Made by a program: the position numbers and the translations under genes
Part shown: positions 1 through 64,000 of the stretch, piece after piece
Numbering within the stretch: position 1 is the first letter of the stretch
Layout of the letters: each line of letters begins with the position of its first letter
The notes under the pieces: generated by a model
Database searches by the model: none
Seen by the model: the letters and a program-made list of their open reading frames with translations, nothing else
Told to the model about the DNA's origin: nothing
NCBI RefSeq assembly: GCF_030013905.1
Contig: NZ_CP124862.1
Coordinates: forward strand, 620,001 to 684,000
Origin: Petroclostridium sp. X23
GTDB taxonomy: Bacteria > Bacillota > Clostridia > SK-Y3
DNA length: 64,000 nucleotides
Direction: 5' to 3'

Positions 1-1322
1 TTGAACAAGGCTTTTAGCTGCGCCAGGTTTTGCAGGATAATGGAAACCGATATTTCACGGGACCGCATGGTGGAAAGCAGCTTGTCAAATTCATCCGGCA
101 GGGCGACATTGGAAAACTCGTCCATGACAAAATGGACATGAATAGGGAGCCGTCCGTCGTACCTATGGTCGGCAAGAAAGTAGAGCTGTTGGAATAGCTG
201 TGTATAAAGCATACCGACAATGAAATTAAAGGATGAATCGTTGTCCGGTATGACGGCAAAAAGTGCCGTTTTCTTTTCTCCGATGTAGGCCAGATCCAGT
301 TCGTCCGTGGTGGTAATTCCGGCTATGGAAGCCAAGTTAAATTTCTCCAGCCGCACCCCCAAGCTGATAAGAATACTTTTTGCCGTCTTGCCTGCCGCCA
401 GCTTAAAGATGTTATACTGTTTGACTGCCAGATGTTCCGGCTCCCGCATTTCCAGCCGTTCGAACAGTTCATCCAAAGGACTTTGATAGGTTTCGTCATC
501 CTCCCGGACTTCGGCAGCGGCAATCATTTCCATGACCATCGGGAAGTTTTGTTCCTCCGGCGGGGCTTCGTAAAGCAGGTACAGGATTAATGCTTCCAGC
601 AGTGCCGTTTCCGAACGCTCCCAAAAAGGGTCGTTGGTATTGCTGCCTTTGGGTGTGGTATTTCTAATCAGGTTAGTCACCAGCTTCAACACGTCCTTGT
701 CGTCCTGCAAGTAGGAAAATGGGTTGTAGCAATGGGACAGATGCATGTTGATTAAATCCAGCACCTTGATTTCATAGTCCTTGGCTTTGAGCAGGTTTCC
801 CGTGTCCCGCAGGATCTCCCCCTTGGGGTCAAGCACAACAAAAGAGGTGTTGGCTTGCATGATGTTGGGCTTGGCGTAAAACCTCGTCTTACCGGAACCG
901 GAGCCGCCCACCACCAGCACATTCAGATTCCGTCTGTGCTTTCTTCCGTCCAGGCCGATACGGACGTTCTGGGTCAGGATTTTATTCCGGCAGTGGGTCT
1001 TATCCCTGTATTTTTTATTGACAGCCGCCGCGCCGCCCCAGCGGGCGCTGCCGTGTTCCTCCCTTCGCCGGTAATTGCGTTTAGTGGAAAGGTAAATCCC
1101 GATACCCATCCCATAAGCGGTGATAAAAAGCAGGATGCACTTTAATGAATCGTCCACCCACTGGATGTGAAAGGGATTATCCATTGCAGCCGTTAGGTTG
1201 GCAAGAATTTCGGGAAGTCCTCCCGACAAGGAAGGGGCAGTAAGCAAAGCCGCCCATACCACCGGAACTAAAAAAACCGCAAAGAGTATCAGGTTACTCC
1301 TTGCGGTTTCAGCGCGTTTCAT
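1..1322 (-). CDS. VirD4/TraG-type conjugative coupling ATPase, partial (C-terminus beyond left edge)
   Basis: About 440 N-terminal residues are present; the gene runs off the left edge. It starts at an ATG at 1322, overlapping the preceding 63-residue ORF by 14 bases. Two hydrophobic stretches near the N-terminus (about residues 8-30 and 55-72) would anchor it in the membrane. A Walker A motif, VVGGSGSGKTR, is encoded near 895-920 and a Walker B-like motif, FVMDEFSNVALPDEF, near 80-130, which is the TraG/VirD4 pattern. In this family the hexameric ATPase links the relaxase-DNA complex to the type IV secretion channel and pumps the DNA. Its place a few genes downstream of MobC and the relaxase fits that role. 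The rest of the mating channel (VirB4 and others) would lie to the left. Confidence 0.9.
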   Translation of the reverse strand, partial: MKRAETARSNLILFAVFLVPVVWAALLTAPSLSGGLPEILANLTAAMDNPFHIQWVDDSLKCILLFITAYGMGIGIYLSTKRNYRRREEHGSARWGGAAAVNKKYRDKTHCRNKILTQNVRIGLDGRKHRRNLNVLVVGGSGSGKTRFYAKPNIMQANTSFVVLDPKGEILRDTGNLLKAKDYEIKVLDLINMHLSHCYNPFSYLQDDKDVLKLVTNLIRNTTPKGSNTNDPFWERSETALLEALILYLLYEAPPEEQNFPMVMEMIAAAEVREDDETYQSPLDELFERLEMREPEHLAVKQYNIFKLAAGKTAKSILISLGVRLEKFNLASIAGITTTDELDLAYIGEKKTALFAVIPDNDSSFNFIVGMLYTQLFQQLYFLADHRYDGRLPIHVHFVMDEFSNVALPDEFDKLLSTMRSREISVSIILQNLAQLKALF

Positions 1323-1494
1323 GATTTCTTCTTTTTACTTTTTTTGTTGGGGCGTCGATGGTTTTGAGAAGCAGTTCATCCACCGCGTCGGTGGGCCGTT
1401 CTTCTTTAATCAGGTCGTTGCGCATTTCGTTTAAAGCGTTTACCACAACACCGTATTCGTAATCGTTCAGGGTAAGCATCCTTTCTTCTTTCAT
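1309..1494 (-). CDS. Small conserved-looking ICE protein of unknown function
   Basis: A 61-residue soluble acidic-then-basic protein beginning MKEERMLTLNDYEYGV. The ATG at 1494 lies 8 bases after AGGAGG; a TTG two codons upstream is too close to that site. The last 14 bases overlap the start of the coupling protein, so the two are probably translationally coupled. No domain recognised. The lysine-rich tail (KKVKRR) could contact nucleic acid. Position between the ArdC-like gene and virD4 suggests an accessory transfer function, but this is inference only. Confidence 0.65.
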   Translation of the reverse strand: MKEERMLTLNDYEYGVVVNALNEMRNDLIKEERPTDAVDELLLKTIDAPTKKVKRRNHETR

Positions 1495-1506
1495 GGGCAA
1501 TTCCTC

Positions 1507-2406
1507 CTAACGCTCCGGCTCCTGCCGTTTTTGCTGTCTTTGCTGCGCCAGCACTCGGTTCATCCTGCCTGAAATTTCACAATCGGCATCACGGATGACA
1601 GAGAGCTCGGCCCGGATTTCCTGGGTATCCATGCCCTCCAGCATTTCGGGGGCACGGTCAAAGCGATAACCGTCCGTATTCACACCATACTGCTTGCAGA
1701 GCATGTATGATGTACAGTAGGCATGAAACGCATGGTCAGAACGATTGTAGCTTCCGTTTCCCATATCCATTTCCACATGGGCAAGCTCCTGTGAAAGGGC
1801 GCGGAAAATATCGCCCGCGTCCATGCCCTTACGGATTAGAATATCCCTTGCTTCCGGCTGGTATATGGCGTTTGTGCCTTCCGGCAGGGAATCGCTGATA
1901 CGAATAGGAACAGGTGAATGGGTCGTTAATGCCTTAATACGGGTACGGTCGTCGGGATAGGATGGGGTCTCCCGTTTGCGGCCGTTTCCGGTCTGGGTAA
2001 TATCAAACATTTTTTTAGGGTTATAGCTGATGCCGGTGGTGCCGTCTTCACGCTGATATTCCTCGCCCGGCTCCAGGATATAGAAGCCGCTTTCTTTCCT
2101 GCCTATATAGGTACCTTGCTCCTTCCAGGTGCCAAAATCCGCTATACGTGTTGCGTCCGGCCGCTGCGCAAGGATTAACAGGGCATTGGCCACGCTGTAG
2201 CGGTCAAAACGGCTTTGTACATCCAGATAGCTCTGAAATTTTGTGCCATCCTTAGCGACGGCTTCAGCTGTATCGTCAATCATGGCGTAAACCGTTTCCC
2301 GCTGTTCCTGCTTCTGCTGCTTCCATGCTTCCTTATCAAAGGGCTGGTCGTTTGAGGAAGGAGGTTGCGCATTTTCTTGTTTGAACAAATCATCGAAATT
2401 ACTCAT
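1507..2406 (-). CDS. ArdC-like protein with degenerate zincin motif
   Basis: 299 residues starting at MSNFDDLFKQ; GCGAGGTAAGC precedes this ATG, whereas an upstream in-frame start would overlap the previous gene. Residues about 30-110 (RFDRYSVANALLILAQRPDAT) match the N-terminal ssDNA-binding region of ArdC anti-restriction proteins. The central RALSQELAHVEM (QELAH at 206-210) sits where ArdC relatives have the zinc-protease HExxH. The glutamate and second histidine are kept but the first histidine is Gln, so metal binding may be lost or altered. ArdC proteins protect incoming single-stranded DNA from restriction during conjugation. The gene lies 5 bases after the PcfB-like gene and is co-transcribed with the mobilisation genes. 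Confidence 0.75.
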   Translation of the reverse strand: MSNFDDLFKQENAQPPSSNDQPFDKEAWKQQKQEQRETVYAMIDDTAEAVAKDGTKFQSYLDVQSRFDRYSVANALLILAQRPDATRIADFGTWKEQGTYIGRKESGFYILEPGEEYQREDGTTGISYNPKKMFDITQTGNGRKRETPSYPDDRTRIKALTTHSPVPIRISDSLPEGTNAIYQPEARDILIRKGMDAGDIFRALSQELAHVEMDMGNGSYNRSDHAFHAYCTSYMLCKQYGVNTDGYRFDRAPEMLEGMDTQEIRAELSVIRDADCEISGRMNRVLAQQRQQKRQEPER

Positions 2407-2411
2407 AAAGC

Positions 2412-3230
2412 TTACCTCGCTTTCGATTTTGGTTTTTTGGATTTCATTTGCTGCCTGTTGGATTTGACATTCTGTTTTGCGGCCTTTGGCTGTTCTCTGG
2501 CAGGCTCGCGCTTGGGCTGTGCCGTCTGCTCCTTTTGAGCGGCCTTGATTTCCCACAATTCTTCGCGGACGGATCTTCTTGGCGGCTCAATAGTACCCTC
2601 GGCGGCTTTCCCGCTGCGCTCTGAGATAGGCTCGGACGGATGGGATTTCTCCGTCGTCGCCGTGGTGGGGTTTGGGTTGTCGGGCTGCTCCTTTACCGGC
2701 TCCGGCTGTTCTGGCTTTGCCATGAGTTCATCCAGAAAATCATCCGTGCTTTTTTCGGCGGGTGCTCCTTTTTCGACAGGAGTTTTTTCATCGGTTGTCT
2801 TTTCCTCTTCCTTGGCAGCTCTGGATTTCTCAATTTCGCTCTTGATGCTTGCCGTATCTACAGTAGCCAGCTTGAAGCGTTCCACAATACGATTGATTTT
2901 GGATGCATCCTCTGCCCGCACCATAATGTCGCACATGCCGTCAGTATCATTTTTGTCACGGAGAGCACAATAGAGTACGCCGTAACGTTTTGCCTCCTGG
3001 GTGAATTTCTGTAAATCTTCGTTCTTGACTGCAAAGACTTTCAGTTCCTTACCACTGCGCAAAAGCCCCTCCAGACGGGTCTTACCTCTGGTCTTTTTCT
3101 GGTCTTTCAGCACAGCATAGAGATAGGTAGCCAGGTTTTTTGCTCCCTCACCGGAGATTTTAGCCAGCACCTCAATTCCTTTAAAACTCATATTTACGAT
3201 TTGGTCCGCTGCGTCGGCTCCGTTGTTCAT
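2412..3230 (-). CDS. PcfB/DUF3801 family conjugation protein
   Basis: 272 residues beginning MNNGADAADQIVNMSFKG, with AAAGGAGG upstream of the ATG at 3230. Residues 1-130 resemble DUF3801, the family of PcfB from the enterococcal pheromone plasmid pCF10, where PcfB helps bring the relaxase complex to the coupling protein. The second half (about 135-272) is low-complexity and highly charged, rich in Glu, Lys and Pro with KPxxEK and REPAREQPK stretches, and is probably disordered. Its start overlaps the 3' end of the relaxase gene by 50 bases, and relaxase, PcfB and VirD4 lie in order, as expected for a relaxosome-to-channel relay. Confidence 0.8.
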   Translation of the reverse strand: MNNGADAADQIVNMSFKGIEVLAKISGEGAKNLATYLYAVLKDQKKTRGKTRLEGLLRSGKELKVFAVKNEDLQKFTQEAKRYGVLYCALRDKNDTDGMCDIMVRAEDASKINRIVERFKLATVDTASIKSEIEKSRAAKEEEKTTDEKTPVEKGAPAEKSTDDFLDELMAKPEQPEPVKEQPDNPNPTTATTEKSHPSEPISERSGKAAEGTIEPPRRSVREELWEIKAAQKEQTAQPKREPAREQPKAAKQNVKSNRQQMKSKKPKSKAR

Positions 3231-4572
3231 AAGTTTTTTCCTCCTTTCCATGTTGGATTTCTTCCTGTCTGACTTGAAGCAACTTCCGCTTCATTTCCTC
3301 GGAACGGGACAGGATGCCCGTACAGAGCTTCACCTCCTTGCGGAGCAGGGAAAGTTTTTTGGAAAGTCCGGCAATCTGCTCCTTATATGCCGTTACCTGC
3401 TCATCGTCCTTACAGCGACGTATCCGGTTGTAAAGGGCTTTGCGGTCCGCATACAGTCTGCTCATTTCCTGCTCTGCGGCTGACTGATATGTGAAAAGCT
3501 GCTCCTTGCTCGAAATATGGTGAGCACAAAGCAGCTTGGTTTGTGCGGTGATTTCCCCCAGGTGCCGGAGGTCCTCCCGCAATAAAAAATGCGTCCGTTT
3601 GCTGGACGCACGTTTTCGGGGCAGAATCCCCATCTTATATAAGTATTGGAAGTAAAGAGCTTGCAGTCCGGTTATTTTCTTCACTGTCTTGAAAGAACCT
3701 TTTAAGATATACCTTTTTCGTTTAGGTTCCGGGAGAATTTGCTCCCGCTTTGGGCTACGGTTTTGCAGAATGCGCTGCTTAATGGCTTCCTCAGTGTAAT
3801 CGTCCCCCAAGGTTTTCAGCCGGACAAAACGCTCCTTGCCCGGCGGACGCACCGCCATGTATTTCACACCGGTTTTAACTTCATATCCCTGCTTGCGGAG
3901 AGTGGAGATAAACTGCGTGAAAGTCATGGAGGCGGCAATCATACTGTCAACATCCTCCCGGATCTGTCCCCGCCAGGTGGGCTTACCTTCCTTTTCGGCC
4001 TTCCATTCGGCATAATGCTTTGTCTTTCCCCTCTTTGGGTTTTCAATAACGGAAAGGCAGTATTCCCGGCACAGCCGATCGGAAGTCTGCCGCATGAGAG
4101 CGTAGGTGGCCTTATTGTCGTAATACCGCTTGCCGTCCATGAAGGACACGGAGTTCAGCACAAAATGATTATGAAGATGCTGCTTGTCACGGTGGGTGGA
4201 AACCACTACCTCAAAACGGTCGCCCCATAGCTCCTGGGCTAGCTTTACGCCTATGGCATGAGCGGTTTCAGGTGTTGCTTCTCCCGGTGCAAATGCTTGA
4301 TAACCGTGAAAGGCAAGAATGCCGTCTGTTTTTTGAAACTGGAGCTTTATCCGGCTCATTTGTTCGCAGGTAGTGACCGGGTCGCAGTTGATTCCCGTTA
4401 CATAAAATTGCCTTTCGGTTTTGGCATCCTGCTGTGTGTAGTCCAGCACCTTCTGCAAACCCTGAAAATCAGGACTGGAAAAATCAAGTTTCTCTGTTTT
4501 GTTGGGATTGGTGACATAATCAATTACCCGGTCAAGGCGGTCGGTTACATCCCATATTGCTGTTGTTGCCAT
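3181..4572 (-). CDS. MobP-type relaxase (relaxase/mobilisation nuclease)
   Basis: 463 residues from MATTAIWDVTDRL; AAAGGAGAG precedes the ATG at 4572. The HUH-type metal motif is seen in DKQHLHNHFVLNSVSF (around residue 137), with a downstream RYYDNKATYALM region. Relaxases of this family nick oriT, stay covalently attached through a tyrosine and lead the strand into the recipient. The N-terminal nuclease fills about 230 residues; the rest is basic and helical with probable coiled coil (about 370-455). Its 5' end overlaps mobC by 41 bases, so the pair is coupled. Length and layout fit MOB_P relaxases of clostridial ICEs. Confidence 0.9.
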   Translation of the reverse strand: MATTAIWDVTDRLDRVIDYVTNPNKTEKLDFSSPDFQGLQKVLDYTQQDAKTERQFYVTGINCDPVTTCEQMSRIKLQFQKTDGILAFHGYQAFAPGEATPETAHAIGVKLAQELWGDRFEVVVSTHRDKQHLHNHFVLNSVSFMDGKRYYDNKATYALMRQTSDRLCREYCLSVIENPKRGKTKHYAEWKAEKEGKPTWRGQIREDVDSMIAASMTFTQFISTLRKQGYEVKTGVKYMAVRPPGKERFVRLKTLGDDYTEEAIKQRILQNRSPKREQILPEPKRKRYILKGSFKTVKKITGLQALYFQYLYKMGILPRKRASSKRTHFLLREDLRHLGEITAQTKLLCAHHISSKEQLFTYQSAAEQEMSRLYADRKALYNRIRRCKDDEQVTAYKEQIAGLSKKLSLLRKEVKLCTGILSRSEEMKRKLLQVRQEEIQHGKEEKTYEQRSRRSGPNRKYEF

Positions 4573-4903
4573 AGCTTTCTCTCCTTTCCGGTGATGTGAC
4601 TGCTTCTTGTATGTCTTGCACAACCCTTCTAAGTCGGTTTGCTTCATACTGAAAAACAGCTTTGTCAATATGCCCAATGGCATTGGCCTTAGCCGCAAGT
4701 TGATTTAAATTGTTTCCAATAGCGTGAAGCTCTCGCATCATAGAGAAGTAATCGAGAGGAGGCAGTTCCTTAGGTATATAGCCATTTATAAGTGAACGAA
4801 TAAAAGCTTCCTGCGAAAGTCCGGTTTTCTTCACCTGAGTTTTCAATCGCTGAAATTCTCTAGTATTCATACGAAATGTCACTTTTATACTTCGTTTAAG
4901 CAT
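4532..4903 (-). CDS. mobC: MobC-like relaxosome accessory protein
   Basis: 123 residues, starting after GGAGGTTATAT at 4903. The N-terminus (KRSIKVTFRMNTREFQRLK) looks like a ribbon-helix-helix DNA-binding segment. The middle (LHAIGNNLNQLAAKANAIG) is the typical MobC signature. MobC proteins bind and melt oriT so that the relaxase can nick. It is the first gene of the mobilisation operon, directly beside the hairpin-rich oriT candidate, and its 3' end overlaps the relaxase start. Confidence 0.88.
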   Translation of the reverse strand: MLKRSIKVTFRMNTREFQRLKTQVKKTGLSQEAFIRSLINGYIPKELPPLDYFSMMRELHAIGNNLNQLAAKANAIGHIDKAVFQYEANRLRRVVQDIQEAVTSPERRESYGNNSNMGCNRPP

Positions 4904-4931
4904 ATATAACCTCCTGTTCTTTTAAGGGTTT

Positions 4932-5009
4932 CAGGGATTATCCCTGACAAGCGAATAATGCTGGCATTATTCAGTGCTTGCTGCAACACAAGACATCGGT
5001 CTTGTGTTG
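4932..5009. other. Putative origin of transfer (oriT): three successive inverted repeats
   Basis: The 130 bases before mobC hold three perfect or near-perfect inverted repeats: CAGGGA/TCCCTG (4932-4946), GAATAATGC/GCATTATTC (4953-4972, extended by CAAGC at 4948-4952 and GCTTG at 4976-4980), and CAACACAAGAC/GTCTTGTGTTG with a 4-base loop (4984-5009). Such hairpins next to mobC and the relaxase gene are the usual form of a MOB_P oriT. The nick site cannot be assigned from sequence alone. The repeats also lie where the mobC promoter and any MobC operator must be. Confidence 0.6.
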
Positions 5010-5067
5010 TATATGGGGTTACGATTGTTCTCAAATACAACCGGCCGAAAAAAGAAAAAGCAGGAGA

Positions 5068-5286
5068 TTAGCTGTCCTGCCCCCGATACTTTTGTGATTT
5101 GCTTCGAGCCACCATTTCTTTTCCCTTGCGATAAAAATCCACGCCGGTAAAATGCTCCACATCGAGAATATAGTCTGAGTTGCTGTATGTCTCGCGTACC
5201 ATCGCTTCAGCCTGCTGCTCACTGTCGGCCTCAATTTCAATGGTCATGCAGAGCGTTTCCTTGATTCCAATCTGATTGGTTCTCAT
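5068..5286 (-). CDS. DpnD/PcfM-like small protein
   Basis: 72 residues from MRTNQIGIKETLCMTIEIEA; AAAGGAAAATCG stands before the ATG at 5286. The pattern of a short beta strand, 'ETL', 'EIEADSEQQAEAMVRETY', then 'DYILDVEHFTGVDF' matches the DpnD/PcfM-like family found in conjugative plasmids and ICEs. Function in the family is unknown; it is a small acidic protein encoded near the relaxase in many elements. It lies just upstream of oriT in the transcription direction and marks the end of the transfer backbone before cargo begins at about 5.4 kb. Confidence 0.7.
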   Translation of the reverse strand: MRTNQIGIKETLCMTIEIEADSEQQAEAMVRETYSNSDYILDVEHFTGVDFYRKGKEMVARSKSQKYRGQDS

Positions 5287-5441
5287 AGGGCGATTTTCCT
5301 TTCTTGATTTTGGGCAAAAGAAAAGGCGCTGATTTCTCAACACCTTAACTATAATAAATTTCAAGTTCTCACTGATAAATTGAAATTGTGAGTTTTGTGT
5401 TATAAACAATTATGCGAAGCTCAAAATAGCGGATTTGTAAG

Positions 5442-6194
5442 CTAATCATCAGCATATTCCATATACATTTTCATAGTCGATATAAACCTATCGGACTTAT
5501 CAGGTTTGACGCTTAGTTTTTCCAATATCTCAAGGGCTTCCTGAAGCTTTTTGAATAACTCATTCAAATAAGTTTCTATATCCTGATATTGTTGCTGTAT
5601 TGCAAAACGGTCTAATATTGAACCGTCATTTAGCAAGTCGGATTTTAAAATAAGCAGACACTGCTCTGTTGTAGTTAATGCGCTATTGCATGCATGTTGA
5701 TAAAGTGGATATTCTTCGGCTGTTAACCCTTCGGTTCTATAAGTATATTCATCAGAAAAACTCATGACACGAGCTGCCATTACTTTTATTGCCCATAAGC
5801 GATTATCAATCCATTTGTCCATAATAATATTTAAAAAACTCTCCCATGTTTCAAGCTTGACATTTGAGAATGCCGCAGCTTCAATAGCCCCAGACTGATA
5901 ACCATTTTTCGAAATAATTATACCTAATTCTGCACCACAATCATGTACAACTGTTCTAAACGCATGGATTTTTTCTTTAGTAACAGGAGTCTCCCAATAT
6001 TTACATTCACATATTATGTGTTTTACTAATTCATATGGTGCTTCAACATAAACGTCAACTTCAACTTTTCCTCTTGCTGTATTCAGTTCATATGGCGTAG
6101 TTGCTTTATAGCCAGCAACAGCTAGATATTCTGCTGTTAGGTTTTGGAGTTCCTGCCAAGTTTGAGGTTGCTTATGTGTAAATTTCATATTCAT
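5442..6194 (-). CDS. Mrr-like restriction endonuclease (PD-(D/E)xK)
   Basis: 250 residues; the ATG at 6194 follows AAAGGCG. The N-terminal half carries the Mrr-type catalytic pattern: KVEVDVYV (Asp47) followed by IICECKYWE (Glu63-x-Lys65), then HAFRTVVHDCGAELGIIISKNGYQ, the conserved strand-helix seen after the active site. The C-terminal 120 residues are helical without recognised domain. Mrr_cat proteins cut DNA, often when modified. The gene follows the transfer backbone and starts 8 bases after the stop of a truncated upstream reading frame (6203-6328), so it may have lost an operon partner. AT-rich compared with the mobilisation genes, consistent with recent acquisition. Confidence 0.75.
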   Translation of the reverse strand: MNMKFTHKQPQTWQELQNLTAEYLAVAGYKATTPYELNTARGKVEVDVYVEAPYELVKHIICECKYWETPVTKEKIHAFRTVVHDCGAELGIIISKNGYQSGAIEAAAFSNVKLETWESFLNIIMDKWIDNRLWAIKVMAARVMSFSDEYTYRTEGLTAEEYPLYQHACNSALTTTEQCLLILKSDLLNDGSILDRFAIQQQYQDIETYLNELFKKLQEALEILEKLSVKPDKSDRFISTMKMYMEYADD

Positions 6195-6202
6195 CGCCTT
6201 TC

Positions 6203-6328
6203 TTAACTGTACCACAACATTTCTTTTGAACAAAGGTAAACATCAGACAAAGCGTTAATCGTTTTTATCTCATTCCATATTTTTATGTCCTCAGGCATGT
6301 CGTGAGCAGACGCTAAATCTCGGGATCT
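6203..6328 (-). pseudogene. 3' fragment of an unknown gene upstream of the Mrr-like nuclease
   Basis: An open frame of 41 codons ending in TAA at 6205-6203 reads ..LASAHDMPEDIKIWNE and ..NALSDVYLCSKEML. Residue use looks coding, but there is no plausible start and the frame is closed upstream by a stop next to IS3 debris. The stop lies only 8 bases before the Mrr-like start, the spacing of an operon partner. It is most simply the C-terminus of a gene cut by the insertion on its right. Family not recognised. Confidence 0.4.
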
Positions 6329-6495
6329 TTAGGGAAACGGTCTAAAAATAAAAGACTAATTAATAAAATAAAGAGAAGGTTGGGGTGTAAAAATCGATCT
6401 GTCCTGGTCATGTACGAAGTTGGATGTATGTACCTCTGCTTATAAACATAATGTGCGGTTCATATCGATGGATAAGTGGCCGAACCAATCCCAAA

Positions 6496-6642
6496 AAGAA
6501 AGAAACTAACCACAGAACCTATCATTCATTTCAGGAGCTACAACTTTCTGTCTTTGAATATATTGAGGGCTACTATAACTCCAAGAGACTACATGGGACT
6601 CTTGGGATGCTCACCCCAAATGAAATAGAAAATTTATGCTGG
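6496..6642 (+). pseudogene. IS3-family transposase C-terminal remnant
   Basis: The only plus-strand coding trace in this area. The frame reads TYHSFQELQLSVFEYIEG then YYNSKRLHGTLGMLTPNEIE, which is the end of an IS3-family OrfB (DDE integrase), including the YYNxKRLHxxLG signature. Nothing of the catalytic core remains, and the frame on either side is not transposase-like. It marks an old insertion that probably cut the gene at 6203-6328. The sequence around 6441-6453 (TAAACATAATG) recurs elsewhere in the window. Confidence 0.7.
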
Positions 6643-6704
6643 GGGGCAAGTCTAAGCCGCTGCTCTCAGATAATTTTTGTAAAAAAGCGTGTCCATTTTC
6701 TTGA

Positions 6705-7679
6705 CTACAATACATTATCCCAAAACTCATCGGTCTGTACATACTTTACTTCATAATTTCCATCAATTTCGACTTCATCAAATGCATGCTTAAGACCAGC
6801 ATATGCTTCATCATTATACCAATACACTGTCCATTTTGTATCTCTTCTAACACACTCTTTGATTTTCAATAAATATGGAATATCAACGCTTCCAGCTGAC
6901 CAACCGATTACTATAACACGTTCTATTTTATTTAAGCTTCTAAAAAATCTACTATGAAAATTAATTATTGAGTTAGTATCTTTTAATATTGCCTCCAGAT
7001 AATCAGCTATTGCATCTTGAATGCTTGACTCGCCTTCATCATATTCTTCATCTGCTTCCTTAGCCCACTGACGATGTTTCTCACTTTCAGCTTTATTGCA
7101 ATGTCCAATAATTGGTGAGATGTCCGAAACACTCTCAACGCTGCCATGAATATGTGTAACGTCTTCAATCTGATATACGTGCTCTAGCACATCAGTATAG
7201 TTAAAATTCAAAAAACAGTCTTCATTGTTACCTATCAACTCTTTCTTCCTTGGAAGAATGTTACTAGTATCAATCTGCTCAATCCATTCTTTCATATAAT
7301 CCTGTAATAAATTTACAAAACCGAACTGGTCTCGCCAATAAACGTCCATTGTGTCGCGAATACCAATATTTCCTCCATCCAAGTCCATATCATCAAGAAT
7401 ACAGGAAGAAAAATTAAGCATATCTGTGATATCAGGATGCCCCATCGATTCTTCAAATGCACTCCAAAGATCTTTATTCACAGCTTGGTTCCATCTTTCT
7501 TGAGCTTTTATTGTATACCAAGGCTCTGTGTCGTCCAATTGCTGAATGTCATACAATTTTTCAAACTCTATTAAAAATTCAGGGTAATTCTGTTCAAGAT
7601 ATGTTCTAAACTTCCAATAGTCTGTATGGAGTCCATGTGCAACATCAAATCCATTGCCAATAATATACAGTCTTTTCAT
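6705..7679 (-). CDS. AbiH family abortive infection protein
   Basis: 324 residues. The ATG at 7679 is 11 bases after AGAGGAG; a GTG at 7688 is too near that site. The start MKRLYIIGNGFDVAHGL is the AbiH hallmark, followed by FLNFNYTDVLEHVY, a THIHGS motif and VIVIGWSAGSVDIPYL. AbiH proteins, first described in Lactococcus, stop phage growth by abortive infection; the mechanism is not settled, but the GNGFD and HG motifs suggest nucleotide binding or hydrolysis. The ATG overlaps by four bases (ATGA) the stop of a small upstream frame at 7676-7876. Single-gene AbiH systems are usual, so a coupled partner would be notable. Confidence 0.85.
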   Translation of the reverse strand: MKRLYIIGNGFDVAHGLHTDYWKFRTYLEQNYPEFLIEFEKLYDIQQLDDTEPWYTIKAQERWNQAVNKDLWSAFEESMGHPDITDMLNFSSCILDDMDLDGGNIGIRDTMDVYWRDQFGFVNLLQDYMKEWIEQIDTSNILPRKKELIGNNEDCFLNFNYTDVLEHVYQIEDVTHIHGSVESVSDISPIIGHCNKAESEKHRQWAKEADEEYDEGESSIQDAIADYLEAILKDTNSIINFHSRFFRSLNKIERVIVIGWSAGSVDIPYLLKIKECVRRDTKWTVYWYNDEAYAGLKHAFDEVEIDGNYEVKYVQTDEFWDNVL

Positions 7680-7876
7680 CTCACCCACATCTCCTCTAAA
7701 TATCTTCTATACCTTTCTTCAGCAACACGCATATTCAGTTTGTTACTATCCCAAAGGCTTTCTACAACAGTGACTGGTTCATCATAGCCCTTTATCTGCC
7801 TGTAGCTTATTACTAGAATATAACCTGATAAATTAGAAGGTTTTATTTCCTCAAATTTTAAAGTGTTTATTCTATC
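7676..7876 (-). CDS. Small frame translationally coupled to AbiH; start codon unclear
   Basis: An open frame of up to 66 codons between the DUF3800-like gene and abiH. It reads ..SGYILVISYRQIKGYDEP and ..VAEERYRRYLEEMWVR and ends in TGA that overlaps the abiH ATG (ATGA), a standard coupling signal. Its left limit overlaps the end of the previous gene by 10 bases. No ATG, GTG or TTG occurs in the first 50 codons; the first ATG (within KLNM) would leave about 20 residues. Either an ATT/ATA start is used or the 5' end was lost. Residue pattern is convincing but no family is recognised. Confidence 0.4.
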   Translation of the reverse strand, partial: DRINTLKFEEIKPSNLSGYILVISYRQIKGYDEPVTVVESLWDSNKLNMRVAEERYRRYLEEMWVR

Positions 7877-9366
7877 TCAGCGTAAAAACGTCCTTGCCTT
7901 ATTCCAAATTCAACAATCGAAGGAAATATATTTTCGCCACAGTTTGCTATTGCAACAACACTGAACGCCCATTCCATTAATTCATCGGGCAACAAATAAC
8001 ATGTGGGAGTATTATTATCCAAAATTGTAATACAAGCTTTTTCCATTTTGCCGAAAAAGCCTACGCTAAGTACGGTGTATTTTTTGCCCTGATTATTCAT
8101 ACATAGTATTTTATGCTTTCTGTAATTGATATAACACTTTGCCCCTTTCTGGTTGTAATAAGCTCCTTCTTCGTCTATTTTTGTTGCTTCAATCGGTAGT
8201 TTGCTTTTCATTAGCTCGAATCTGTCATTCAAAGCTTGAACAGCCAAAGAATTTAAGTTAATTTGATGCTGCTCTGCGGTGCTTTTATTGTACTTCTCTA
8301 TATCATCAAAGGAATCAAAATAATTCAGAATACATATTAAATAAAGAAAATTATCCGAGTAACATCCAGAATACGTTTTGTACCATGTCTTATGTTGGTC
8401 TATTATTAACACTTTGAGTTTTTTATAAATATCTAAATGCTCTTGTTTAATCCTAAACCATCTTTTTTTCAAGAATAATAATTTTTCTGTTTCTTTTGTT
8501 GAGCCGGGCTCAAATGAATCTTGAATTGCTTTCAGAAATGATGAAACTATACCGACAACGAAATCAGTGATTCTTAGCCCCTCATTGTTAACGGAATCGT
8601 CTTCTTGGCAATTTTTTAGTCCCTCTGATTGTGCAGATTTTAAGGTCTTTCCGTCACCTTCTCTATCGATAATCAACCAGTAATCGTTAATGTTTATTTC
8701 ACTCAAGTAATTTCTAAAACCCCAAAAGGCCATTTTATAATTCCAATCAATGCTAAAATCCGCAGAACTATCTTCGAGAAGAATCAGCGCCTGATCAATT
8801 GCCGAAGTTTCCATTTCTCTCTTTTGTCCCTTTTGATTTTCATTTTTAATTTCGTTCAAAAATTCTTTCAGCTCATATATGAAAGAGTCATCATTTCGGT
8901 AGACTGACTCGTATACATTTTGAGGACGATATAAAGAAACCAATTTGGCAATAGAGTACTTTAAACTATCCGCATCTACGAGCAAAGAGTTTTTATAAGA
9001 ATTAAGTAATTGAATTATAATATATTCTACTTTACTAAACACACATATGTATAAAAACAAGTCATGGTTGATAATGATATCCAACAAATCACTTATAAAA
9101 CATAAATCTTCTTTTCTAAATGAACACAATCCAGAAACATATTTTTTAGGCCTTATAACGGTGCTTTTTAACTCTCCGATTACAGTAAATGCCTTCTTAT
9201 ATTTTTCTTCAAAAGTCGAATAATCGTTCTTAACATCAGAACTGATATAATCTGAATATCCTACAATACTCGCAACAAAGTTTTCAGCAAAATTATTTGC
9301 TGAAAGGGTATCTTTTGTTAATCTTCTGCTATGTTCCGATTCATCGTAGAAAAAAGAATACTCCAT
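7867..9366 (-). CDS. DUF3800-like protein (RNase H-like fold suspected)
   Basis: 499 residues; AAGGAGATATAAG precedes the ATG at 9366. The first residues SFFYDESEHSRRL (Asp8, Glu9) match the YxDESG start of DUF3800 proteins. Further in are YWLIIDREGDGKTL (about 228) and LRITDFVVGIVSSFLKA (about 267), the positions of the later acidic residues in that family, which is thought to have an RNase H-like nuclease fold. The last 230 residues are helical then beta-rich without known domain. It is much longer than usual DUF3800 proteins, so a second functional region is likely. The motif TAGCAATAAGGGGAA lies 39-53 bases upstream. Confidence 0.55.
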   Translation of the reverse strand: MEYSFFYDESEHSRRLTKDTLSANNFAENFVASIVGYSDYISSDVKNDYSTFEEKYKKAFTVIGELKSTVIRPKKYVSGLCSFRKEDLCFISDLLDIIINHDLFLYICVFSKVEYIIIQLLNSYKNSLLVDADSLKYSIAKLVSLYRPQNVYESVYRNDDSFIYELKEFLNEIKNENQKGQKREMETSAIDQALILLEDSSADFSIDWNYKMAFWGFRNYLSEININDYWLIIDREGDGKTLKSAQSEGLKNCQEDDSVNNEGLRITDFVVGIVSSFLKAIQDSFEPGSTKETEKLLFLKKRWFRIKQEHLDIYKKLKVLIIDQHKTWYKTYSGCYSDNFLYLICILNYFDSFDDIEKYNKSTAEQHQINLNSLAVQALNDRFELMKSKLPIEATKIDEEGAYYNQKGAKCYINYRKHKILCMNNQGKKYTVLSVGFFGKMEKACITILDNNTPTCYLLPDELMEWAFSVVAIANCGENIFPSIVEFGIRQGRFYAEIE

Positions 9367-9404
9367 TTTTTCTTATATCTCCTTCGTACTTTCTACTTTT
9401 GAGT

Positions 9405-9419
9405 TTCCCCTTATTGCTA
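9405..9419 (-). repeat. Upstream motif copy 1 (TAGCAATAAGGGGAA)
   Basis: On the coding strand this reads TAGCAATAAGGGGAA, one mismatch from copies at 11051-11065 and 12267-12281. It lies about 40 bases before the start of the DUF3800-like gene. Similar placement before three consecutive genes suggests a shared control site or the scar of a common insertion mechanism. Confidence 0.5.
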
Positions 9420-9482
9420 AAATCTTTACTTTCTTGAACGCTGATTATTAGCCTGATGAGAAGTTCGGTATGTTACCCATCA

Positions 9483-9498
9483 TAAACATAATGGGAAG
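9483..9498 (+). repeat. 16-bp repeat shared with 50135-50150
   Basis: TAAACATAATGGGAAG occurs here and, identical, about 40 kb away at 50135-50150. The first 11 bases also occur at 6443-6453. Here it is part of an imperfect palindrome (CCCATCAT..ATAATGGG, 9477-9495) and lies in opposite orientation to the motif at 9405-9419. It may be an end of a vanished insertion sequence. Confidence 0.45.
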
Positions 9499-9538
9499 TT
9501 TATCCATCAAAGTAAATACTATTAAAAATGCTATGATA

Positions 9539-10930
9539 TCAAGTATTTTTTTCTTGAAAAGCAACTATACTATTTTTTATTTCAATCATATATTGATTCA
9601 GATGTTTTCTAAATCCAAGCTTCGATATGGCAATGGCAGGATGCACCATAATCTTCAAAGTATACAGTGCGTCTTCATCTTTATCATATCCTTCATCAGG
9701 AAGGAAAATATGATGTTGCTCTAACTCAAAATGTTGCATTACCGAAGTTGGAAATGTCGATAATAATTCAGATAATTCATCAAATTCATTGCATTCAAAT
9801 CTAATTTCTGCATTGAAGAAATTATCAATTTGAAAATCTGATCCTTTTATTGTATCTTCCCATGAAAAATTATCAGAGAAACGTGCTAAATTTTCAACAT
9901 TTGCATTACTTGCTTTTAATATCCGTATAAATGGCAATTTTCCGAAAGCATCAGTTAAATCATTAAATGCTGATTTCCTGATTTGCTCTGTAAATTCTCT
10001 TGTGTCATCTTTAAAAACATAATAAAACGTACCTTTTTTCTCTCTTTCCATTCCTGATTTAAAATTAGGTATATAATATGCATAATAGCTTTGATGGTCT
10101 AAATCGAAGTTGTCACTGCCTCCATTATATTCATATATCTTCAAATCAACATCATAAAGAGTACCATCAATAATTCTCTCATTGCAAAAGCTTATTACAT
10201 CAGCCGAAGGCTTAAAATTGTCTTCTGATGTTCCTTGAGGAATTAAATAATCAAGATAAAGCATGAAGTTTGAGTATTTATCATCAAAATATACTGCACG
10301 AAGCCGAATATAATGATGTTGTGGTAGTTTAAGTCGTCTTAACTCATCCAATCGTTCCGCAATATATTTCAGATACCAGTCGCAATTTGTTCCAATCCTA
10401 AGTGCAAAATAGAAAATATTCCCCTTGTAATTTGCGTGCCAAAAATAAGAATCAATCTTACTAATCTGCCATCCAAGCTGTTTCGAAGAGTTTGGAAAAA
10501 ACATATTAACTATAGACCAATTATCAGGGACTAATAATTGGCGTTCTAATGTCCTGCAATCCCAAAACGCTGTTGTTATCTTTCTGTTATTTTCAATTCC
10601 TTCAAGGGTCTGAACTACTGTTGCCGATGGGAAAGTTGAACATACAAGAAGGTATCCATCAGCATTATATAATCCACACGAATTTTCAATTACACCTAAT
10701 TCTGAAATACCCACAGACTTCCCAGAGTGAGCATTATGCTTGCATTGAACAAGCCACCTGCGAGTAAATTCCTTAAAACAACTCTGATATCGTTCTATAC
10801 ATAATAAATCCTTTCCACCATCTGGACCTTTTCCACTCCAATAAACTTCCAAGCCTTTATTATATATCAACTCCCGAATTAGGAGTTCAAAATCATTGCC
10901 ATCCTTATCTAATTCTTTAAAATCAAGCAT
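9539..10930 (-). CDS. Mrr-like restriction endonuclease with long C-terminal region
   Basis: 463 residues. The ATG at 10930 is 6 bases after GGAGG; the ATG two codons earlier abuts that site. The N-terminus has the Mrr_cat motif in full: WSGKGPDGGKDLL (Asp37, Asp41) then WLVQCKHNA (Gln62-x-Lys64), followed by a strand ending in ADGYLLVCSTFPSATVVQ. About 330 more residues follow (mixed alpha/beta, acidic and aromatic) and resemble nothing known; in such nucleases the extra part usually senses target or partner. It sits alone between two defence-like genes with 100-200-base AT-rich gaps, so it may be a stand-alone restriction or nuclease effector. Confidence 0.75.
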   Translation of the reverse strand: MLDFKELDKDGNDFELLIRELIYNKGLEVYWSGKGPDGGKDLLCIERYQSCFKEFTRRWLVQCKHNAHSGKSVGISELGVIENSCGLYNADGYLLVCSTFPSATVVQTLEGIENNRKITTAFWDCRTLERQLLVPDNWSIVNMFFPNSSKQLGWQISKIDSYFWHANYKGNIFYFALRIGTNCDWYLKYIAERLDELRRLKLPQHHYIRLRAVYFDDKYSNFMLYLDYLIPQGTSEDNFKPSADVISFCNERIIDGTLYDVDLKIYEYNGGSDNFDLDHQSYYAYYIPNFKSGMEREKKGTFYYVFKDDTREFTEQIRKSAFNDLTDAFGKLPFIRILKASNANVENLARFSDNFSWEDTIKGSDFQIDNFFNAEIRFECNEFDELSELLSTFPTSVMQHFELEQHHIFLPDEGYDKDEDALYTLKIMVHPAIAISKLGFRKHLNQYMIEIKNSIVAFQEKNT

Positions 10931-11050
10931 GTACATCCTCCACTCTTGGGCTTTCTACTAATTATTTTACATTCAAACTATAGAAAACTGCTCAGTTATA
11001 TTCCTCAATCATCTATTTAACTGCATATGAAAATAAAATACTTTTCCAAT

Positions 11051-11065
11051 TTCCCATTATTGCTA
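11051..11065 (-). repeat. Upstream motif copy 2 (TAGCAATAATGGGAA)
   Basis: Identical 15 bases to copy 3 at 12267-12281. It lies about 120 bases before the start of the long Mrr-like gene, within a 170-base intergenic gap that also contains a related AAGTTCCCATCAT at 11070-11082. No coding frame is seen in the gap. Confidence 0.5.
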
Positions 11066-11108
11066 CTACATCAAGTTCCCATCATCCATATTTAATTCTG
11101 CACAGTTC

Positions 11109-12197
11109 CTATACTTCTTGCACATTCGTGTTTATTGCGAAAAAGCCTGCTTTTATAATTACATAAAGTTCTTCATAAGTATGGTAATCAGAAAGGTCGG
11201 CTATCTCCTCCAAATGAGTTTTGAATTTTCCTATGTCGATAAGAACAGGATAGCCATTGCCATACACAACATCACTTAACTTTGAGAACGCATATTGACA
11301 ATCAGGTGGGTATGAGTCATCAATGCTTTGAAGTTCAGAAATAATCATCTGTTGTAAGTATGTAAATAACTTTTCTATTTCACCTAAAAGCGCAGTTCTA
11401 TAACGCTCCACGAGTTCTTGGTTTTTTGAATTAGTAATAACTGTAGTAAAAATCATTCTAAGTTCTTCTAATTCATAATTGTAATAATCATTATTAAGCC
11501 TTTGTTTAGCTTCTTTAATTAATATCTCTATTTGCTTAGTCGGATTGCCATCCCTTATTATTTTTCGATTGCGCCATGAAGCAAAATATTGCTCAACCTT
11601 CGTATCTATTTCCTTCATTATAGTATTAAGGTGATTATACCGAATCTTGGCGAATGTAAGCAATTCATCAAAATGGATATCCAAGAATAGGGAGTCCTTA
11701 TCAGGTTGATTGCTATAGAGAATTATAGAAAAATCTCCCTTACCGAAACCGCCTCCAGACCAACTTGCGTATCGCCGCTCACTTTTACCATCTCCACTGA
11801 AATTATCATTCAAATTTATGGGATGTGCTGCAAAGCAGGCTCGTATTGTCTTAAAATAATTATTGTCGCTTGATGAAAAAAGTTTATTTTTAAATGATGA
11901 ATTATCAGTAGCAAAAGGTACCTTATTGGTGTGAAAAAATACACGATGTAATTGTTGAACTGCCTCCCATAGTACGTCTATGCATGTAATAAAAGTCATT
12001 ACTTTGATGCTGGATTCGTTATCATTTTTACACGAAAGATTATTTGTATCAATCGAGTCTACCACTACTTCGATCCAGTCCATTGCAGAGCAGATGATAC
12101 TCCATAGATTTTTCCCATTACTATTACGGTACATTTGTAAGATTATATCTTGATCATTTACTTTTTTACGAAATTCATTTATAAGCGCTCTATCCAT
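11109..12197 (-). CDS. Unknown protein with HEPN-like R-x5-H motif
   Basis: 362 residues, mostly helical and charged; AAAAGGGAAAAG precedes the ATG at 12197. The stretch YFKTIRACFAAHPINLND contains Arg119 and His125, the R-x4-6-H spacing of HEPN ribonucleases, in a helix after LWEAVQQLHRVFF, and is followed by ERRYASW. HEPN proteins act as RNases in abortive infection and toxin systems. That assignment rests on this motif and the overall helical character only. The gene stands in a run of defence genes, shares the upstream TAGCAATAATGGGAA motif with two neighbours, and has no close partner gene. Confidence 0.45.
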   Translation of the reverse strand: MDRALINEFRKKVNDQDIILQMYRNSNGKNLWSIICSAMDWIEVVVDSIDTNNLSCKNDNESSIKVMTFITCIDVLWEAVQQLHRVFFHTNKVPFATDNSSFKNKLFSSSDNNYFKTIRACFAAHPINLNDNFSGDGKSERRYASWSGGGFGKGDFSIILYSNQPDKDSLFLDIHFDELLTFAKIRYNHLNTIMKEIDTKVEQYFASWRNRKIIRDGNPTKQIEILIKEAKQRLNNDYYNYELEELRMIFTTVITNSKNQELVERYRTALLGEIEKLFTYLQQMIISELQSIDDSYPPDCQYAFSKLSDVVYGNGYPVLIDIGKFKTHLEEIADLSDYHTYEELYVIIKAGFFAINTNVQEV

Positions 12198-12266
12198 TAC
12201 TTTTCCCTTTTTATTCCCGCATTGTTACCTATTATCTATAGTTACTACTAAATTTAACTTCTTAGC

Positions 12267-12281
12267 TTCCCATTATTGCTA
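12267..12281 (-). repeat. Upstream motif copy 3 (TAGCAATAATGGGAA)
   Basis: Same 15 bases as at 11051-11065, located 70 bases before the HEPN-like gene start. The 12198-12341 gap has no other feature that I can recognise. Confidence 0.5.
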
Positions 12282-12341
12282 TAATACAAACTTAGCTAAA
12301 CCTTCAAATTCCTACTTGTCCGCACGTTAGTATAAATAATT

Positions 12342-12659
12342 CTACCTTACCAACCACCCGTAATCCTGCCTGCAATCTACGATATAGTCAACATATACCG
12401 TCTGATCTTTAATTTGATATAATATAAGATACCATTTCTCTACAAACATCTTATGATATTTGTTTGGTGGAATAAATTCTGCCTCTAAAAACAGAAAACG
12501 CTCCGGCATTTGGTGTAGGGAGCGAATGGAGTCCATTAATTTGTTCTTTAATTCACGGGCAGCGGAGGGGCTTTTTTGTGCCAGAAACCGAATATGGTTT
12601 GCCAGCATCTTACGTGAGCGGTCAGAAACAATAACTTTATATTGATGTTTCTTTTCCAT
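12342..12659 (-). CDS. RelE/ParE-type toxin
   Basis: 105 residues from MEKKHQYKVIVSDRSRKM, preceded by GAGGTGG. The RelE/ParE fold is seen as an N-terminal strand, two helices (KMLANHIRFLAQ, ELKNKLMDSIRSL), then YHKMFVEKWYLILYQI and VYVDYIVDCRQDYGWL, the usual last strands and basic tail. Toxins of this family cut mRNA on the ribosome or poison gyrase; sequence alone does not say which. The start overlaps the antitoxin gene by 23 bases, the standard antitoxin-first order. The pair may stabilise the element. Confidence 0.85.
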   Translation of the reverse strand: MEKKHQYKVIVSDRSRKMLANHIRFLAQKSPSAARELKNKLMDSIRSLHQMPERFLFLEAEFIPPNKYHKMFVEKWYLILYQIKDQTVYVDYIVDCRQDYGWLVR

Positions 12660-12927
12660 GTTCCACCTCATCAATTATGCTGTCCAGATAACTGTCCAGT
12701 TCATCTGGTGTCACTCCAGCGCGTCCAGCCAGACGATCTTCCTCAACAGCCAGCAGTTCTTCCCGTAGCTTCAGCATTTTCTCACGGCGGTTAAATGCCT
12801 CTATGTCCATAACCACAAGATCACCCTCGCCGTTTTTTGTAAGATACACAGGTTCTCCGGTAGATTTGCACAACGCTGCAATTTCATTGTAATTCTGCCG
12901 GATGCTTGCGGATGGCTTAATCTGCAT
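12637..12927 (-). CDS. Phd/YefM-type antitoxin
   Basis: 96 residues; GAGGAGCTG precedes the ATG at 12927. The N-terminus (SIRQNYNEIAALCKSTGEPVYLTKNGEGDLVVMDIEAF) is a typical Phd/YefM DNA-binding and dimerisation domain; the acidic C-terminus (DELDSYLDSIIDEVEHG) would wrap the toxin. The family autorepresses its own promoter, which lies at 12961-12990. It overlaps the ParE-like toxin gene. Confidence 0.88.
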   Translation of the reverse strand: MQIKPSASIRQNYNEIAALCKSTGEPVYLTKNGEGDLVVMDIEAFNRREKMLKLREELLAVEEDRLAGRAGVTPDELDSYLDSIIDEVEHGKETSI

Positions 12928-12960
12928 GGTATCAGCTCCTCATAGTAATATTCTAATCAT

Positions 12961-12990
12961 ATTATACCTCTTTCCTACCATTAAAATCAA
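12961..12990 (-). promoter_or_regulatory. Sigma-A-like promoter of the toxin-antitoxin pair
   Basis: On the minus strand TTGATT (12990-12985), an 18-base spacer and a consensus TATAAT (12966-12961) stand about 35 bases before the antitoxin start. The antitoxin of this family would be expected to bind here. Confidence 0.65.
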
Positions 12991-13045
12991 TGAATATTTC
13001 GTCTATGTCGTTTATATTAATTCACGTTCTCGCCGATGCCGTAAG

Positions 13046-13106
13046 CCTAAAACAATTTTCTAATAGTCGTTATAATCTTTTCCACGCTTCGGCGGTTCAT
13101 CGAAAA
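13046..13106 (-). pseudogene. Decayed second copy of the primase gene 3' end
   Basis: About 60 bases match, with scattered substitutions, the 3' end of the TOPRIM gene at 15400-15465; both contain TCGTTATAATC, a following TTTCCACGCTTCGGC and TCATCG. In the intact gene this encodes the last ~35 residues (LPKRGKDYNEYLKIVL). No open frame remains. The PIN/ImmA/XRE module therefore lies between two copies of the same backbone sequence. The rest of 12928-13210 holds a promoter for the antitoxin and no gene. Confidence 0.7.
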
Positions 13107-13210
13107 CAAAGAAAAAGGCACCTATTCAGCACCTTTACATAGGAAAATATTTTATATGGGTATTCACTTAAGTAAGATGCATATATGTAATTATTGCTCA
13201 ATCCACAAGT

Positions 13211-13909
13211 TTAGTTGAATACAGGGTATAATGCTTCCATAGCATTAATAAACTGACCCCATTCCGGGTTCTTTTGTTTTTCATGTGATGTAAGGTAATA
13301 CTGGTATTTATATAGCATTCTCAAAGCTTTATTCTCACTTTTATCTGTTTTATAAAGATAGAAAATCAGTTCATACATTTTTATCACTTGTACATTGTCC
13401 AAACCTGTCATCCATTCTTCCGCTTTTTCTATTAACTGAACAGTGTTGGAATCATGGGTAGCAAAATAAATCAATCCTTTTACAGCTATGTATGCAAGAG
13501 ATTTTACTTCACCCCGGTCGTCTTTATTATCAAGCAAGGGATCATATTTTGTTAAAGGATAAATTTTTTCTTCTATTGAATTTCTAAGCATATATTCTTC
13601 TGCCGTCAGTGATGAATCCTTATGAATAGTAAGACGCGGAGGTGAATTGTTGATATTTGTATCAATGTAAGTTCTGACTGATGGTAGTACCAGCTCATCA
13701 TACACAGCTTCATGGATAGCCAGGTTAGGGAATGCTTCAAATATTGGCTCAAGCCATATGCGTTGAAATACAAGAAAATCGAAAGATTTGTTTGCATACC
13801 TGCTTCTATCCGGTGGAATTAGAAAATTAGCATCTAAAGTAATGACTTGGCCCGGATTACTAAAAATACTTACTAAGGTCGGATTTGGGGAGGAGAGATG
13901 TATATCCAT
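13211..13909 (-). CDS. PIN-domain-like protein of a PIN/ImmA-IrrE/XRE module
   Basis: 232 residues; the ATG at 13909 is 7 bases after AGGAGG and 2 bases after the stop of the ImmA/IrrE-like gene. A PIN-like set of acidic residues is seen: VITLDANFLI (Asp26), AVYDELVLP, DDRGEVKSLAYIAVKG and IYFATHDSNTVQL. The order strand-Asp, helix, Glu, then GE..ATHD is that of PIN nucleases, which cut RNA and often act as toxins. The protein is longer than VapC toxins. Being third in an operon with a regulator and a metalloprotease suggests a toxin released when the protease removes the repressor; inferred. Confidence 0.6.
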   Translation of the reverse strand: MDIHLSSPNPTLVSIFSNPGQVITLDANFLIPPDRSRYANKSFDFLVFQRIWLEPIFEAFPNLAIHEAVYDELVLPSVRTYIDTNINNSPPRLTIHKDSSLTAEEYMLRNSIEEKIYPLTKYDPLLDNKDDRGEVKSLAYIAVKGLIYFATHDSNTVQLIEKAEEWMTGLDNVQVIKMYELIFYLYKTDKSENKALRMLYKYQYYLTSHEKQKNPEWGQFINAMEALYPVFN

Positions 13910-13911
13910 CA

Positions 13912-14790
13912 CTAACCCTCCTCGTTAAAGAATTCTTCAAATTCATCTATATCTTCATCAGATACTTCGAACTTATAACCAAAGTCATCAGGTTTTTTGT
14001 TGAAGAGGTTTAATGTATTTATGAATTTGTCTTCATCTATAATGCCATCTTCAAAATTGCGAATAATAATTTCGATGTCCTTTGGAGAAGTACCAATATT
14101 ATTTGTAGCCGTGTTAAGCTTTACAAATACTTCTTTATTAATAGCCTTACCCATGCGACCATATTCACCGTCCAAATCACGCTCATCAATGTTATACAGT
14201 CGTTCATATTGTTCATCAGAAACAGCATCAATTTCTCTTAATCTCTTGACAAGCGAACGATATGGGAGCCACCAGACACATTGCAACCTGGCTATAAAGC
14301 GAAGCAACATTTTTGTTTGTATTTTCCTAAGTGAAGATGTTTTAAATTCATCAAGCACAATACTTTTTAATGTGCTTTCAGGAAGGAGGAATTCAGCAGC
14401 AAATCGATTAGCCTCAGCTTCTACATAACTATTCTCTTCCTCTGACAATCGACTAAGATGTGAACCGGTCTTTGTGTAAAAATGATATAGCTCATGGACA
14501 ATGGCAAATATCTGCTTGTCAAAAAAGTCAGCAGTGTTTAAACCAATGAAAACAAGCTCTTTATCACCTTCCGTGGAGCACATGAGTGCCGCAGAGAATG
14601 CCGGTTTTACATCATCTGACTTAATAGGATATTCTAATAATAGAATATTCATATTTTCAAGAATTGTAAAAATGTCATTAGCAATTGGTGTTTCACCTAT
14701 AAAGCCCAGTTTGCGGCGCTCATCCCCTGCTAACTTACGAATATTTTCAATTTGAATTTCATTAAGAGAGATTGAGTGATTCATTTTCAA
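13912..14790 (-). CDS. ImmA/IrrE-family metalloprotease
   Basis: 292 residues. The frame starts at TTG 14790 (after AAGGAG, 5-base spacing) or at ATG 14784. The zinc motif HELYH is at residues 99-103 (FAIVHELYHFYTKTG), followed by the third-ligand helix VEAEANRFAAEFLLP, as in ImmA and IrrE. These enzymes cleave partner XRE repressors on DNA damage or other signals and so switch on mobile-element or stress genes. The start overlaps the XRE gene by 29 bases, and the PIN-like gene follows at once, so the three are one operon. The C-terminal 100 residues are acidic. Confidence 0.85.
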   Translation of the reverse strand: MKMNHSISLNEIQIENIRKLAGDERRKLGFIGETPIANDIFTILENMNILLLEYPIKSDDVKPAFSAALMCSTEGDKELVFIGLNTADFFDKQIFAIVHELYHFYTKTGSHLSRLSEEENSYVEAEANRFAAEFLLPESTLKSIVLDEFKTSSLRKIQTKMLLRFIARLQCVWWLPYRSLVKRLREIDAVSDEQYERLYNIDERDLDGEYGRMGKAINKEVFVKLNTATNNIGTSPKDIEIIIRNFEDGIIDEDKFINTLNLFNKKPDDFGYKFEVSDEDIDEFEEFFNEEG

Positions 14791-15127
14791 ATTTACTCCT
14801 TAACAATATTTGCTGCCTAAGAGATAGCATCATTGTAAAAAGTTTTTCTACCCCTTCTTTTTCAGATTCACTTAATGTTTCACTGCGCAAAGCAATAAAT
14901 GAGTTCGATTCTTGTTTTTCAATGAACATATCAACAATATCAAACTCAAGCGTATTGGCCAAAGACTCCAACTGGATAATAGAAGGAATAAAGTTCTCAC
15001 GTTCTATGCGGCCTATCATTACTCTATTTATACCGGTAAGATCACTTAGCTGTTCTTGTGTCAGTCCTTTTTCTTCACGTTTTAACTTCACTATTTCTGC
15101 AAGTTTTGCAACAGATAATTTTTTCAT
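14762..15127 (-). CDS. XRE-family transcriptional regulator
   Basis: 121 residues; AAAGGAGGCC precedes the ATG at 15127. Residues about 10-65 form a Cro/C1 helix-turn-helix (LTQEQLSDLTGINRVMIGRIERENFIPSI). The C-terminal half (SESEKEGVEKLFTMMLSLRQQ) is helical and probably mediates dimerisation or contact with the protease. It leads the XRE-ImmA-PIN operon, and a good promoter with an inverted repeat lies directly upstream, so autoregulation is likely. By family precedent it is the substrate of the ImmA/IrrE-type neighbour. Confidence 0.88.
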   Translation of the reverse strand: MKKLSVAKLAEIVKLKREEKGLTQEQLSDLTGINRVMIGRIERENFIPSIIQLESLANTLEFDIVDMFIEKQESNSFIALRSETLSESEKEGVEKLFTMMLSLRQQILLRSKFENESLNLS

Positions 15128-15172
15128 TTTTCAGGCCTCCTTTTAATACATAGTATTCCCACTCTCAACTAT

Positions 15173-15201
15173 ATGATACTATAAATTTCATTTTTGGTCA
15201 A
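15173..15201 (-). promoter_or_regulatory. Promoter of the XRE/ImmA/PIN operon with inverted repeat
   Basis: On the minus strand TTGACC (15201-15196), 17 bases, then TATCAT (15178-15173). An inverted repeat ATAGTAT/ATACTAT (15150-15156 and 15176-15182) brackets the -10 and start region and is a plausible operator for the XRE protein. The remaining 15202-15371 gap is AT-rich and shows no gene. Confidence 0.6.
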
Positions 15202-15371
15202 TAAATAAGTAAAATATGAGATTTGATTTGTATAATGAAATTTAAAATTACACCACTCCAAACAAAAACCTGTACTCTTAAACCACTCAGAGTGTAAAAT
15301 AGAATATTTTTATTTTTCTCCCGCTATCACTTTTATTTCAGCGCTAACATGTCATAAATAAAACCTTCAGC

Positions 15372-16322
15372 TTATTCTCGCTCCTGGGGCTGCTGTATTC
15401 TTAATACAATTTTCAGATATTCGTTATAATCCTTTCCACGCTTCGGCAGGTCATCGGAAACGGTATAGCCGGACGGGATAATGGTTTGAATGGCTTTCGC
15501 CGCCAGTCGCCCTGGTATGTCGTTATCCAAATGCAAAACAATATCTTTAATGTACGGAAAATCCTTTAAGTATTGCATGAGTGCAGCAGGTGGAGTACTC
15601 TCCTCAATATTCTTTTTCGGCTTGTAAATTCCCGCAAGGGATAGACAGTTTTCCAGCTGCCAGTCCCTACCGGAAAGCAGTTTCAGTGTGCCATAGGACA
15701 ATAAATCAATAGCGCTTTCAAACAGATGCAGCCTGCAGCACTGCTTACTGGCCGATATGGAAAAAGAAAAGTGCTTATTGCTCCCATTGGCTTCACCCAT
15801 ATACCGCCTATTGGTCGTACCCCGGAGTGTCGCATATTGTGGTGTGCCCTGGCGGTCAAAGCCCACAAAGACGGCATTATGATAATCTCGGCTTTCGTAT
15901 AACCGTCCGGTTTTGATACAGTACTCAATTAAAGAGCTATGAATACCTCGTCCCATAAGGTAGGCAATAACACGGTCATTGTTTTCGTTCTTCTCCGGTA
16001 AAAGCAGTTTCTTCGGTTCAGTGGATTTCTGTGCCTTTGCCTGAGCAGGTGGCGTGATGGTCGCTTGTCCGTCAATTTGAACAACTGCTTCAGGGAGCGT
16101 CAAGCCTCTCACCTTGATGAGATAGTCAAGAGCAGAACGCCCCCCGATACCACGTGACCACCAACACCATTTTCCGTTGGATATTTTCAAGCTGTCATGG
16201 GTGCGTGTAGTATACACATTGCCTGAAAAATGTACTAGCTCGTTTGGTTCATAGTATTGCAGATAGGTTAGCAAATCCATTTGCTTTGCACGCTCAATCT
16301 GCTCCGGTGTTACATAGGGCAT
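15372..16322 (-). CDS. DUF3991/TOPRIM primase-like protein
   Basis: 316 residues from MPYVTPEQIERAKQMDLLTY; AGAGG lies 8 bases before the ATG at 16322. The N-terminus (NVYTTRTHDSLKISNGKWCWWSRGIGGRSALDYLI) is the zinc-finger-like primase domain in a version without obvious cysteines, as in DUF3991. The TOPRIM part has LHLFESAIDLLSYGTL and DIVLHLDNDIPGRLAA (DxD). Such proteins occur in Firmicute ICEs beside the giant helicase-methylase and probably prime replication or recipient strand synthesis. The 3' end is partly duplicated at 13046-13106. Confidence 0.85.
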   Translation of the reverse strand: MPYVTPEQIERAKQMDLLTYLQYYEPNELVHFSGNVYTTRTHDSLKISNGKWCWWSRGIGGRSALDYLIKVRGLTLPEAVVQIDGQATITPPAQAKAQKSTEPKKLLLPEKNENNDRVIAYLMGRGIHSSLIEYCIKTGRLYESRDYHNAVFVGFDRQGTPQYATLRGTTNRRYMGEANGSNKHFSFSISASKQCCRLHLFESAIDLLSYGTLKLLSGRDWQLENCLSLAGIYKPKKNIEESTPPAALMQYLKDFPYIKDIVLHLDNDIPGRLAAKAIQTIIPSGYTVSDDLPKRGKDYNEYLKIVLRIQQPQERE

Positions 16323-16391
16323 CTTCATCACCTCTGAAAATGAAAAAACACCGGAGTTTTCCGATGCTTTTCCATGAATTTTGGGGTACAA

Positions 16392-16736
16392 CTATATTGC
16401 ACCGATTTTTTTAAGATAAGAAAAACCGTCTATATGTCCGCGGAAATAAAGCTGCACGCGCTCCATATTTTCCATCCAGTTGACCACATTCAGGTAGTCC
16501 AGAAGGATTTCATGTTCCTTTGTGCTTATCGTAATCTGGCCATGACCATCAACAACCTCCTGGATGAAAGAGTTCTGCTCCAACATTTCCTTTTTCTTAT
16601 TATAGAACTGCTTGTATTCAGCATTGTCATGAAGAAGATTAACGGCTACATCACTGTCAATTTCGGGAAATAACTCCTCCAAACGTATTGCTAAATCCTG
16701 AAAAGCATATGATTGTATATTATCTGACTCGTTCAT
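16392..16736 (-). CDS. Small ICE backbone protein, unknown function
   Basis: 114 residues from MNESDNIQSYAFQDLAIRLE, with AAGGAG 8 bases before the ATG at 16736. Acidic and helical; no motif recognised beyond a central QITISTKEHEILLDYLNVVNWMENM. It lies between the primase-like gene and the giant helicase-methylase, with about 70-80 base gaps on each side, and is probably part of the same DNA-processing module. Confidence 0.65.
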   Translation of the reverse strand: MNESDNIQSYAFQDLAIRLEELFPEIDSDVAVNLLHDNAEYKQFYNKKKEMLEQNSFIQEVVDGHGQITISTKEHEILLDYLNVVNWMENMERVQLYFRGHIDGFSYLKKIGAI

Positions 16737-16814
16737 ACCATTACTCCTTTTTATTTCACTATAAGCATTCAATTTTTGAAAGTCAAAGATACAAAAGCCT
16801 TTCATTTTTACAGG

Positions 16815-19800
16815 TTATCTTTCATATCCCACAGCCTTCCTTTCGGGCACATCCATATCCTCGTCCGGCTCGCCATCCATTATCTCGTTTTCTTGCTTAT
16901 CCATGTTGAGCAGGATATTCAGTTCCGCCAGTCTTGCAGACTTTGTTTGCAGTTCCTGTTCTTTCTCAAAGGGGATGTCGATCTCCTTCTTAGCCGTTTC
17001 CATCTGCTGACGGAGTGTTTTTAACTGTTCTTTGCAATATTCCAGTTTCTTTGGTATTTCGGCCAGCACATTGTTTATACGGGTAATGTTGCCGTGGATG
17101 TCCGTGCCCAAAGTTACCGTATGGCTTAAAGCACCACGTAAAGTGATCTGGTACTGCTTATTGAAGCCGTCAAAGGAAAACAGTAATGGAAAGCCCATAT
17201 AACTGCCCAGTTCCTGTGGCTCCGGTGAGGTCATCAACTTGCAGGCTTCCAGGATAGCCTCGCCTGCCTTTGCTTTTTCGGTGTAATGGATGTCTTTGAC
17301 AGTCATGCCCGCGAATTTGCTATCTTCTGTGCTATCCCCGGCAGGTTCCGGGCTACTATGTTGCTCAAACATGCTAAGGTCTTTTTCATAGCCTGCAATG
17401 CGTTCCTCGGTGGATTTGATCTGTTGCGGATAGTGCTTGAGCAATCTGTCCTCCAAAGCGTAACGCTGGCTCAAATGGTTAGCTTTCAGCAGTTTGAGTT
17501 TGGAAACCTGAATATCTAAATCCATCTTTTCCTTGATATAAGGATTACCTGTGGCCAATGCTTTTACCTCGGCGTAGGAAAGTGCCGTCTCATCTATATC
17601 CTCGGCTGAACGTACATGGGACTTGCCGGTCATAATCTGGGAAATGAAGCGCTGCTTGTTCTCTAAAATCTGATATAGGTAGGCGTCAAAGGTGTTTTCG
17701 GTTACATACCGGAAGATATGCACCTCATCATTTTTGTTGCCCTGACGCACTATACGTCCTGAACGCTGCTCCAAATCGCGCGGCCGCCACGGGCAATCCA
17801 GATCATGAAGGGCAATCAACCTGTCTTGGACATTGGTTCCGGCCCCCATCTTAAAGGTGGAACCTAACAGGATTCGCACCTGTCCCTTACGGACTTTGGC
17901 AAACAGCTCTTTTTTCCGGGTTTCCGTATTAGCATCATGAATAAAAGCAATCTCGTCGGCTGGAACTCCGCGGTCAGTGAGCTTTTGCCGTACATCCCCA
18001 TAGATATTAAAGTTTCCGTCGTTTTTGGGAGTGGACAGGTCGCAAAATACAAGCTGTGTTAATCTCTGATCCCGGTTTTCATGCCAAAGGCGGAAAGTAT
18101 TATCCACACAGGCGTTTACCTTGCTTCTCTCGTGGTCAGGCAGCATGGAATTGGCCAGCCGCTGGTCGAGGGCCAGCTTGCGCCCGTCGTTTGTTATTTT
18201 CAGCATGTTATCCTCATAGGGTTCCACCACCCGGTTGCGCACCCGTTCGGCGCGTTCCGCAAGCTCGGCCACCATTCCCTGTTGGAATTCGCTGGGCTTC
18301 ACCGCCACATTATGATAGTTGGCCTTCGGTACCGGCAAATTCAGCATATCCGCTGTCTTAATGTCCGCGACTTCCTTGAACATATTCATGAGTTCCGGCA
18401 GGTTATAAAAGCGGGCAAACCTCGTTTTGGCCCGGTAGCCCGTGCCTTCCGGCGCAAGCTCAATGGCGGTTACGGTTTCTCCGAAGGTGGAAGCCCAACA
18501 GTCAAAATGCTGGAGTCCGTTTCTGCGCAGCGCTTCATATTGCAGATAACGCTGCATGGTGTACATCTCTGTAATGGAATTGGAAATAGGCGTACCTGTG
18601 GCAAAGATGGTTCCTCTTCCCTCCGTCAGCTCGTCCAGATAGCGGCATTTTGCAAACAAGTCGGAGGACTTTTGCGCGTCGGTCTGGGACAGCCCTGCAA
18701 CATTGCGCATTTTCGTATAAAGAAACAGGTTCTTGTAAAAGTCCGCCTCATCCACAAAAAGCCGGTCAACTCCCAATTCCTCAAAGGTCACCACATCATC
18801 CTTGCGGCTGGTATCATTGAGCTTATCCAGTCTTAATTTCAAAGTCTTCTTTGTTTTTTCAAGCTGCTTAATGGCGTAGCGCTCGCCGTGTTCTTCTTTC
18901 AATTCCCGGATGCCGCTGGTTATCTCGCTAATTTGTTCCTCAAGCTGCCGTTTTTGTCGTTCCTGGGAGATGGGTATTTTCTCAAACTGGCTGTGCCCGA
19001 TGATTACCGCGTCGTAATCGCCGGTAGCAATACGGGCACAAAACTTCTTGCGGTTCTTGGTTTCAAAGTCTTTTTTGGTAGCCACAAGGATGTTGGTGCT
19101 TGGGTAAAGCTGCAAAAACTCCGCCGCCCACTGCTCGGTGAGGTGGTTGGGCACCACAAACAGGCTTTTCTGGCAAAGCCCCAAATGCTTGCTTTCCATA
19201 GCTATAGCAGCCATTTCATAAGTTTTTCCGGCTCCTACACAGTGAGCCAAAAGGGTGTTGCCACCATAAAGGCCATGGGCAACTGCGTCCACCTGGTGTT
19301 TACGCAGAGTAATTTCCGGGTTCATGCCGGTGAAACGGATGTGGCTGCCGTCATACTCACGGGGACGGATGGAATTGAAACGGTCGTTATAAATTCGCGT
19401 CAACCGCTCCCGGCGCTGTGGGTCTTTCCATATCCAGCTTTGGAATGCCTCCTTGATGGCCTCCTGCTTCTGCTGTGCGATGGCGGTTTCTTTCTTATTC
19501 AGTATCCGCTTCTCATTGCCGTCCTCGATGATTGTATCAAAAATGCGTACATCCTTGAGGTTTAATGTTTCCTCAATAATCTTGTAAGCATTGATACGCT
19601 TGGTACCATAAGTCACGTTAGCCTTGATGTTGTCGCTGCGGTCGTCGTTTTTGCCTTTTACGTTCCAGTTAGCGGTATAGGCAGAATATAAAACACCAAT
19701 ATAGCGCCTGTACATATAAGGGGTTTCCAGCAACTCGAACATAAAGTCTTTGATCACATCCGGAGGAAGCCAGGTTGCGCCAAGCCGCACGTCGATTTCA

Positions 19801-22800
19801 GAAGCATCCAGGTCCTTTGGCTGTACTGCTTCCAATGCTTTAACATTTACGCCGTAAAGGTCTGGGTACATTTCGGCAAACCGCCGGGCTGTTTTCAGTT
19901 TTTCCCGCACATTGCCTGACAGGTATTCATCCTCCGTTTCATAGCGCGGATTGCCTTCATTGTCGGCTTTTTCAGGATTACGGAATACAATGCCTTCCAG
20001 GTCTTTAAGAATTTGTTCTTCGGATAGTCCTGTCAAGGTCTGCATAAAACCTATATCCACACAGGCTTTTTCCCCGATGGAGATAGCCAGTGCTTCGGTG
20101 GCGGTATCTACATGGGTAACACTGGTGTGCTGCCGGATGGTGCGCTTTGTGAACATATCCGCTTTGCGCTCCAGCTTCCCGTCCTCGTCTAATATCTCCA
20201 GAGAACAGAGCAGGCAGTAGGAGCTGTCGTCCGAAAAGGCCATATTGTTGCCCCGGCTGTTTAAAATCCCATATTTGGCTGTAAAAGCATCATAGAGATT
20301 ATTCAATTTTTGCTGCTGTTCCCGGATTATTTCGTCGCTGTAATCCTCGGTCTGATATTCAATGAGCTCCCGGACACAATCCCGGAGGGCAATCATACCC
20401 TTGATGCGCCCCTGTGCCGTTACGAAGGTTTCCACGCGGTTCATCCGGCTGTTTTCCTGGTAGTAGATTTCACCGTCCACAAGGCAAAAGCTGAAATTAC
20501 GCACATCCGGATCTGCCGGAATGGAGGTGTCCTCGTCGTCGGACAATTCGTCCAACTCGTATTCGGTGATTTCCGCGTGGATGTTTTCCAGCGCTTCCCG
20601 GAGCAGTTCAGAAAGGTCGGTGTCCTCATGGGGAACACAAGCGGTTTCGTTTTGATTGCCGTACATTCGCTCATCGTAAGCCATTGTTCCAAGCACCATG
20701 TCGGGGTTGTCGGCAAAATACTGATTGATGGGGATACCGTCCCCGGTGGTGGAAATGTGCACCCAGTCTGGTTCAATGTCGATTACCCGGTCGCGCTTTT
20801 GCAGAAAGATTATGTCGGTGGTAACCTCCGTGCCGGCATTGGCTAAAAAGGCATTGTTGGGAAGCCGGACAGCTCCCAAAAGCTCTGCCCGCTGTGCAAT
20901 GTACTTGCGTACTTCGGGGTTTTGCTTATCCAGCGTGCCCTTAGAGGTAATAAAGGCGATAATACCCCCAGGCCGCACTTTATCCAGTGTTTTTGCATAA
21001 AAGTAGTCGTGGATGTAAAACTTGTGCTTGTCGTACTTCTTGTCCGCCACACCGTAGCTGCCAAAGGGCACATTACCGACGGCCAGGTCAAAAAAGCTGT
21101 CAGGCAGATTGGTTTCCTCAAATCCTTGCACTGCGATGCTTGCGTTTTGATAAAGCTGTTTGGCAATCCGTCCTGTAATGCCGTCCAGCTCTACACCGTA
21201 CAGCTTAGAATTTTTCATGCTCTCTGGCACAAGACCGAAAAAGTTGCCGGTTCCGCAGGCAGGTTCTAAAATATTACCGGTTTCAAAGCCCATATTGGCA
21301 AGGCAGTCGTACATCGCTTTAATGACCATGGGGGAAGTGTAATGGGCGTTTAATGTGGAGGCCCTCGCGGATGTATATTCTTCATCAGTGAGCAACTCCT
21401 TCAGCTCGGTGTATTCCTTAGCCCACTGGCTGTTTTGTTCATCAAACACCTGTGGCAGACCGCCCCAGCCAACGTACCGGCATAGAATTTCCTGTTCCTC
21501 CGGTGTGGCTAAACGGTTTTGTTCCTCCAGTTGGTTCAAGAGCCGGATGGCAGCCACATTCCGTCCGTATTTGGCCTTTGCACCTCCCACACCCAGGTCA
21601 TCATCGGTTATATGAAAATTCACACGGGGCTGCTTGGGTATTCCCTGTGTTTTCGGTATTTCGGCCGGTTGCTTTTCAGTGTCTTCGGATTGGTCATCCA
21701 GCAGCTCCAGGTCGAATTCCACATAGGTTTTTTCGTCTTTGACTTCGCTGTCAATGGTGAAAGTATCACCCTCAGTGGTAATGATCACATCTCCGGTTGC
21801 CCGTACCCATTCCGGTGCATCGGGATCGTCTGCATGAAGGGTAACGCTGTCTCTTTTTTCTGTCAGATAATCCTGGTATATCCGCTGGAATATATCCTCA
21901 TGGAACCATTCCTTAAACTTTGGCAGGCTCGTATAGGCTTGATAAAAAGCCGGATGCTCCTCCCGCATAGAAAGCATAATACGGTGGATGGCATTGTCCA
22001 GCTCCCGTTCGGCGCTGTCGGGGTCGGTATCCTTATCCCGCAGGTAGGGGTAGATCTCGTCGGTTCGTATCCTGTTTATGATTTGCGGCAGATACGTCTT
22101 GTACAGCGCACTTGGGGATGGCGCTTGTTCTTTTTCGGCTGCTTGCTCTGCAGGAGCTTCCGCCTGTGTTGCAAGGGTTTCCTTCTCATCGGAAATCAAA
22201 TGGTCATTTAAGGGATTCTCCCCCAGCATCCGGTCAAAGTCACTCCGCGAAAGCTCCTTGCTGAATAATGGGAAGTTTATGTCTCGAAGCTGTACAAAAC
22301 TGTCATCATAGGAAATAATCTCATACTCGCCCGTCCCAAGATAAACCGTATCTCCAAGTGAATAGATGTACCTTGTATCTTCCCCTGATGGCGGCTTTGG
22401 TTCGGAGGAAGCCAGTTCCCGGTTCAGGATTTCATGAGCATAAGCTTTCTCGGCAAGCTGCTGGCTTTGCTCCTCCACCTGCTGCTCATAAACGGGCAGG
22501 TATTTTTTTTCCTTGTTGTTTAAGTAGCGGTCAGCAACGATCAATTCACCAAGACGTTTTGCCACCTGATTCCATGAAAGTTTGATGTCAGGATTCGAAA
22601 TAAAGCTGCCACTTTTGCTGATGGTGATGCCTGTGCCATCGTGCCATGTGTTTCCGTGGGTTCCATTCATAAAGAAATGCGTACCGCCGCCAGTTCCGTA
22701 TTCACGTTTAAGAAAATCAATGGTTTCTTTGGCGGTATGCTGTTCCCGATAATGCAGATACACACGGTATTTACCGTCCTGAAAGCCTGTACCTTTGCAA

Positions 22801-24089
22801 AGCACATGGTCAATTTCTTCTTGAGAAATAGAAAAAGCAGAGGTTTTTTCTTCCTCCGCTTTTTCTATGACTTCTATTTGCTCTTCAAAGGTTGGAAACA
22901 GGTTTAGCTGTAAATCAGCTCCGCCAGCACCGTTTCCTCCGCTTGATGTCTCAGGCTGTTCATATGTCCCGTCCAGCCCATCGGGTCGTCTGCCTTGTTC
23001 GGTGCTGGACTGTTCTCCAAGAGTTTCGCCGTAATTCTCTCGATGCTTTCCCTCGCCGTCCAGTCGGTCTCTGCCAGATGGCTGTTCAGCTTGCCCGACA
23101 GCATCAGGCTGGCGTACATCCCTTTCCTGTGGTTTTTCAGATATGTTTTGCGCAACATCCCATATTTGCCGATGTGTGTTTCTTCCTCCGTTAGCGTCAG
23201 GTCGGGAATCAGATAATCGCCCTTGGGCGTGTAGGTCAGTTCCATATTCACCATTCCTTTCAGAATCTATATTTTGTTTTACATTTTTATTGTGGCGAAC
23301 CTCTTGATTTTTTGCAAAGGTGTGGCTTTGATTTTTCTCTGTAATTTGCATCTCCTTGACCGTTGCGCCGATTTCCCTTAAAACCATTTCGGAAATATCG
23401 CTGGTGGCGGCTCCCAGTTGGGAAACGGTATCCAGAGTATTGAAGTTAAAAACACCCTGAAGCTCTGCCGAACTCAAATACTCGTCGGCATTGTAACCGC
23501 AGCGTACTAAGAGCATATAGGCCACGGAGCTTTTCAGCACTTCCTTGAAGATAACTTCCACGTTCAGGTCGTCCAGCTCCTCTAGAAAGCTGTTCTCCCG
23601 GCAATCTGCCAAGTCGGTAAGATAATCCGGAAAATTGTCCTCCACGGCATTACGGGCGGCAGAGATTAAGACACTTGCCATATCCTGTTTTTCCTCCGGC
23701 TCACCAAAGGCATTCTCCAGCGTTTCCGTCACAGCCTCTGCATATCTGTCCTGCATTGCCCAAAGGACAATGGGGCGGTCATAGCGGCTGTTGGTATCCG
23801 ACACATCGAATACATGGCGCAGGCTCAAACGGCTCCCGCTGTCATCGATGAGAGCAATGCCCTTTGCGCCCCGGTTTACCCAACGGCCCAGCTTACGGTT
23901 CCATAGCTCAATGGGCGCGCAAGCAGTTGCATCGGGACGCTGTGTATAAATTAAAACCTGATCCTGGAACGGGTATTTGTAGTTCCATGACGCCGTTTTC
24001 AAAAAGGAAGTCCAGTTGACAAAATTTTTTGTGATAGTGCGGGCAGTCCTCTCCGAAAGCTCTGTAATCAGTTGCAGTTTCGTTGCCAA
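16815..24089 (-). CDS. Giant N6-adenine methylase-like / SNF2-type helicase of conjugative elements
   Basis: 2424 residues, TTG start at 24089 after AAGGAGGG. Residues 1-110 (FVNWTSFLKTASWNYKYPFQDQVLIY) resemble the ArdC-type ssDNA-binding domain. A charged, probably disordered stretch runs about 250-390. A methyltransferase core has LEPACGTGNFFG (about 946) and AVGNVPFGSYG (about 1005), where NVPF replaces the usual NPPY. A superfamily 2 helicase follows: LLAHCVGAGKTYEMAA (about 1615), LFVDEADFYKN (about 1778), motif VI RSGRIVRQGN (about 2115). A helical tail ends the protein. The fusion is a hallmark of Firmicute ICEs; proposed roles are protection and remodelling of transferred DNA. Both catalytic parts look intact apart from the methylase variant. 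Confidence 0.88.
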   Translation of the reverse strand: MATKLQLITELSERTARTITKNFVNWTSFLKTASWNYKYPFQDQVLIYTQRPDATACAPIELWNRKLGRWVNRGAKGIALIDDSGSRLSLRHVFDVSDTNSRYDRPIVLWAMQDRYAEAVTETLENAFGEPEEKQDMASVLISAARNAVEDNFPDYLTDLADCRENSFLEELDDLNVEVIFKEVLKSSVAYMLLVRCGYNADEYLSSAELQGVFNFNTLDTVSQLGAATSDISEMVLREIGATVKEMQITEKNQSHTFAKNQEVRHNKNVKQNIDSERNGEYGTDLHAQGRLSDSRPDANGGRNTHRQIWDVAQNISEKPQERDVRQPDAVGQAEQPSGRDRLDGEGKHRENYGETLGEQSSTEQGRRPDGLDGTYEQPETSSGGNGAGGADLQLNLFPTFEEQIEVIEKAEEEKTSAFSISQEEIDHVLCKGTGFQDGKYRVYLHYREQHTAKETIDFLKREYGTGGGTHFFMNGTHGNTWHDGTGITISKSGSFISNPDIKLSWNQVAKRLGELIVADRYLNNKEKKYLPVYEQQVEEQSQQLAEKAYAHEILNRELASSEPKPPSGEDTRYIYSLGDTVYLGTGEYEIISYDDSFVQLRDINFPLFSKELSRSDFDRMLGENPLNDHLISDEKETLATQAEAPAEQAAEKEQAPSPSALYKTYLPQIINRIRTDEIYPYLRDKDTDPDSAERELDNAIHRIMLSMREEHPAFYQAYTSLPKFKEWFHEDIFQRIYQDYLTEKRDSVTLHADDPDAPEWVRATGDVIITTEGDTFTIDSEVKDEKTYVEFDLELLDDQSEDTEKQPAEIPKTQGIPKQPRVNFHITDDDLGVGGAKAKYGRNVAAIRLLNQLEEQNRLATPEEQEILCRYVGWGGLPQVFDEQNSQWAKEYTELKELLTDEEYTSARASTLNAHYTSPMVIKAMYDCLANMGFETGNILEPACGTGNFFGLVPESMKNSKLYGVELDGITGRIAKQLYQNASIAVQGFEETNLPDSFFDLAVGNVPFGSYGVADKKYDKHKFYIHDYFYAKTLDKVRPGGIIAFITSKGTLDKQNPEVRKYIAQRAELLGAVRLPNNAFLANAGTEVTTDIIFLQKRDRVIDIEPDWVHISTTGDGIPINQYFADNPDMVLGTMAYDERMYGNQNETACVPHEDTDLSELLREALENIHAEITEYELDELSDDEDTSIPADPDVRNFSFCLVDGEIYYQENSRMNRVETFVTAQGRIKGMIALRDCVRELIEYQTEDYSDEIIREQQQKLNNLYDAFTAKYGILNSRGNNMAFSDDSSYCLLCSLEILDEDGKLERKADMFTKRTIRQHTSVTHVDTATEALAISIGEKACVDIGFMQTLTGLSEEQILKDLEGIVFRNPEKADNEGNPRYETEDEYLSGNVREKLKTARRFAEMYPDLYGVNVKALEAVQPKDLDASEIDVRLGATWLPPDVIKDFMFELLETPYMYRRYIGVLYSAYTANWNVKGKNDDRSDNIKANVTYGTKRINAYKIIEETLNLKDVRIFDTIIEDGNEKRILNKKETAIAQQKQEAIKEAFQSWIWKDPQRRERLTRIYNDRFNSIRPREYDGSHIRFTGMNPEITLRKHQVDAVAHGLYGGNTLLAHCVGAGKTYEMAAIAMESKHLGLCQKSLFVVPNHLTEQWAAEFLQLYPSTNILVATKKDFETKNRKKFCARIATGDYDAVIIGHSQFEKIPISQERQKRQLEEQISEITSGIRELKEEHGERYAIKQLEKTKKTLKLRLDKLNDTSRKDDVVTFEELGVDRLFVDEADFYKNLFLYTKMRNVAGLSQTDAQKSSDLFAKCRYLDELTEGRGTIFATGTPISNSITEMYTMQRYLQYEALRRNGLQHFDCWASTFGETVTAIELAPEGTGYRAKTRFARFYNLPELMNMFKEVADIKTADMLNLPVPKANYHNVAVKPSEFQQGMVAELAERAERVRNRVVEPYEDNMLKITNDGRKLALDQRLANSMLPDHERSKVNACVDNTFRLWHENRDQRLTQLVFCDLSTPKNDGNFNIYGDVRQKLTDRGVPADEIAFIHDANTETRKKELFAKVRKGQVRILLGSTFKMGAGTNVQDRLIALHDLDCPWRPRDLEQRSGRIVRQGNKNDEVHIFRYVTENTFDAYLYQILENKQRFISQIMTGKSHVRSAEDIDETALSYAEVKALATGNPYIKEKMDLDIQVSKLKLLKANHLSQRYALEDRLLKHYPQQIKSTEERIAGYEKDLSMFEQHSSPEPAGDSTEDSKFAGMTVKDIHYTEKAKAGEAILEACKLMTSPEPQELGSYMGFPLLFSFDGFNKQYQITLRGALSHTVTLGTDIHGNITRINNVLAEIPKKLEYCKEQLKTLRQQMETAKKEIDIPFEKEQELQTKSARLAELNILLNMDKQENEIMDGEPDEDMDVPERKAVGYER

Positions 24090-24102
24090 CTCTTATCCCT
24101 CC

Positions 24103-24402
24103 TTACCGTTCCTGTCCGTGCTTTTTCTTCTGGAACTTTGGTTCCTTTTTTTCGGTTGCCTCCTTTTCCTGCTGAAGACTTCTTAGATAATGGACTTCAT
24201 CCAGCACCCGATTGCATAAGTCCTCAAGAGCGGTCAGGCGGTCACTAAGATAATGCCCCCAAAAGTAGTCCTTTTCGCCCTTCCTGCATTTCCAGGTGAC
24301 GAACGGCGCAATCTCTGTATCCCTTTGTCCGATGACAAATTCCGAATTGCCTACGGTCAGCCGGTCGGTGATAATGTAACCGGCATTAATGTCCTTTTCC
24401 AT
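24103..24402 (-). CDS. Small ICE protein, unknown function
   Basis: 99 residues; TTAGGAGG precedes the ATG at 24402. Starts MEKDINAGYIITDRLTVG; contains FVIGQRDTEIAPFVTWKC, then a helix and a Lys/Glu-rich tail. The pattern suggests a small beta domain that recurs in ICE proteins beside the giant helicase, but I cannot name a family. It ends 14 bases before the helicase-methylase start, so they are co-translated. Confidence 0.65.
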   Translation of the reverse strand: MEKDINAGYIITDRLTVGNSEFVIGQRDTEIAPFVTWKCRKGEKDYFWGHYLSDRLTALEDLCNRVLDEVHYLRSLQQEKEATEKKEPKFQKKKHGQER

Positions 24403-24413
24403 AATCAGACCTC

Positions 24414-25022
24414 CTAACGCACCTGCTCATGTTTTTTCTGCTTTGCCTGCATTTCAATCTGTATTTGTTTCAGCCGTTCCTTTGCCCAATAGGGCAGATG
24501 CTCCGGCTTGATGATGCCCAAAATATCCTCCCGATTCCAGCGGGATTCCTTGCCGGAATATATGTTGACGGTATAGACCGCCCGTCCTCTGGAATTGGCA
24601 TGAGCGCCAAAGCCACCCGTAGCCAGCACAAGCTGCTTGTCGGCGGTACGGTATTCGGGGCGCAGACGTTCCGGGCGAATCACTACCACTTTATTTTCAA
24701 TGCTCACTCCATAATCGTTTGGGTTGCATTGTTCAGAAATGAAAGGCTGTAAGGGAACAGTAATTTTATCCCGTTCCTCTTTGACCGCCTCAAGCTGTGC
24801 CTGTATCCGGTCGGTAAACTCGGTCATCATTTCCAAATAGTCCGTACTTGCTTTGGCTTCAAAGAACTGGTCAACGCCCAACGGGTTATCCCAAGTACAG
24901 TTACAAACCATATACGGATAATCGGCATTTGTGTTATCCTCACAAAAAAGAACTTCCTTATCTCCAATATGGATGGTGTGTTTTACCTCAAAGGTATCCA
25001 CCATGCGCTTTTCTTCATTCAT
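24414..25022 (-). CDS. ICE protein of unknown function (DUF3849-like context)
   Basis: 202 residues from MNEEKRMVDTFEVKHTIHIG; GGAGTGAG precedes the ATG at 25022. A further upstream in-frame extension overlaps the 29-residue gene at 25100-25189 and is unlikely. The N-terminal half mixes beta strands and a helix; the C-terminal half (NVYSGKESRWNREDILGIIKPEHLPYWAKERLK-type sequence) resembles a segment common in clostridial ICE proteins. It lies 11 bases ahead of the 99-residue gene. No enzymatic motif seen. Confidence 0.65.
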   Translation of the reverse strand: MNEEKRMVDTFEVKHTIHIGDKEVLFCEDNTNADYPYMVCNCTWDNPLGVDQFFEAKASTDYLEMMTEFTDRIQAQLEAVKEERDKITVPLQPFISEQCNPNDYGVSIENKVVVIRPERLRPEYRTADKQLVLATGGFGAHANSRGRAVYTVNIYSGKESRWNREDILGIIKPEHLPYWAKERLKQIQIEMQAKQKKHEQVR

Positions 25023-25099
25023 CTTTTTCTCACTCCAATCGAACAGGCGGACAGAGAAGGGATGGCGTTTGTGTTTTCGCCCCTTATGCTGCCCTGCCG

Positions 25100-25189
25100 T
25101 TATTTCTTTTTTCTCTTGATATTCAAATACACCGTACCACCGACAATAACAAGGCATAGCACAATGGCCAGTATCGTTTTCAGTTCCAC
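25100..25189 (-). CDS. 29-residue single-span membrane peptide
   Basis: A GTG at 25189 follows a very strong AGGAGGTGA site. The peptide is MELKTILAIVLCLVIVGG then TVYLNIKRKKK: one hydrophobic helix with a basic cytoplasmic end. It sits just after the prepilin peptidase gene in the Tad operon. The strong ribosome site and clean topology argue for a real gene; function unknown. Confidence 0.6.
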   Translation of the reverse strand: MELKTILAIVLCLVIVGGTVYLNIKRKKK

Positions 25190-25211
25190 AAAATCACCTC
25201 CTGCTGTTCAA

Positions 25212-25628
25212 TCAGTAAATCCGTCCATATATAAAAAGAGCACCAGCGTATATGAAAAAACCAATGCACAAGAAGGTGGCCAATGGTATATTCTTTTGCT
25301 TTGTAGCTTTCGCATATATGCAGGCGGGAAGCACGGCAAAAAAGAGGATGACCGCAAGAGAGTACAGTCCAAAGCAAAAGCCCATTGCAGCCGTAAGCTT
25401 GATATCACCCCCGCCCACGCCGCCGTATTTCATCGCAAGGAGCAGCAGGCAAGCTCCCGGCAAGAGAAATCCCGCAATCCGTTCATACAGGGCGGGAACT
25501 GGTGATAAAAAAACAGATGCAATCCCGGTCAGTAAAATAGCAATCCATGTCCAATCAGGGATAATCCGTTTTCTATAGTCCGTAATAGCCGCCCACACAA
25601 GGGGAACAGCACAAAATATTATCATCAT
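25212..25628 (-). CDS. Prepilin peptidase (A24 family, TadV/CpaA-like)
   Basis: 138 residues, about five membrane spans. The two catalytic aspartates of type IV prepilin peptidases are seen in AAITDYRKRIIPDW (Asp17) and YGGVGGGDIKL (Asp75, the GxGD motif). The N-methylation domain of PilD is missing, as in TadV/CpaA. It would cut the prepilins encoded at 28741-30273 after Gly. The start overlaps the stop of the large upstream gene (TGATG). Membrane-bound. Confidence 0.9.
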   Translation of the reverse strand: MMIIFCAVPLVWAAITDYRKRIIPDWTWIAILLTGIASVFLSPVPALYERIAGFLLPGACLLLLAMKYGGVGGGDIKLTAAMGFCFGLYSLAVILFFAVLPACIYAKATKQKNIPLATFLCIGFFIYAGALFIYGRIY

Positions 25629-28600
25629 CAGTCCCCCGTCGTGACGTCATCCTCGTACATGCTGTCTACCACATAGATTTTTAGCTCCCCTCCGGTAATC
25701 CATTTGGATAATGTTCCTCCAGGGGTGTGCACATCGGTGACAAGGAGCTGCAAGATATAGTCCTTATCATCGGGAAACCAAATCGGAACATATTGTTTGC
25801 GGTATTTGAAAGGAGATGCGGGATTCTCCCGGAAAGTAAATTGACCACCTTCCTTAATTAAGGGGATAGCGGTTTCGTAGCGGTATTCCGGTAAATAAAC
25901 CTCTGCCGTCTGTGGAGCAGTAATCAGCTCCGGCCTGTCATAGTCAGTATTCACAGTTGCCGTAACACGGATGGAATACCCGTATCCAGATTTTAAGAAG
26001 CCTTTGGCTTTGGTATCATAATCCAGTACGGCGCTGACTTTTAACTCAACATAGAATTGCTTCCATATAAACTGGCCCCCTTCATACCTTTGTTCCCACC
26101 ATGTCACCTTTGGTTGCTCACTTCTTTGCGGTGGACCAGGGAGCGTCCGGCTTTCTTCCGGTTCTTCATAGGTGACATTTTGAATGATCGCCTCTTGGGT
26201 ATATATGTTGTTGTCGGAGTTGCTTTCATTGCCTAAAGAATGTTCGGGGTTGATGATCGCAATCAGGGTACTGTCCTTATCGGCCTGTACGTTTGGAGTG
26301 TCCCATCGCAGAGATACCACATTCCAGGTGTCCTTTTCCATGACAACAGCATCTATTCGTTTTGAAAAGGACAGTTCGGGGATTTGAAACAACACCGTAA
26401 CGTTTTGTCCGGGCGTAAAGTCGAGACTGCCACGGTTGCCGACCTTGATGGTACTGATAACCGTCTGGTTTTCCTTATATTTATCCGGCGTGATTCTCTG
26501 TACATCCAAATCATAAGGGCGCTCCAGCACCATGATTTCCGATGAGACCTGATTGTTGCCCGGATTGCTGTCACTATATCCCGCAGGCGGTGATACTTGT
26601 GCCGAAAGCCGGATGGGTATGCCTTTTTCTCCTGCCGTACTCGTAATAAGGAAGAATTTCTTTTCATAGGGTTCAAAATTATCCATAGGCGGTACGGCGG
26701 AAATCGTGCTGCCGTTTATGGTAACATTCAGGTTCACATCCGACAGTGTCTTGTCCGTGGAATTGGCAAAATACACTGTGAAGCTGTATTCTTCCCTCTC
26801 ATAAACCGTTGGCGGTGATGAGAGGTTTACCCATACGTCACACAGGCTTTTCACCGGAATATCCGGTTCATCCGGTGGGTTGTCTGGGTTATCTGGATTA
26901 TCCGATTCATCCGGCGGATTATCAGGATTGTCCGGTGGATTATCAGGTTTATCTGGATTATCCGAAGGCTTTTTCACTACAGTAATTTTTGAAACGGCTG
27001 TATTGTTGACCGGGCTTTCGTCCCGGAAACCGTCGGGCGCTCTGATATTTGCCCATAAAATGTATACCTCGCCTGCTTTTCCTGCCGTACTCTCAATGGT
27101 AAAGGACTTGGTTTCGCCCGGTTTAAAGTTGCCGGTTGATGGAACTTGCGTTAAAAGGCTCTCATTGTTCTTTGCCTGCAACGGCACATTATCCAGTTGC
27201 TTGTCGGATTGGTTGGTAAAGCTCATTGTAAAGCCGTAGCTTTCATGCTCATATATCGTGGGCGGCGCAAGAATACTTGCGGAAAGGTCGCAAGCCTTTG
27301 GTTTTTCCGGCGGGTTATCCGGTGGATTAACAGGGTCATCCGGTGTATCATCCGGCGTGTCAGGAATATCAGGCGTCGGCTCCGGTTCGAGGTCAACGAT
27401 TTTTATTACCGCCGCGGCCGTGTTGTTGGCAAGGTTACCATCAATAAATCCCTCCGGTACACCGATGTTAGCCCACAAATAAATTTCATCGGCAGCGGTG
27501 CCCGCTGTGCGTTTCACTTCATAGGCTTTACTTGTATTTGGAGAAAAGTCCTGCATAACTGGAATCTCCTCAATAACGGCTCCATCCACCGTACCTTTCA
27601 TTGGGACATCATAGGCCCAGCTGCTTCCATTGTTCATGTAAATCACGGTAAAGGAATAATCCGCTCCACGATTCACCATGGCAGGAGCACGTATAACTAC
27701 TGACAGATCGTTTCCGTCACAAGCCTTAAACTTAAAGTAAAAGTCAGCAGCAGGGATTTGATAGTGAATTTTCTGGGTGATTTCCGTCTGTGTTTTGCTT
27801 TTCCCATCTACGTACTCTTTGGTTTCCGGGGTGTAATCCCATTCAAGCCCTTTGTACACAAAGTTGCGGGAGAGCTTAATGTCATCCTTATGAAATGTGA
27901 CAGAGGTAGTTTGATAGGGATAGAGAATCTCCGGCAGTCCTTTGTCCTGAGCTGTGAGCTTCCCGTATATCTCCCGCTTGCTCTCATCACACCAAGTCGC
28001 TTCCACATCAATTCTGACCGGAGCCTGATAGGACAATGCCGTGTCACGCATAGTTTCAAAGGCGATAAGTGCTTTTTTTGTCCAGCCGTAACGGGTGGTC
28101 AATTCTTCAAAATCGGTTTTGGTGTCATAGGTCCCATACAGTTTGCCGGACTTATAGCCGTAGATTTCCACTACCAGGCTGCCCTTCAGGGTATAGGTTC
28201 CTCCGTCATATCTTCCGATCCACCCGGCAATGCGCTCCTGTTCATAGTCGGCAACGGTGTTGGCATTTATAAGGTCGATGCGCTGCGGTTCAGGGAATGA
28301 CTCTAACAGTGTATTGTCTTCATAAGTATCTGTAATCAACATACCTACAGTACGGTAGCGGGTATCGTAGATAGCCTTTACTTGAAACACCACGTTGGCC
28401 GTGACTGTCAGAACAGCTCCCTGATCGGTTTTTGCGGTGATGGTATAGGGACTGCAGCTCTCCTTGCTTTCTACAGTCAGAGTATATTCCGGCGATATCG
28501 ACCGCCTCTTGCCGCCATATTCCAGTTCTATATCTGTCAGCGTTCCGGTTAATGCTGTGATGCTTATGGGAATTTCAGCCGGAAAATGCTCCACAGCCAC

Positions 28601-28741
28601 CACGCCGCTTTCATTGTGCAGACTGTCTATAGGTGAGGTGACAAGGATTTCAATGTCACTCGCTGCAGCAAATGCCTTGACGGAAAAAAGCAGACAGCAC
28701 AAAAAAACAACGGGTATGGTTAAAATAAGCTTTCGTATCAT
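25628..28741 (-). CDS. Secreted multi-CARDB-domain surface protein of the Tad locus
   Basis: 1037 residues with a signal peptide (LILTIPVVFLCCLLFSVKAFA, cut after ..AFAA). The middle holds three or four repeats of about 110 residues with AxxxVYExExYxFTVxFxN and NNTAxxxI patterns, characteristic of CARDB-type beta-sandwich adhesion modules, at roughly 350-450, 485-600, 645-750 and 770-870. They are joined by Pro/Asp/Asn-rich linkers (about 453-482 and 591-628). No LPxTG motif or transmembrane tail is seen, so the protein is secreted or held by the pilus. Coupled to the TadE-like gene upstream by TAATG. Likely a pilus-associated adhesin for mate or surface contact; inferred. Confidence 0.75.
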   Translation of the reverse strand: MIRKLILTIPVVFLCCLLFSVKAFAAASDIEILVTSPIDSLHNESGVVAVEHFPAEIPISITALTGTLTDIELEYGGKRRSISPEYTLTVESKESCSPYTITAKTDQGAVLTVTANVVFQVKAIYDTRYRTVGMLITDTYEDNTLLESFPEPQRIDLINANTVADYEQERIAGWIGRYDGGTYTLKGSLVVEIYGYKSGKLYGTYDTKTDFEELTTRYGWTKKALIAFETMRDTALSYQAPVRIDVEATWCDESKREIYGKLTAQDKGLPEILYPYQTTSVTFHKDDIKLSRNFVYKGLEWDYTPETKEYVDGKSKTQTEITQKIHYQIPAADFYFKFKACDGNDLSVVIRAPAMVNRGADYSFTVIYMNNGSSWAYDVPMKGTVDGAVIEEIPVMQDFSPNTSKAYEVKRTAGTAADEIYLWANIGVPEGFIDGNLANNTAAAVIKIVDLEPEPTPDIPDTPDDTPDDPVNPPDNPPEKPKACDLSASILAPPTIYEHESYGFTMSFTNQSDKQLDNVPLQAKNNESLLTQVPSTGNFKPGETKSFTIESTAGKAGEVYILWANIRAPDGFRDESPVNNTAVSKITVVKKPSDNPDKPDNPPDNPDNPPDESDNPDNPDNPPDEPDIPVKSLCDVWVNLSSPPTVYEREEYSFTVYFANSTDKTLSDVNLNVTINGSTISAVPPMDNFEPYEKKFFLITSTAGEKGIPIRLSAQVSPPAGYSDSNPGNNQVSSEIMVLERPYDLDVQRITPDKYKENQTVISTIKVGNRGSLDFTPGQNVTVLFQIPELSFSKRIDAVVMEKDTWNVVSLRWDTPNVQADKDSTLIAIINPEHSLGNESNSDNNIYTQEAIIQNVTYEEPEESRTLPGPPQRSEQPKVTWWEQRYEGGQFIWKQFYVELKVSAVLDYDTKAKGFLKSGYGYSIRVTATVNTDYDRPELITAPQTAEVYLPEYRYETAIPLIKEGGQFTFRENPASPFKYRKQYVPIWFPDDKDYILQLLVTDVHTPGGTLSKWITGGELKIYVVDSMYEDDVTTGD
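26860..26975 (-). repeat. Low-complexity Pro/Asp/Asn linker repeat
   Basis: Imperfect tandem units of about 9-12 bases encode repeats of DNPDNPP / DNPDKPD type within the CARDB protein. A shorter version lies at 27297-27385. Such tracts can change length by slippage and would alter spacing between adhesin modules. Confidence 0.75.
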
Positions 28742-29223
28742 TAGAAACCTCCTTCCTCTATACGATTGTTGACACTGGAGATATAAAAGGGAAGCCGAAC
28801 CTCGCCGGTCAAGAAATTGAAAATACTGCGGGTTCTTATCACCCCGTCCAGTGTCAGCCGTGGCGGGCCTTCGGTAGCGTTAACACTTTGGATTTCCAGT
28901 TCGTATACCCACTCGTTACCGGCATATTTATTAAATCCCGTGTCCAGTTCCATGCTTTCGTGCAGGTATTCGTACAGTCTTTCTTCCGCAGCCTCCGTAT
29001 TCAGCAAGGCGCAGCCGTCCCTGCGGTATTCGTCGCGCATCCCGTATTCCACAGAAGTGTTTACCCCGCGCTGTAGCACGTATTCCACCTGCTGATAAAG
29101 GCTTTCCATACGGAAATACTCAATCAGGATGGCCGAGAGGGTCAGAATGAAAAAAACAAGAATGATGATTAATATAAAGGTGTCGCCCTTGCGGTTTTGT
29201 AAAATACGTTTAATATGTCCCAC
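28741..29223 (-). CDS. TadE-like minor pilin
   Basis: 160 residues, GTG start at 29223 after GGAGGCG. The N-terminus LQNRKGDTFILIIILVFFIL has the class III prepilin form: basic leader, Gly then Asp, and a hydrophobic helix; a TadV-type enzyme would cut after the Gly. The rest is a soluble domain. TadE-like pseudopilins help start or stabilise the pilus. Overlaps the CARDB gene start by one base. Confidence 0.75.
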   Translation of the reverse strand: MGHIKRILQNRKGDTFILIIILVFFILTLSAILIEYFRMESLYQQVEYVLQRGVNTSVEYGMRDEYRRDGCALLNTEAAEERLYEYLHESMELDTGFNKYAGNEWVYELEIQSVNATEGPPRLTLDGVIRTRSIFNFLTGEVRLPFYISSVNNRIEEGGF

Positions 29224-29248
29224 AGCTTTCGCCTCCTTCCCGGTGTAC

Positions 29249-29731
29249 TCAATCTATGAGTTTCCAGTATTTTTCCGACATTCCGGTAATGCTTACCCGC
29301 ATTGGTATATTGATTTCAACCAGCGGAGCAAAGGAAGGGGTGAATATGGTAAAGGGATAGCTGTAGGTCATAGTAATTGTGAAAGTGTCTCTCAACTGGA
29401 TTTTCTGATCCTCGCAATACTCAACATCCTCAACAGTCATTTCCGGCGATAATCCGGTCTGCTGCTTGAGCCGGTAAAACACATCATAAGCCCGGTCGGA
29501 AACCTGTCCCTCCAGCTCTACAACCCGGACAACACGACGGCAGACATGGTTTAGATTAAGGTAAGTGGTAAAAACGCTGAGAAAGGATATCACTGTGACC
29601 ATGAGCGTAATCACTACCAACGTTTTAATCATCAGATCAAAATAGCTGCTTCCTTTTCTGTTTGAAAGAAGTTTTTGAAAAAGCATTGGGGGAGATAATC
29701 TCCCCCGTATGCTCCGATGCCTGCTGTTCAT
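29249..29731 (-). CDS. DUF4320 family pilin-like protein
   Basis: 160 residues from MNSRHRSIRGRLSPPM; GGGAGGTG lies 8 bases before the ATG at 29731. An upstream ATG at 29779 overlaps the previous stop (TGATG) and could give 16 more residues. LLSNRKGSSYFDLMIKTLVVITLMV is a class III-like leader with a Gly/Ser junction and one membrane span. The family accompanies Tad genes in Firmicute elements. The soluble part has a YCEDQKIQLRDTFTITMTY strand pattern. Confidence 0.75.
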   Translation of the reverse strand: MNSRHRSIRGRLSPPMLFQKLLSNRKGSSYFDLMIKTLVVITLMVTVISFLSVFTTYLNLNHVCRRVVRVVELEGQVSDRAYDVFYRLKQQTGLSPEMTVEDVEYCEDQKIQLRDTFTITMTYSYPFTIFTPSFAPLVEINIPMRVSITGMSEKYWKLID

Positions 29732-29778
29732 CTTCTCTGCACCTCCCGCGTTTGCGGATATGCCTTTTGCGGGCTTCA

Positions 29779-29988
29779 TCAGCTTAGCAGTCCGGTAATC
29801 TTGGTTACGATGCTATTCCAAATTGTAGTGATGGAATCCTGATACAGCGTCATGAACACCGCGCCCACTACAACAACAACCAACACTACGATAAGCCAGC
29901 CGGTCATTTGGTCACCATTCCTGCTTTGCAGAAGTTCTCTAACCTTTACAGATGTCATGCTTATTTTGTTTTTCAATATAGTCATCAT
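29779..29988 (-). CDS. Flp-type pilin 1
   Basis: 69 residues; CGGAGG precedes the ATG at 29988. The core SRNGDQMTGWLIVVLVVVVVGA is a leader, Gly-Asp junction and long hydrophobic helix, followed by a short amphipathic end IWNSIVTKITGLLS. Nearly identical to the next gene in its last 45 residues, so the two arose by tandem duplication. The usual Flp E-Y pair after the helix start is absent. Major pilin subunit of the Tad pilus. Confidence 0.8.
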   Translation of the reverse strand: MMTILKNKISMTSVKVRELLQSRNGDQMTGWLIVVLVVVVVGAVFMTLYQDSITTIWNSIVTKITGLLS

Positions 29989-30075
29989 AATAAATACCTC
30001 CGTTTGTTTTTAAATTTTGATTTCAAAGGAAAAGGGAAGCAATACTTCCCCTGAATCAGTACCTTATGCCTGCCC

Positions 30076-30273
30076 TTAGCTCAAAAGCCCGGTAATTTTG
30101 TCTACAATACTGTTCCAGATGGTGGTAATCGACCCTTGATACAAGGTCATGAACACTGCGCCCACCACAACAACAATCAAGACAACAATAAGCCAGCCGG
30201 TCATCTGGTCGCCGCTCGGATTTGCCAATGCGTTTCTCGCTCTCAAAAGAACGTTTGACATGTGTTTCCTCAT
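30076..30273 (-). CDS. Flp-type pilin 2
   Basis: 65 residues from MRKHMSNVLLRARNALANPSG; GGAGG lies 8 bases before the ATG at 30273. Another ATG at 30327 also has a perfect site (AGGAGG) and would add 18 residues; both may work. The mature part GDQMTGWLIVVLIVVVVGAV matches pilin 1 but the leaders differ. First pilin gene after tadC, so probably the more abundant one. Confidence 0.78.
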   Translation of the reverse strand: MRKHMSNVLLRARNALANPSGDQMTGWLIVVLIVVVVGAVFMTLYQGSITTIWNSIVDKITGLLS

Positions 30274-30382
30274 GGAATTTGTCCTCCTTTCCTCAGTGAT
30301 TGAGTTTGCAATTCTGATGTTTTTCATGGGTAATACCTCCTGAAAATGTATTTGAAAAAGGGAATTGCCCCGTTTTCACAGA

Positions 30383-31285
30383 TTAAAAAAGGCCCCCCAT
30401 TGAGTGAATCAAGTGGGAGCCAATCACATACAGCAAACTGGCAAGAGTTACTGCCACAAGAGGGATAGATGCAATTTTAACCCTGCGGGGCAGCTTATCC
30501 AGTTTCTTTTTCAATGCTTCTTTCGCCTTGATGTCCATATCCCTGGCAAGATACGCCAAGGCTTCTCCTTGGTGTTCACCACGGTACAGCCCGATGAGGG
30601 CATTTACCAGAAAGGAAACATCGGTAATTCCAAGCCGTTCATTGAAGTTTCGCAGGGCGTTTTCAATGTCTGTGGCCTTCATTTCCACGACCAAAATCGC
30701 CACATCATCCCGGAAGGCATCACTTGCCACCTTCAGGTAATCCTCGAATATCTGGATTAAATCGACCTGTACAACAGGTTTTCTATCATCCTTGATATCA
30801 TCTAGCTTATACAAGATGGAGCGGACAAAGCCCGGCAATTCCATTTCGATGCGGCGCTTCTTTTCTTTCATTTGGTCCTTGAGATCGGTCATGAAATGAA
30901 AGTATATTACTACAGCAAAAATAAGAACAATGGGTGCAAGATTTGCCATACCAATAACAATAAGCAGCGGCATAAGAATCAGGGTAAACGAAGCGCATAA
31001 AACAGCCCTGGCATAATACTCCTTGGGAGTCAGTTCCGATCCTCCGCGCCGCAGCATGGAAGCCATCCGTACTTCTTTTATAGGATCAAGGGGTATGAGA
31101 CGGGAAACCGGTTTTGCCAGAGGCATTATAAAACGGTTTAGCAGACGTTTACCCGGCTCTTCCTTTTCGGACTGCAGGCTCTTGATGTTCTTTTTCATAC
31201 TCAACTTCGGAATTTTGAGAAGCTGCCTGCATAGCAAAAAGCCTGCCGCAGTCAGCAGGACAAAAATGATAACTTGATAAAACAA
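30383..31285 (-). CDS. TadC-like inner-membrane platform protein
   Basis: 300 residues, TTG start at 31285 after AGGAGG. Hydrophobic segments at about 3-20, 105-140 and 275-298 flank a soluble helical region (ELPGFVRSILYKLDDI, AFRDDVAILVVEMKATDIENAL) of the type II secretion F family. With TadB it forms the platform on which the TadA ATPase works. It ends about 110 bases before pilin 2. Confidence 0.8.
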   Translation of the reverse strand: MFYQVIIFVLLTAAGFLLCRQLLKIPKLSMKKNIKSLQSEKEEPGKRLLNRFIMPLAKPVSRLIPLDPIKEVRMASMLRRGGSELTPKEYYARAVLCASFTLILMPLLIVIGMANLAPIVLIFAVVIYFHFMTDLKDQMKEKKRRIEMELPGFVRSILYKLDDIKDDRKPVVQVDLIQIFEDYLKVASDAFRDDVAILVVEMKATDIENALRNFNERLGITDVSFLVNALIGLYRGEHQGEALAYLARDMDIKAKEALKKKLDKLPRRVKIASIPLVAVTLASLLYVIGSHLIHSMGGLF

Positions 31286-31296
31286 CGAAAAACCTC

Positions 31297-32211
31297 CTAT
31301 CTATTTGAGGGCTTTGTCGCCTTCATAACATAAAAAGCAGTGGCAAGGGCAATCACCATCATAAGTATAATCAGCAGCTTACCAACGGCAGTTTTCGTCA
31401 GAAGGTAAAACCACTCGGCATTGGCAAACCGCATCATGGGGATAATGGAAAACATCAGGCCCGCCGTCATCAGATAATCCCTCCATACCCGCACCATCAT
31501 GCCGTCACTTTCAACCTGCATGCTTTTTGCATCGTTCATGGCCTTAATGATTGGGAATAAGGCAAATTTCAATCGCCGGTCATGGTGACAAAGAATCAAC
31601 ATCTTTACCCATTCATTAAAGTACCTGTTTTTAATCTTTTCCGACAGACGATACAGGCCATGCTCCACATTGGGATTAACTAACCGCAGCTCTGTGACAA
31701 ACTCGTCAAAAGGCGTGGGAATTCTTAAGTTTGCAGGAATGTACCTGTTCTTTTCCTCCACAAAGGTTTCCATCGCCTTGATAATATCGTCACATCCTGC
31801 GTAGGTGTTGGTGATAACGGACATGGTGTTTTCCAGCCCTTCGATTTCTTCCCGAGCAGCCGCAGAACTTTTCACCGTCAGATAAAAATACGGGGCGGGA
31901 AGCACACAGGCCGCCATAACCGCCGCCAGCCCGGTGCTGTCGAACAGCAGTATCCCTGCTGTAAAGCCTGCTGCCGAAGCCGCAAGCAACAAGATAAGAA
32001 ATTTCTTTCGTGTACAGCGTGTCTGCCTAAGGAGCGTTCCAAAGTGGATGGCAATACGTTCCGTTATTTTCAGTTTTGTGCCGGTTAAAATCAAACGTCG
32101 CTTTTTCAACGGATTTTGCTCCACCTCAAAGGGATTCAGCCCCAGCAGGAGAAACAGGGCAAGGCTGATAAAAATAAACACAGTGATAAGTGATAGATGA
32201 ATCGGGTTCAT
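31297..32211 (-). CDS. TadB-like inner-membrane platform protein
   Basis: 304 residues; GGAAGGAGG precedes the ATG at 32211. Membrane segments at about 8-25, 70-115 and 255-300 with a cytoplasmic T2SF-type helical domain between. ATGA overlap with the end of tadA. Pairs with TadC. Confidence 0.8.
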   Translation of the reverse strand: MNPIHLSLITVFIFISLALFLLLGLNPFEVEQNPLKKRRLILTGTKLKITERIAIHFGTLLRQTRCTRKKFLILLLAASAAGFTAGILLFDSTGLAAVMAACVLPAPYFYLTVKSSAAAREEIEGLENTMSVITNTYAGCDDIIKAMETFVEEKNRYIPANLRIPTPFDEFVTELRLVNPNVEHGLYRLSEKIKNRYFNEWVKMLILCHHDRRLKFALFPIIKAMNDAKSMQVESDGMMVRVWRDYLMTAGLMFSIIPMMRFANAEWFYLLTKTAVGKLLIILMMVIALATAFYVMKATKPSNR

Positions 32212-33596
32212 TCCGCACCTCCTTCCGAAAAGCGGCGGATCTCTTTTTGAGGTACACCTCCGACCAAAAGCCTTTCGGCAAGAGCCGGAGAAATATTCCC
32301 CATGCGCCGGTGACTGCCTACCGCCTTGGTAATCCTGCCTTCCTTATCCCTTTCGTAGTGGTCAACCGCATATTTATACAAGGTGCTGCCCATAACTTCA
32401 CCATTTTGTACTCCGGTGGCCTCAAAGATTTCCATGTATTTACGAGAATGGTCAGGTAGTTGCATCTTAAAAAGCATAATCGGAAAGGCTTCCACGATGT
32501 TTTTGAGAAGCCGTTCCTCCGACAGAGAGGTCCCAGCCTCCAGGCACATGGTCAAGATGCGGTCATAGGCTGTTCGCGCGCTATTGGCATGGAGAGTGCT
32601 GACGATGGTGTGCCCCGTCCGTCCGGCCTCCTGCACGGTGAGGGCCTCCTTCCCACGCATTTCGGCAGGTACAAGGATTTCCGGGTGCAGCCGCAGGGAG
32701 AGCTTAAGTAAATCCAGCATGGTAACAGGGTTCGGCTCCTCCTTGGTAAGAAGGTGGATAACGTCATTTAGCATCACACCGTTTTTATCATATTGCGCCA
32801 AAGACAGTTCGCGGGTGTCCTCAATGGTCACAATGCGCTTTTCATGGGGAATACAGCTTAGAATATAGCCCATATCGGCAGTTTTGCCGCTTCCGGTAGC
32901 TCCGGCAATGGCCACCGATACACCATTGTTTACGCATAGGGTGAGAAAGTCCAATTCCTCTGCCGTAGCTGTTTCCCATTCGACAAGATTTTGCCGTGTG
33001 ATGTAGGATGGCTTTTGCTTTCGGACGGAAGCAATGGCTCCGGCATCCGGGTCAACACAAGGGGAGATAGCTCCCGACATGCGTATACCTCTTGCAATGA
33101 AGCTGTCCCCGATGGGCTTGCTGCCGTCCAGAATTACATTTCCGAACCGGCTCATCTTTCTAACGATGTTGGCGCAGGCTTCCGCATTGCTGAAGGTTTC
33201 ATTCAGACGGACTTTCCTGTCCTTATACAGCACCCAAGCACCGCCGGAGCCGTTGACGTTTATTTCCTCCGTATCATTATCCTGCAAATAGGGAGATAAC
33301 AGTCCCATACCGGCCATATCAAAGTACGCTGCGTCCACCAGCTCGGAAATGTTTCGAAGGTCCTTAGCTACCAGCTGCTCTTGGTTCAGGTAGCGCATGA
33401 TGAGGTCTTTGAGCTTTCCTTCGGCCTCCTGCGAATAAAGCACCTGTGCCAGCTCTGCCGAATGGTTTTTGGCGATAAGCCGCTGCAGCTTGTCGAGGAT
33501 TTCCCCATAGTCCTGGGCTTTAGTGATTTGACCGCTGTCAGAGCGACGTTTATTGGCACGGTAAATCAAATCGTTTACTGAAAATCTGCTGTTCAT
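32208..33596 (-). CDS. TadA/CpaF-type secretion ATPase
   Basis: 462 residues; GGGGGTGAG precedes the ATG at 33596. Walker A VAIAGATGSGKTADMGYIL (about 232), Asp box RIVTIEDTRELSL, Walker B-like ILVPAEMRGKEALTVQEAGRTGHTIVSTLHANSA, all standard for CpaF/TadA hexameric ATPases. It drives Flp pilus assembly and, in some cases, retraction. Four-base ATGA overlaps with both tadZ and tadB show a tightly coupled operon. Confidence 0.92.
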   Translation of the reverse strand: MNSRFSVNDLIYRANKRRSDSGQITKAQDYGEILDKLQRLIAKNHSAELAQVLYSQEAEGKLKDLIMRYLNQEQLVAKDLRNISELVDAAYFDMAGMGLLSPYLQDNDTEEINVNGSGGAWVLYKDRKVRLNETFSNAEACANIVRKMSRFGNVILDGSKPIGDSFIARGIRMSGAISPCVDPDAGAIASVRKQKPSYITRQNLVEWETATAEELDFLTLCVNNGVSVAIAGATGSGKTADMGYILSCIPHEKRIVTIEDTRELSLAQYDKNGVMLNDVIHLLTKEEPNPVTMLDLLKLSLRLHPEILVPAEMRGKEALTVQEAGRTGHTIVSTLHANSARTAYDRILTMCLEAGTSLSEERLLKNIVEAFPIMLFKMQLPDHSRKYMEIFEATGVQNGEVMGSTLYKYAVDHYERDKEGRITKAVGSHRRMGNISPALAERLLVGGVPQKEIRRFSEGGAE

Positions 33597-34327
33597 GGCT
33601 TCTCACCCCCGCAGATATCATCAACAATTTTCTCCAACATCTTGCCGTAACGCCTGCAAGGTTTATCATTGTAAAAATATATGGGTGTTCCGGCATTCTC
33701 CAATTCTCCGGCCCGTTTGACATAGGGCAGCTCATAGGCAAAGGGCAGTTCCGTCATACTGCGGTAGGTCTTATCGTCAAACTCTCCATTCGGAGCCAGC
33801 AGAATATGAGTTTGCTTTTCTCCGATGTGCAGCTCCTGTACAAAATCCGAAATGCCCTTATGCCACATCTGCGCCGCTATGGACGGCCGATGGAGGGTAA
33901 ATATTCTTTCAGCCAGCCATAGGCCCACGCTGGATACCGGATTGTTTATCTCCGCAGCTCCGTCCACAAGGAGTATGTCGAAGACAAGGGATGCGGTATT
34001 AATCATTTGCTCCACTTCCTCAATAGTCACTGTATCGCAGAGCAGCCCGGTATAGTGCGTGGGCGCGGATAGAAAGAACAGGTTTTTACTTTCTTCACAA
34101 TTCACAAATTTTTCTCCGATATTGGGGTTATCATCGCTCAATGCTTCATATAACCCCTTTTCCGGTGGTACGTCTTGACCGAAAAAGATTTGCAGATCTC
34201 CATATGTCAAATTGGAGGATATGAGGCCCACCAGGCAGTCCCGTTTGGAAAGGGCGCAAGCTAGATTGACTGCAAAGGTGGTTTTACCACTGTTGTTGCC
34301 GCCCCAGACGGTAATAATTCTACTCAT
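33593..34327 (-). CDS. TadZ/CpaE-like ParA-family ATPase
   Basis: 244 residues from MSRIITVWGGNNSGKTTFAV; GAGGTG precedes the ATG at 34327. The deviant Walker A (GGNNSGKTT) and DILLVDGAAEINNP identify a ParA/MinD-type ATPase of the CpaE/TadZ group, which positions the Tad machine at the pole. No N-terminal receiver domain, so it is the short form. Overlaps cpaB by 8 bases and tadA by 4. Confidence 0.82.
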   Translation of the reverse strand: MSRIITVWGGNNSGKTTFAVNLACALSKRDCLVGLISSNLTYGDLQIFFGQDVPPEKGLYEALSDDNPNIGEKFVNCEESKNLFFLSAPTHYTGLLCDTVTIEEVEQMINTASLVFDILLVDGAAEINNPVSSVGLWLAERIFTLHRPSIAAQMWHKGISDFVQELHIGEKQTHILLAPNGEFDDKTYRSMTELPFAYELPYVKRAGELENAGTPIYFYNDKPCRRYGKMLEKIVDDICGGEKP

Positions 34328-35027
34328 GGCCCACACCTCTTTTTTCAAAGATTAAGTGCATTTTTCCAGTATATTCAGCCTGGATAAGTTTCTCTGCCTG
34401 TACCTCAGTAACAATAAGGGTGATGGCCTTGGGAACAGGATCACCGGTGGATGATTGACTTTCAGACTGTTGTTCCCGAACCTCTGCGGTGTCCTGTGTT
34501 CGGGCATTCTCTACGCTGTATACCTCCAGTCCGTGCAATTCCGGGTAGAGTATGACTTGCGGGGAGGTATCCTGACCACCGGATGCTCCCTCTAAAAACA
34601 CCGCCACTGTTACCGCGTCACCGCTTTGCAGATGGGAGGAAAGCCCCGCGGCGGCACTTGCTACGCTGATGGTGACAAGACGTTGCTCATTTTCTGCTAT
34701 ACGGTCTAGCTTTTCATCAGCAACAAAATCCCCAAGCTTTTGAGGAAACAAGTAGTCACCTTTGGCTATGCTGGTCTTTGCTACCTTCCCTATAATCAGT
34801 GCTTTGTCGTTAATCACATCTTCCGGCAGACCAAATTTACCGACCTCCACCTGGGTAAGATATCTGTCCTCCATCCTGGTACCCGCCGGAATGTCCTCCG
34901 ATGCCCTCAGCACCATGACGGTTGCATCCTTGTTCGCATAAAACCTTGGCAAAAGCACAAAGGAAACGGCTGCCGCAACAATGATGCAGAGGGCGCTCAG
35001 AAATATTCGATTTTTTAGTATCTTCAA
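34320..35027 (-). CDS. CpaB/RcpC-like SAF-domain protein
   Basis: 235 residues, TTG start at 35027 with AGGAGG 11 bases upstream. One N-terminal membrane anchor (IFLSALCIIVAAAVSFVLL) then a SAF domain (SEDIPAGTRMEDRYLTQVEV, IAKGDYLFPQKLG). CpaB/RcpC proteins are periplasmic in Gram-negatives; here it would be extracellular and attached to the membrane, helping to guide the pilus through the wall. First clear gene of the Tad operon. Confidence 0.8.
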   Translation of the reverse strand: MKILKNRIFLSALCIIVAAAVSFVLLPRFYANKDATVMVLRASEDIPAGTRMEDRYLTQVEVGKFGLPEDVINDKALIIGKVAKTSIAKGDYLFPQKLGDFVADEKLDRIAENEQRLVTISVASAAAGLSSHLQSGDAVTVAVFLEGASGGQDTSPQVILYPELHGLEVYSVENARTQDTAEVREQQSESQSSTGDPVPKAITLIVTEVQAEKLIQAEYTGKMHLIFEKRGVGHE

Positions 35028-35092
35028 GCTGTTCTATACCTCCTTCCGTTATGGTTAATAAAAAACTCCCCGTATTCTCACAATAAGCACTA

Positions 35093-35251
35093 TTACGGGC
35101 CGAAAAAGAAAGTGGAATCGCGTTCCTGCTTTTCGCTCTTTTCCCTTGCAATAGGCTCATTGCTTTCCCGCCTTGCCGTTTTGTGGATAATAGGGATTCT
35201 TCGGATTAGAGTTCGGAAGGTTTTAGGCTTCTTTTTTGCTGTCTGCTTCAT
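35093..35251 (-). CDS. 52-residue basic protein at the head of the Tad operon
   Basis: Starts MKQTAKKKPKTFRTLIRRI, with AAAGGAG before the ATG at 35251; a longer frame would read through the hairpin and G-tract upstream and is unlikely. Strongly basic N-terminal half, mixed tail ending FFFGP. No family recognised; it may bind nucleic acid. It lies 65 bases before cpaB. Confidence 0.5.
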   Translation of the reverse strand: MKQTAKKKPKTFRTLIRRIPIIHKTARRESNEPIAREKSEKQERDSTFFFGP

Positions 35252-35283
35252 AAAAGGCTCCTTTCTATGTAATTTCACTGTAT

Positions 35284-35323
35284 TACCAGCCGAAAGACAG
35301 GAATATTTCTTTTTCGGCTGGTA
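35284..35323. terminator. 12-bp hairpin between par genes and Tad operon
   Basis: TACCAGCCGAAA (35284-35295) and TTTCGGCTGGTA (35312-35323) form a perfect 12-bp stem with a 16-base loop. In the direction of the genes it lies after the cysteine-rich small gene and 33 bases before the 52-residue gene, so it could terminate or attenuate read-through from the par genes. No long U-run follows on the minus strand; on the plus strand GTTTTT follows. Confidence 0.55.
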
Positions 35324-35331
35324 GTTTTTCA

Positions 35332-35352
35332 GGGGTGGGGTGTGGGGAGGGG
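35332..35352 (+). promoter_or_regulatory. G-quadruplex motif (G4-T-G4-TGT-G4-A-G4)
   Basis: Four runs of four G with loops of 1, 3 and 1 bases lie on the plus strand, which is the template for the Tad operon. This is a canonical, very stable quadruplex pattern, unusual in DNA of this base composition. It lies 8 bases from the 12-bp hairpin and about 80 bases before the first small gene of the Tad operon. Confidence 0.6.
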
Positions 35353-35424
35353 AAAACCGCAACGCTGCTGTGTGACACCTGCAAATAAATAGGCAGACTA
35401 CCCCCTTGGTGTAAAATCATTTCG

Positions 35425-35598
35425 TTAATCATCCACTATGACACATTTTTCTTTGCTGCATTTTCCCTTATGCTTATCAAAGTGCAGACAATGCTCACAA
35501 TCTCGTCCTTTCGCAGGTTTAGCAGACTCGTGGTCATGCTTCGGTTTTTCCTGCATCATGCGCTCGTATGCGCGCAGCCGCCCTTCTGTAAAGTACAT
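35425..35598 (-). CDS. 57-residue cysteine-rich protein (zinc-ribbon-like)
   Basis: AAAGGAGGTG precedes the ATG at 35598. The C-terminal half CEHCLHFDKHKGKCSKEKC has a CxxC...CxxxxC pattern suited to one zinc ion; the N-terminal half is a charged helix (MYFTEGRLRAYERMMQEK). Small proteins of this kind are common in clostridial elements; function unknown. Lies about 80 bases after parB. Confidence 0.65.
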   Translation of the reverse strand: MYFTEGRLRAYERMMQEKPKHDHESAKPAKGRDCEHCLHFDKHKGKCSKEKCVIVDD

Positions 35599-35679
35599 GG
35601 AAGCACCTCCTTTCAAAAAGGGCATAAAAAAACATCCTCAACCATGAGAATGAATTTACTCGTCGTGATTATTTTCCGT

Positions 35680-36612
35680 TTATCGTTCCTGCTCCCGCTG
35701 CCGCTTCTTGTACCAGCTCTCAAGCAATTGAACGATCAAATCCTCCTTTTGTTTCTCAGTAAAGCTTTTTGGGAAAAAGCGGTCGATGCGTTCACGCCGG
35801 ACACTTAATTTTTCCTTTTGATTGGGCTTTTTTTCGGTGAGAATGGAAAAAATGACATCCATATTCAACCGCCCGTCCTGGCTTAACTTTTTCATGCGCT
35901 GAGCTTGAGAGAGAGAAGGCGTACAATCCTCCGACTGCATAGTATCGTGTAGGTTCTGCTGTTCCTTTTCGGTTAAGTAGGAAAGCTCCACAGCTGGACG
36001 GAAAGCAATCTGATTATTGTCTACCATTTCCAAAATAGAAGGATTAAGTTCTGTAAGTCGGATAAACCTGTGTACTTGCCTCCCACTTTCGCCTGTAGTT
36101 TCGCCCAATAAATCTGCACTTATTGACTTCTCGACCAATGGTCGCGAAGTTAAATCTGTCCTCTGTCCCTGCCGTTTCATGGCTTCCAGTTTCATTTTGT
36201 AGGCAAAAGCTTTTTCACTTGGCAAGATGCTTTCTCTTTGCAGATTACTGTCAACCATGATAATTGTGGCTTGATCGTTATCCAATTCACGGACAATACA
36301 AGGCATGATTTCCTTCCCCGCAAGCTCGCTCGCTTTTTTTCGCCGATGTCCGGCAACCATTTCATAACCGCCTTCCGGTTTCGGTCGTACAAGCCCCGGA
36401 ACTAAAACGCCATACTGCTTAACGCTATCCGCCATTTCCAGCATAGCTTCATCCGCTTTCACCTTAAAAGGATGATTAGGAAAATCGCTTATTTCCGACA
36501 AGGGAATATCCAGTACCTTTTCCCGCTGACTATCTGCACGACTTTCTTCGGTGGAAAACAGATCATCTACTGATGTCAGTTTTATGCTGTTTCGCACGTC
36601 TTTTTTCGCCAA
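35680..36612 (-). CDS. parB: ParB-family partition protein
   Basis: 310 residues, TTG start at 36612 with AAAGGAGG nine bases upstream. The ParB N-terminal nuclease-like/CTPase domain is clear: DIPLSEISDFPNHPFKV, YEMVAGHRRKKASELAG (GHRR motif), ATIIMVDSNLQRE, then a helix-turn-helix (DLLGETTGESGRQVHRFIRL). The C-terminus is basic (EKQKEDLIVQLLESWYKKR). Overlaps parA by 50 bases. In ICEs such pairs help keep the excised circle. Confidence 0.9.
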   Translation of the reverse strand: MAKKDVRNSIKLTSVDDLFSTEESRADSQREKVLDIPLSEISDFPNHPFKVKADEAMLEMADSVKQYGVLVPGLVRPKPEGGYEMVAGHRRKKASELAGKEIMPCIVRELDNDQATIIMVDSNLQRESILPSEKAFAYKMKLEAMKRQGQRTDLTSRPLVEKSISADLLGETTGESGRQVHRFIRLTELNPSILEMVDNNQIAFRPAVELSYLTEKEQQNLHDTMQSEDCTPSLSQAQRMKKLSQDGRLNMDVIFSILTEKKPNQKEKLSVRRERIDRFFPKSFTEKQKEDLIVQLLESWYKKRQREQER

Positions 36613-37387
36613 TATCCTGCACCTCCTTTGTAAAGGCTTGATAGGCTTTAGCAGCTATTCCATGCGGGTCAAACGCATAAATGCTTTTTCCCTGCGCGCT
36701 TGTTTCAGCCGCCCGAATGGACAGGGGAATTTCCGTTTGAAAAACTCTCAGCTTGTCGCCATAGTCCCGCCGCAGTATAAAGGAAATATCCTTTGCAAAA
36801 TTTGTGCGGTTATCTACCATTGTTAGCAGCACACCGTCAATGGTCAGCTTAGGATTGATCTGCCTTCTCACACGAGCAATGGTCTGCAATAGCTGTGTCA
36901 TTCCTTTAGCGGGCAGATAATGGGCCTGAACGGGAATAATAACGCTATCCGCAGCGGCAAGGGCATTAATGGTCATCATGCCAAGAGAGGGCATACAGTC
37001 GATCAGCACATAATCATATTTGTCTTTGACCGTGTTGATATATGTTCGCAGTACCGTTTCCCGGCTCATAGTGTTAACCAGCGAAACCTCAATAGCAGAC
37101 AGTTCAATATTACCCGGCATCAAGTCAACGCCTTCCACATGGTGCAAAATTCCTTCGCTGGCTTCATACTGTTCCTCCATCATGGCCTTGGTGAGTATGG
37201 TCGCCAGTGAAACGGGAATATTGTCCGGCTCTTGATATCCCAATGAATCTGTCAGATTCCCTTGTGCGTCCGCGTCCACCAGCAGCACCTTTTTACCCTG
37301 TACCGCAAGGCCGATACCAAGATTAACCGTGGTCGTTGTTTTCCCCGTGCCGCCTTTCTGATTAGCAAGGGCGATTACTTTTGACAC
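36563..37387 (-). CDS. parA: ParA/Soj-family partition ATPase
   Basis: 274 residues, GTG start at 37387 after GGAGG. MSKVIALANQKGGTGKTTT contains the deviant Walker A (KGGTGKTT); DYVLIDCMPSLGMM is the Walker B region. Standard length for Soj-type ParA without an extra DNA-binding domain. It moves ParB-bound DNA along the nucleoid. First gene of the par/Tad block, just after the large terminator at 37409-37451. Confidence 0.93.
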   Translation of the reverse strand: MSKVIALANQKGGTGKTTTTVNLGIGLAVQGKKVLLVDADAQGNLTDSLGYQEPDNIPVSLATILTKAMMEEQYEASEGILHHVEGVDLMPGNIELSAIEVSLVNTMSRETVLRTYINTVKDKYDYVLIDCMPSLGMMTINALAAADSVIIPVQAHYLPAKGMTQLLQTIARVRRQINPKLTIDGVLLTMVDNRTNFAKDISFILRRDYGDKLRVFQTEIPLSIRAAETSAQGKSIYAFDPHGIAAKAYQAFTKEVQDIGEKRRAKQHKTDISR

Positions 37388-37408
37388 TTGAATTTCCTCC
37401 TTTCACGC

Positions 37409-37451
37409 AAAAAGCCGCCTGCTTTATATGAAATAAAGCAAACGGCTTTTT
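37409..37451. terminator. Strong bidirectional hairpin terminator
   Basis: AAAAAGCCG (37409-37417) pairs with CGGCTTTTT (37443-37451), with an inner TGCTTTAT/ATAAAGCA stem. A/T runs on both sides make it work in either direction. It ends the Qat/NTase operon coming from the right and insulates parA. 37452-37595 shows nothing else. Confidence 0.85.
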
Positions 37452-37595
37452 ATAATTTTTTAGATTTTTAGAGAAATATAAGTCATGAAATTATGTTCTC
37501 TTATTCACTTATTCATTCGATATTTTCCTATTATAAATATGGAGAACTCGATTGCTTGCATAAAAGACTTCAAGTAAAATCTTTCAGACTTTAAT

Positions 37596-38330
37596 TTATA
37601 TTGAATCAAGAGCACGAGCATAACACTCAATATCCATTGCTGGTATTGTTGCAAGTTTTTGTAATTCCATTAAAAGCTTTAAAAAGAAATATATGAATGA
37701 TTCTTCCTGTGTACTTTTTTCAATAGCAATAGGATTTACATTATAATCAACTTTAAAAGAACCGCATTGTAAGGCACAACCAATGTCAATCCTTTGAATG
37801 TCAGGTAACGAAGTTATATGTTCTTCAAAACTTTTACCTAAAGGTTCTGTCCAAGTACTTGTTAGCGTTAATATTCCTGAAATAATATTATTATGCGGTT
37901 TGGGTGGGTAAAATCCTCCAGCATAGGGTATAGGAGCAGATGTTCTTCGTAAAGAGCGTACACTTTCTGCTTTTTTTCCTGCATATTCTATGTATTCTTT
38001 GCTTAATTCTTGTTTAACCTCAAATATTGCATAAACGCTTTCTGCTGGAATATATATGACTGAATCTTGTTTGAAAGCAAAAGGTGTATATTGCTGGTCG
38101 TAAATAACAACATCAATTTGATCGCTAATATTATTATCACAATCTATAATAAATGCTTTATCTACACAATATCTTTTGGGGAGATAATCTTTAAGCCACT
38201 GAATCCAATTTAATTCAGATGCATCACCTTTGGCCCCTGGATGTGCTATTGACCTTCTATTCGTTGAAAGCTTAGCAATCATTTGAGTTTGTAAATCATA
38301 AAATAGTTCCTTCAATTGAATTTTTCGCAT
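37596..38330 (-). CDS. DUF6602-like protein with PD-(D/E)xK nuclease-like core
   Basis: 244 residues; AAAGGTGG lies 7 bases before the ATG at 38330. The N-terminus HPGAKGDASELNWIQWLKDYLP (Glu39), then ISDQIDVVIYDQQYTP (Asp73) and ESVYAIFEVKQELS (Glu104-x-Lys106) follow the E...D...ExK order of restriction-endonuclease folds, as I recall for DUF6602. The C-terminal third has TSTWTEPLGKSFEEHI and is probably structural. It is the last gene of the operon, 13 bases after the nucleotidyltransferase. Likely a nuclease effector; no experimental function is known to me. Confidence 0.65.
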   Translation of the reverse strand: MRKIQLKELFYDLQTQMIAKLSTNRRSIAHPGAKGDASELNWIQWLKDYLPKRYCVDKAFIIDCDNNISDQIDVVIYDQQYTPFAFKQDSVIYIPAESVYAIFEVKQELSKEYIEYAGKKAESVRSLRRTSAPIPYAGGFYPPKPHNNIISGILTLTSTWTEPLGKSFEEHITSLPDIQRIDIGCALQCGSFKVDYNVNPIAIEKSTQEESFIYFFLKLLMELQKLATIPAMDIECYARALDSI

Positions 38331-38343
38331 ATTCAAACCACCT

Positions 38344-39108
38344 TTACCAGATTATATCTCCCCAAGACTGTGCATTTCTGCTCTCTTTCGCTTTTTTGGC
38401 TATTGCTTCTTTTTCATACTTATATAGGTCATCAGAAATTATATTATTGGAATTAGATGGATCAATTATGGTTTTATCTACAAAAGAATCTCTGAGATAT
38501 TCCAATACCGTTATAAAATTATTAGCTGGCTGATTTTTGTTTTTATTATACAAAGCCTCAATTACTGTAAGCTCAAGATAAATAGAGGGAAAATCTAATT
38601 TTTGTAACTTACTCCAAATTTTCATGGCTATGATTTCGGATAATCTTCCAGAAGCTTTTACAAGGTTTATATGATTATTGATGTTTGTTTTTGTCCATGT
38701 ATCCACTTTGCTTCGATATAAACTATGGTCATTAGTATTTCCTAAGTGTTTCTTTCCAGGGACAAGGTCAATGCTATGTCCACCATAATTTACACCAATA
38801 GATACATTCTGTTTTCTGGCAGTAATTTTATGAGCAACGACTTTATTGTATAAACTTGTATATATTTCTTTAAGAGTATTTGTAGTATCCGATTTTAAAG
38901 AAATAAATAAATCAATGTCTGATGAAAGATTTATTGCTGTTCCTTTTGCCCGCGACCCAGAATAATATACATTATTTAATTGTATTCCAGCCCACTCTTT
39001 TATGATATTTAAAAGGGGATCGACAACTAATATTTTTGTTAAAGCATCTACATCACCTTTGACATTATATTTGTTAATAATCGAATTTACATATTCATCA
39101 GCAGTCAT
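38344..39108 (-). CDS. Pol-beta-superfamily nucleotidyltransferase (CD-NTase/CCA-like)
   Basis: 254 residues; AAAGGACA precedes the ATG at 39108. The catalytic pattern is intact: YYSGSRAKGTAINLSSDIDLF (GS at 51-52, Asp64, Asp66) and HSIDLVPGK (Asp114). A helical C-terminal domain follows (EIIAMKIWSKLQKLDFPSIYLELTVIEAL), like the PAP/OAS1 substrate-binding domain of CCA-adding enzymes and CD-NTases. It could make a nucleotide signal or modify a nucleic acid or protein. It starts 29 bases after qatD and is followed within 14 bases by the DUF6602-like gene, so the pair is probably co-expressed with Qat. Confidence 0.7.
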   Translation of the reverse strand: MTADEYVNSIINKYNVKGDVDALTKILVVDPLLNIIKEWAGIQLNNVYYSGSRAKGTAINLSSDIDLFISLKSDTTNTLKEIYTSLYNKVVAHKITARKQNVSIGVNYGGHSIDLVPGKKHLGNTNDHSLYRSKVDTWTKTNINNHINLVKASGRLSEIIAMKIWSKLQKLDFPSIYLELTVIEALYNKNKNQPANNFITVLEYLRDSFVDKTIIDPSNSNNIISDDLYKYEKEAIAKKAKESRNAQSWGDIIW

Positions 39109-39137
39109 TTTTCTTGTCCTTTCCTTTCTAATAATAT

Positions 39138-39863
39138 TTAGCCCTCTACTAGCCTTATAAAGTTTTGTGAAATTTGGTCTCTAACTCTATCTGAATTAAT
39201 TTTAAGTAAGTCACTAAGACACACATAAACTTTGCTTAATTTATCGTAAGTATATTTTTTACCATCAACCTTTGTAAATGGTCCATCACTTTCAATTAAT
39301 AACCTTTCTATTGGTATCCGCTCAATAATTTTTCTACCTTTATCTGAATTAATCATATTTGCATTAATTGAAAAATACGTTCCAAACAATAAGAACTTCT
39401 TTAGCCAAACTTCATCACCACTATACCAATGCAATACTACCCTTGAATTTGCATTATTGTTTAAAATTTCATGCAATATTTTTTCAGCCTTCCTACAATG
39501 CACAGACATAATTTTATCAGTGGAATTTTTGCAAATGAAGTCAAATATCTCTATTTGCTTGTCTTTGTTTTTATAATACTTAGGAGAAAAATCTAGTCCT
39601 ACCTCACCAACATATTTAGTTCGTTTCAAATTTTTTAAAAATGTGCTTTTATTAAACGAAACATCATTGACACATTGTGGATTATACCCAAGACCAAATT
39701 GCACATATTTAGTTACTGAATACATGTCCATACAGGCTTCAAATATCTCAGGCTGATTTGTAACACACAATGTATGTTGGCAAAATTCATTTATACCATG
39801 ATATATTTGTGAATGATTAGGATAAAAATCTAAATGAAAATGCATGTCTATCAATTTACCCAT
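39138..39863 (-). CDS. qatD: QatD: TatD-like metal-dependent hydrolase of the Qat anti-phage system
   Basis: 241 residues. Metal ligands of the TatD amidohydrolase fold are in place: LIDMHFHLD (His8, His10), VGEVGLDFSP (Glu), KIMSVHCRKAE (His), VVLHWYSGDE (His) and LLIESDGPF (Asp). TatD enzymes are 3'-5' exonucleases. In the Qat system a TatD-like protein is the fourth component, and its loss abolishes defence. Start overlaps qatC by 8 bases. Confidence 0.88.
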   Translation of the reverse strand: MGKLIDMHFHLDFYPNHSQIYHGINEFCQHTLCVTNQPEIFEACMDMYSVTKYVQFGLGYNPQCVNDVSFNKSTFLKNLKRTKYVGEVGLDFSPKYYKNKDKQIEIFDFICKNSTDKIMSVHCRKAEKILHEILNNNANSRVVLHWYSGDEVWLKKFLLFGTYFSINANMINSDKGRKIIERIPIERLLIESDGPFTKVDGKKYTYDKLSKVYVCLSDLLKINSDRVRDQISQNFIRLVEG

Positions 39864-41298
39864 TCCTTAAACCTACTTTTACATATTCTAATAAATTCAT
39901 ACCATTTATATCAGCTTGTTTTTCTATCATTACTTTTATTTCTTCCATAGATTTCATATATACCCTCGCGAAACGTTGTATATCATCTAGATTTAATCCA
40001 CCTAAATTTATCATTTTATTTATATAATAATCAAAGCTTCCGTTTTTCAAGTATTCATGTAGCGCAAATAGTACAGCTTTTAAATCTTTAGTCCTACCAT
40101 TTTCCGGATTTGCATATTTGCTGTTCCTAATAAATGCAGTACTTATTTTATAGTCCTTTATAAAAGTGTCGAGATACTCGTCATCAACTTCTATGTTATT
40201 TAAGGAAGCCCTACGTATTAAACAAGGGAAGCAATAACCACAATTTCTAGGTCTGCCCGGAACCCCTTTTGCACCACGCATTGGATGGGAGCAAGAAATA
40301 GTTCGACCGGCACCCTTAATAAATGCATTAGATTCTTTTACCATTTCGACAATCTCACCCTTTGTTTTTAAAGCAAAGAAATTTTCGACCTTATGCTTAA
40401 TCCCTAGTTTCTGCAAAATTTTATTATAGTGGTTTAAAAAATAAATGTGTGTTGTTCTGGTGCTGCAACTACCTAACCTACTAGGTGTCAACGGCATATT
40501 CAAACCAATAAAGCCATTTTCGGGTATGTATACTGGAACTTCTTCGCCTATTAAGGAAGCAGTTGCTAATGCTGCTGCAAGAAATAAGAATGAACGACTT
40601 CTGCTTGTATCTTCTCTAAATTTTTTCTTCAAACTTTCATCAATATTCCTCGGATGCCTTGGATCTGTGTAAAACACAATTCTATCAACATTTCTTTCTA
40701 CATATTCATTTTGAATTAACTCAAACAATTCTTCTATTCTATTTCCGAGAGTATAATATTCCCTGCAGCCAACAAAACAGATGTTTTTATCTTCCTCCAA
40801 TAATTTAATTGCTCCTGAAAAAGAGTCAAGTCCTCCTGAAAATAGAGCAACTCCATCAAAATCTTTTTCAATTATGGAGCCATTTCCCTGATGTAGGTAT
40901 TCACGGTAATGCTGTTCCGTTTTGCGAAAACTAAAGTTCCAATTATCTCCACTTAGGAAACGTAGAATTGCTTCAAGTTCATCTTTAACAGCTAACCACT
41001 TATCTATATCTATTACTGGAACTGAAACCTCTAAAATTCTTGTCCAATTGTCATAAGTTTCTCCAGAATAAGTACCCGATCGAGGAACTCTTTTATCAGC
41101 TGCATATACACTTGCAGCTATTACAAGTAAATCCTCACAAACAGATTCTAATTTATCCTTTGCAAATCTTCCCCATATTTCGTCAAAATTAGTTTTTAGA
41201 TTTGACTTTGTACTATCATCTAACATATCAAATCTAATTGCCCCATTAAAATCATTTGAAGGACTTTCTACGATAGTTTTATTAATCCAAATTTTCAT
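39856..41298 (-). CDS. qatC: QatC: QueC-like PP-loop enzyme of the Qat system
   Basis: 480 residues. GGAGG is 6 bases before the ATG at 41298. The PP-loop ATPase motif GVALFSGGLDSFSGA (about 156) and the C-terminal cysteine cluster SCSHPMRGAKGVPGRPRNCGY with CFPC mark a QueC homologue with an added N-terminal domain of about 140 residues. QueC makes preQ0; QueC-like enzymes in defence loci are thought to attach a deazaguanine-type group to a protein partner (from memory, not checked). Third gene of qatABCD; overlaps qatB by 17 bases. Confidence 0.9.
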   Translation of the reverse strand: MKIWINKTIVESPSNDFNGAIRFDMLDDSTKSNLKTNFDEIWGRFAKDKLESVCEDLLVIAASVYAADKRVPRSGTYSGETYDNWTRILEVSVPVIDIDKWLAVKDELEAILRFLSGDNWNFSFRKTEQHYREYLHQGNGSIIEKDFDGVALFSGGLDSFSGAIKLLEEDKNICFVGCREYYTLGNRIEELFELIQNEYVERNVDRIVFYTDPRHPRNIDESLKKKFREDTSRSRSFLFLAAALATASLIGEEVPVYIPENGFIGLNMPLTPSRLGSCSTRTTHIYFLNHYNKILQKLGIKHKVENFFALKTKGEIVEMVKESNAFIKGAGRTISCSHPMRGAKGVPGRPRNCGYCFPCLIRRASLNNIEVDDEYLDTFIKDYKISTAFIRNSKYANPENGRTKDLKAVLFALHEYLKNGSFDYYINKMINLGGLNLDDIQRFARVYMKSMEEIKVMIEKQADINGMNLLEYVKVGLRNG

Positions 41299-41983
41299 AT
41301 CCATCCTCCATAACTCTTAAAGTATTAAAACAATCTCTACAAACAGACATTATGTAATTTTGTCCTTCCTTACTCAAATAATCGAGTTGAAGTTTTTCTC
41401 CTAGCACAACGTCTGTAACAATTTTATTCTCAATTATTCTGCTCACATCGTCCATAATTTGATCATAATCATTGGCTATATCGGATTTTGATAAAATTTT
41501 TTCAGCAAAGCACGCTTCAAAATTCTGTATAGCAAATTCAATTAAAAAATTAATCAAGAACTCATCACTCGCTATTTTCCCAAAATCCTCAAAGGTATCA
41601 ACTTCTAAATGCTTAAAAGTCTCAGATAAGCTATCTCTTATGATTTGCATATCTATAGTAGAAAAATCCCTTGCAAAATAGTCAAGAATTCCTTTATAGA
41701 GTTCATTCCCTGATTTGTCTATGAGAGAATCTAACCCCAATGATTGAGCTGTATCATTTATTCCATTTGCATTAACGGAGTTTAAGAAATTCATAACTCC
41801 ACCAACAACCGTAGCAACGTTGCTATTAGCAAGATGAGTGGACATATATGCTTCTGCATACTTTGAGATTGCTTTTTTGGTACCTTCATTACCCTTTGAA
41901 GTTCCTAACATTCTAGTTACTGCATCTTTGGCTTGTCTCCATTGTGCATTTTTAGGTGGGATATATCCCTTCGATGTCCCCAT
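41282..41983 (-). CDS. qatB: QatB component of the Qat system
   Basis: 233 residues; GGGAGG precedes the ATG at 41983. Begins MGTSKGYIPPKNAQWRQAK, the N-terminal MGTS signature seen in QatB proteins. The rest is helical (AISKYAEAYMSTHLANSNVA, GGVMNFLNSVNANG). QatB has no known enzymatic domain; the conserved N-terminal Gly after Met makes it a good candidate target for the QueC-like partner. Position between qatA and qatC supports the call. Confidence 0.85.
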   Translation of the reverse strand: MGTSKGYIPPKNAQWRQAKDAVTRMLGTSKGNEGTKKAISKYAEAYMSTHLANSNVATVVGGVMNFLNSVNANGINDTAQSLGLDSLIDKSGNELYKGILDYFARDFSTIDMQIIRDSLSETFKHLEVDTFEDFGKIASDEFLINFLIEFAIQNFEACFAEKILSKSDIANDYDQIMDDVSRIIENKIVTDVVLGEKLQLDYLSKEGQNYIMSVCRDCFNTLRVMEDGYENLD

Positions 41984-42000
41984 ACTAACCTCCCTTTCAG

Positions 42001-43926
42001 CTATCTTTTAGCTGTTGTAGCCGCATAAGAATCTTTCTCATTATTTTTGCAAATGATTTCCAATACTTCTTCCTTAACTCCTTTATCTCTAAATGTTTGA
42101 ACTACATCTTCAAATTCTCTCGAGTCTACACGATACATTCCATTTAAAGAAGTGATGCTAGCTGGTTTAATATCAGATGGTTTAAACTTTTTGATGATAT
42201 CTTTTATATCTACCCTATAATCCGGATAATCAATATACACATATTGTATTTTATCTAGCATAGTTATTTCATCTTGGAACTTTTCAATTAAAGCATCTAA
42301 TACCTTTGTGTATTTTATATTTAAATTATCTTTTAAATCCTTTATTAACTTGCTAAATGCTACCGCTCTTTTTCCTTGAACTATCTTATTAAATACCTCT
42401 AGTTCGGCCTTAGTTAAAGAATCAGAAATACTTAAATTTATATCTAAAGATTCTCGCGTCAAATAGAAGTATTTAGGCAAATCTTTTTTGTATAAATCTA
42501 CAGGATCAGATTTCAACCATCTGATGATATTCTTATCTGACCATTTACGATATTCCTCTGGAAACTCTTCATTATTAATTGCAATATCAGTTAACGTCTT
42601 TAGCTCATTAATTTCTGCTTGGGTTTTGTTCTTTCCTACAGTCCACTTATATAATTCTTTAAACAATTTATCATCAATATATTCTAATGCCATAAGTTTT
42701 GCTAAAATTGAATAATCAAAGGATTTATCTGCTTTATAATATATCTCAGCCAAACTTTTCCTTACCAAGAAAGTATTTAAAAACCTCTTCGCTTGACGAG
42801 GATTTCCTTTTAAAGTACTTGAAATCACTTCACTTGTACTGGATATTATATTAAATATACTTTCAAATTCATCAAGTTTACCATCTTCAAAGATTGTTTT
42901 ATCATACTTTTCATATGAACTTTTGATAAAATCCAAATCTATTTTTTCACCACTAATAAAAACTGATTTTTCTTTTACTCTGTTTAATAATATACTTAAC
43001 TGATTCTTTTCTTTAGTTTTCTTGTCATCCGCTGTATCGCCTTTAATAAGATATAATTCGCAAATCAAAAGCAATAAATAGTTTTTAACATCCATTTCTG
43101 ATAACTCTGGAATGTTAATCGGTAATTGTATTATTTTTTCAATATAGTTGTCCGAAAACCTTATAGTATCTTCACTTATTTTAGGATATTTTTTTTCTAC
43201 AGAATACTTTATAACTTGGGTATCAACAGCAATTATAAACGTCGTCTTTGGAACAGATAAAAACAATTTTACAGCTTCAAGTGTTTCAATTACTCTTTCT
43301 GGTGTACAACGATCTAAATCATCAATCATTACCACCAAGTTCTTGATTTTAGACTGATCAATTAATTCTCCAAATTCTTTTCTGAATAACCGAATGTTTT
43401 CTACTGTAGTATTATCGTCTTTTTTTTCTTTCCAAATCTCTTTGAAATCTTCAACTAATTCTTTACGTTTATCTTCTGTAAGATATTGAGCAGCAGTGAT
43501 AGTCGCTACAGCTGGATTAATAGCACTCATCGCAAAAGGCATTCCATGTTTAATCACTGTTGCACCTAATCTTATAAAATCAATTCTACCTATTAGAGTA
43601 TTCACTTTATCTTTTAATTCTTTAAAAGCAGGCTGGTTATCCAACAATGCCCTTAATAAACTCTCCATGATAGCGCTTTTAGCATCATCATAACCTTCAA
43701 ACATCCAAGAGTTCAAAGGAATACATACAATATCCTTATGAGACGGATCAATTTTTTTAATATTCTCTTCAACTAGTTTTAATAATGTTGATTTTCCAAC
43801 TCCCCAGCTACCTAACAACCCTATTGTCAAAGGATTAAGTCGCTTATTTGCCGCTATATTGGTTATTAATTCCGCAAAAGGACTATATGCCAACAAGTCA
43901 ACTTCCGATTCTCTATCTAACCACAT
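42001..43926 (-). CDS. qatA: QatA: KAP-type P-loop ATPase of the Qat system
   Basis: 641 residues; GGGGG precedes the ATG at 43926. Walker A LLGSWGVGKSTLLKL (residues 38-52), Walker B LVVMIDDLDRCTPERVIETL (about 199) and the downstream sensor region FIIAVDTQVIKYSVEKKYP define a KAP NTPase. A long helical C-terminus follows (KGNPRQAKRFLNTFLVRKSL). In Qat this is the large ATPase subunit; no membrane spans are seen, although many KAP proteins have them. Second gene after the DUF1413 protein. Confidence 0.9.
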   Translation of the reverse strand: MWLDRESEVDLLAYSPFAELITNIAANKRLNPLTIGLLGSWGVGKSTLLKLVEENIKKIDPSHKDIVCIPLNSWMFEGYDDAKSAIMESLLRALLDNQPAFKELKDKVNTLIGRIDFIRLGATVIKHGMPFAMSAINPAVATITAAQYLTEDKRKELVEDFKEIWKEKKDDNTTVENIRLFRKEFGELIDQSKIKNLVVMIDDLDRCTPERVIETLEAVKLFLSVPKTTFIIAVDTQVIKYSVEKKYPKISEDTIRFSDNYIEKIIQLPINIPELSEMDVKNYLLLLICELYLIKGDTADDKKTKEKNQLSILLNRVKEKSVFISGEKIDLDFIKSSYEKYDKTIFEDGKLDEFESIFNIISSTSEVISSTLKGNPRQAKRFLNTFLVRKSLAEIYYKADKSFDYSILAKLMALEYIDDKLFKELYKWTVGKNKTQAEINELKTLTDIAINNEEFPEEYRKWSDKNIIRWLKSDPVDLYKKDLPKYFYLTRESLDINLSISDSLTKAELEVFNKIVQGKRAVAFSKLIKDLKDNLNIKYTKVLDALIEKFQDEITMLDKIQYVYIDYPDYRVDIKDIIKKFKPSDIKPASITSLNGMYRVDSREFEDVVQTFRDKGVKEEVLEIICKNNEKDSYAATTAKR

Positions 43927-43945
43927 ACATAATTACCCCCTTTTT

Positions 43946-44188
43946 TTAGATATCCGTAGATTTTATATATCTTTGCTGACCTGATGAGGTCTTTTCAATA
44001 GCCTTTACTTCATTAGATGATATATTAATATAGTTTAGAAACAGTGTTCCCAGCAGGAGCCGGTCACTTCTTGATATTCTGTTCCACTCATAACCTTTGA
44101 ATAAATCCCTTAACAAAAAGATTTCACCGTGATCAAGATTAGATATTTCACTCTTCGCAATATCTAAAAGCACATTAACATTTGGCAT
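43946..44188 (-). CDS. DUF1413-domain small protein, first gene of the Qat operon
   Basis: 80 residues; GGAGGTTG precedes the ATG at 44188. The core GEIFLLRDLFKGYEWNRISR then SDRLLLGTLFLNYIN matches DUF1413, small proteins sometimes linked to DNA-binding or toxin contexts. It lies 19 bases before qatA and behind the 27-bp palindrome at 44209-44235, so it may autoregulate the operon. Not part of the standard Qat set. Confidence 0.65.
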   Translation of the reverse strand: MPNVNVLLDIAKSEISNLDHGEIFLLRDLFKGYEWNRISRSDRLLLGTLFLNYINISSNEVKAIEKTSSGQQRYIKSTDI

Positions 44189-44208
44189 TTTTCAACCTCC
44201 AAGATGAA

Positions 44209-44235
44209 AATAACAATATTGTCAATATTGTTATT
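44209..44235. promoter_or_regulatory. 27-bp perfect palindrome, probable operator of the Qat operon
   Basis: AATAACAATATTG, one base, then CAATATTGTTATT: a 13-bp perfect inverted repeat. It starts 5 bases after the -10 box of the promoter at 44240-44268 and ends 20 bases before the DUF1413 gene, covering the expected transcription start. A dimeric repressor bound here would block transcription. Confidence 0.75.
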
Positions 44236-44239
44236 AACA

Positions 44240-44268
44240 ATTTTATATCTTCAGGAGATTTATTTCAA
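44240..44268 (-). promoter_or_regulatory. Sigma-A-like promoter of the DUF1413-Qat operon
   Basis: TTGAAA (44268-44263), 17-base spacer, TAAAAT (44245-44240) on the minus strand. The palindrome follows directly. No other promoter-like sequence stronger than this is seen between the small STAS-like fragment and the DUF1413 gene. Confidence 0.6.
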
Positions 44269-44434
44269 CATAAAACACTATAATTTTCAAAATCTTCGAA
44301 TATTTATTATCTCTTATAGTAGCTATTAAAAGTAATATATAAAAAGAGAACGCCAGCCAAAAAGCCAACATTCTCTCATAATTGCCCAGTCTCAAATTAC
44401 CTCACACTGCCTAATATAGACATGTCTGAACTCT

Positions 44435-44617
44435 CTAAATAAAGCACTGCGTAAACATGTCTACACACTCCATATCTAATACAACTGAAACATCAATTTT
44501 ATTTTTCAAAATCTTATTCCTGAAATCATCGCCATCCGTGGTGAAAGTAGTATATCGCGCAAAGTGCTGAAAACTAAGGATTTCTACGTATCTTTCCTTT
44601 GCATTCCTATTACGCAC
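44435..44617 (-). pseudogene. Possible STAS-like (DUF4325-type) fragment
   Basis: A 60-codon frame reads FARYTTFTTDGDDFRNKILK and VSVVLDMECVDMFTQCF. The order 'TTdGddfR...vVLDmexVdmFtqcF' resembles the STAS-like DUF4325 domain but stops abruptly after it. No good ribosome site precedes the ATG. Treated as a remnant. The neighbouring 44618-44886 contains no gene that I can support. Confidence 0.3.
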
Positions 44618-44886
44618 TCCACATGTGCCGTATAGGAAAACATACCCTCGATATACTAAATGATTTTACTCTGATAATGATATATAAACATTGCTTAGAA
44701 GTACCAATCTCCTACGAATAGCACTACTGCGTTTTTTCTTCTTTTGTCTGGCAGCAAGACGAAGTAAAAGACTCTATTGCTCATCAATTAATCTAGACAG
44801 ATCAAAAATAAAAGAATATATTTCTTGTAAGGGCTTCAAAAGATGACGTATAGCCGCGTTATATTCATTGTGGTAAGCTAATACTA

Positions 44887-46512
44887 TCATTTTTGGAAGC
44901 ACTTTTTATTTCTTTGATTCAATCTGCATTTCTCTGGCAATTCCTTTGACCAGGGCAGATACTTATTTAGTATTTCAGGATAGTTATGAAAATCTGTATC
45001 CGGGATCGACGCTAGGATATATCTTAGATATTCATACACATCCAGATCATTTGCTTTTGCAGATTCTACTATTGTATAGAGAATAGCATTGGCTGTTGCT
45101 CCTTTAGGTGTATCAGCAAAGAGCCAAGCTCTTCTTGCCGTAGCATATGGTTTAATATTTGCTTCACATAAATTATTCGAGATGGGAAGTCTTCCGTCTT
45201 CCAAAAATGTTTCCAGATATTTTTTCTGGTTTTTGGCATAATTAAGGGCTTTTGTCAGGTTCTCATTTGTAGTAGAAAGAGCAGATGTTTCTTCAACCCA
45301 CGACCAAAAGGCATCTAGGATGGCTCGTGACGCCACCTGACGCTTCTCTTTCTTTTCTTCATATGTTAATTCCTTCATCTCATCTTCCAATTTAAAGAGA
45401 AGATTAATGAATTCTCTGCCTTCAGCACCTTTGGAACCTGGGATTTCTTTTCCCTTATTATCCAGTGGAATACTTTCGATTAGGTATCTGCGGCAGTGAG
45501 CCCAACATAAATTTCTTTTTATTCCCTCGGCTTTTTCATAACCAGCATATGCATCTGTGGTCAAATATCCATGAAAACCATTTAATAGCATTTTTGCTAC
45601 TTCACCGCTTCTGGTTCTGGAGTAGTAAAAATATGCTCCTTTTATCTCCTCACAAGCTGCACTTCGAATGACCCACATAAAGGAATCACTGCTAGCTTTC
45701 TTGCCCTCTTCCTTATTGCACTGGATTCTCGTTTCATCCATGTGGAGAACTTCACATTTTAAAAGTTCCTCATGGATTCGGTTGTAAATCGGAGTCAACC
45801 ATTCCTCGCTGCATCGGATCGTCCAGTTCGCCATGTTAGCTCTTGGTAATACCAATCCCATACGGTACCAGTCCTTTTCCTGACGGTTGAAAGGAATCCC
45901 CATTGCAAACTTCTGATACATGACCTGCGCCACAAGGGATGCAGTTGCTATGGAATGTGGCAGAACCGGAGTTGGAACTGCAGCTTTTTGGAAATGGTCT
46001 TTGGGATTTTCACTCCCTTCCTTTCCACATCTGGTGCACTTGGCAACTTCCTGGACAACCTGTACCACTTTCAGCTTCGCCGGGATGAATTCCACTTCGG
46101 TGCGTATAAGTTTTTTACCAATAACTTTCAGTGCTTCTCCACACTCGGAACAGTTTTCTTCCGGAGGAATAATATATTCCTCCACCTCTTTCGGAATACC
46201 TGCAAGCATTTCGGCTCTGACACCAGGCTGTCTTGCAGTTCTTTGGTAGCTTGGAACGGTTATTTTTTTCTGTTCCTTAAATAGTTCCTTTGCCAGTTCC
46301 TGTGTTGTTTCAAACAGATTCATCTGTTCGTCTACATGTTTGGTAACCTCTGTAGAAGCACCAAAGAGTTTCTTACGGGCATGCAGAAGAGCCTGTATCA
46401 TATTTTCTATCTGAATATTCTGTTTTTCAATGATTTTATCTTTTGCTTCCAGTTCTCTCTTTTGTTTTTCAACTAAGGCTCGAAGCATTTGTAGTTCTTC
46501 ATTCTCTGTCAT
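44887..46512 (-). mobile_element. tnpC: IS66-family transposase TnpC
   Basis: 541 residues, apparently full length. N-terminal leucine-rich coiled coil (LVEKQKRELEAKDKIIEKQN), a zinc-finger-like CSECGEALKV region, DDE-type core with VLHMDETRIQCNK, YLTTDAYAGYEKAEG, LCWAHCRRYL, and the C-terminal NNLCEANIKPYATARRAWLF. A ribosome site AGAAGGA precedes the ATG at 46512. With TnpB at 46655-47014 it forms an IS66 whose TnpA is missing, so the copy may not move by itself. Confidence 0.92.
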
Positions 46513-46654
46513 GGGTATACTCGTCCTTCTTTTTCAGCTGATTTAAGTATACCATTTTTCACAGACTTTATCTATATTTCCAACGATATTGATGAACTGA
46601 AAAGTGTTGATTTTATGCGTGTTTCCTGGCTTTTATTTGTCATATTCACGAAGC

Positions 46655-47014
46655 TTAAAAACAGGTTTTTCCGGCGCTCATTTCAACAGGATAAAGTGCC
46701 TTTTTCTGTTCCATTTCTAATCCCTGAAGAAGCCACTCCATCTGCTGGAATGTAATCTCTTTTACTTCAGCCGGATTCTTTGGCCACTGAAATTTCATTC
46801 CTTCCAGCAGCTTCTTGCTGGCCAGAATAAAACCATTTTTATCATATCTTAAAACCTTAATGCCTGTTTTTCTTTTGTTGCAGAAGATGAAGGCACATCT
46901 GTCTGAGAATGGATCAAGCCTGAATTGTAGATTCACAATCGCCACCAGTCCTTCTATCTGCTTGCGAAAATCAGTTGCGCCACAGGCAATGCTATACCGA
47001 AATCGGTATAGCAT
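46655..47014 (-). mobile_element. tnpB: IS66 accessory protein TnpB, 5' end altered
   Basis: 119 residues. SIACGATDFRKQIEGLVAIV, RCAFIFCNKRKTGIKVLRYD and FQWPKNPAEVKEITFQQMEW are typical of IS66 Orf2. The first codons (MLYRFRYS) are made by the TATACCGA palindrome at 46991-47012 rather than by the usual TnpB N-terminus, and no TnpA gene precedes. The 5' end of the IS therefore seems rearranged. Confidence 0.85.
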
Positions 47015-47095
47015 TGCTTATACCGAAAAAATAACTATACCGAGATTCTGTTGAAAGTATCATTCTACTGGTTTCTTAGCATAAATTTCGGTATA
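46993..47095. repeat. Cluster of five TATACCGA octamers
   Basis: TATACCGA occurs at 46993-47000, 47019-47026 and 47036-47043, and inverted (TCGGTATA) at 47003-47010 and 47088-47095. The first pair is a perfect palindrome GCTATACCGA-AA-TCGGTATAGC. The cluster fills the gap between the IS66 tnpB gene and the tyrosine recombinase fragment, which suits recombinase core or arm sites. Confidence 0.7.
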
Positions 47096-47107
47096 GTATT
47101 TCGCTGA

Positions 47108-47488
47108 TTACAGGCGATAAAGTTTTTCCATCACCTTTTTATCTTTCCACTTTTTAGCGGTCTGGCTCTCATTAGCCTTTTCTAATGACTTTGCTAAGGT
47201 ATCAAGTGTTGCAAAAGCATAGAATCCGGAGGTGGTTGAAATATTCTCATGTCCTAACAGTTGTTGTATATGTGTCAATGGAATTCCCTGTTGATACAAA
47301 TTCATGGCTCTCGTTTTTCGAATCATATGGCAATGGACACTTGAGGGCATCTTTGTTCCATTTGATATACATTTTGCTGCATAGCGTTTTAGCATTTTCT
47401 CTACCGTATCCGTCGAAAGATGATGTTTCTCACCATGCGTTGTTGCATAAAAAAGCGGTGCATCTGGTTTGTTATCATCATGAAATTG
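47108..47488 (-). pseudogene. Tyrosine recombinase/integrase C-terminal fragment
   Basis: An open frame of 127 codons without its own start, closed upstream by TAA at 47491-47489. SVHCHMIRKTRAMNLYQQGI (HxxR), THIQQLLGHENISTT (LLGH) and SGFYAFATLDTL (catalytic Tyr) are the second half of an integrase catalytic domain. The box I arginine and N-terminal arm-binding and core-binding domains are missing. It may be what remains of the integrase of an older element. Confidence 0.8.
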
Positions 47489-47521
47489 TTACTGTTCAGA
47501 GGCTAACTTGAACTAAATAAG

Positions 47522-47557
47522 CCGATGGTTTAGACTTATACATGTCAAAACCATCGG
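47522..47557. terminator. Hairpin after the second IS66-type transposase
   Basis: CCGATGGTTT (47522-47531) and AAACCATCGG (47548-47557) form a 10-bp stem with a 16-base loop. It begins right after the transposase stop, and a T-run follows on the plus strand. Likely the transposase terminator or part of the element's end. Confidence 0.6.
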
Positions 47558-47564
47558 TTTTTCT

Positions 47565-48812
47565 TTATCCAAATGTTCTGGATACTCTGTCGAATATATT
47601 CGCTTCTTCTTTTTGCCGCATCATAACAAGCATGCTCATGCATTGGCAGAGATTATCGATGCTCTCTTGACTCCTGAATGACATAGCCTGCGCCTGTTTC
47701 CTTTTATAGCTTCGAAGCAATCTTTCGGCTTCATTGTTTGTTGCTGGAACTTTGCGATTATGAAGAAACAGAAGATGATTCGACTTATATTTTTTCATTC
47801 GCAGATATAAATTATATCCATCCTTATAGTATGTACTTGGCGGTATATATTCATATTCTTCTGTTGCCTTTTGGAGAATCTCGTCATATCTACCTTCGAA
47901 TTCAGAGATTTTCTCCGAACTGCATTCTCCTTCGGGAGGAAGTCCATTCCTGTAATGGATCATTTCACGTACCAGTGAACACATCTCTTTGTTCCATGTA
48001 CGGTCAGATTCATTATCAACACTGTCCTTCAAGTAACGAAGGACATGGGCAAGGCATTCCTGATGATCCGTGCCATAACGGAAAAATGTTTTTTCGTGAT
48101 CATGCACAAGGATTCCCTGGTACTCCTCTGTTGGTGTACCTTTAACACCTTCGTGCCCTTTTTTCTCACGTGCAAAATACATGGCTTTTCCATCGGGCGT
48201 TGCACAGATGAATACATATGCGCTTTTTCCATTCACTTTCGCATTCGTACAATCAGTATGCATGACCGGAGACAGCAGCATATCTGCAAACATTGCTTTT
48301 CTATCCTGCTCAGACTTCTCTGCAAATTCTTTGCAGAGATTGTTAATCATGCCTTTGGAAATGGCAAGTTTTCCATCGGTTAAGTCAGACAGAAACTTTC
48401 TGCTTTTGTCAATCGATGTACAGCAGTCATTATTCAAAAGGAACAGGAATGCTTTAATGCTTCCATCGTAATTCACATCATTGACAACGCCTGGTGGAAA
48501 GGCGGCATGAATCCGTTCACCTGTCTTGGTATTATAATAAACATCAGCACGATATTCTGTTACATCCAATACCAAACGTATTCTTACATGTTGTTTTACA
48601 ATCGTTTTTGATGTCTTTTTAAAATCAGGATCATCAAGAATTTCTTGTGGTGGAAGCAGTAAGACGGGTTCAGAAGTTGGGATTTGTTTTTTTCTACAGT
48701 GACCTTTATGGCCTAGCTGACCGCCAGGTTTTCTCCCCGTTTTTTCTCGACTATTGGCTATCTTCTTGTGTCTAATTGATTTAGATGAAGATAGAGAAGA
48801 GTTTTCGTAATG
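47565..48812 (-). pseudogene. Second IS66-type transposase, N-terminally truncated
   Basis: The open frame covers 416 codons but has no start near its 5' end; a TTG at 48575 could only give a shortened 336-residue protein. Upstream of it the frame still reads KTGRKPGGQLGHKGHCRKKQ, the usual zinc-rich IS66 N-terminal region. The core has VMHTDCTNAKVNGKSAYVF, ILVHDHEKTFFRYG, QECLAHVLRYLKD and the end NRKVPATNNEAERLLRSYKR. It differs from TnpC at 44887 and resembles the single-gene IS66 group. Homology stops at about 48812, where unrelated sequence begins. Confidence 0.8.
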
Positions 48813-48884
48813 TTATTATCATATCTGCAAAGTGCAGTGTAGAGGCAGAAATATATTTACCCACTCTATGCTGTTATGGACACC

Positions 48885-49562
48885 CTATTCTTGCGGAGCT
48901 GGACTACGCCAGTTTTCTTGATTTTCACCCAGATACACCACGGCTCGCCCCCTACCGTCAGAACTCCAACTGCCGTCTGTTCGTTTGCGGTGGCAGAGAT
49001 AGAATCCCAAAGGATATTCAGGCGATTTTGAAGAATCTATATACTGAAAGGCATAGCTGTTATCACCTGTAGATGCAACGACCAATTCCTCCGCCTCTGT
49101 GACAGTCATTGGTTTCCATAGTAGCACGCTCATACCGATGGCCAACGTCACCAGAAAACAGCAGCCAGCCCAGGTGTTCCAGCGTACACAATCCGCATCC
49201 CACCGACTAAATAGTCGTACCAGTAGTCCCAGCATCAACACAGCACACACCACCGCCACTATGCAAACCTGCCACAGGGAATAGCGATGCCACGTACGCC
49301 ACAAAAAATAGGCCATACACACCACCGCGCCGATTGTCCAACTGATTTCCTGCCTTTTCGATTGTGTCACAGCACCTTCTATCGTCATGCGAATAATCCA
49401 GCGCAATACATCTATAGCCAAGAAAGCACAAAATATAATAACTATTGCCGCTGCTTCGTTAAAGAATGCGTTGGCATATGGGATTTTTGTTAGTAAAACC
49501 ACTCCAATAGTAATGACAAACATCACAGTCAAAACTACAAGTTGGGATAGACTTTTTTTCAT
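48885..49562 (-). CDS. Polytopic membrane protein, unknown function
   Basis: 225 residues with about five membrane spans in the first 150 (VVLTVMFVITIGVVLL, AAAIVIIFCAFLAIDVLRWI, WTIGAVVCMAYFLW, VCIVAVVCAVLMLGLLV, GCCFLVTLAIGMSVLLW) and an outside or cytoplasmic end of about 75 residues. No transporter motif seen. Its 3' end lies only 70 bases from the point where the truncated IS66 begins, so the C-terminus may have been altered. GC content is higher than neighbours. Confidence 0.6.
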   Translation of the reverse strand: MKKSLSQLVVLTVMFVITIGVVLLTKIPYANAFFNEAAAIVIIFCAFLAIDVLRWIIRMTIEGAVTQSKRQEISWTIGAVVCMAYFLWRTWHRYSLWQVCIVAVVCAVLMLGLLVRLFSRWDADCVRWNTWAGCCFLVTLAIGMSVLLWKPMTVTEAEELVVASTGDNSYAFQYIDSSKSPEYPLGFYLCHRKRTDGSWSSDGRGRAVVYLGENQENWRSPAPQE

Positions 49563-50238
49563 TGCACTGTATTCCTTTCTACGTCAAATATAAATAATCT
49601 TTGCTCAAAGACGCCCGGTACATTCAAATTTGCCACACTTCCCAATCTCTATTATAACATGAATTCATCTTTCCATTTAGCATTATAGCTAATAAACATC
49701 TAATCAAATTTCGGCTATGTTGGTTAGCCTATTACACGGCCGTTTTATCAACTCAACCTTAAAAATCAATCCTAACCACAAAACCTCGGATTTTAAAAAA
49801 AACATCTAAATCGACCACTCGCGAACTACTGACATCCAATCTGCTCTGTACACATCCGATGACATCTAATCCGCTCTTACGGGATCTAAATGCCATCTTG
49901 GACATGTTTCCTTAAAGCAAAAAATCATCGTTTTTCCGCTTACAGTTTTTTGTGTAAAAACCCGTGAAAGGCTTATATCAAGCCTTCCCGAGTGCACTTC
50001 TCTATTTCCTTGACATCAAAACTACCGTCTCGTCGGTATTACAATTTGAAAACATATCCCCACAAACTATCATCAAGAAATTTTATTAAAGTAGATTGAT
50101 AGTTTTATGGAAAAATTAGAAACCTCTCTACTAATAAACATAATGGGAAGCCGACTTGCCTTGTCTGACTTTGGTTATGCTCATAATCTAATCTAAAAAT
50201 TAGAAGTTATAGCTTATCTTTATACCACTAAAGGAATT
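49563..50238. other. Long non-coding gap with short repeats
   Basis: About 680 bases with no convincing frame on either strand. It holds the 16-bp repeat TAAACATAATGGGAAG (50135-50150) shared with 9483-9498, and two related stretches around 49838 and 49868 (ACATCYAATCYGCTCT). Composition shifts sharply around 49.7-50.0 kb. It looks like insertion-element debris. Confidence 0.5.
50135..50150 (+). repeat. 16-bp repeat shared with 9483-9498
   Basis: TAAACATAATGGGAAG, identical to the copy in the defence cargo at 9.5 kb. Here it is flanked by CTAA and CCGACTTG, so similarity does not extend far. Possibly one terminus of an insertion sequence present in the strain. Confidence 0.45.
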
Positions 50239-50883
50239 TCACTGTATAATAGAATGGCTATGAATATAAAATTCTTCCTGACTTGGCTGGAATTTCTTCT
50301 CCATTTTTTCCAGACTCTCATCAAAGCGCTCGGCTTCTTGTTCGTCTATCTTCATCACAGGGCTGTCATAATAAACCCATTTCCTCCCGTCCAAAGCTTC
50401 CGGCTTCAGTTCTTTTACCATCATTGCTGCTGGGAATGTTTCATTCTCAAGACAGATATTGTACTTTTTACAACTCTTAAAGCCAAGGCTTACATAATTG
50501 CTTGGGTTTCCAAATATTACAATCACATCATAACCAAGTGAAACCGCCTGTTCAAAAGAATGCTCTATAAGCATTTTCCCGTAACCCATTCTTTGGTATT
50601 CCGGAATAATGCAAACCGGACCGAAGGTAAGGATTTCTTTTTCTTCCCCTGACTCATCAACCAGTTTTGCTTTTGTGTACATTATATTCCCGATGATCTG
50701 ATTATCAACTTCAATCACCAGATCTAACTCCGGCACAAAGTCCTTGTGGGATCGCATAACATGAACTAAATAATGTTCATTGCACCCCGGAATATATAAA
50801 TTCCAAAAAGATTTCCTCGTGATTTCTTCTACTCTCTCATAATCTGTTTCTTTTTCATTCCTAATCTTAACTATTTTGTTCAT
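50239..50883 (-). CDS. GNAT-family N-acetyltransferase
   Basis: 214 residues; GGAGG precedes the ATG at 50883. The acetyl-CoA-binding region ILTFGPVCIIPEYQRMGYGK (Q/RxxGxG/A type) and the preceding IIGNIMYTKAKL strand define the GNAT fold; IVIFGNPSNYVSLGFK follows. The extra C-terminal 50 residues are charged. YhbS-like; substrate unknown. It stands alone with AT-rich gaps on both sides; 50884-51086 shows no gene. Confidence 0.85.
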   Translation of the reverse strand: MNKIVKIRNEKETDYERVEEITRKSFWNLYIPGCNEHYLVHVMRSHKDFVPELDLVIEVDNQIIGNIMYTKAKLVDESGEEKEILTFGPVCIIPEYQRMGYGKMLIEHSFEQAVSLGYDVIVIFGNPSNYVSLGFKSCKKYNICLENETFPAAMMVKELKPEALDGRKWVYYDSPVMKIDEQEAERFDESLEKMEKKFQPSQEEFYIHSHSIIQ

Positions 50884-51086
50884 TTATAAACCTCCTATAA
50901 TTTACCTAAGACCAGTTTTTGTGCTTTTAATTATGCCTGTCTGCTCAATAAATTCCTATTTGTCTAAATGTTATGTGAATATTTTACATTTCATATTCTC
51001 TTAAAACAATTTCTTAATAAACTCACCAACAAAGTCATCTCATAAAAGCTGGTTGTTAGACTTCTTATTATTACTATAATTCACAC

Positions 51087-52087
51087 TTAGTTTTTATCTC
51101 CTTCCCCTAGCAGTTTCATTTCCATATCTTCTAATGCTTTAATGTAATCTCTCTCTGCCTTTGAAACATCACTTATATTTAAAGCTTTATATTTCTTATA
51201 TTCTTCTTTAGCCTTAAGTTCAGCAGTCTTAGCACTAATCTTTCCCCCATGAGTAAGAATTTCATGCTTGGACAATTTCAGAAATCCATCTAATGTTTCA
51301 ATCCAATCTGACATATACATCGGGATTCTTCTTCTCGCCTGCATTTCAGCAAATTCAAGATAAGCAGAAACTATGCTGTTTAATGCAGATAACTCCTCTT
51401 CTGTACAATAGTTTTTTGCTACTAATGCATCCGCTTGTTTAGGCTGTTCTCCTTCAAAACTAAGCATTCCATATAAGGTTTATCTGCATCTGCCGAGTAG
51501 TAAATCTTTTCTGCCGCAGTTTGTCCATGTGCAGCCCAATGCATTTTGTTTTGCACTGTTTTAAAAAACAACATTGAAGATTCCATTCTTGGATCATAAT
51601 CAACGCTTGTCGCCTAGATATCAAGAACTTTCCTCCAGAATACTTTTTCTGATGAACGAATATCACGAATTCGCTCCAACAATTCATCAAAATAAACTCC
51701 TCCACCATTATTTTTTAGAAGGTCGTCATTCATGGCAAATCCTTTTTTCATATATTCTTTTAAAACATTACTAGCCCAAATTCTAAACTGTGTGCCCCGT
51801 AAAGATTTTACACGATAGCCCACAGAAATAATTACGTCCAAGTTATAATAGTCAACTCGATATGTTTTACCATCAGCTGCAGTTGTTTCAAAATTTGCAA
51901 CAACTGCATTTCTTATCAGTTCCCCTTCGTTAAATATATTTTTTATATGCCTAGAGATAGTGGATTTATCACGCTGGAATAATTCAGCCATTTGGTCAAT
52001 GGATAGCCAAACGGTATCATTGTCAAAAGTAGTTTCTATTTTTGTCAATCCATCTTCGGTCTGGTACATTATAATTTCAGAGTTCAT
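51087..52087 (-). pseudogene. RhuM-family virulence-type protein gene, broken by a nonsense codon and a frameshift
   Basis: The N-terminus (DDTVWLSIDQMAELFQRDKS, IRNAVVANFETTAADGKTYR, GTQFRIWASNVLKEYMKKGF) is a RhuM/DNA-binding ORF6N-like region. The frame meets TAG at 51616-51614 in ..FWRKVLDI, continues unbroken (ATSVDYDPRMESSMLFFK, MHWAAHGQTAAEKIYY), then slips one frame near 51468 and ends as MLSFEGEQPKQADALVAKNY to EDMEMKLLGEGDKN. A single base substitution and a one-base deletion would explain this. Start at ATG 52087 after AAGGAG. Confidence 0.85.
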
Positions 52088-52160
52088 ATTCATACTCCTT
52101 GCACACTTTTCTTTTATTATACACGTTTCATCAAAATATTCCCAGTATTATACAAAAAAA

Positions 52161-52204
52161 GAGGCTAAGTTTACGTGCCATTTTATTGACTCAGACTTAG
52201 CCTC
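52161..52204. terminator. Hairpin between RhuM pseudogene and rumA-like fragment
   Basis: GAGGCTAAGT (52161-52170) and ACTTAGCCTC (52195-52204) form a perfect 10-bp stem. A run of seven A precedes it on the plus strand, giving a U-run for minus-strand transcripts coming from the right. It would end transcription from the 52223-52387 fragment and its upstream genes. Confidence 0.7.
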
Positions 52205-52222
52205 AAATATTATGATATTTTA

Positions 52223-52387
52223 TTAAAATCCATTATTTTCCCCAGCTTTTTCAACAATCTTACCCACAGGGATTTTCCCTTCACCCTCGCCAAACTCTAC
52301 ATTTACGTTGATATGCGTGTCTGCTTTTTTGTGGGAAAGAAGTACAACCGTCTCCACATGCTTGGAGATGAGGTCATAGCTGTCATA
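52223..52387 (-). pseudogene. Possible 3' end of a 23S rRNA m5U methyltransferase gene (rlmD/rumA)
   Basis: A 54-codon frame ends in TAA at 52225-52223. It starts SYDLISKHVETVVLLSHKKA and ends VEFGEGEGKIPVGKIVEKAG. The SKHVETVVLL stretch is the usual end of RumA/RlmD-type RNA methyltransferases, and rumA is a known insertion site of Firmicute ICEs. No start and no upstream homology. If the identity is right, this is a displaced 3' end of the target gene at an element junction. 52388-52509 shows nothing else. Confidence 0.45.
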
Positions 52388-52509
52388 TAAAAATTTTCAA
52401 GCCCTTTTTTTATAAAGGGTCGTTTTCGGAAACATATCTAAGATTGGATATCGTATGTGGGAACATATCAGTCACTAATACCTTTTCAGTTAATTAAACG
52501 TATAGTAGA

Positions 52510-53043
52510 CTATTTGCTGATTCTGCTTTCGTATGTTTTAAGCGGGTTAGTATTTTTTTTGCTTATTAATTTCAAGGTTTCAGAAAAGGCACAATATTTA
52601 TCTACCATTAAGACAACATATGACTCCTTATATCTTGGTAGCCTTAATGTTAATGGCCACATATGTTTTTCAATAATATCCTTCTCAATATTATTAAGCG
52701 AAAAATACTCATTAGCATTTTTCACTGCTATACCAGGATGAACAAATCCATGTAGCCCAGTATAAGTTTTTTTATCAGCATGCCAGTCATACAAGAAAAA
52801 ATCATGAAGAAGTCCACCCCTTGCTGCAGAAAAGTAATCCAGTCCAAGTTTCTTGCATAATCGAAAACTTATGTAAGACACGTGTAGACTATGAGCATAA
52901 CAACTTATATCTCCATGTTGCATATAGTTTTCCATAGACATTACCTTTTCATGCTCAATCAAATCATGAACACAATCGCAATATTCTTTTTTAAGGTTGA
53001 AATTTATTTTTAAATTCAGTTTTGATTTTATTAACTCTACCAT
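52510..53043 (-). CDS. HD-domain phosphohydrolase-like protein
   Basis: 177 residues; GAGGAG precedes the ATG at 53043. SCYAHSLHVSYISFRLCKKLG (His51), ARGGLLHDFFLYDWH (His80, Asp81) and GLHGFVHPGIAVKNA give an HD hydrolase core. Substrate unknown. It overlaps the CmpB-type gene upstream by 53 bases; a membrane CmpB-like protein next to an HD protein is a recurring clostridial pair. Confidence 0.75.
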   Translation of the reverse strand: MVELIKSKLNLKINFNLKKEYCDCVHDLIEHEKVMSMENYMQHGDISCYAHSLHVSYISFRLCKKLGLDYFSAARGGLLHDFFLYDWHADKKTYTGLHGFVHPGIAVKNANEYFSLNNIEKDIIEKHMWPLTLRLPRYKESYVVLMVDKYCAFSETLKLISKKNTNPLKTYESRISK

Positions 53044-53710
53044 TCAAAATTCTCCTCACATCGCGATTTATAATACCCGCATTTAGGAATAACAATTTAG
53101 GAAAGGCAAGAAATATCTTTTTATATTTTATAACCTTTTCTTTATATACGCGCACAGATAGCTCAGAATAAAGTAAAATTGTTTTTCTTAAATCCAATAC
53201 ATCAACAATAGATTTTGTAGTATCAATAATAAAATAAACAATGAAAATGATAGCAACAGAATTTTTAAACTGAACCGGAATTATGTGAACCAAATTCGTA
53301 ACAATTGGATGGACTACCTGAATTAATATAAAGGCGAGCACTCCCCATAAAATTGAGTATTTAATACATATATACCCTTTAAGGTTCAAAAAATTATCGC
53401 TGTAATCCCACCATTTTGAATGGAATATTTTTTCCAATGCAAATCCAGTAACAAACTCCAATAATGTGACTAAGGATATTGAAACAATCAAATTCATAAT
53501 CAATAATAAAGATTTATCCTCTAAAGAAAATGGACTCCAATTAAAATATGAAACGATAAGAATCCCGCCAAATCCATAAATCGGTGTAAAGGGTCCTATC
53601 AGGAAGCCTCTATTGATAAATTTTCTGTGTATTATACTTGCAAATGCAGTTTCAAGTACCCATCCTAAGAATGAATAAATCGCAAAAAAAAGTATCATAT
53701 CAACTACCAT
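52991..53710 (-). CDS. CmpB-type putative ABC transporter permease-like membrane protein
   Basis: 239 residues with about five membrane spans. The N-terminus FFAIYSFLGWVLETAFASI and NRGFLIGPFTPIYGFGGILI are the signature of the ABC_trans_CmpB family (PF06541); KWWDYSDNFLNLKGYICIKY is the second conserved part. Despite the family name, a transport role is unproven. Weak AGAGGTG site 10 bases before the ATG at 53710. Confidence 0.8.
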   Translation of the reverse strand: MVVDMILFFAIYSFLGWVLETAFASIIHRKFINRGFLIGPFTPIYGFGGILIVSYFNWSPFSLEDKSLLLIMNLIVSISLVTLLEFVTGFALEKIFHSKWWDYSDNFLNLKGYICIKYSILWGVLAFILIQVVHPIVTNLVHIIPVQFKNSVAIIFIVYFIIDTTKSIVDVLDLRKTILLYSELSVRVYKEKVIKYKKIFLAFPKLLFLNAGIINRDVRRILNGRVNKIKTEFKNKFQP

Positions 53711-53750
53711 ATTAATTTTTCACCTCTAAAGTTAATTTTCATTGATTAGG

Positions 53751-55442
53751 TTATATTCGTTTTGATCTTAAAATTGCAATAATCAATGCCACAAAGGTAC
53801 TTAATGCTAGGATAAGGCTGCATCTTAGTGTTGTACTTGCGACTGTTATAAAGTTAGACCCTTCCACATCAGTTAAACTTAATCCAACGATTGTTCCTGC
53901 GATTACTATACTTAAGGATAACAACACTAGGCTGATTGATAACCTGTTAAATGCCTTATCAAGCTTTTGCGCATATCGGTCTGCCTCTTTAAGCTTAAGT
54001 TGCACTGTAAAATCATCGTGTTCCATTTTATCTAGAAAATTCAAGAAAATAGAAGGGAATTTTCGAACAAGATTGCTGTAGTCCATAGCGCCACCCAGGA
54101 TTTCCCTACCAATTTTCTCTGGGGTAATTAATGTAAAAACCAGCTTTCCCGCAATAGGTTCGGCAATTTCCAAGACATTTAGCTCTGGATCCAATTTTTC
54201 AACCAACCCTTCCAAGGTGATAAGGGATTTGGCAAGCATTGTAAATTCTCCAGGAATCATAATATTATAAGAAAATGCCAAATCAAAAATTTCATTAAAA
54301 ACTTCACCAATTTTTATTTGACTCAATGGGATTGACAATACTTGATCTCTCAATCGATCAATATCTTTTTCCAGGTTTCTCATATTGATTCTTTCTGACA
54401 TTGCATCAAGTTCAATAATCGCTTGAACAATCAGTTTACTATCTTTCAACGTTATTCCCATCAACATTTTCAGGAATTGGTTTTTCCTATGAGTGTTCAA
54501 TTGTCCTATCATACCTAAATCTAAAAATGCTATTGTATTATTCTCAAGCACCATAATGTTTCCCGGGTGAGGATCACCGTGAAAGAAACCATCCCGCAAT
54601 ATCTGATATAGAATAGAGTTAGCTAAATTTCTTGCAATAATTGTTTTATCTAACCCCAATTGATCTAATGCTTCAATTTTTTTTAACGAAGTCCCTTTGA
54701 TTTCTTCCATTGTTACAATACGATTAGTCGTATGAATCCAACTAATCTCTGGAACAATTACAGTGGAATCATCCTTGAAATTCACTTTAAATGTTTCTGC
54801 ATTTTCTCCTTCCATTCTAAAGTCTAATTCATTCGTTAAAGTAGTTTCAAATTCTTCAGTCATTTTGCTAAAGCTATAAAGTTTCCCAAACCTAGTTCGA
54901 TTATCAATAAAATCTGCCAGATCTTTTAATATACCTAAATCAAGCTCGATATTTTTCTCTATATTTGGCCTTTGAACTTTTACTACCACTTCTTTACCCG
55001 ATAATAATTTTGCGCGGTGGACTTGACCAATAGAAGCTGCAGCTATGGGTTCCTCTTTAAACTCTCTAAATATATTTTCAAGTTTATCTCCCAACTCAAA
55101 TTCTATTACTTCTCTTACTTCGGTTATAGGAAATGGAGCTACAGCATCTTGGAGTTTTTCCAGTTCATGTATAATGTCACGAGGCAATAAGTCCGGTCTA
55201 GTACTCATGATTTGACCTAATTTTATAAATGTCGGTCCCAACTCTTCAAAAGATAATCTCAACCTCTCACCAACTGATAATTTTGAAATTTCCCTCTCTG
55301 CATATTTTGTAGTTTGCTTACCTATTTTAAGGTAATTGAGGATGCCCAATCTGTCCATTAAGGTGCCAAATCCATGATTTACAAATACCTTGACAATTTG
55401 CTTGGATCTCTTAAATTTTCTATATTTACTAACCGCCATCAT
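53751..55442 (-). CDS. UbiB/AarF/ABC1-family atypical kinase
   Basis: 563 residues. KxGQxxSTRPDLLP (LGPTFIKLGQIMSTRPDLLP), AAASIGQVHRAKL, EVVVKVQRPNI, GFFHGDPHPGNIMV and IAFLDLGMIGQL are all present, so the KxGQ, AAAS and DFG-like motifs are intact. Two membrane helices end the protein (SISLVLLSLSIVIAG, CSLILALSTFVALIIAIL). UbiB-type ATPases support isoprenoid lipid metabolism; in anaerobic Clostridia the exact role is not known. Lies between the CmpB-like gene and degV. Confidence 0.9.
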   Translation of the reverse strand: MMAVSKYRKFKRSKQIVKVFVNHGFGTLMDRLGILNYLKIGKQTTKYAEREISKLSVGERLRLSFEELGPTFIKLGQIMSTRPDLLPRDIIHELEKLQDAVAPFPITEVREVIEFELGDKLENIFREFKEEPIAAASIGQVHRAKLLSGKEVVVKVQRPNIEKNIELDLGILKDLADFIDNRTRFGKLYSFSKMTEEFETTLTNELDFRMEGENAETFKVNFKDDSTVIVPEISWIHTTNRIVTMEEIKGTSLKKIEALDQLGLDKTIIARNLANSILYQILRDGFFHGDPHPGNIMVLENNTIAFLDLGMIGQLNTHRKNQFLKMLMGITLKDSKLIVQAIIELDAMSERINMRNLEKDIDRLRDQVLSIPLSQIKIGEVFNEIFDLAFSYNIMIPGEFTMLAKSLITLEGLVEKLDPELNVLEIAEPIAGKLVFTLITPEKIGREILGGAMDYSNLVRKFPSIFLNFLDKMEHDDFTVQLKLKEADRYAQKLDKAFNRLSISLVLLSLSIVIAGTIVGLSLTDVEGSNFITVASTTLRCSLILALSTFVALIIAILRSKRI

Positions 55443-55577
55443 TTATCACCACTCAGCCTAATCTCATTTTTCTCAATAGAAATAGCAGATATAGATTGAA
55501 AAGATGCTCTGTCATCTATATCTGCCTAAACGTAAGCTAATATACCTTTTTTAATCTTAGTGGAGCAGACAACATTA

Positions 55578-56444
55578 CTATCTTTCTTTTCCTAAAAAAA
55601 ATAAGCCAACCAGTCCTGGTCCAGTATGAGTACCGATAACTGGCCCCAAACTATTTATTACCATGTCTTTGGGCGTTGTCTCACTCAGAATCAGAGATTT
55701 TAGATACTCTGCATCTTCTATACAATCGCCATGAGCGATGTATATCATCTGTTCTTCTGGGTTAATGGCACGTGTTTTAAATTCTTCAAATAAAGTCTTG
55801 ATTGATTTTTTTCTTCCTCTAATTTTTTTTACAACATTAAGACTTCCATCATTAGAGACATGTAAAACCGGTTTAACTTCAAGCAAACCACCTATAGCTG
55901 CACTGGTGGGCGATATTCGCCCCCCTCTCTTTAAATGTTCCAAATTTTCTATAGTAAACCAATGATTTACCTTAAGTTTGTTAGACTCAATCCAATCTAC
56001 GATTTCTTGTTTAGATTTTCCTTGTTTTAACATCTCGCACGCATAATACACCAATAAGCCCTGACCAACAGAAGCGCTTTTCGAATCAATCACTGTTATA
56101 TCTGCTTCTGGGTCCGCTTCCATTATTTCATTTCTAGCTAGAACAGAACTATTAAACGTTTCACTTAGAGCAGATGAGAAACCTATATAGATAACTGAAT
56201 CTCCTTTTGAAACAAAACTTCTAAATTCATTTTCAAAAGTATACGTTGTAATCTGAGCAGTTGTTGGCATACTTCCATTTCGAATTTCGTCATAAAACTC
56301 CTTATAGCTTAATGATTTCCCAAAATCATCTGTATAATTAATCCCATTTAGTACATAGGTAAATGGAATAACATGCACATTGTTTTGGGAAATATATTCA
56401 ATAGGTAAATCACAATTTGAGTCGGTAACAATAACTATCCCCAT
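55578..56444 (-). CDS. DegV-family fatty-acid-binding protein
   Basis: 288 residues; TTAGGAGG precedes the ATG at 56444. Starts MGIVIVTDSNCDLPIEYI, with MPTTAQITTYTF, VIDSKSASVGQGLLVYYA, HLKRGGRISPTSAAIGGLLE, and GPVIGTHTGPGLVGLFF, which are the DegV signatures around the bound fatty acid. DegV/FakB proteins present fatty acids to FakA kinase. Neighbours (UbiB-type kinase, phasin-like, TetR) suggest a lipid-related operon. Confidence 0.93.
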   Translation of the reverse strand: MGIVIVTDSNCDLPIEYISQNNVHVIPFTYVLNGINYTDDFGKSLSYKEFYDEIRNGSMPTTAQITTYTFENEFRSFVSKGDSVIYIGFSSALSETFNSSVLARNEIMEADPEADITVIDSKSASVGQGLLVYYACEMLKQGKSKQEIVDWIESNKLKVNHWFTIENLEHLKRGGRISPTSAAIGGLLEVKPVLHVSNDGSLNVVKKIRGRKKSIKTLFEEFKTRAINPEEQMIYIAHGDCIEDAEYLKSLILSETTPKDMVINSLGPVIGTHTGPGLVGLFFLGKER

Positions 56445-56541
56445 TTCTAACGCCTCCTAATTAATAGATTGCTCAGCTAAAAAACATACCAACATTTAAT
56501 AACCTACCGTTGTTCTGTCTTTTAACTAGCCAATCAAAATC

Positions 56542-56892
56542 CTATTTTTTTAACTCGTTTATGCCCTTCTTTGTAGCTATTTCTTTCTCTTTTAATATGT
56601 CAATTAACTCTTCTTTTATAATCTTTCTGAAGTCCTCTTTTTCCATGAGATCTTCTTTGCGGGCGATACCTTTTGCATCTAAAGCTTCTAAAACTTCATC
56701 CTTTACCATTTTCTTGAAATCTTCACGTTGTTCTTCGCCTTTTTTCACTAAATCATTAACCAGATCCTTTGCGTCTTTCCTTGCCACTTCACCTTTATTC
56801 ACCAATTCATCAACTACTTCTTCAATTTTTTCTCTCGAGTAAGCAAACAACCCCAGACCTAAATTGACTGACTTTTCAAATAATCCTGACAT
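56542..56892 (-). CDS. Phasin-like (polyhydroxyalkanoate-granule type) coiled-coil protein
   Basis: 116 residues; GTGAGG precedes the ATG at 56892. Almost wholly helical and charged (VNLGLGLFAYSREKIEEVVD, NKGEVARKDAKDLVNDLVKK). The opening resembles phasin-like proteins next to AarF/TetR genes in Clostridia. A direct role in storage granules is not shown; a membrane- or lipid-associated helper is possible. Confidence 0.7.
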   Translation of the reverse strand: MSGLFEKSVNLGLGLFAYSREKIEEVVDELVNKGEVARKDAKDLVNDLVKKGEEQREDFKKMVKDEVLEALDAKGIARKEDLMEKEDFRKIIKEELIDILKEKEIATKKGINELKK

Positions 56893-56917
56893 AATAAACT
56901 ACCTCACTTTCATGAAA

Positions 56918-57493
56918 TCATTCAAATAATATTTGCATAGCGTTTAATGCTTCAGGTAATTCTTCGTCTTGGTCAAGTAATACCTGAATCCCTGTGCCAA
57001 ACATCGACCCCAAAATCAAGCGAGACAAAGTTTTTGCAGAGTAACCTTTTAACTCCTTTATTTGAAGATCATTAAAAAGATGCTTTTCAATCATATCCGA
57101 TAAATCTTTAAATAATTCACTAAGCAAGCTGCCGAACACAGGGGACCAAATAGCTAAACCTGTAAAATCGTATAACAATCTAAAAAGTTCCGGATTATGC
57201 TGCAACATGTTTTTAAAGTAATTAATTAGGCCTCTTGCTCTCTTTTGAGGAGAACTTTGCTGCTTTAATGATTCTTCAATCTCCCTTAGGTATTTTGAAA
57301 TCATCATTTTTACAACTTCTTTAAACAATCCCTCCTTGTTTTTATAATAGTAATTTAATTGGCTTAATACTACTCCCGCTTCATCGGCGATATTTCTCAT
57401 TGAAACATTGGCATAACCGCTAGTCGATATACAAGAATAAGCTGCTAATAATATTTTCCCCGATTGAGTTTGTTCATTTGTTTCAGAAAACAC
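56918..57493 (-). CDS. TetR/AcrR-family transcriptional regulator
   Basis: 191 residues, GTG start at 57493 after GAGGGG. The N-terminal helix-turn-helix is SYANVSMRNIADEAGVVLSQ-like: ISTSGYANVSMRNIADEAGV, LSQLNYYYKNKEGLFKEVVK. First gene of the TetR-phasin-DegV-UbiB run and preceded by a promoter with a partial inverted repeat, so it probably controls these lipid-related genes and itself. Confidence 0.9.
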   Translation of the reverse strand: MFSETNEQTQSGKILLAAYSCISTSGYANVSMRNIADEAGVVLSQLNYYYKNKEGLFKEVVKMMISKYLREIEESLKQQSSPQKRARGLINYFKNMLQHNPELFRLLYDFTGLAIWSPVFGSLLSELFKDLSDMIEKHLFNDLQIKELKGYSAKTLSRLILGSMFGTGIQVLLDQDEELPEALNAMQILFE

Positions 57494-57512
57494 AATATCA
57501 TCCCCTCACAAT

Positions 57513-57568
57513 TCGGTCGTTCGTACGATTTATATAGTTATAATAATATTTTTTTATAATTTTGTCAA
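57513..57568 (-). promoter_or_regulatory. Promoter and possible operator of the tetR-led operon
   Basis: TTGACA (57568-57563), 17 bases, TATTAT (57545-57540). Downstream TCGTACGA next to ACGACCGA (57528-57513) is a likely TetR-type operator. The tandem 25-bp repeat begins at the -35 box. Confidence 0.6.
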
Positions 57569-57617
57569 CAACTAAACTGTAAATTCTAGTTCACAACTAA
57601 ACTGTAAATTCTAGTTC
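57568..57617. repeat. Perfect tandem duplication of a 25-bp unit
   Basis: Positions 57568-57592 and 57593-57617 are identical. Each unit begins ACAACTAAACTG and ends AATTCTAGTTC. It adjoins the -35 box of the tetR promoter on one side and the end of the recombinase operon (57694) on the other, so it may be an attachment-site relic, a regulator-binding repeat, or simple slippage. Confidence 0.7.
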
Positions 57618-57693
57618 CTATTTTCTCAAAATTGCATAACCATAATAAACCCCACAGCTCTTTTATGAGTCATGGGCTATTTCAATTCGTCTT

Positions 57694-59256
57694 TCATACT
57701 TCAATTTCAATGCCAGATTTAAAGCTGATCACAAAGTGTTCTTCGTACACCGTGACGTTTTGGATCAGCTTCCTTACTAAAGTGTCATCATACAGTAGGG
57801 TGCGATATTTGTTCCTGCGGATAAATCCTATCAGTTCGTTGATCCGCTCATTCTCACCACTTAAGGATGCATCTTCCACAAGAAGGCTCTGTCGCTCTTC
57901 ACGAAGCCTATCTATCTCGTCTGCGAGAAAATCGTAATCCTTTCCCTTATTGGCGAGGTTGATTACTTCCTTCTGCTTTTCTTCAAGCAAAGCATTAATC
58001 TCTGAAATCTTATATTCCGTGGTATCACCGATTACCGCATGTATATTCTCTTCCAGTATTCTTATCATGTTGTCCCCACCGGCAAGCAATCTGTTAATGG
58101 CAGTCATTACTGCATCATATAATTCACCTTCTTTTACTGTTCGGTTCTTACACGTTTCAGGGCCTTGCTCGATTCTCGTAACACATCGCCATACAAACTC
58201 TTTTCTACCGCGTATATTCCAATACACCCGTCTGTAAATGTCCCCGCAATCTCCGCAGAAGGTTATGGTGCTCAAAGCGTATTTACTGCTATAGAGTCTT
58301 TTGTTTTTATCTGCCCCCGTGTAAATATTATTCCTTCGATGAAGTTCTTCCTGAGCCTGTAAAAAAAGTTCCTTCGGTATGATTGCCTCATGGCTGTTTT
58401 CAACATAATACTGTGGGACATGGCCTTCATTCTTGACTCTTTTCTTTGTTAGAAAATCCACGGTGAAGGTCTTCTGTAATAGGGCATCCCCGATGTACTT
58501 TTCGTTCAAGAGAATCTTCTTTATGGTCTCCGGTCGCCATCTTGGTTTTCCTGCAGCTGTTAAAATACCGTCCTTCTCAAGATCCCTACCAATGCCTGCT
58601 AGGCTTTTACCCTCAAGGTACTCTCTGTAAATGCGCTTAATGATTTCAGCCTCTTCAGGAACAATTATTAGGTTTCCTTCTTCATCTTTTGTGTACCCCA
58701 TAAATCGATTGTGGTTGACCTGGACTTTCCCTTGCTGATATCGATACTGAAGTCCAAGTTTAACATTCTGAGAAAGGCTCTGACTTTCTTGCTGCGCGAG
58801 GGATGCCATAATGGTCAGAAGCACCTCCCCCTTGGCATCCATTGTATTGATGTTCTCTTTTTCAAAAAATACGGATATGTTCTTGTCCTTCAGCTGCCTA
58901 ATATATTTTAGGCAATCCAGAGTGTTACGGGCAAATCGACTGATGGACTTTGTAATAACTAGATCGATGTTCCCCTCCATGCACTCATCAATCATGCGGT
59001 TGAACTCTTCTCGTTTTTTCGTGTTCGTGCCTGAAATGCCGTCATCTGCAAATATGCCAGCAAACTCCCATTCAGCATTTTTCTTTATAAACTCGGTGTA
59101 ATGAGCTACCTGCACCTCATAGCTTGAGTTCTGCTCTTCAGTTTCTGTAGAAACACGGCAATAAGCAGCAACACGCAGTTTCTTTACTTTTTCTTTTGCG
59201 GCTGTACTTCCGACCCTTTTTCGTGCTGGAATTACAGTTATGTTTTTCTCTGCCAA
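57694..59256 (-). CDS. Large serine recombinase 1
   Basis: 520 residues, TTG start at 59256 after GCGAGG, two bases after the previous stop. Resolvase domain with [19 protein letters not shown] (catalytic Ser36) and [19 protein letters not shown]; Recombinase domain; zinc ribbon [16 protein letters not shown] plus [12 protein letters not shown]; coiled coil after about 400. Large serine recombinases integrate and excise ICEs and phages at specific sites. Last gene of a three-gene operon; the attachment site normally adjoins this end, so 57.5-57.7 kb is where to look. Confidence 0.92.
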
Positions 59257-59257
59257 T

Positions 59258-59674
59258 TTAAACCTCGCTTTCTATCAGACTATACAGGTACTCCGCTCGT
59301 CCTACTGGATCTTCTGGAAGTTTCCCTTCCGATTTTCTCATTTTAAATCGCTCTATAGGTGGGGGAGCACTGAAAGCTGCAAGCTCTGCAATCCTCCCTA
59401 GATCCTTCGCACGTTTACTTCTAACCTCTTCAGCCTTATCAAACGTCTCTTTATCAATGATTGCGGGGTATACGTCATTTCCAAGATAGTTGACGTTTTT
59501 CAAAATAAGTCCCATGGATGAATGAGTCTTCTGAATACCAGCCTGCTCACCAGCCACAGCAAGGGAAAGCCCGGAAATGTACTTTTCAAAGAAATCCCTT
59601 ACTTGATCCGCAGCCCTTTCATCAACGGTAACAACTCCGTCCGTAATTGCATATCCGTATGGTACATAGGCCAT
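59258..59674 (-). CDS. Recombinase-domain protein lacking the catalytic domain
   Basis: 138 residues; GTGAGG precedes the ATG at 59674, which is next to the previous stop. [36 protein letters not shown] and [20 protein letters not shown] match the middle 'Recombinase' (PF07508-type) DNA-binding segment of large serine recombinases. The N-terminal resolvase domain and zinc ribbon are absent. Tight packing between two full recombinases suggests an accessory DNA-binding subunit rather than debris. Confidence 0.75.
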
Positions 59675-61243
59675 TTACCTCACCACCCTTTCTTTAAGGG
59701 AAAGCCCACATTTTAATTTAAATGTTAGTTCATCCCTTGAATTTACAATGATGTTTTCTACATACTTTTCAAATGCCTCGTCTGTATAGTTGCCATCAAA
59801 CTTATCTTTCGAAACATACTCAAGAAGCGCTTTTATCTCGTCTGCCTGTGATGTTCCACTTGTAAATGACATGACCAGGTTTGTCTTCTCAGTGGTTAGC
59901 TTTTTCATTTCGCTATCAAGAACATTTCGTTCTTTACTAAAAAGTGCCGGTTCAAGAAACCCTTTAGTCATAAGACCAATCAGTGTATTGCGTTCTTCGG
60001 TTAATTGCTCCATGCGTTTATCTATGGCATCAATTCTTGCAAGATCGCATTCTTCATCAATCTTGTTTATAGAATCATAAAGTGGCTTCAGTATTAGCTT
60101 TTTGCTGAATGCGAGCTTATTCATCATGGTTGAGAATGTTGCTTTTATCTCTCCATCACGCAAAAATAACATGGAGCAGCTGTCCTTGTCTTCAATGTGT
60201 CCTTTGCAGCTCCAAGCAATATAACTTCTGCCAACAGAGTAGTTTGTTCTTCTCTTGAATTTACTGCCGCACTCTCCACATAGGATTCTGCCACTTAGCA
60301 CATACCTGTTTTGATAAGCTTTCTTATTAGCAGTTTTGCTCATAGATTTTGCTCTTTGCGTTATCAGCTTTTGAGCCTTGGAAAATACTTCTCTGCTGAT
60401 AATCGGTTCGTGATGATCCTTGCAGTAGAACTGATCTTTCTCTCCATAGTTAATGTGTCGATTGAAGTTGCTATCCGTGTAAGTCTTTTGGAAAAGCACA
60501 TCACCTTTGTATTTTTCGTTACGAAGCATATCAATCACCGTACCAGAACTCCAATGATTGCCCCTTCTTGCAGGGATTTTGTCTCTGTTCAGGCCTTTTG
60601 CGATAACACTTCCACCTTTCCCTGAAAGGCACTCTGCAAAAATACGTTTGATTATTTCAGCTTCTTCAGGAACAATAACCATCAAACCATTTACGTTTGC
60701 ATAGCCATATGGCGGAGTGCCAATAATGTAACTGCCATTTTGAAATTTTTTACTGATTGACCATGTTGTGTTCTGTGAAATAGACGCGGACTCTTCAGCA
60801 GCAAAACCAGATAAAATAGAAAGCATTAATTCACTTTCCATATCACCTGTATTCAGATTTTCTTTTTCAAAATAAATATAAACACCGATATCCATTAGAT
60901 GCCTTACCAGCTCTAGGCAATCCGTGGTATTTCGTGCAAAACGGCTGATGGATTTGGTGATAATAAAATCAATCCTATTACTTTCACAATCACGAATCAT
61001 CCGGAGAAGTTCAGGTCGTTTTTCCTTCTTGGTGCCCGATATGCCTTCGTCATAATAAAGCCCGGCAAATTCCCATTCTGGATTGGATTTAATATAGTTT
61101 TCATAGTGTTCCCGCTGAGCTTTAAGGCTTACCAGTTGGTCATCGCTATCCGTTGAAACCCTTGCATAAGCGGCAACTCGAAGTTTGTTTTTTGATAGCT
61201 GTGATTTGGGCAGTTCATCTATTTTCGTTATCTTTTTCATCAT
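59675..61243 (-). CDS. Large serine recombinase 2
   Basis: 522 residues; GTGAGGTGAG precedes the ATG at 61243. KLRVAAYARVSTDSDDQLVS (catalytic Ser30), [20 protein letters not shown], zinc ribbon LCGECGSKFKRRTNYSVG and CKGHIEDKDSC, then coiled coil. Clearly homologous to recombinase 1 but diverged. The trio forms one translationally coupled operon and is presumably the integration module of the element that extends to the right. Confidence 0.92.
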   Translation of the reverse strand: MMKKITKIDELPKSQLSKNKLRVAAYARVSTDSDDQLVSLKAQREHYENYIKSNPEWEFAGLYYDEGISGTKKEKRPELLRMIRDCESNRIDFIITKSISRFARNTTDCLELVRHLMDIGVYIYFEKENLNTGDMESELMLSILSGFAAEESASISQNTTWSISKKFQNGSYIIGTPPYGYANVNGLMVIVPEEAEIIKRIFAECLSGKGGSVIAKGLNRDKIPARRGNHWSSGTVIDMLRNEKYKGDVLFQKTYTDSNFNRHINYGEKDQFYCKDHHEPIISREVFSKAQKLITQRAKSMSKTANKKAYQNRYVLSGRILCGECGSKFKRRTNYSVGRSYIAWSCKGHIEDKDSCSMLFLRDGEIKATFSTMMNKLAFSKKLILKPLYDSINKIDEECDLARIDAIDKRMEQLTEERNTLIGLMTKGFLEPALFSKERNVLDSEMKKLTTEKTNLVMSFTSGTSQADEIKALLEYVSKDKFDGNYTDEAFEKYVENIIVNSRDELTFKLKCGLSLKERVVR

Positions 61244-61301
61244 CTCACCTCACTTTCTGCTATTACATATATCACTCTAAAAGGTAATAATAGCAAGTGT
61301 T

Positions 61302-61517
61302 TCAGGGCATTATCTCGGCTAACTTCGGAGAGAATTTCTGGCGGTTTAATGCTGATATTTTGTGTAGTTCATCTTGTGTAATCTTGCCCTCTTTATAGAG
61401 CATGCCTACAATGCTCTCAGCTATATAAAAGTCATATTCTTTCTGTAACTGTTCTTCTGACATCGGTTCTGTCTCACCCTTGATAGGAGAACCATCTTTC
61501 ACTTCAATAATGTTCAT
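61302..61517 (-). CDS. Small SHOCT-like protein
   Basis: 71 residues from MNIIEVKDGSPIKGETEPM; GTAGGAGGTG precedes the ATG at 61517. The segment ESIVGMLYKEGKITQDELHK is a SHOCT-type short helix pair, often found with other domains or in phage proteins. Function unknown. Lies between the polymerase and recombinase genes, about 55 bases from each. Confidence 0.75.
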   Translation of the reverse strand: MNIIEVKDGSPIKGETEPMSEEQLQKEYDFYIAESIVGMLYKEGKITQDELHKISALNRQKFSPKLAEIMP

Positions 61518-61572
61518 AAAAAAACACCTCCTACCTGGTAGCCACGGTGGGAGGTGAAATCTGATGTTTTCT

Positions 61573-63522
61573 TTAATCTTTCTTATAAAAATCGCATTCG
61601 TAGCCATCGGCATCAAGGAGCAGTCCCTTTGCCCAGGGAGGTACTCTGCCCATCTGCTTGCATACCATATCAAGTGACAGGCTTTGGTCAGCCTCAATAA
61701 TTACTTCATCGTGTACATGAGCCACAATGCTACAAGTGCTAAGTGTCTTCATGGCATACATTAAAATATCACGGGAGATTGCTTGAACAATGTTTTCTAC
61801 AAACTTGGGTCCATAACTTTCAATCCGCTCCCATTTCTTTGTAGCACCAACTCCCTCATAAGTAACTGACTCACCACTGAAGATATTTTCTCCAATATTA
61901 GGCTTTACATAGGCAAGCTTTCTGCCAGAAGGAAGAACAATAAACAGCATTCCACTCATGTAATGAAACTTGATATTTTGAACTTCTTGAGACTTTTTTT
62001 CCTTAATACATTTCTTAACTTCTCTATCCACATCCCACCAGAATTTTACGATGCATGGATTGGCCTGCCTCCAGGCATTAACAAGGGGTTTTAGTTCTTC
62101 TTCTAAAATTCCCATCTCTAAGGCTCCCATAGCCTTTAAAGCACCCACTGATCCACCATAACCAAGTGCCAATTCTGCAATTTTCCCTTTCTGCCTTAAA
62201 TGACCGTTCACACCATGCTTTTCTACGGGGACATTAAACATCTGTGACGCGGATGCACAGTAAATATCACCACCACTTGCGAATACTTCAGTTCTCCATT
62301 CTTCACCCGCAAGCCATGACAGCACACGAGCCTCAATGGCAGAAAAGTCGGCAACTATAAACTTACAGCCTTTCTTTGGCACAAAAGCTGTCCGAATAAG
62401 CTGCGAAAGTGTATCAGGTATATCTTCATAGAGCATTTCGAGGACTTCAGAATCACCACTTTTGACGATACCTCGAGCTTCTTTTAAATCCATCATATGG
62501 TTTTGCGGCAGGTTCTGCAGCTGCACTATTTTTGAGCTGAAGCGTCCTGTCCGATTGGCGCCCAGAAAAGTAAACATGCCACGAATCCTGCCATCACTGC
62601 AGACTGCATTTTCCATTGCAGAATATTTCTTAACAGATGACTTTGCCAGTTGCTGACGGAGTTTAAGCACCTCAGCTAGATGCTCTGGTGCGTCCTTTAA
62701 TAACTCTGCTACTGCTTTTTTACCAAGCGTATCTGTTTCCACACCATTTTCAGAGAGCCAGCCTTTCATCTGCTGTACTGAGTTGGGGTTATCAAGTTCT
62801 GTTGCTTTCTGCATCTGATCCATCAGCTTGGTGCGTGACTTCTCATCCATGGTAATGGCCTGTTTTACAAAATCCATATCTACCTTTATGCCGCGGTCGT
62901 TAATGCTCTCACTCAAATGGTATTCATCCCATATGAATTCTGGCACAGGAAATTTAATCAATTTCTGCTCAATCTCCATCTCAGCTTCGACATCACGAAT
63001 GTTATAGGCTTTGAATCGTTCCCATTTATCTAAGTCATCAGAGGGTAAATTTCTTGTGCGGTTTCCATTTGCCTTAGTTGGGCTACAAGGAAAACAAAAG
63101 AAACGAATCAGGTCTTTACCTTCCGTCATTTTTTGCTTCCCAAGGCCAAGAACCGCACCCACACCTACTAATGATAACGGCAACCCCATATATGCTGCCC
63201 ATGTCATTGTGCACCTCCATGATTCAGGAGAAATATACTTGCCCACTGGGTATCCTAGAAAGCGCGAGAAGCATATCCGCTCAAAGGAAGCATTATGAGC
63301 ATATTTTATAATTTTATCATCTTCTATTGCAGAAAGTATCAATGGTGGTATCTTTTCACCGCGGGCTAGATCGATTATTTTAACCTCACTTCCATCTGTG
63401 GAATAGGCAAAGAGCAGTATTTCAAAATCATCTGCTTGAACATAACGATACACACCACACTTTGCTAAATTGACGCTACTATAAGTTTCAATATCACAGT
63501 GTAACGTTTTTATTTCAACCAT
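61573..63522 (-). CDS. Phage-type family A DNA polymerase
   Basis: 649 residues; GGAGATAGG precedes the ATG at 63522. N-terminal 3'-5' exonuclease begins LHCDIETYSSVNL (Asp10, Glu12). Polymerase motif A FIVADFSAIEARVLSWLAG (about 387), the finger helix KIAELALGYGGSVGALKAMG and motif C IVAHVHDEVIIEADQ (about 603) are intact. No 5'-3' exonuclease. Typical of prophages and related islands of Firmicutes. Overlaps the HNH gene by 13 bases. Confidence 0.93.
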   Translation of the reverse strand: MVEIKTLHCDIETYSSVNLAKCGVYRYVQADDFEILLFAYSTDGSEVKIIDLARGEKIPPLILSAIEDDKIIKYAHNASFERICFSRFLGYPVGKYISPESWRCTMTWAAYMGLPLSLVGVGAVLGLGKQKMTEGKDLIRFFCFPCSPTKANGNRTRNLPSDDLDKWERFKAYNIRDVEAEMEIEQKLIKFPVPEFIWDEYHLSESINDRGIKVDMDFVKQAITMDEKSRTKLMDQMQKATELDNPNSVQQMKGWLSENGVETDTLGKKAVAELLKDAPEHLAEVLKLRQQLAKSSVKKYSAMENAVCSDGRIRGMFTFLGANRTGRFSSKIVQLQNLPQNHMMDLKEARGIVKSGDSEVLEMLYEDIPDTLSQLIRTAFVPKKGCKFIVADFSAIEARVLSWLAGEEWRTEVFASGGDIYCASASQMFNVPVEKHGVNGHLRQKGKIAELALGYGGSVGALKAMGALEMGILEEELKPLVNAWRQANPCIVKFWWDVDREVKKCIKEKKSQEVQNIKFHYMSGMLFIVLPSGRKLAYVKPNIGENIFSGESVTYEGVGATKKWERIESYGPKFVENIVQAISRDILMYAMKTLSTCSIVAHVHDEVIIEADQSLSLDMVCKQMGRVPPWAKGLLLDADGYECDFYKKD

Positions 63523-64000
63523 ACATACCTATCTCCATTCTTTATTTTGCTTATAGCCTGATGACCCACACCATACAACTCTCCAAGCCGTGTGCAGGTA
63601 AACCCGCAGAATAATCCAAATCGTATTCCTTCAACATCATCCGTTGTAAGTTTCTTCCATGCCTTGCCTTGGCGATAAACATCATAAACATTTTCAGTCT
63701 GCGTATCGTATCGAAGGTTCACTAGGCGGTTATCTTTTGGATTCCCGTTTGTATGAAGCACATAAATACCATCCCTTTCGCCTACAAAAGCAGCCATAAC
63801 CAAATGATGAACCGCAAAGGTTTGCCTTGGATCATTTAGGACAACCATTAGATAATTACCTCGATTTCCGGGTCGAAGTATTCTTTCCTTTAATAAATAA
63901 TCAAACTCGCCATTCTGATTACTACTATGAATTACACGTTCAAGACTCTTAATTCTGCCCTCACTGCTTGCCTGGTACTTCCCCTCATATCCGGGTATGT
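63510..64000 (-). CDS. HNH endonuclease with NUMOD4-like N-terminus, partial (5' end beyond right edge)
   Basis: 163 residues are visible; the frame is open to the right edge. It opens with IPGYEGKYQASSEGRIKSLE, the NUMOD4 start motif, followed by RPGNRGNYLMVVLND, then TFAVHHLVMAAFVG, and VLHTNGNPKDNRLVNLRYDT, the HNH catalytic region (the usual HxNGxxxDNRxxNL). The end is a helix-turn-helix (GELYGVGHQAISKIKNG). Such proteins act as homing-type nucleases in phages. The ORF start seen at 63848 is only an internal Met. Confidence 0.85.
   Translation of the reverse strand, partial: IPGYEGKYQASSEGRIKSLERVIHSSNQNGEFDYLLKERILRPGNRGNYLMVVLNDPRQTFAVHHLVMAAFVGERDGIYVLHTNGNPKDNRLVNLRYDTQTENVYDVYRQGKAWKKLTTDDVEGIRFGLFCGFTCTRLGELYGVGHQAISKIKNGDRYVWLK

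Follow-up and report, generated by a model that had tools for sequence, protein, structure and literature searches.

The analysed window, 64,000 nucleotides of the Petroclostridium sp. X23 genome, carries the genes of a monoderm Tad (type IVc) pilus on its minus strand at positions 25212 to 35027. Every gene of the Tad/Flp set named in the preliminary description was found there. CpaB/RcpC (34320..35027) matches TIGR03177 with 71.9 bits, which is above the cut-off, and contains RcpC (PF16976) and SAF domains. TadZ, a ParA-like ATPase (33593..34348), was recognized from weak ParA/CbiA matches together with its position and homologues, and the TadA/CpaF motor ATPase of 462 amino acids (32208..33596) has a PF00437 match with an E value of 1e-26. 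The platform proteins TadB (31297..32211) and TadC (30383..31285) gave no Pfam match below an E value of 0.01 and were identified by profile-profile comparison (hhalign), in which each matched its own chromosomal paralogue best (98.3% for TadB and 99.0% for TadC). Two Flp-like pilins follow, pilin 1 of 83 amino acids (30076..30327) and pilin 2 of 69 amino acids (29779..29988), which share the signature G/DQMTGWLIVVLVVVVVGAVF (the slash precedes residue +1) that is near-invariant among relatives. The TadE-like minor pilin belongs to the DUF4320 family (29249..29779; PF14208, 2e-36; NRKG/SSYFDLMIKTL), and the TadF-like minor pilin of 160 amino acids (28741..29223) was assigned from its prepilin-like N terminus, NRKG/DTFILIIILVFFILT, and from synteny with type A homologues. 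The remaining genes encode a secreted CARDB protein of 1,037 amino acids (25628..28741; PF07705), a putative pilus-associated adhesin or stalk, and a TadV-like prepilin peptidase of 138 amino acids (25212..25628; PF01478, 4.2e-16) with the catalytic Asp motifs DYR...IPDW and GGGDIKL in its translation.

The locus had been described as full, which holds for a cell with one membrane: its genes were found to include neither a secretin nor RcpB or TadD, none of which such a cell is expected to have. A single coupled operon had also been proposed. Many junctions do overlap, by 1 to 29 bases (CpaB-TadZ-TadA-TadB, prepilin peptidase/CARDB/TadF, and DUF4320/Flp2), but the two flp genes are separated by a hairpin with a T-run, just downstream of Flp-like pilin 1 (30052-30032), and parB is set apart from the tad genes by a terminator-like hairpin (35652-35633). 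Because of these two hairpins, parAB is probably not part of the tad transcript.

The Flp-like pilins of the window are short and carry G/DQMTGW and a hydrophobic stretch, with Asp at +1 and no acidic residue at +5; those of class B elements have Asp at +5. At chromosomal control loci, Glu at +5 was present in 13 of 18 pilin-like open reading frames (ORFs). Since the window pilins lack this residue of most sampled chromosomal Tad pilins, filament formation is not certain. We dropped the missing Glu5 as a mark unique to mobile-locus pilins, as some chromosomal pilin-like ORFs are also without it. The DUF4320 minor pilin of the window has Asp at +5, and its class B members read RG/EGYIDVAVLVL. 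Residues 754 to 1016 of the CARDB protein recur in the large secreted proteins of other elements with Tad genes (hhalign 99.0%, E value of 5e-18, against the class B protein), so that the C-terminal domain is shared across layouts. In the AlphaFold model of the full-length CARDB protein, three CARDB domains were predicted confidently, as was the first Ig-like domain, and most of the rest had low confidence; for the class B protein, modelled with moderate confidence, a structure search gave general Ig/CARDB matches only.

The tad locus sits inside a conjugative element with a relaxase, VirD4, VirB4, PrgI, TrbL, and a TrbC-type pilin. All element genes in the window described here are on the minus strand. 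As the preliminary description had placed it, the locus lies between a giant SNF2 helicase-methylase of 2,424 amino acids (16815..24089; PF00176, PF00271, and PF07669) and parB and parA (35680..37387; PF02195 and PF13614), which stand upstream of tad in type A elements and adjoin CpaB in most type A loci. Two small conserved proteins of 99 and 247 amino acids are encoded between tad and the methylase gene (24103..25157), and the longer one is present in class B elements too. On the other side of the methylase gene are genes for a DUF3991/Toprim primase-like protein (15372..16391), a MobA/VirD2-type relaxase (3181..4698; PF03432, 4.5e-38), and a DUF3801 (PcfB-like) conjugation protein (2412..3251; PF12687). 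The gene at 1..1322, which continues for about 440 bases outside the window, presumably encodes a VirD4-like coupling protein, a name that rests on sequence knowledge and on the ORF and homologue tables without a Pfam scan. VirB4, PrgI, TrbL, and the TrbC-type pilin, named from Pfam matches of the neighbouring genes, are encoded outside the window (G000:C1:614989-619531). Serine recombinase genes occur about 5 to 9 kb beyond RadC at the type IV secretion system (T4SS) end of the element, whose boundaries are not delimited.

TadA and VirB11 are members of one ATPase superfamily. Along most of its length, the family profile of TadA matched CpaF (239 bits, versus 109 bits for VirB11); for the single protein, NCBIfam put VirB11 first. 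In the tree, from which rows L137, L140, and L148 (wrong ORFs) and five other long or doubtful rows were left out, the TadA proteins of mobile loci formed one clade of 64 rows (SH-aLRT of 100) that excluded chromosomal TadA, VirB11, and TrbB. The idea that TadA replaced VirB11 by descent was rejected, as CpaF is much closer and VirB11/TrbB lie across the tree from the mobile clade. TadA-family ATPases are common in Clostridia, where 139 of 196 genomes gave a match, and the host itself carries others besides the window TadA.

Linkage to transfer genes was scored by the presence of a Pfam VirB4 gene within 40 kb. Such a gene was found at 14 of 26 mobile-clade tadA loci and at none of 41 chromosomal ones (Fisher P = 1e-7), and a second sample gave 20 of 36 mobile-clade loci where 1.9 were expected. 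Counting only within 10 kb of tadA understates this linkage, because in the layout of our window the T4SS genes are about 30 kb away. Among the 12 first-sample loci without VirB4 within 40 kb, a number that speaks against an accessory pilus, some are at contig ends or are reduced copies, but a few look chromosomal (G010/G043, possibly G020 and G180). At least four gene layouts were seen, with tad adjoining or inside the T4SS run, and in some of them, circular plasmids among these, tad and transfer genes form a single run. In plasmids pTPHSE1 and pCd5_2 the order is prepilin peptidase-cpaB-tadZ-tadA-tadB-tadC-DUF4320-...-VirD4-VirB6-like, a single run that in pTPHSE1 extends as far as a MobP2 relaxase; in several elements (G129b, G034, G079, and L162) tad is interleaved with VirD4, TrbL/VirB6, PrgI, and VirB4. 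The arrangement parAB-tad-CARDB-methylase was also found in Geosporobacter, Acetivibrio, Desulfosporosinus, Syntrophomonas, Lutispora, and others, whose TadA proteins are 78 to 96% identical; the genes beyond parA vary from element to element. Thus, tad-carrying conjugative elements are recurrent and not one odd element. DUF4320, their marker, was present in about 10% of the Bacillota species sampled. The association of tad with transfer genes, like the gene content, the homology, and the clade, is an observation. It is strong, but most places sharing the SNF2-methylase have no linked tad genes, so tad is an accessory of some lineages and no rule for integrative and conjugative elements (ICEs) with this kind of relaxase. 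Among the stretches read, T4SSs of the same types also stand without tad (G029, G091, G153, G072, and a second copy in G000), and such tad-free relatives likewise mark tad as an accessory.

We therefore favor, as the fairly probable reading, that the locus makes an element-encoded Tad pilus that aids the conjugation of the element itself, for which no transfer or piliation data exist. A self-made Tad pilus for mating had been suggested beforehand, and the suggestion gains support from the recurrent linkage, the number of layouts, and the plasmids with tad and T4SS in one run. The single TadA clade, the CpaF-like motor, and the C-terminal domain shared by the large secreted proteins point the same way; that pili form, that they bind recipients, holding them to the donor, and that transfer depends on them are inferences. 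TadA would power the extension, and probably the retraction, of a filament of Flp-like pilins via the TadB/TadC platform; a CpaF-type motor has reportedly been found to drive both movements (Ellison et al. 2019). TadZ and CpaB may organize the pilus base, and the TadE/F-like minor pilins and the secreted CARDB-type protein could decorate or cap the filament. The filament would grip the recipient, and might pull it in, allowing the separate VirB4/VirD4/TrbL T4SS to deliver the DNA.

A pilus carried as cargo, which would help the host to adhere to surfaces or form biofilm and from which conjugation would gain indirectly at most, seems improbable to us. Bifidobacterium breve needs Tad pili to colonize the gut (PMC6916266), and because Tad pili are known host-colonization factors, the host cell might itself benefit; with other TadA-family genes already in the host, an extra pilus would add surface diversity. 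The placement of tad in the window, some 30 kb away from the T4SS genes and adjoining parAB and a region of defence genes, would also suit a cargo module and counts against an accessory mating pilus. In other layouts and in plasmids, however, tad is inside or directly before the T4SS run, and the distinct mobile TadA clade stays with transfer genes across many families while the genes beyond parA change. More doubtful still is the view that Tad and T4SS form a chimera in a large share of the conjugative elements of Clostridia, with Tad as an obligate mating part, TadA replacing VirB11, and a retractable pilus that draws cells to each other and feeds or gates the channel. The related proposal that the Tad machine is itself part of the DNA or protein channel, with TadA in the place of the missing VirB11, appears slightly weaker again. 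It has a precedent in what has been proposed for the PAPI-1 type IV pilus, which is essential under all conditions (PMC12857230), and could draw on the interleaved layouts and the shared ATPase superfamily, but the closeness of TadA to CpaF, the tad-free relatives with the same T4SS types, and the TrbC-type pilin and usual membrane T4SS parts of the window element argue against it. An ordinary chromosomal tad locus lying near the element by chance, or an annotation error, is made conceivable by the many clostridial TadA-family ATPases but was rejected, since the linkage survey refutes it and both the separate clade and the gene order recurring across genera contradict it.

A 2025 review describes Gram-positive systems as lacking a VirB11-type ATPase and conjugative pili and as often relying on surface adhesins (PMC12857230), and we found no description of Tad, Flp, or DUF4320 with an ICE or plasmid of Gram-positive bacteria in the open-access literature. 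The position of tad genes beside or inside the transfer genes of many clostridial elements and plasmids suggests that these elements produce pili of their own, which would keep mating cells in contact. If Tad modules do serve mating, the review's statement fails for several element families of Clostridia and some Bacilli, among them those of gut and environmental species and circular plasmids. How these elements move in liquid or in the gut would then be open to test, the pilus might serve as a phage receptor, and tadA deletions would give experimental access to DNA exchange among anaerobes.

The element has the general kind of relaxase, SNF2-methylase, VirD4, VirB4, and PrgI in common with other Gram-positive ICEs and, as we assume, with Tn1549-like ones; most places sharing the methylase have no linked tad genes, unlike the window element. 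With the chromosomal monoderm Tad loci of B. breve and Micrococcus luteus it shares the pilin, minor pilins, prepilin peptidase, two platform proteins, ATPase, and TadZ, to which it adds CpaB and the CARDB-type protein; its TadA clade is separate from the chromosomal clostridial ones, and mobile-locus pilins have Asp at +1 or +5 instead of the chromosomal Glu at +5. The integrative-conjugative elements of Thaumarchaeota (PMC6563490) have an archaeal machine and no detected relaxase, in contrast to the bacterial Tad genes with CpaB, TadZ, and two platform proteins seen here. PAPI-1 of Pseudomonas aeruginosa likewise encodes VirB4 and VirD4 together with a type IV pilus, but its pilus is essential and its other T4SS parts are mostly unrecognized. 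In the window element TrbL, PrgI, and a TrbC-type pilin are present as well, and some of its relatives lack tad. Closest to the accessory mating pilus is the IncI thin pilus (R64 and TP114), for which a type II secretion-like pilus machine, pilins, and a prepilin peptidase are also encoded beside the T4SS. IncI pili are type IVb pili of Gram-negative bacteria with a PilV adhesin and a shufflon, whereas the machine encoded in the window is Tad, with CARDB-type proteins and in hosts that have one membrane; neither a PilV-like gene nor a shufflon was noticed among the locus genes in ORF translations and Pfam matches. The IncI pilus is important in liquid or the gut, but on a solid support it is not (PMC8213034; PMC12857230). 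As its Gram-positive counterpart, the Tad pilus would be useful to transfer, above all in liquid, without being the DNA channel, and the large pilus-associated protein of the window could act as PilV does.

The preliminary description listed its tad genes correctly: on the minus strand of the window (G000:C1:620001-684000, from the host's single-contig genome of 5.51 Mb), positions 35027 down to 25212 hold genes for CpaB, TadZ, TadA, TadB, TadC, two Flp-like pilins, a DUF4320 (TadE-like) protein, a TadF-like pilin, a CARDB protein of 1037 amino acids, and a prepilin peptidase, with several junctions overlapping by 1 to 29 bases. A hairpin with a T-run (30052-30032) separates the two flp genes and could increase the amount of the first pilin. 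Upstream, beyond a terminator-like hairpin, lie parB and parA. Downstream follow genes for two small conserved proteins, an SNF2 helicase-methylase (2424 amino acids), DUF3991/Toprim, a defense-gene region, the relaxase, DUF3801, and VirD4; those for the TrbC-type pilin, TrbL, PrgI, VirB4, and DUF6075 lie past the window edge (G000:C1:612833-619531), with RadC and serine recombinases further out. Also observed were a QatABCD-like defense cluster (KAP NTPase, QueC-like protein, and TatD nuclease; 39138-43926) adjoined by a DUF6602 protein and a SMODS-like nucleotidyltransferase (37596-39108), a second defense-like group between relaxase and primase (two Mrr-type endonucleases and AbiH; 5442-10936), and three consecutive serine-recombinase-like ORFs (57694-61243) beside an apparent prophage starting at 61573.

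The top-ranked NCBIfam family for TadA was VirB11. Against solved structures, its family profile scored 239 bits with CpaF, over nearly the whole length, and 109 bits with VirB11. TadB and TadC had no Pfam match, and profiles were therefore built from their relatives; each matched its chromosomal counterpart (98.3%, E 1.6e-14, and 99.0%, E 3.8e-18, respectively) better than the other paralogue. In the DUF4320 proteins and the short pilins, class III-like signals read G|DQMTGWLIVVLVVVVVG in elements of the window type and RG|EGFVDTAIKILMAVVIG in others; both lack the usual Glu at +5, which is present in 13/18 pilin-like ORFs at chromosomal tad loci.

The association of tad with transfer genes extends from this one element to a recurrent clade. 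A branch with SH-aLRT 100 divides the TadA tree: 64 rows from such loci lie to one side, and the other holds chromosomal Clostridia TadA (the host's among them), TadA of Gram-negative bacteria, VirB11, TrbB, and CpaF from some Bacilli plasmids; more detailed claims are limited by the quick method and by the long branches that some rows have. While 139 of 196 Clostridia genomes had some TadA-family match, only about 20 had the closely related form; DUF4320, the survey marker, exceeded the cutoff in 21 of these 196 genomes and in 28/299 Bacillota genomes of a second sample. The survey for linked tad genes that had been proposed found a VirB4 gene (Pfam model PF19044) within 40 kb of 14/26 such tadA loci and 0/41 chromosomal ones (Fisher P = 1e-7). 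In the second sample, VirB4 lay within the same 40 kb at 20 of 36 DUF4320 loci, where VirB4 numbers and genome sizes predict 1.9, and none of 200,000 simulated runs reached 20. These counts are underestimates because of contig ends; genomes G117 and G034 were scored as unlinked despite a methylase or VirD4 gene on the same contig.

At least four layouts exist. Layout A, that of the window (parA-parB-tad-CARDB-peptidase-small proteins-methylase), recurs with TadA 78 to 96% identical in Geosporobacter, Acetivibrio, Desulfosporosinus, Syntrophomonas, Thermotalea, Lutispora, Pelotomaculum, and others. Layout B reads Dam-(SLH protein)-peptidase-tad-DUF6550-large secreted protein-small pilin-like-TrbL-PrgI-like-VirB4-NlpC/P60-MobL (genomes G119, G173, G124, and G129; loci L159-L181). 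Layout C reads VirD4-pilin-like-VirB6-like-PrgI-like-peptidase-tad-...-VirB4 (G129b, G034, G079, and Paenibacillus L162), and layout D, in G041, parB-tad-peptidase-VirB6-like-...-VirB4-VirD4. The large secreted proteins of A and B have a common C-terminal domain (hhalign 99.0%, E 5e-18) despite different front parts, which identifies such a protein as a constant component of the module. A 247-amino-acid protein of unknown function (window 24414-25157) accompanies tad in both layouts, and a TrbL_5 fragment outside the window (G000:C1:577458-577856) is probably a remnant of a layout B element. Circular plasmids also carry tad (Oscillospiraceae MB08-C2-2, Terrisporobacter pTPHSE1, and Clostridioides difficile pCd5_2), and the 111-kb T. 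saccharolyticum plasmid pMU3262 (L205) has two sets in tandem. On pTPHSE1, two DUF6133 genes, peptidase, CpaB, TadZ, TadA, TadB, TadC, DUF4320 ... VirD4, VirB6-like, VirB4-like, C40 peptidase, and MobP2 relaxase all lie on one strand. CpaF/VirB11-family ATPases, possibly from reduced pilus sets, occur on the Bacilli plasmids pFYY063-72K of Enterococcus casseliflavus (L213; near VirD4) and pFV2 of Listeria (L212).

The tad genes are probably not essential to these type IV secretion systems (T4SSs). Mobile-clade tadA lies near 8 of 11 full-length TrbL_5 places and is missing nearby at three (G029, G091 on a 7-kb contig, and G153). About 900 kb into the same genome (L216 and L217; G000:C1, about 896-907 kb) lies another copy of the window element's T4SS and relaxase, which is degenerate (two stops in the relaxase) and has no methylase; the stretches read there contained no tad genes, nor did those read of the G072 element, whose relaxase is 80% identical. 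By our count, only six or seven of roughly fifty SNF2-methylase places have linked tad. Because of these tad-free cases, we regard tad as an accessory module, recurring in some lineages and regularly present in that of the window.

The idea that the element makes its own mating pilus is supported by genome evidence, namely the VirB4 linkage and the recurrent clade; function is untested. For layout A taken alone, the main rival is that tad is colonization cargo. That the Tad machine instead forms part of the transfer channel has a precedent in PAPI-1 and is favored by the interleaved tad/T4SS layouts, but an attachment pilus fits better, since the T4SS looks complete without tad, TadA is of the CpaF type, and the secreted proteins resemble Ig/CARDB stalks. 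None of the open-access literature searched names DUF4320; subscription papers were outside this scope, and prior notice is possible. Conjugation and plasmids go unmentioned in a review of type IV pili in monoderms (PMC6916266), as do pili in a survey of gut mobile genetic elements (PMC6907783). An attachment pilus has its precedent in the thin pilus of IncI plasmids, which is required in liquid or the gut but not on solid support (PMC8213034, PMC12857230), and the nearest published parallel is the thaumarchaeal ICEs that carry TadC, a prepilin peptidase, and pilins (PMC6563490).

Follow-up and report, generated by a model that had tools for sequence, protein, structure and literature searches.

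The window analysed here, a stretch of 64,000 nucleotides from Petroclostridium sp. X23, whose genome is a single contig of 5.5 Mb, encodes a relaxase with NikA/MobC as well as serine recombinases, which places it inside an integrative conjugative element (ICE). Three inverted repeats in a row were seen by eye ahead of nikA/mobC and the relaxase (4910-5020, minus strand) and likely represent the oriT. The element described in the following is positioned 3' of parA-parB and of a small Cys-rich open reading frame (ORF). It comprises a box, a C-rich tract and a hairpin, and is followed by a 52-aa ORF and the Tad pilus genes (Table 1). Two adjacent Flp-type pilin genes (29779-30327), which are 70% alike over 64 residues, were also observed.

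Table 1 Features of the element and its neighbourhood, in coordinates of the window.
Feature	Position	Strand	Remark
Core tract CCCCTCCCC-ACA-CCCCACCCC (GGGGTGGGG-TGT-GGGGAGGGG on the plus strand)	35332..35352	-	Mirror repeat, quadruplex motif
Purine-strand 5' half GGGGTGGGG, proposed third strand of a triplex	35332..35340	+	Suggested by the substitution pattern and the R-motif rule (available portion of PMC4666352)
TGT hinge (ACA on the minus strand)	35341..35343	+	Centre of symmetry
Purine-strand 3' half GGGGAGGGG, proposed duplex target	35344..35352	+	Homologous half pure purine in 14/14 tract types
Hairpin TACCAGCCGAAA-N16-TTTCGGCTGGTA	35284..35323	-	Some hairpin kept in close relatives
Upstream box TTTTACACCAAGGGGGTAGTCTG	35394..35416	-	Conserved in aligned relatives
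Inverted copy of hairpin arm TTTCTTTTTCGGC	35099..35111	-	At the end of the 52-aa ORF
52-aa Lys/Arg-rich ORF (MKQTAKKKPKTFRTLIRRI...FFFGP)	35093..35251	-	Good ribosome-binding site, relatives exist
66-aa Cys-rich ORF (...FDKHKGKCSKEKC...)	35425..35625	-	Immediately 5' of the element
parB (ParB_N, HTH_ParB)	35680..36612	-	Constant upstream neighbour of the element
parA	36563..37387	-	
cpaB/rcpC	34320..35027	-	First gene of the Tad block (30076-35027)
MOBP-like relaxase	3181-4698		In window
NikA/MobC	4532-4903		In window
Serine recombinases	57694-61243		In window

Read directly, the plus strand of the tract is GGGG-T-GGGG-TGT-GGGG-A-GGGG, i.e. four G4 runs with loops of 1, 3 and 1. A gap of 8 bases separates it from the hairpin, the arms of which (35284-35295 and 35312-35323) pair over 12 bp with 100% complementarity around a 16-nt loop. 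Both features are exactly as described in an earlier note on this DNA. Its statement that such a motif is rare also holds, since the window has a single occurrence of four G4 runs and 200 dinucleotide shuffles produced no such case. The pattern of three G4 runs with short loops gave two overlapping matches compared to a mean of 0.09 in 100 shuffles, only one of which contained at least two. The genes around the element lie on the minus strand, which makes the G strand their template, again as claimed, and a slowing of polymerase by the motif is possible. The earlier note had further placed the motif in intergenic DNA ahead of the pilus genes. It is intergenic but not directly ahead of them, because the 52-aa ORF separates the hairpin from cpaB. 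The box, which forms a third conserved block, and the inverted copy of the hairpin arm had both been overlooked.

The arm sequence GCCGAAAAAGAAA at 35306-35318 and its inverted copy flank the 52-aa ORF. The copy is kept as DNA in three relatives in which the reading frame differs (L048, L056, L057), and its retention out of frame points to selection as DNA or RNA. The ORF itself has no counterpart after the element in L063 and L066. A promoter-like site on the plus strand (35390-35417) is directed away from the tract; the scan that detected it would be expected to give 1.2 such sites by chance.

Conservation in close relatives

A 181-base query covering the element was compared with 391 genomes of the class. 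Some match was found in 25 of them, and at seven other loci the match covered the core or the larger part of the region. The alignment with these seven loci revealed three nearly invariant blocks, namely the box TTTTACACCAAGGGGGTAGTCTG, the tract CCCCTCCCCACACCCC[A/T]CCCC and the hairpin arm with its loop GCCGAAAAAGAAATAT. Between box and tract the letters vary and the length barely does: it amounts to 63-64 bp in all 13 measurable rows out of 17 examined, and the tract-hairpin spacing is 13-14 bp in 16 of the 17, a few of these rows being near copies of each other. Furthermore, 84,980 GTDB species genomes were scanned with a hairpin pattern that is silent about the tract. This gave 15 matches, including Lutispora, Acetivibrio mesophilus, Thermotalea, Geosporobacter and Syntrophomonas, and among the 15 distinct sequences of the window and these relatives 14 carry the exact tract. 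The Syntrophomonas locus (L066) has kept the hairpin, with a degenerate tract and no mirror repeat around ACA. The hairpin of close relatives mostly shows one mismatch or an altered right arm, and all four G runs are present in every non-degenerate copy of the closest clade.

With at most one mismatch, the tract occurs eight times in the 391 class genomes, each time at the element; in the Petroclostridium genome itself, one copy at this level was found among the matches listed at up to three mismatches. Tract, hairpin and box are thus kept in related ICEs. The earlier note had proposed exactly this comparison, and the lack of conservation that it named as a refutation is not what we observe.

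Several observations were made alongside. The box alone (TTTTACACCAAGGGGG[TC]AGTCTG), without a C tract, is present in three other ICEs (L003, L012, L028; near 1501-1530). There, a TraG-like gene is followed by a small HTH gene, and the box lies 15-20 nt past the stop codon of the latter. A contig labelled Deltaproteobacteria (L064) contains this clostridial ICE region, with an 80% identical ParB among other parts, which probably reflects a binning error or a recent transfer. Outside the window, the own genome carries short CCCCACT heptamer arrays (e.g. CTCCCCACTCCCCACTCCCCACT) at L175-L177 and L179.

Association with parB

The order parA-parB-Cys-rich ORF-element-Tad is common in close relatives. 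In L065 the same genes and the element are followed by other ICE genes without Tad, L062 carries the element without adjoining Tad genes and continues into an SNF2-like gene, and in L063 most neighbours are lost with the element retained. More distant homologues of the element mostly lie directly after parB, ahead of unrelated genes. Over all lineages, the genes downstream include Tad, large adhesin-like proteins, a lipoprotein and others. The element lies on one strand relative to parB. We therefore reject a regulation specific to Tad, and the tie to the pilus operon that had been suggested for the motif is not borne out, as L065 and L062 keep what is a parB-side element without neighbouring Tad genes.

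An orphan copy (L258, about 1390-1600) has box, tract and arm motif, and no ParB match was obtained in the 1.6-kb stretch around it. It lies between terminator-like sequences, with a promoter-like start and a terminator recognised by eye, and is possibly a free-standing unit. Two matches of the class search with two mismatches (L259, L261) have no parB and were taken as chance, and the same was concluded for L041 from its flank, one of three viral_contigs matches to the exact tract (L041-L043). The window region had no match in the plasmid and phage collections, nor did L086 in the plasmids.

Mirror symmetry in distant relatives

ParB homologues were detected in 78 of the 391 class genomes. 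Many of those that share 48-61% identity are followed downstream by a homologous C-rich tract. A related box often precedes it and arm motifs often follow, which by eye form spaced direct repeats ACYRRCYG in outgroups. Examples of such tracts are CCCCCTCTCCACACCTCACCCCC, CCCCCTCTCACACTCTCCCCCC, CCCTTTCTCACACTCTAACCCC, CCCCTCCTTACAATCCACCCCC and TCCCTCCTTACAAACCTCCCT, all of them mirror repeats around ACA and mostly incapable of forming a classical quadruplex. Other natural types are CCCCCTCTCACACTCTCCCCC, which is without four G runs, and CCCCTCCCCACACCCCTCCCC.

For counting, a tract was defined by a centre ACA, C-rich composition (9 or more C among 18 letters) and no more than one G, so that centre and C-richness were imposed during collection. 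By this rule, 38 of 176 parB-downstream regions (two being repeats of the same place) contain a tract, representing 14 distinct types. The other 138 contain none, some of them being cut off at contig ends. Four loci fall outside the rule: L078 and L089, which are centred on ATA and look symmetric by eye, L090, which is rich in AT, and L066, which lacks the symmetry. A first set had required a pure-pyrimidine left half, and dropping this requirement gave the same tracts.

Across the 14 types, the two halves agree as mirror images (C or not C) at 125 of 126 positions, with 86 C-C, 21 T-A, 18 T-T and a single C-T pair. No purine occurs in the left half of the C-rich strand, although the rule permitted it. 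On the purine strand the mirror pairs are hence G-G, A-A and T-A, and in all 21 T-A pairs the T is located in the 5' half. The 12 types of the first set score 107/108. This value was never reached when right halves were permuted among the types (mean 74.2, maximum 97 in 100,000) or when the letters of the right half were shuffled (mean 63.6, maximum 83 in 20,000), and a direct-repeat register as an alternative scores only 79. A second set was drawn from viral_contigs and from further genomes in the phylum; its 70 loci yielded 11 tracts, all symmetric, which added only two new types. When the rule was tightened to allow no more than one G in the right half, a scan of both strands of L070-L252 and the window gave 44 matches, 43 of them fully symmetric.

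We further placed the tracts on a ParB tree of 36 rows, from which L226 (the window) and L235 (identical to L093) were left out as repeats; 20 of its 32 inner branches are well supported. The 25 changes in left halves and 26 in right halves require just 26 joint changes, and independent pairs on the tree changed in the same direction in 20.9 cases, in the opposite direction in 0 and in none in 0.06. Because positions within a half are not independent, there were fewer separate events than these counts imply; with whole tracts as labels, the tree needs 15 changes for 14 labels. Judged from these comparisons, the property that is kept is the mirror symmetry around ACA and not the quadruplex.

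Proposed structure and function

The core of the element is a pyrimidine/purine mirror repeat of 21-23 bp centred on ACA/TGT with co-varying halves. We tentatively favour, at somewhat less than even confidence, the reading that it is a cis-acting DNA site of the ICE, 3' of parB, that folds back as H-DNA when unwound. In underwound or single-stranded DNA, the purine strand would bend back at a hinge of three bases, so that its 5' half runs antiparallel along the purines of the 3' half. The result would be a short purine-motif triplex of G.G-C, A.A-T and T.A-T triads, in which the other C-rich half has no pairing partner. The R-motif rule, as given in the available portion of PMC4666352, allows G on G-C and A or T on A-T, and the accessible part of PMC9483843, a review, names the same orientation and the same need for a mirror repeat. 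The co-variation fits this rule, which makes a fold-back at the DNA level its most economical cause. The tracts show the sequence features of purine-motif H-DNA, i.e. mirror repeat, short hinge, third-strand letters and a pure purine target, apart from the one C-T exception; as a counterpoint, nine to ten triads are short for H-DNA. On balance, we regard it as slightly more probable than not that the predicted fold-back structure forms. A pyrimidine-motif triplex, which needs two pure pyrimidine halves, was rejected in view of the 21 A in right halves.

Like known H-DNA, the element is a homopurine/homopyrimidine mirror repeat with a short hinge and substitutions that follow G.G-C, A.A-T and T.A-T. 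It differs in its short arms (9-13) and in the kind of evidence, namely that at a constant genetic location the halves co-vary from lineage to lineage. The TMECO, BoxC and PIT motifs of enterobacteria resemble the element as conserved, intergenic, G/C-rich bacterial DNA capable of forming triplexes. TMECO, according to the available portion of PMC4666352, is a Y-R-RH motif formed within one strand; E. coli MG1655 has 23 copies of it and none was found on mobile elements, whereas the element is a two-half mirror repeat, present in single copy, on ICEs and beside parB. We did not assign the element to TMECO/BoxC, as the tract strand has two Y halves and the G run of the box lies 63 bp away and is, by eye, absent in several lineages. 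The single own-genome copy, at no more than one mismatch among the matches listed, also differs from the many copies of those motifs.

The wider proposition, that natural selection maintains an H-DNA switch 3' of parB in ICEs of Clostridia, its halves having co-evolved by reverse-Hoogsteen rules, is put forward as a candidate explanation that we hold slightly less firmly. The motif in the window is one lineage's version of the element just 3' of parB, and under the wider proposition the quadruplex, which the same purine strand can also form in this lineage, would be a lineage-specific alternative. It may additionally be speculated that, where the partition genes end and the following ICE operon begins (Tad here; adhesin, lipoprotein or other genes elsewhere), the folded tract and the neighbouring hairpin form an obstacle or a landing site that is sensitive to supercoiling. 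The position of the element suggests this obstacle role for polymerase, which we consider rather doubtful: no promoter or terminator shared among lineages follows the element, so that position is what speaks for a role in transcription. A promoter scan found few sites downstream of the tracts.

Alternative explanations

The proposed function is of modest confidence, and its main rival is a site for maintenance of ICE DNA, such as a replication origin, a single-strand initiation site or a partition site, with the tract as its centre and box and arm repeats as protein sites. The centromere site of plasmid par loci can lie 3' of parB, and the element shares with such sites both this position and a composite architecture. 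The constant place 3' of parB, the spacings kept by the close clade (63-64 bp and 13-14 bp), the spaced direct repeats of outgroups and the presence of one copy per ICE would all suit this analogy. Yet the element differs in containing no palindromic ParB site, and it is missing near most parB homologues; conversely, the orphan copy has no parB. A scan of 33000-40000 for palindromes (arms of at least 7, gap up to 2) gave none in the element and one match at 37245-37259, which led us to reject a palindromic parS here. An oriT at the element was likewise rejected, since relaxase and NikA/MobC are 30 kb away and typical oriT-like inverted repeats lie ahead of them. Altogether, a maintenance site appears unlikely, although it fares better than the explanations that follow.

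A better parS candidate was found within parB itself. The sequence encoding its interdomain linker contains a 27-bp inverted repeat, AACTTCGCGACCATTGGTCGAGAAGTC (36125-36151, minus strand). In other ICEs the arms of this repeat differ and stay complementary, with 180 of 195 arm positions matching in 15 sequences, compared to a mean of 136.1 and a maximum of 163 in 100,000 permutations. This co-varying palindrome may be a parS embedded in a coding region.

The element could also act as RNA. Its minus-strand transcript would then provide the following operon with an unstructured C-rich stretch and a hairpin that serve as an attenuator, an antitermination leader or a rut site. In line with this, the C-rich, G-poor strand is the RNA strand, the hairpin is kept, terminators follow some outgroup tracts (three of 35 in the strict scan, others by eye) and the orphan copy has its promoter-like start and terminator. 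RNA base pairing, on the other hand, cannot account for mirror co-variation of C with C and of T with A or T, and purine-motif triplexes do not form in RNA according to the available portion of PMC4666352. Folding of the whole region was no better than that of shuffles (z 0.38), and that of the 156-nt part reached only z -1.9. The element belongs to no Rfam family: the window gave nothing at the gathering score, and none of 11 relatives had a match at the element with E of 1 or less. The Rfam pemK RNA (RF02913) was detected with 51 bits close to one relative of the element (L093, 3335-3392, minus strand). The window hairpin has no T run and the scan finds no terminator at the window element, so that an intrinsic terminator was rejected. 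With strict sites after only three of the 35 tracts in relatives, we do not claim a shared transcription boundary. An RNA function consequently seems quite improbable.

About as improbable, and marginally more so, is the G-quadruplex as the functional form, at least in this lineage, where a four-layer structure on the template strand would block polymerase or initiate recombination. The four perfect G4 runs of the window and their retention in the non-degenerate copies of the closest clade speak for it. Among the 14 tract types, four runs of at least three G occur in three and four runs of at least two G in ten; the remaining four fit neither rule and have kept the mirror symmetry. What is conserved is thus the element, not the quadruplex as such. 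Moreover, a quadruplex needs equal run lengths and not mirrored single A and T positions, and the short loops are conserved also in letter, which a pure quadruplex does not require. The earlier note had drawn a parallel to pilin variation in Neisseria. The pilE motif of Neisseria gonorrhoeae likewise is G-rich, lies near a pilus locus and can form a quadruplex, and four runs of at least three G are present in the window as well. The pilE system needs a promoter for a G4-associated small RNA and silent pilin donors, as stated in the available portion of PMC3547852; no promoter of that sort is evident at the tract. The parallel fails on the pilin genes, as the own genome contains two adjacent intact Flp genes and no silent copies: a search of the genome returned the Flp gene, its adjacent 70% paralogue and a third, non-significant match (E 0.375). 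The element, in addition, belongs to parB and usually has no quadruplex motif.

That the tract is low-complexity DNA conserved by descent, its symmetry an accident of C-rich composition or strand slippage, was already disfavoured and is highly improbable, since the shuffle, permutation and tree tests argue against it even though C-rich sequence eases symmetry and the tract hardly varies in the close clade.

Discussion

Searches of an open-access library gave no description of such an element. The comparison of sequences shows a real, conserved element, a co-varying mirror repeat with a predicted structure that in one lineage takes the form of the quadruplex motif. Since mirror repeats often arise by chance and are seldom conserved, the functional use of H-DNA by bacteria is an open question. 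The element offers one address, 3' of parB in ICEs, at which the arms have changed independently in many lineages, together with a rule by which working mutants can be predicted. The question thereby becomes testable in the way RNA helices once were, by breaking one half and restoring the mirror in the other. If the proposed reading is true, comparative genomics alone would reveal a non-B DNA structure, and quadruplex calls from single genomes could mask a different conserved property.
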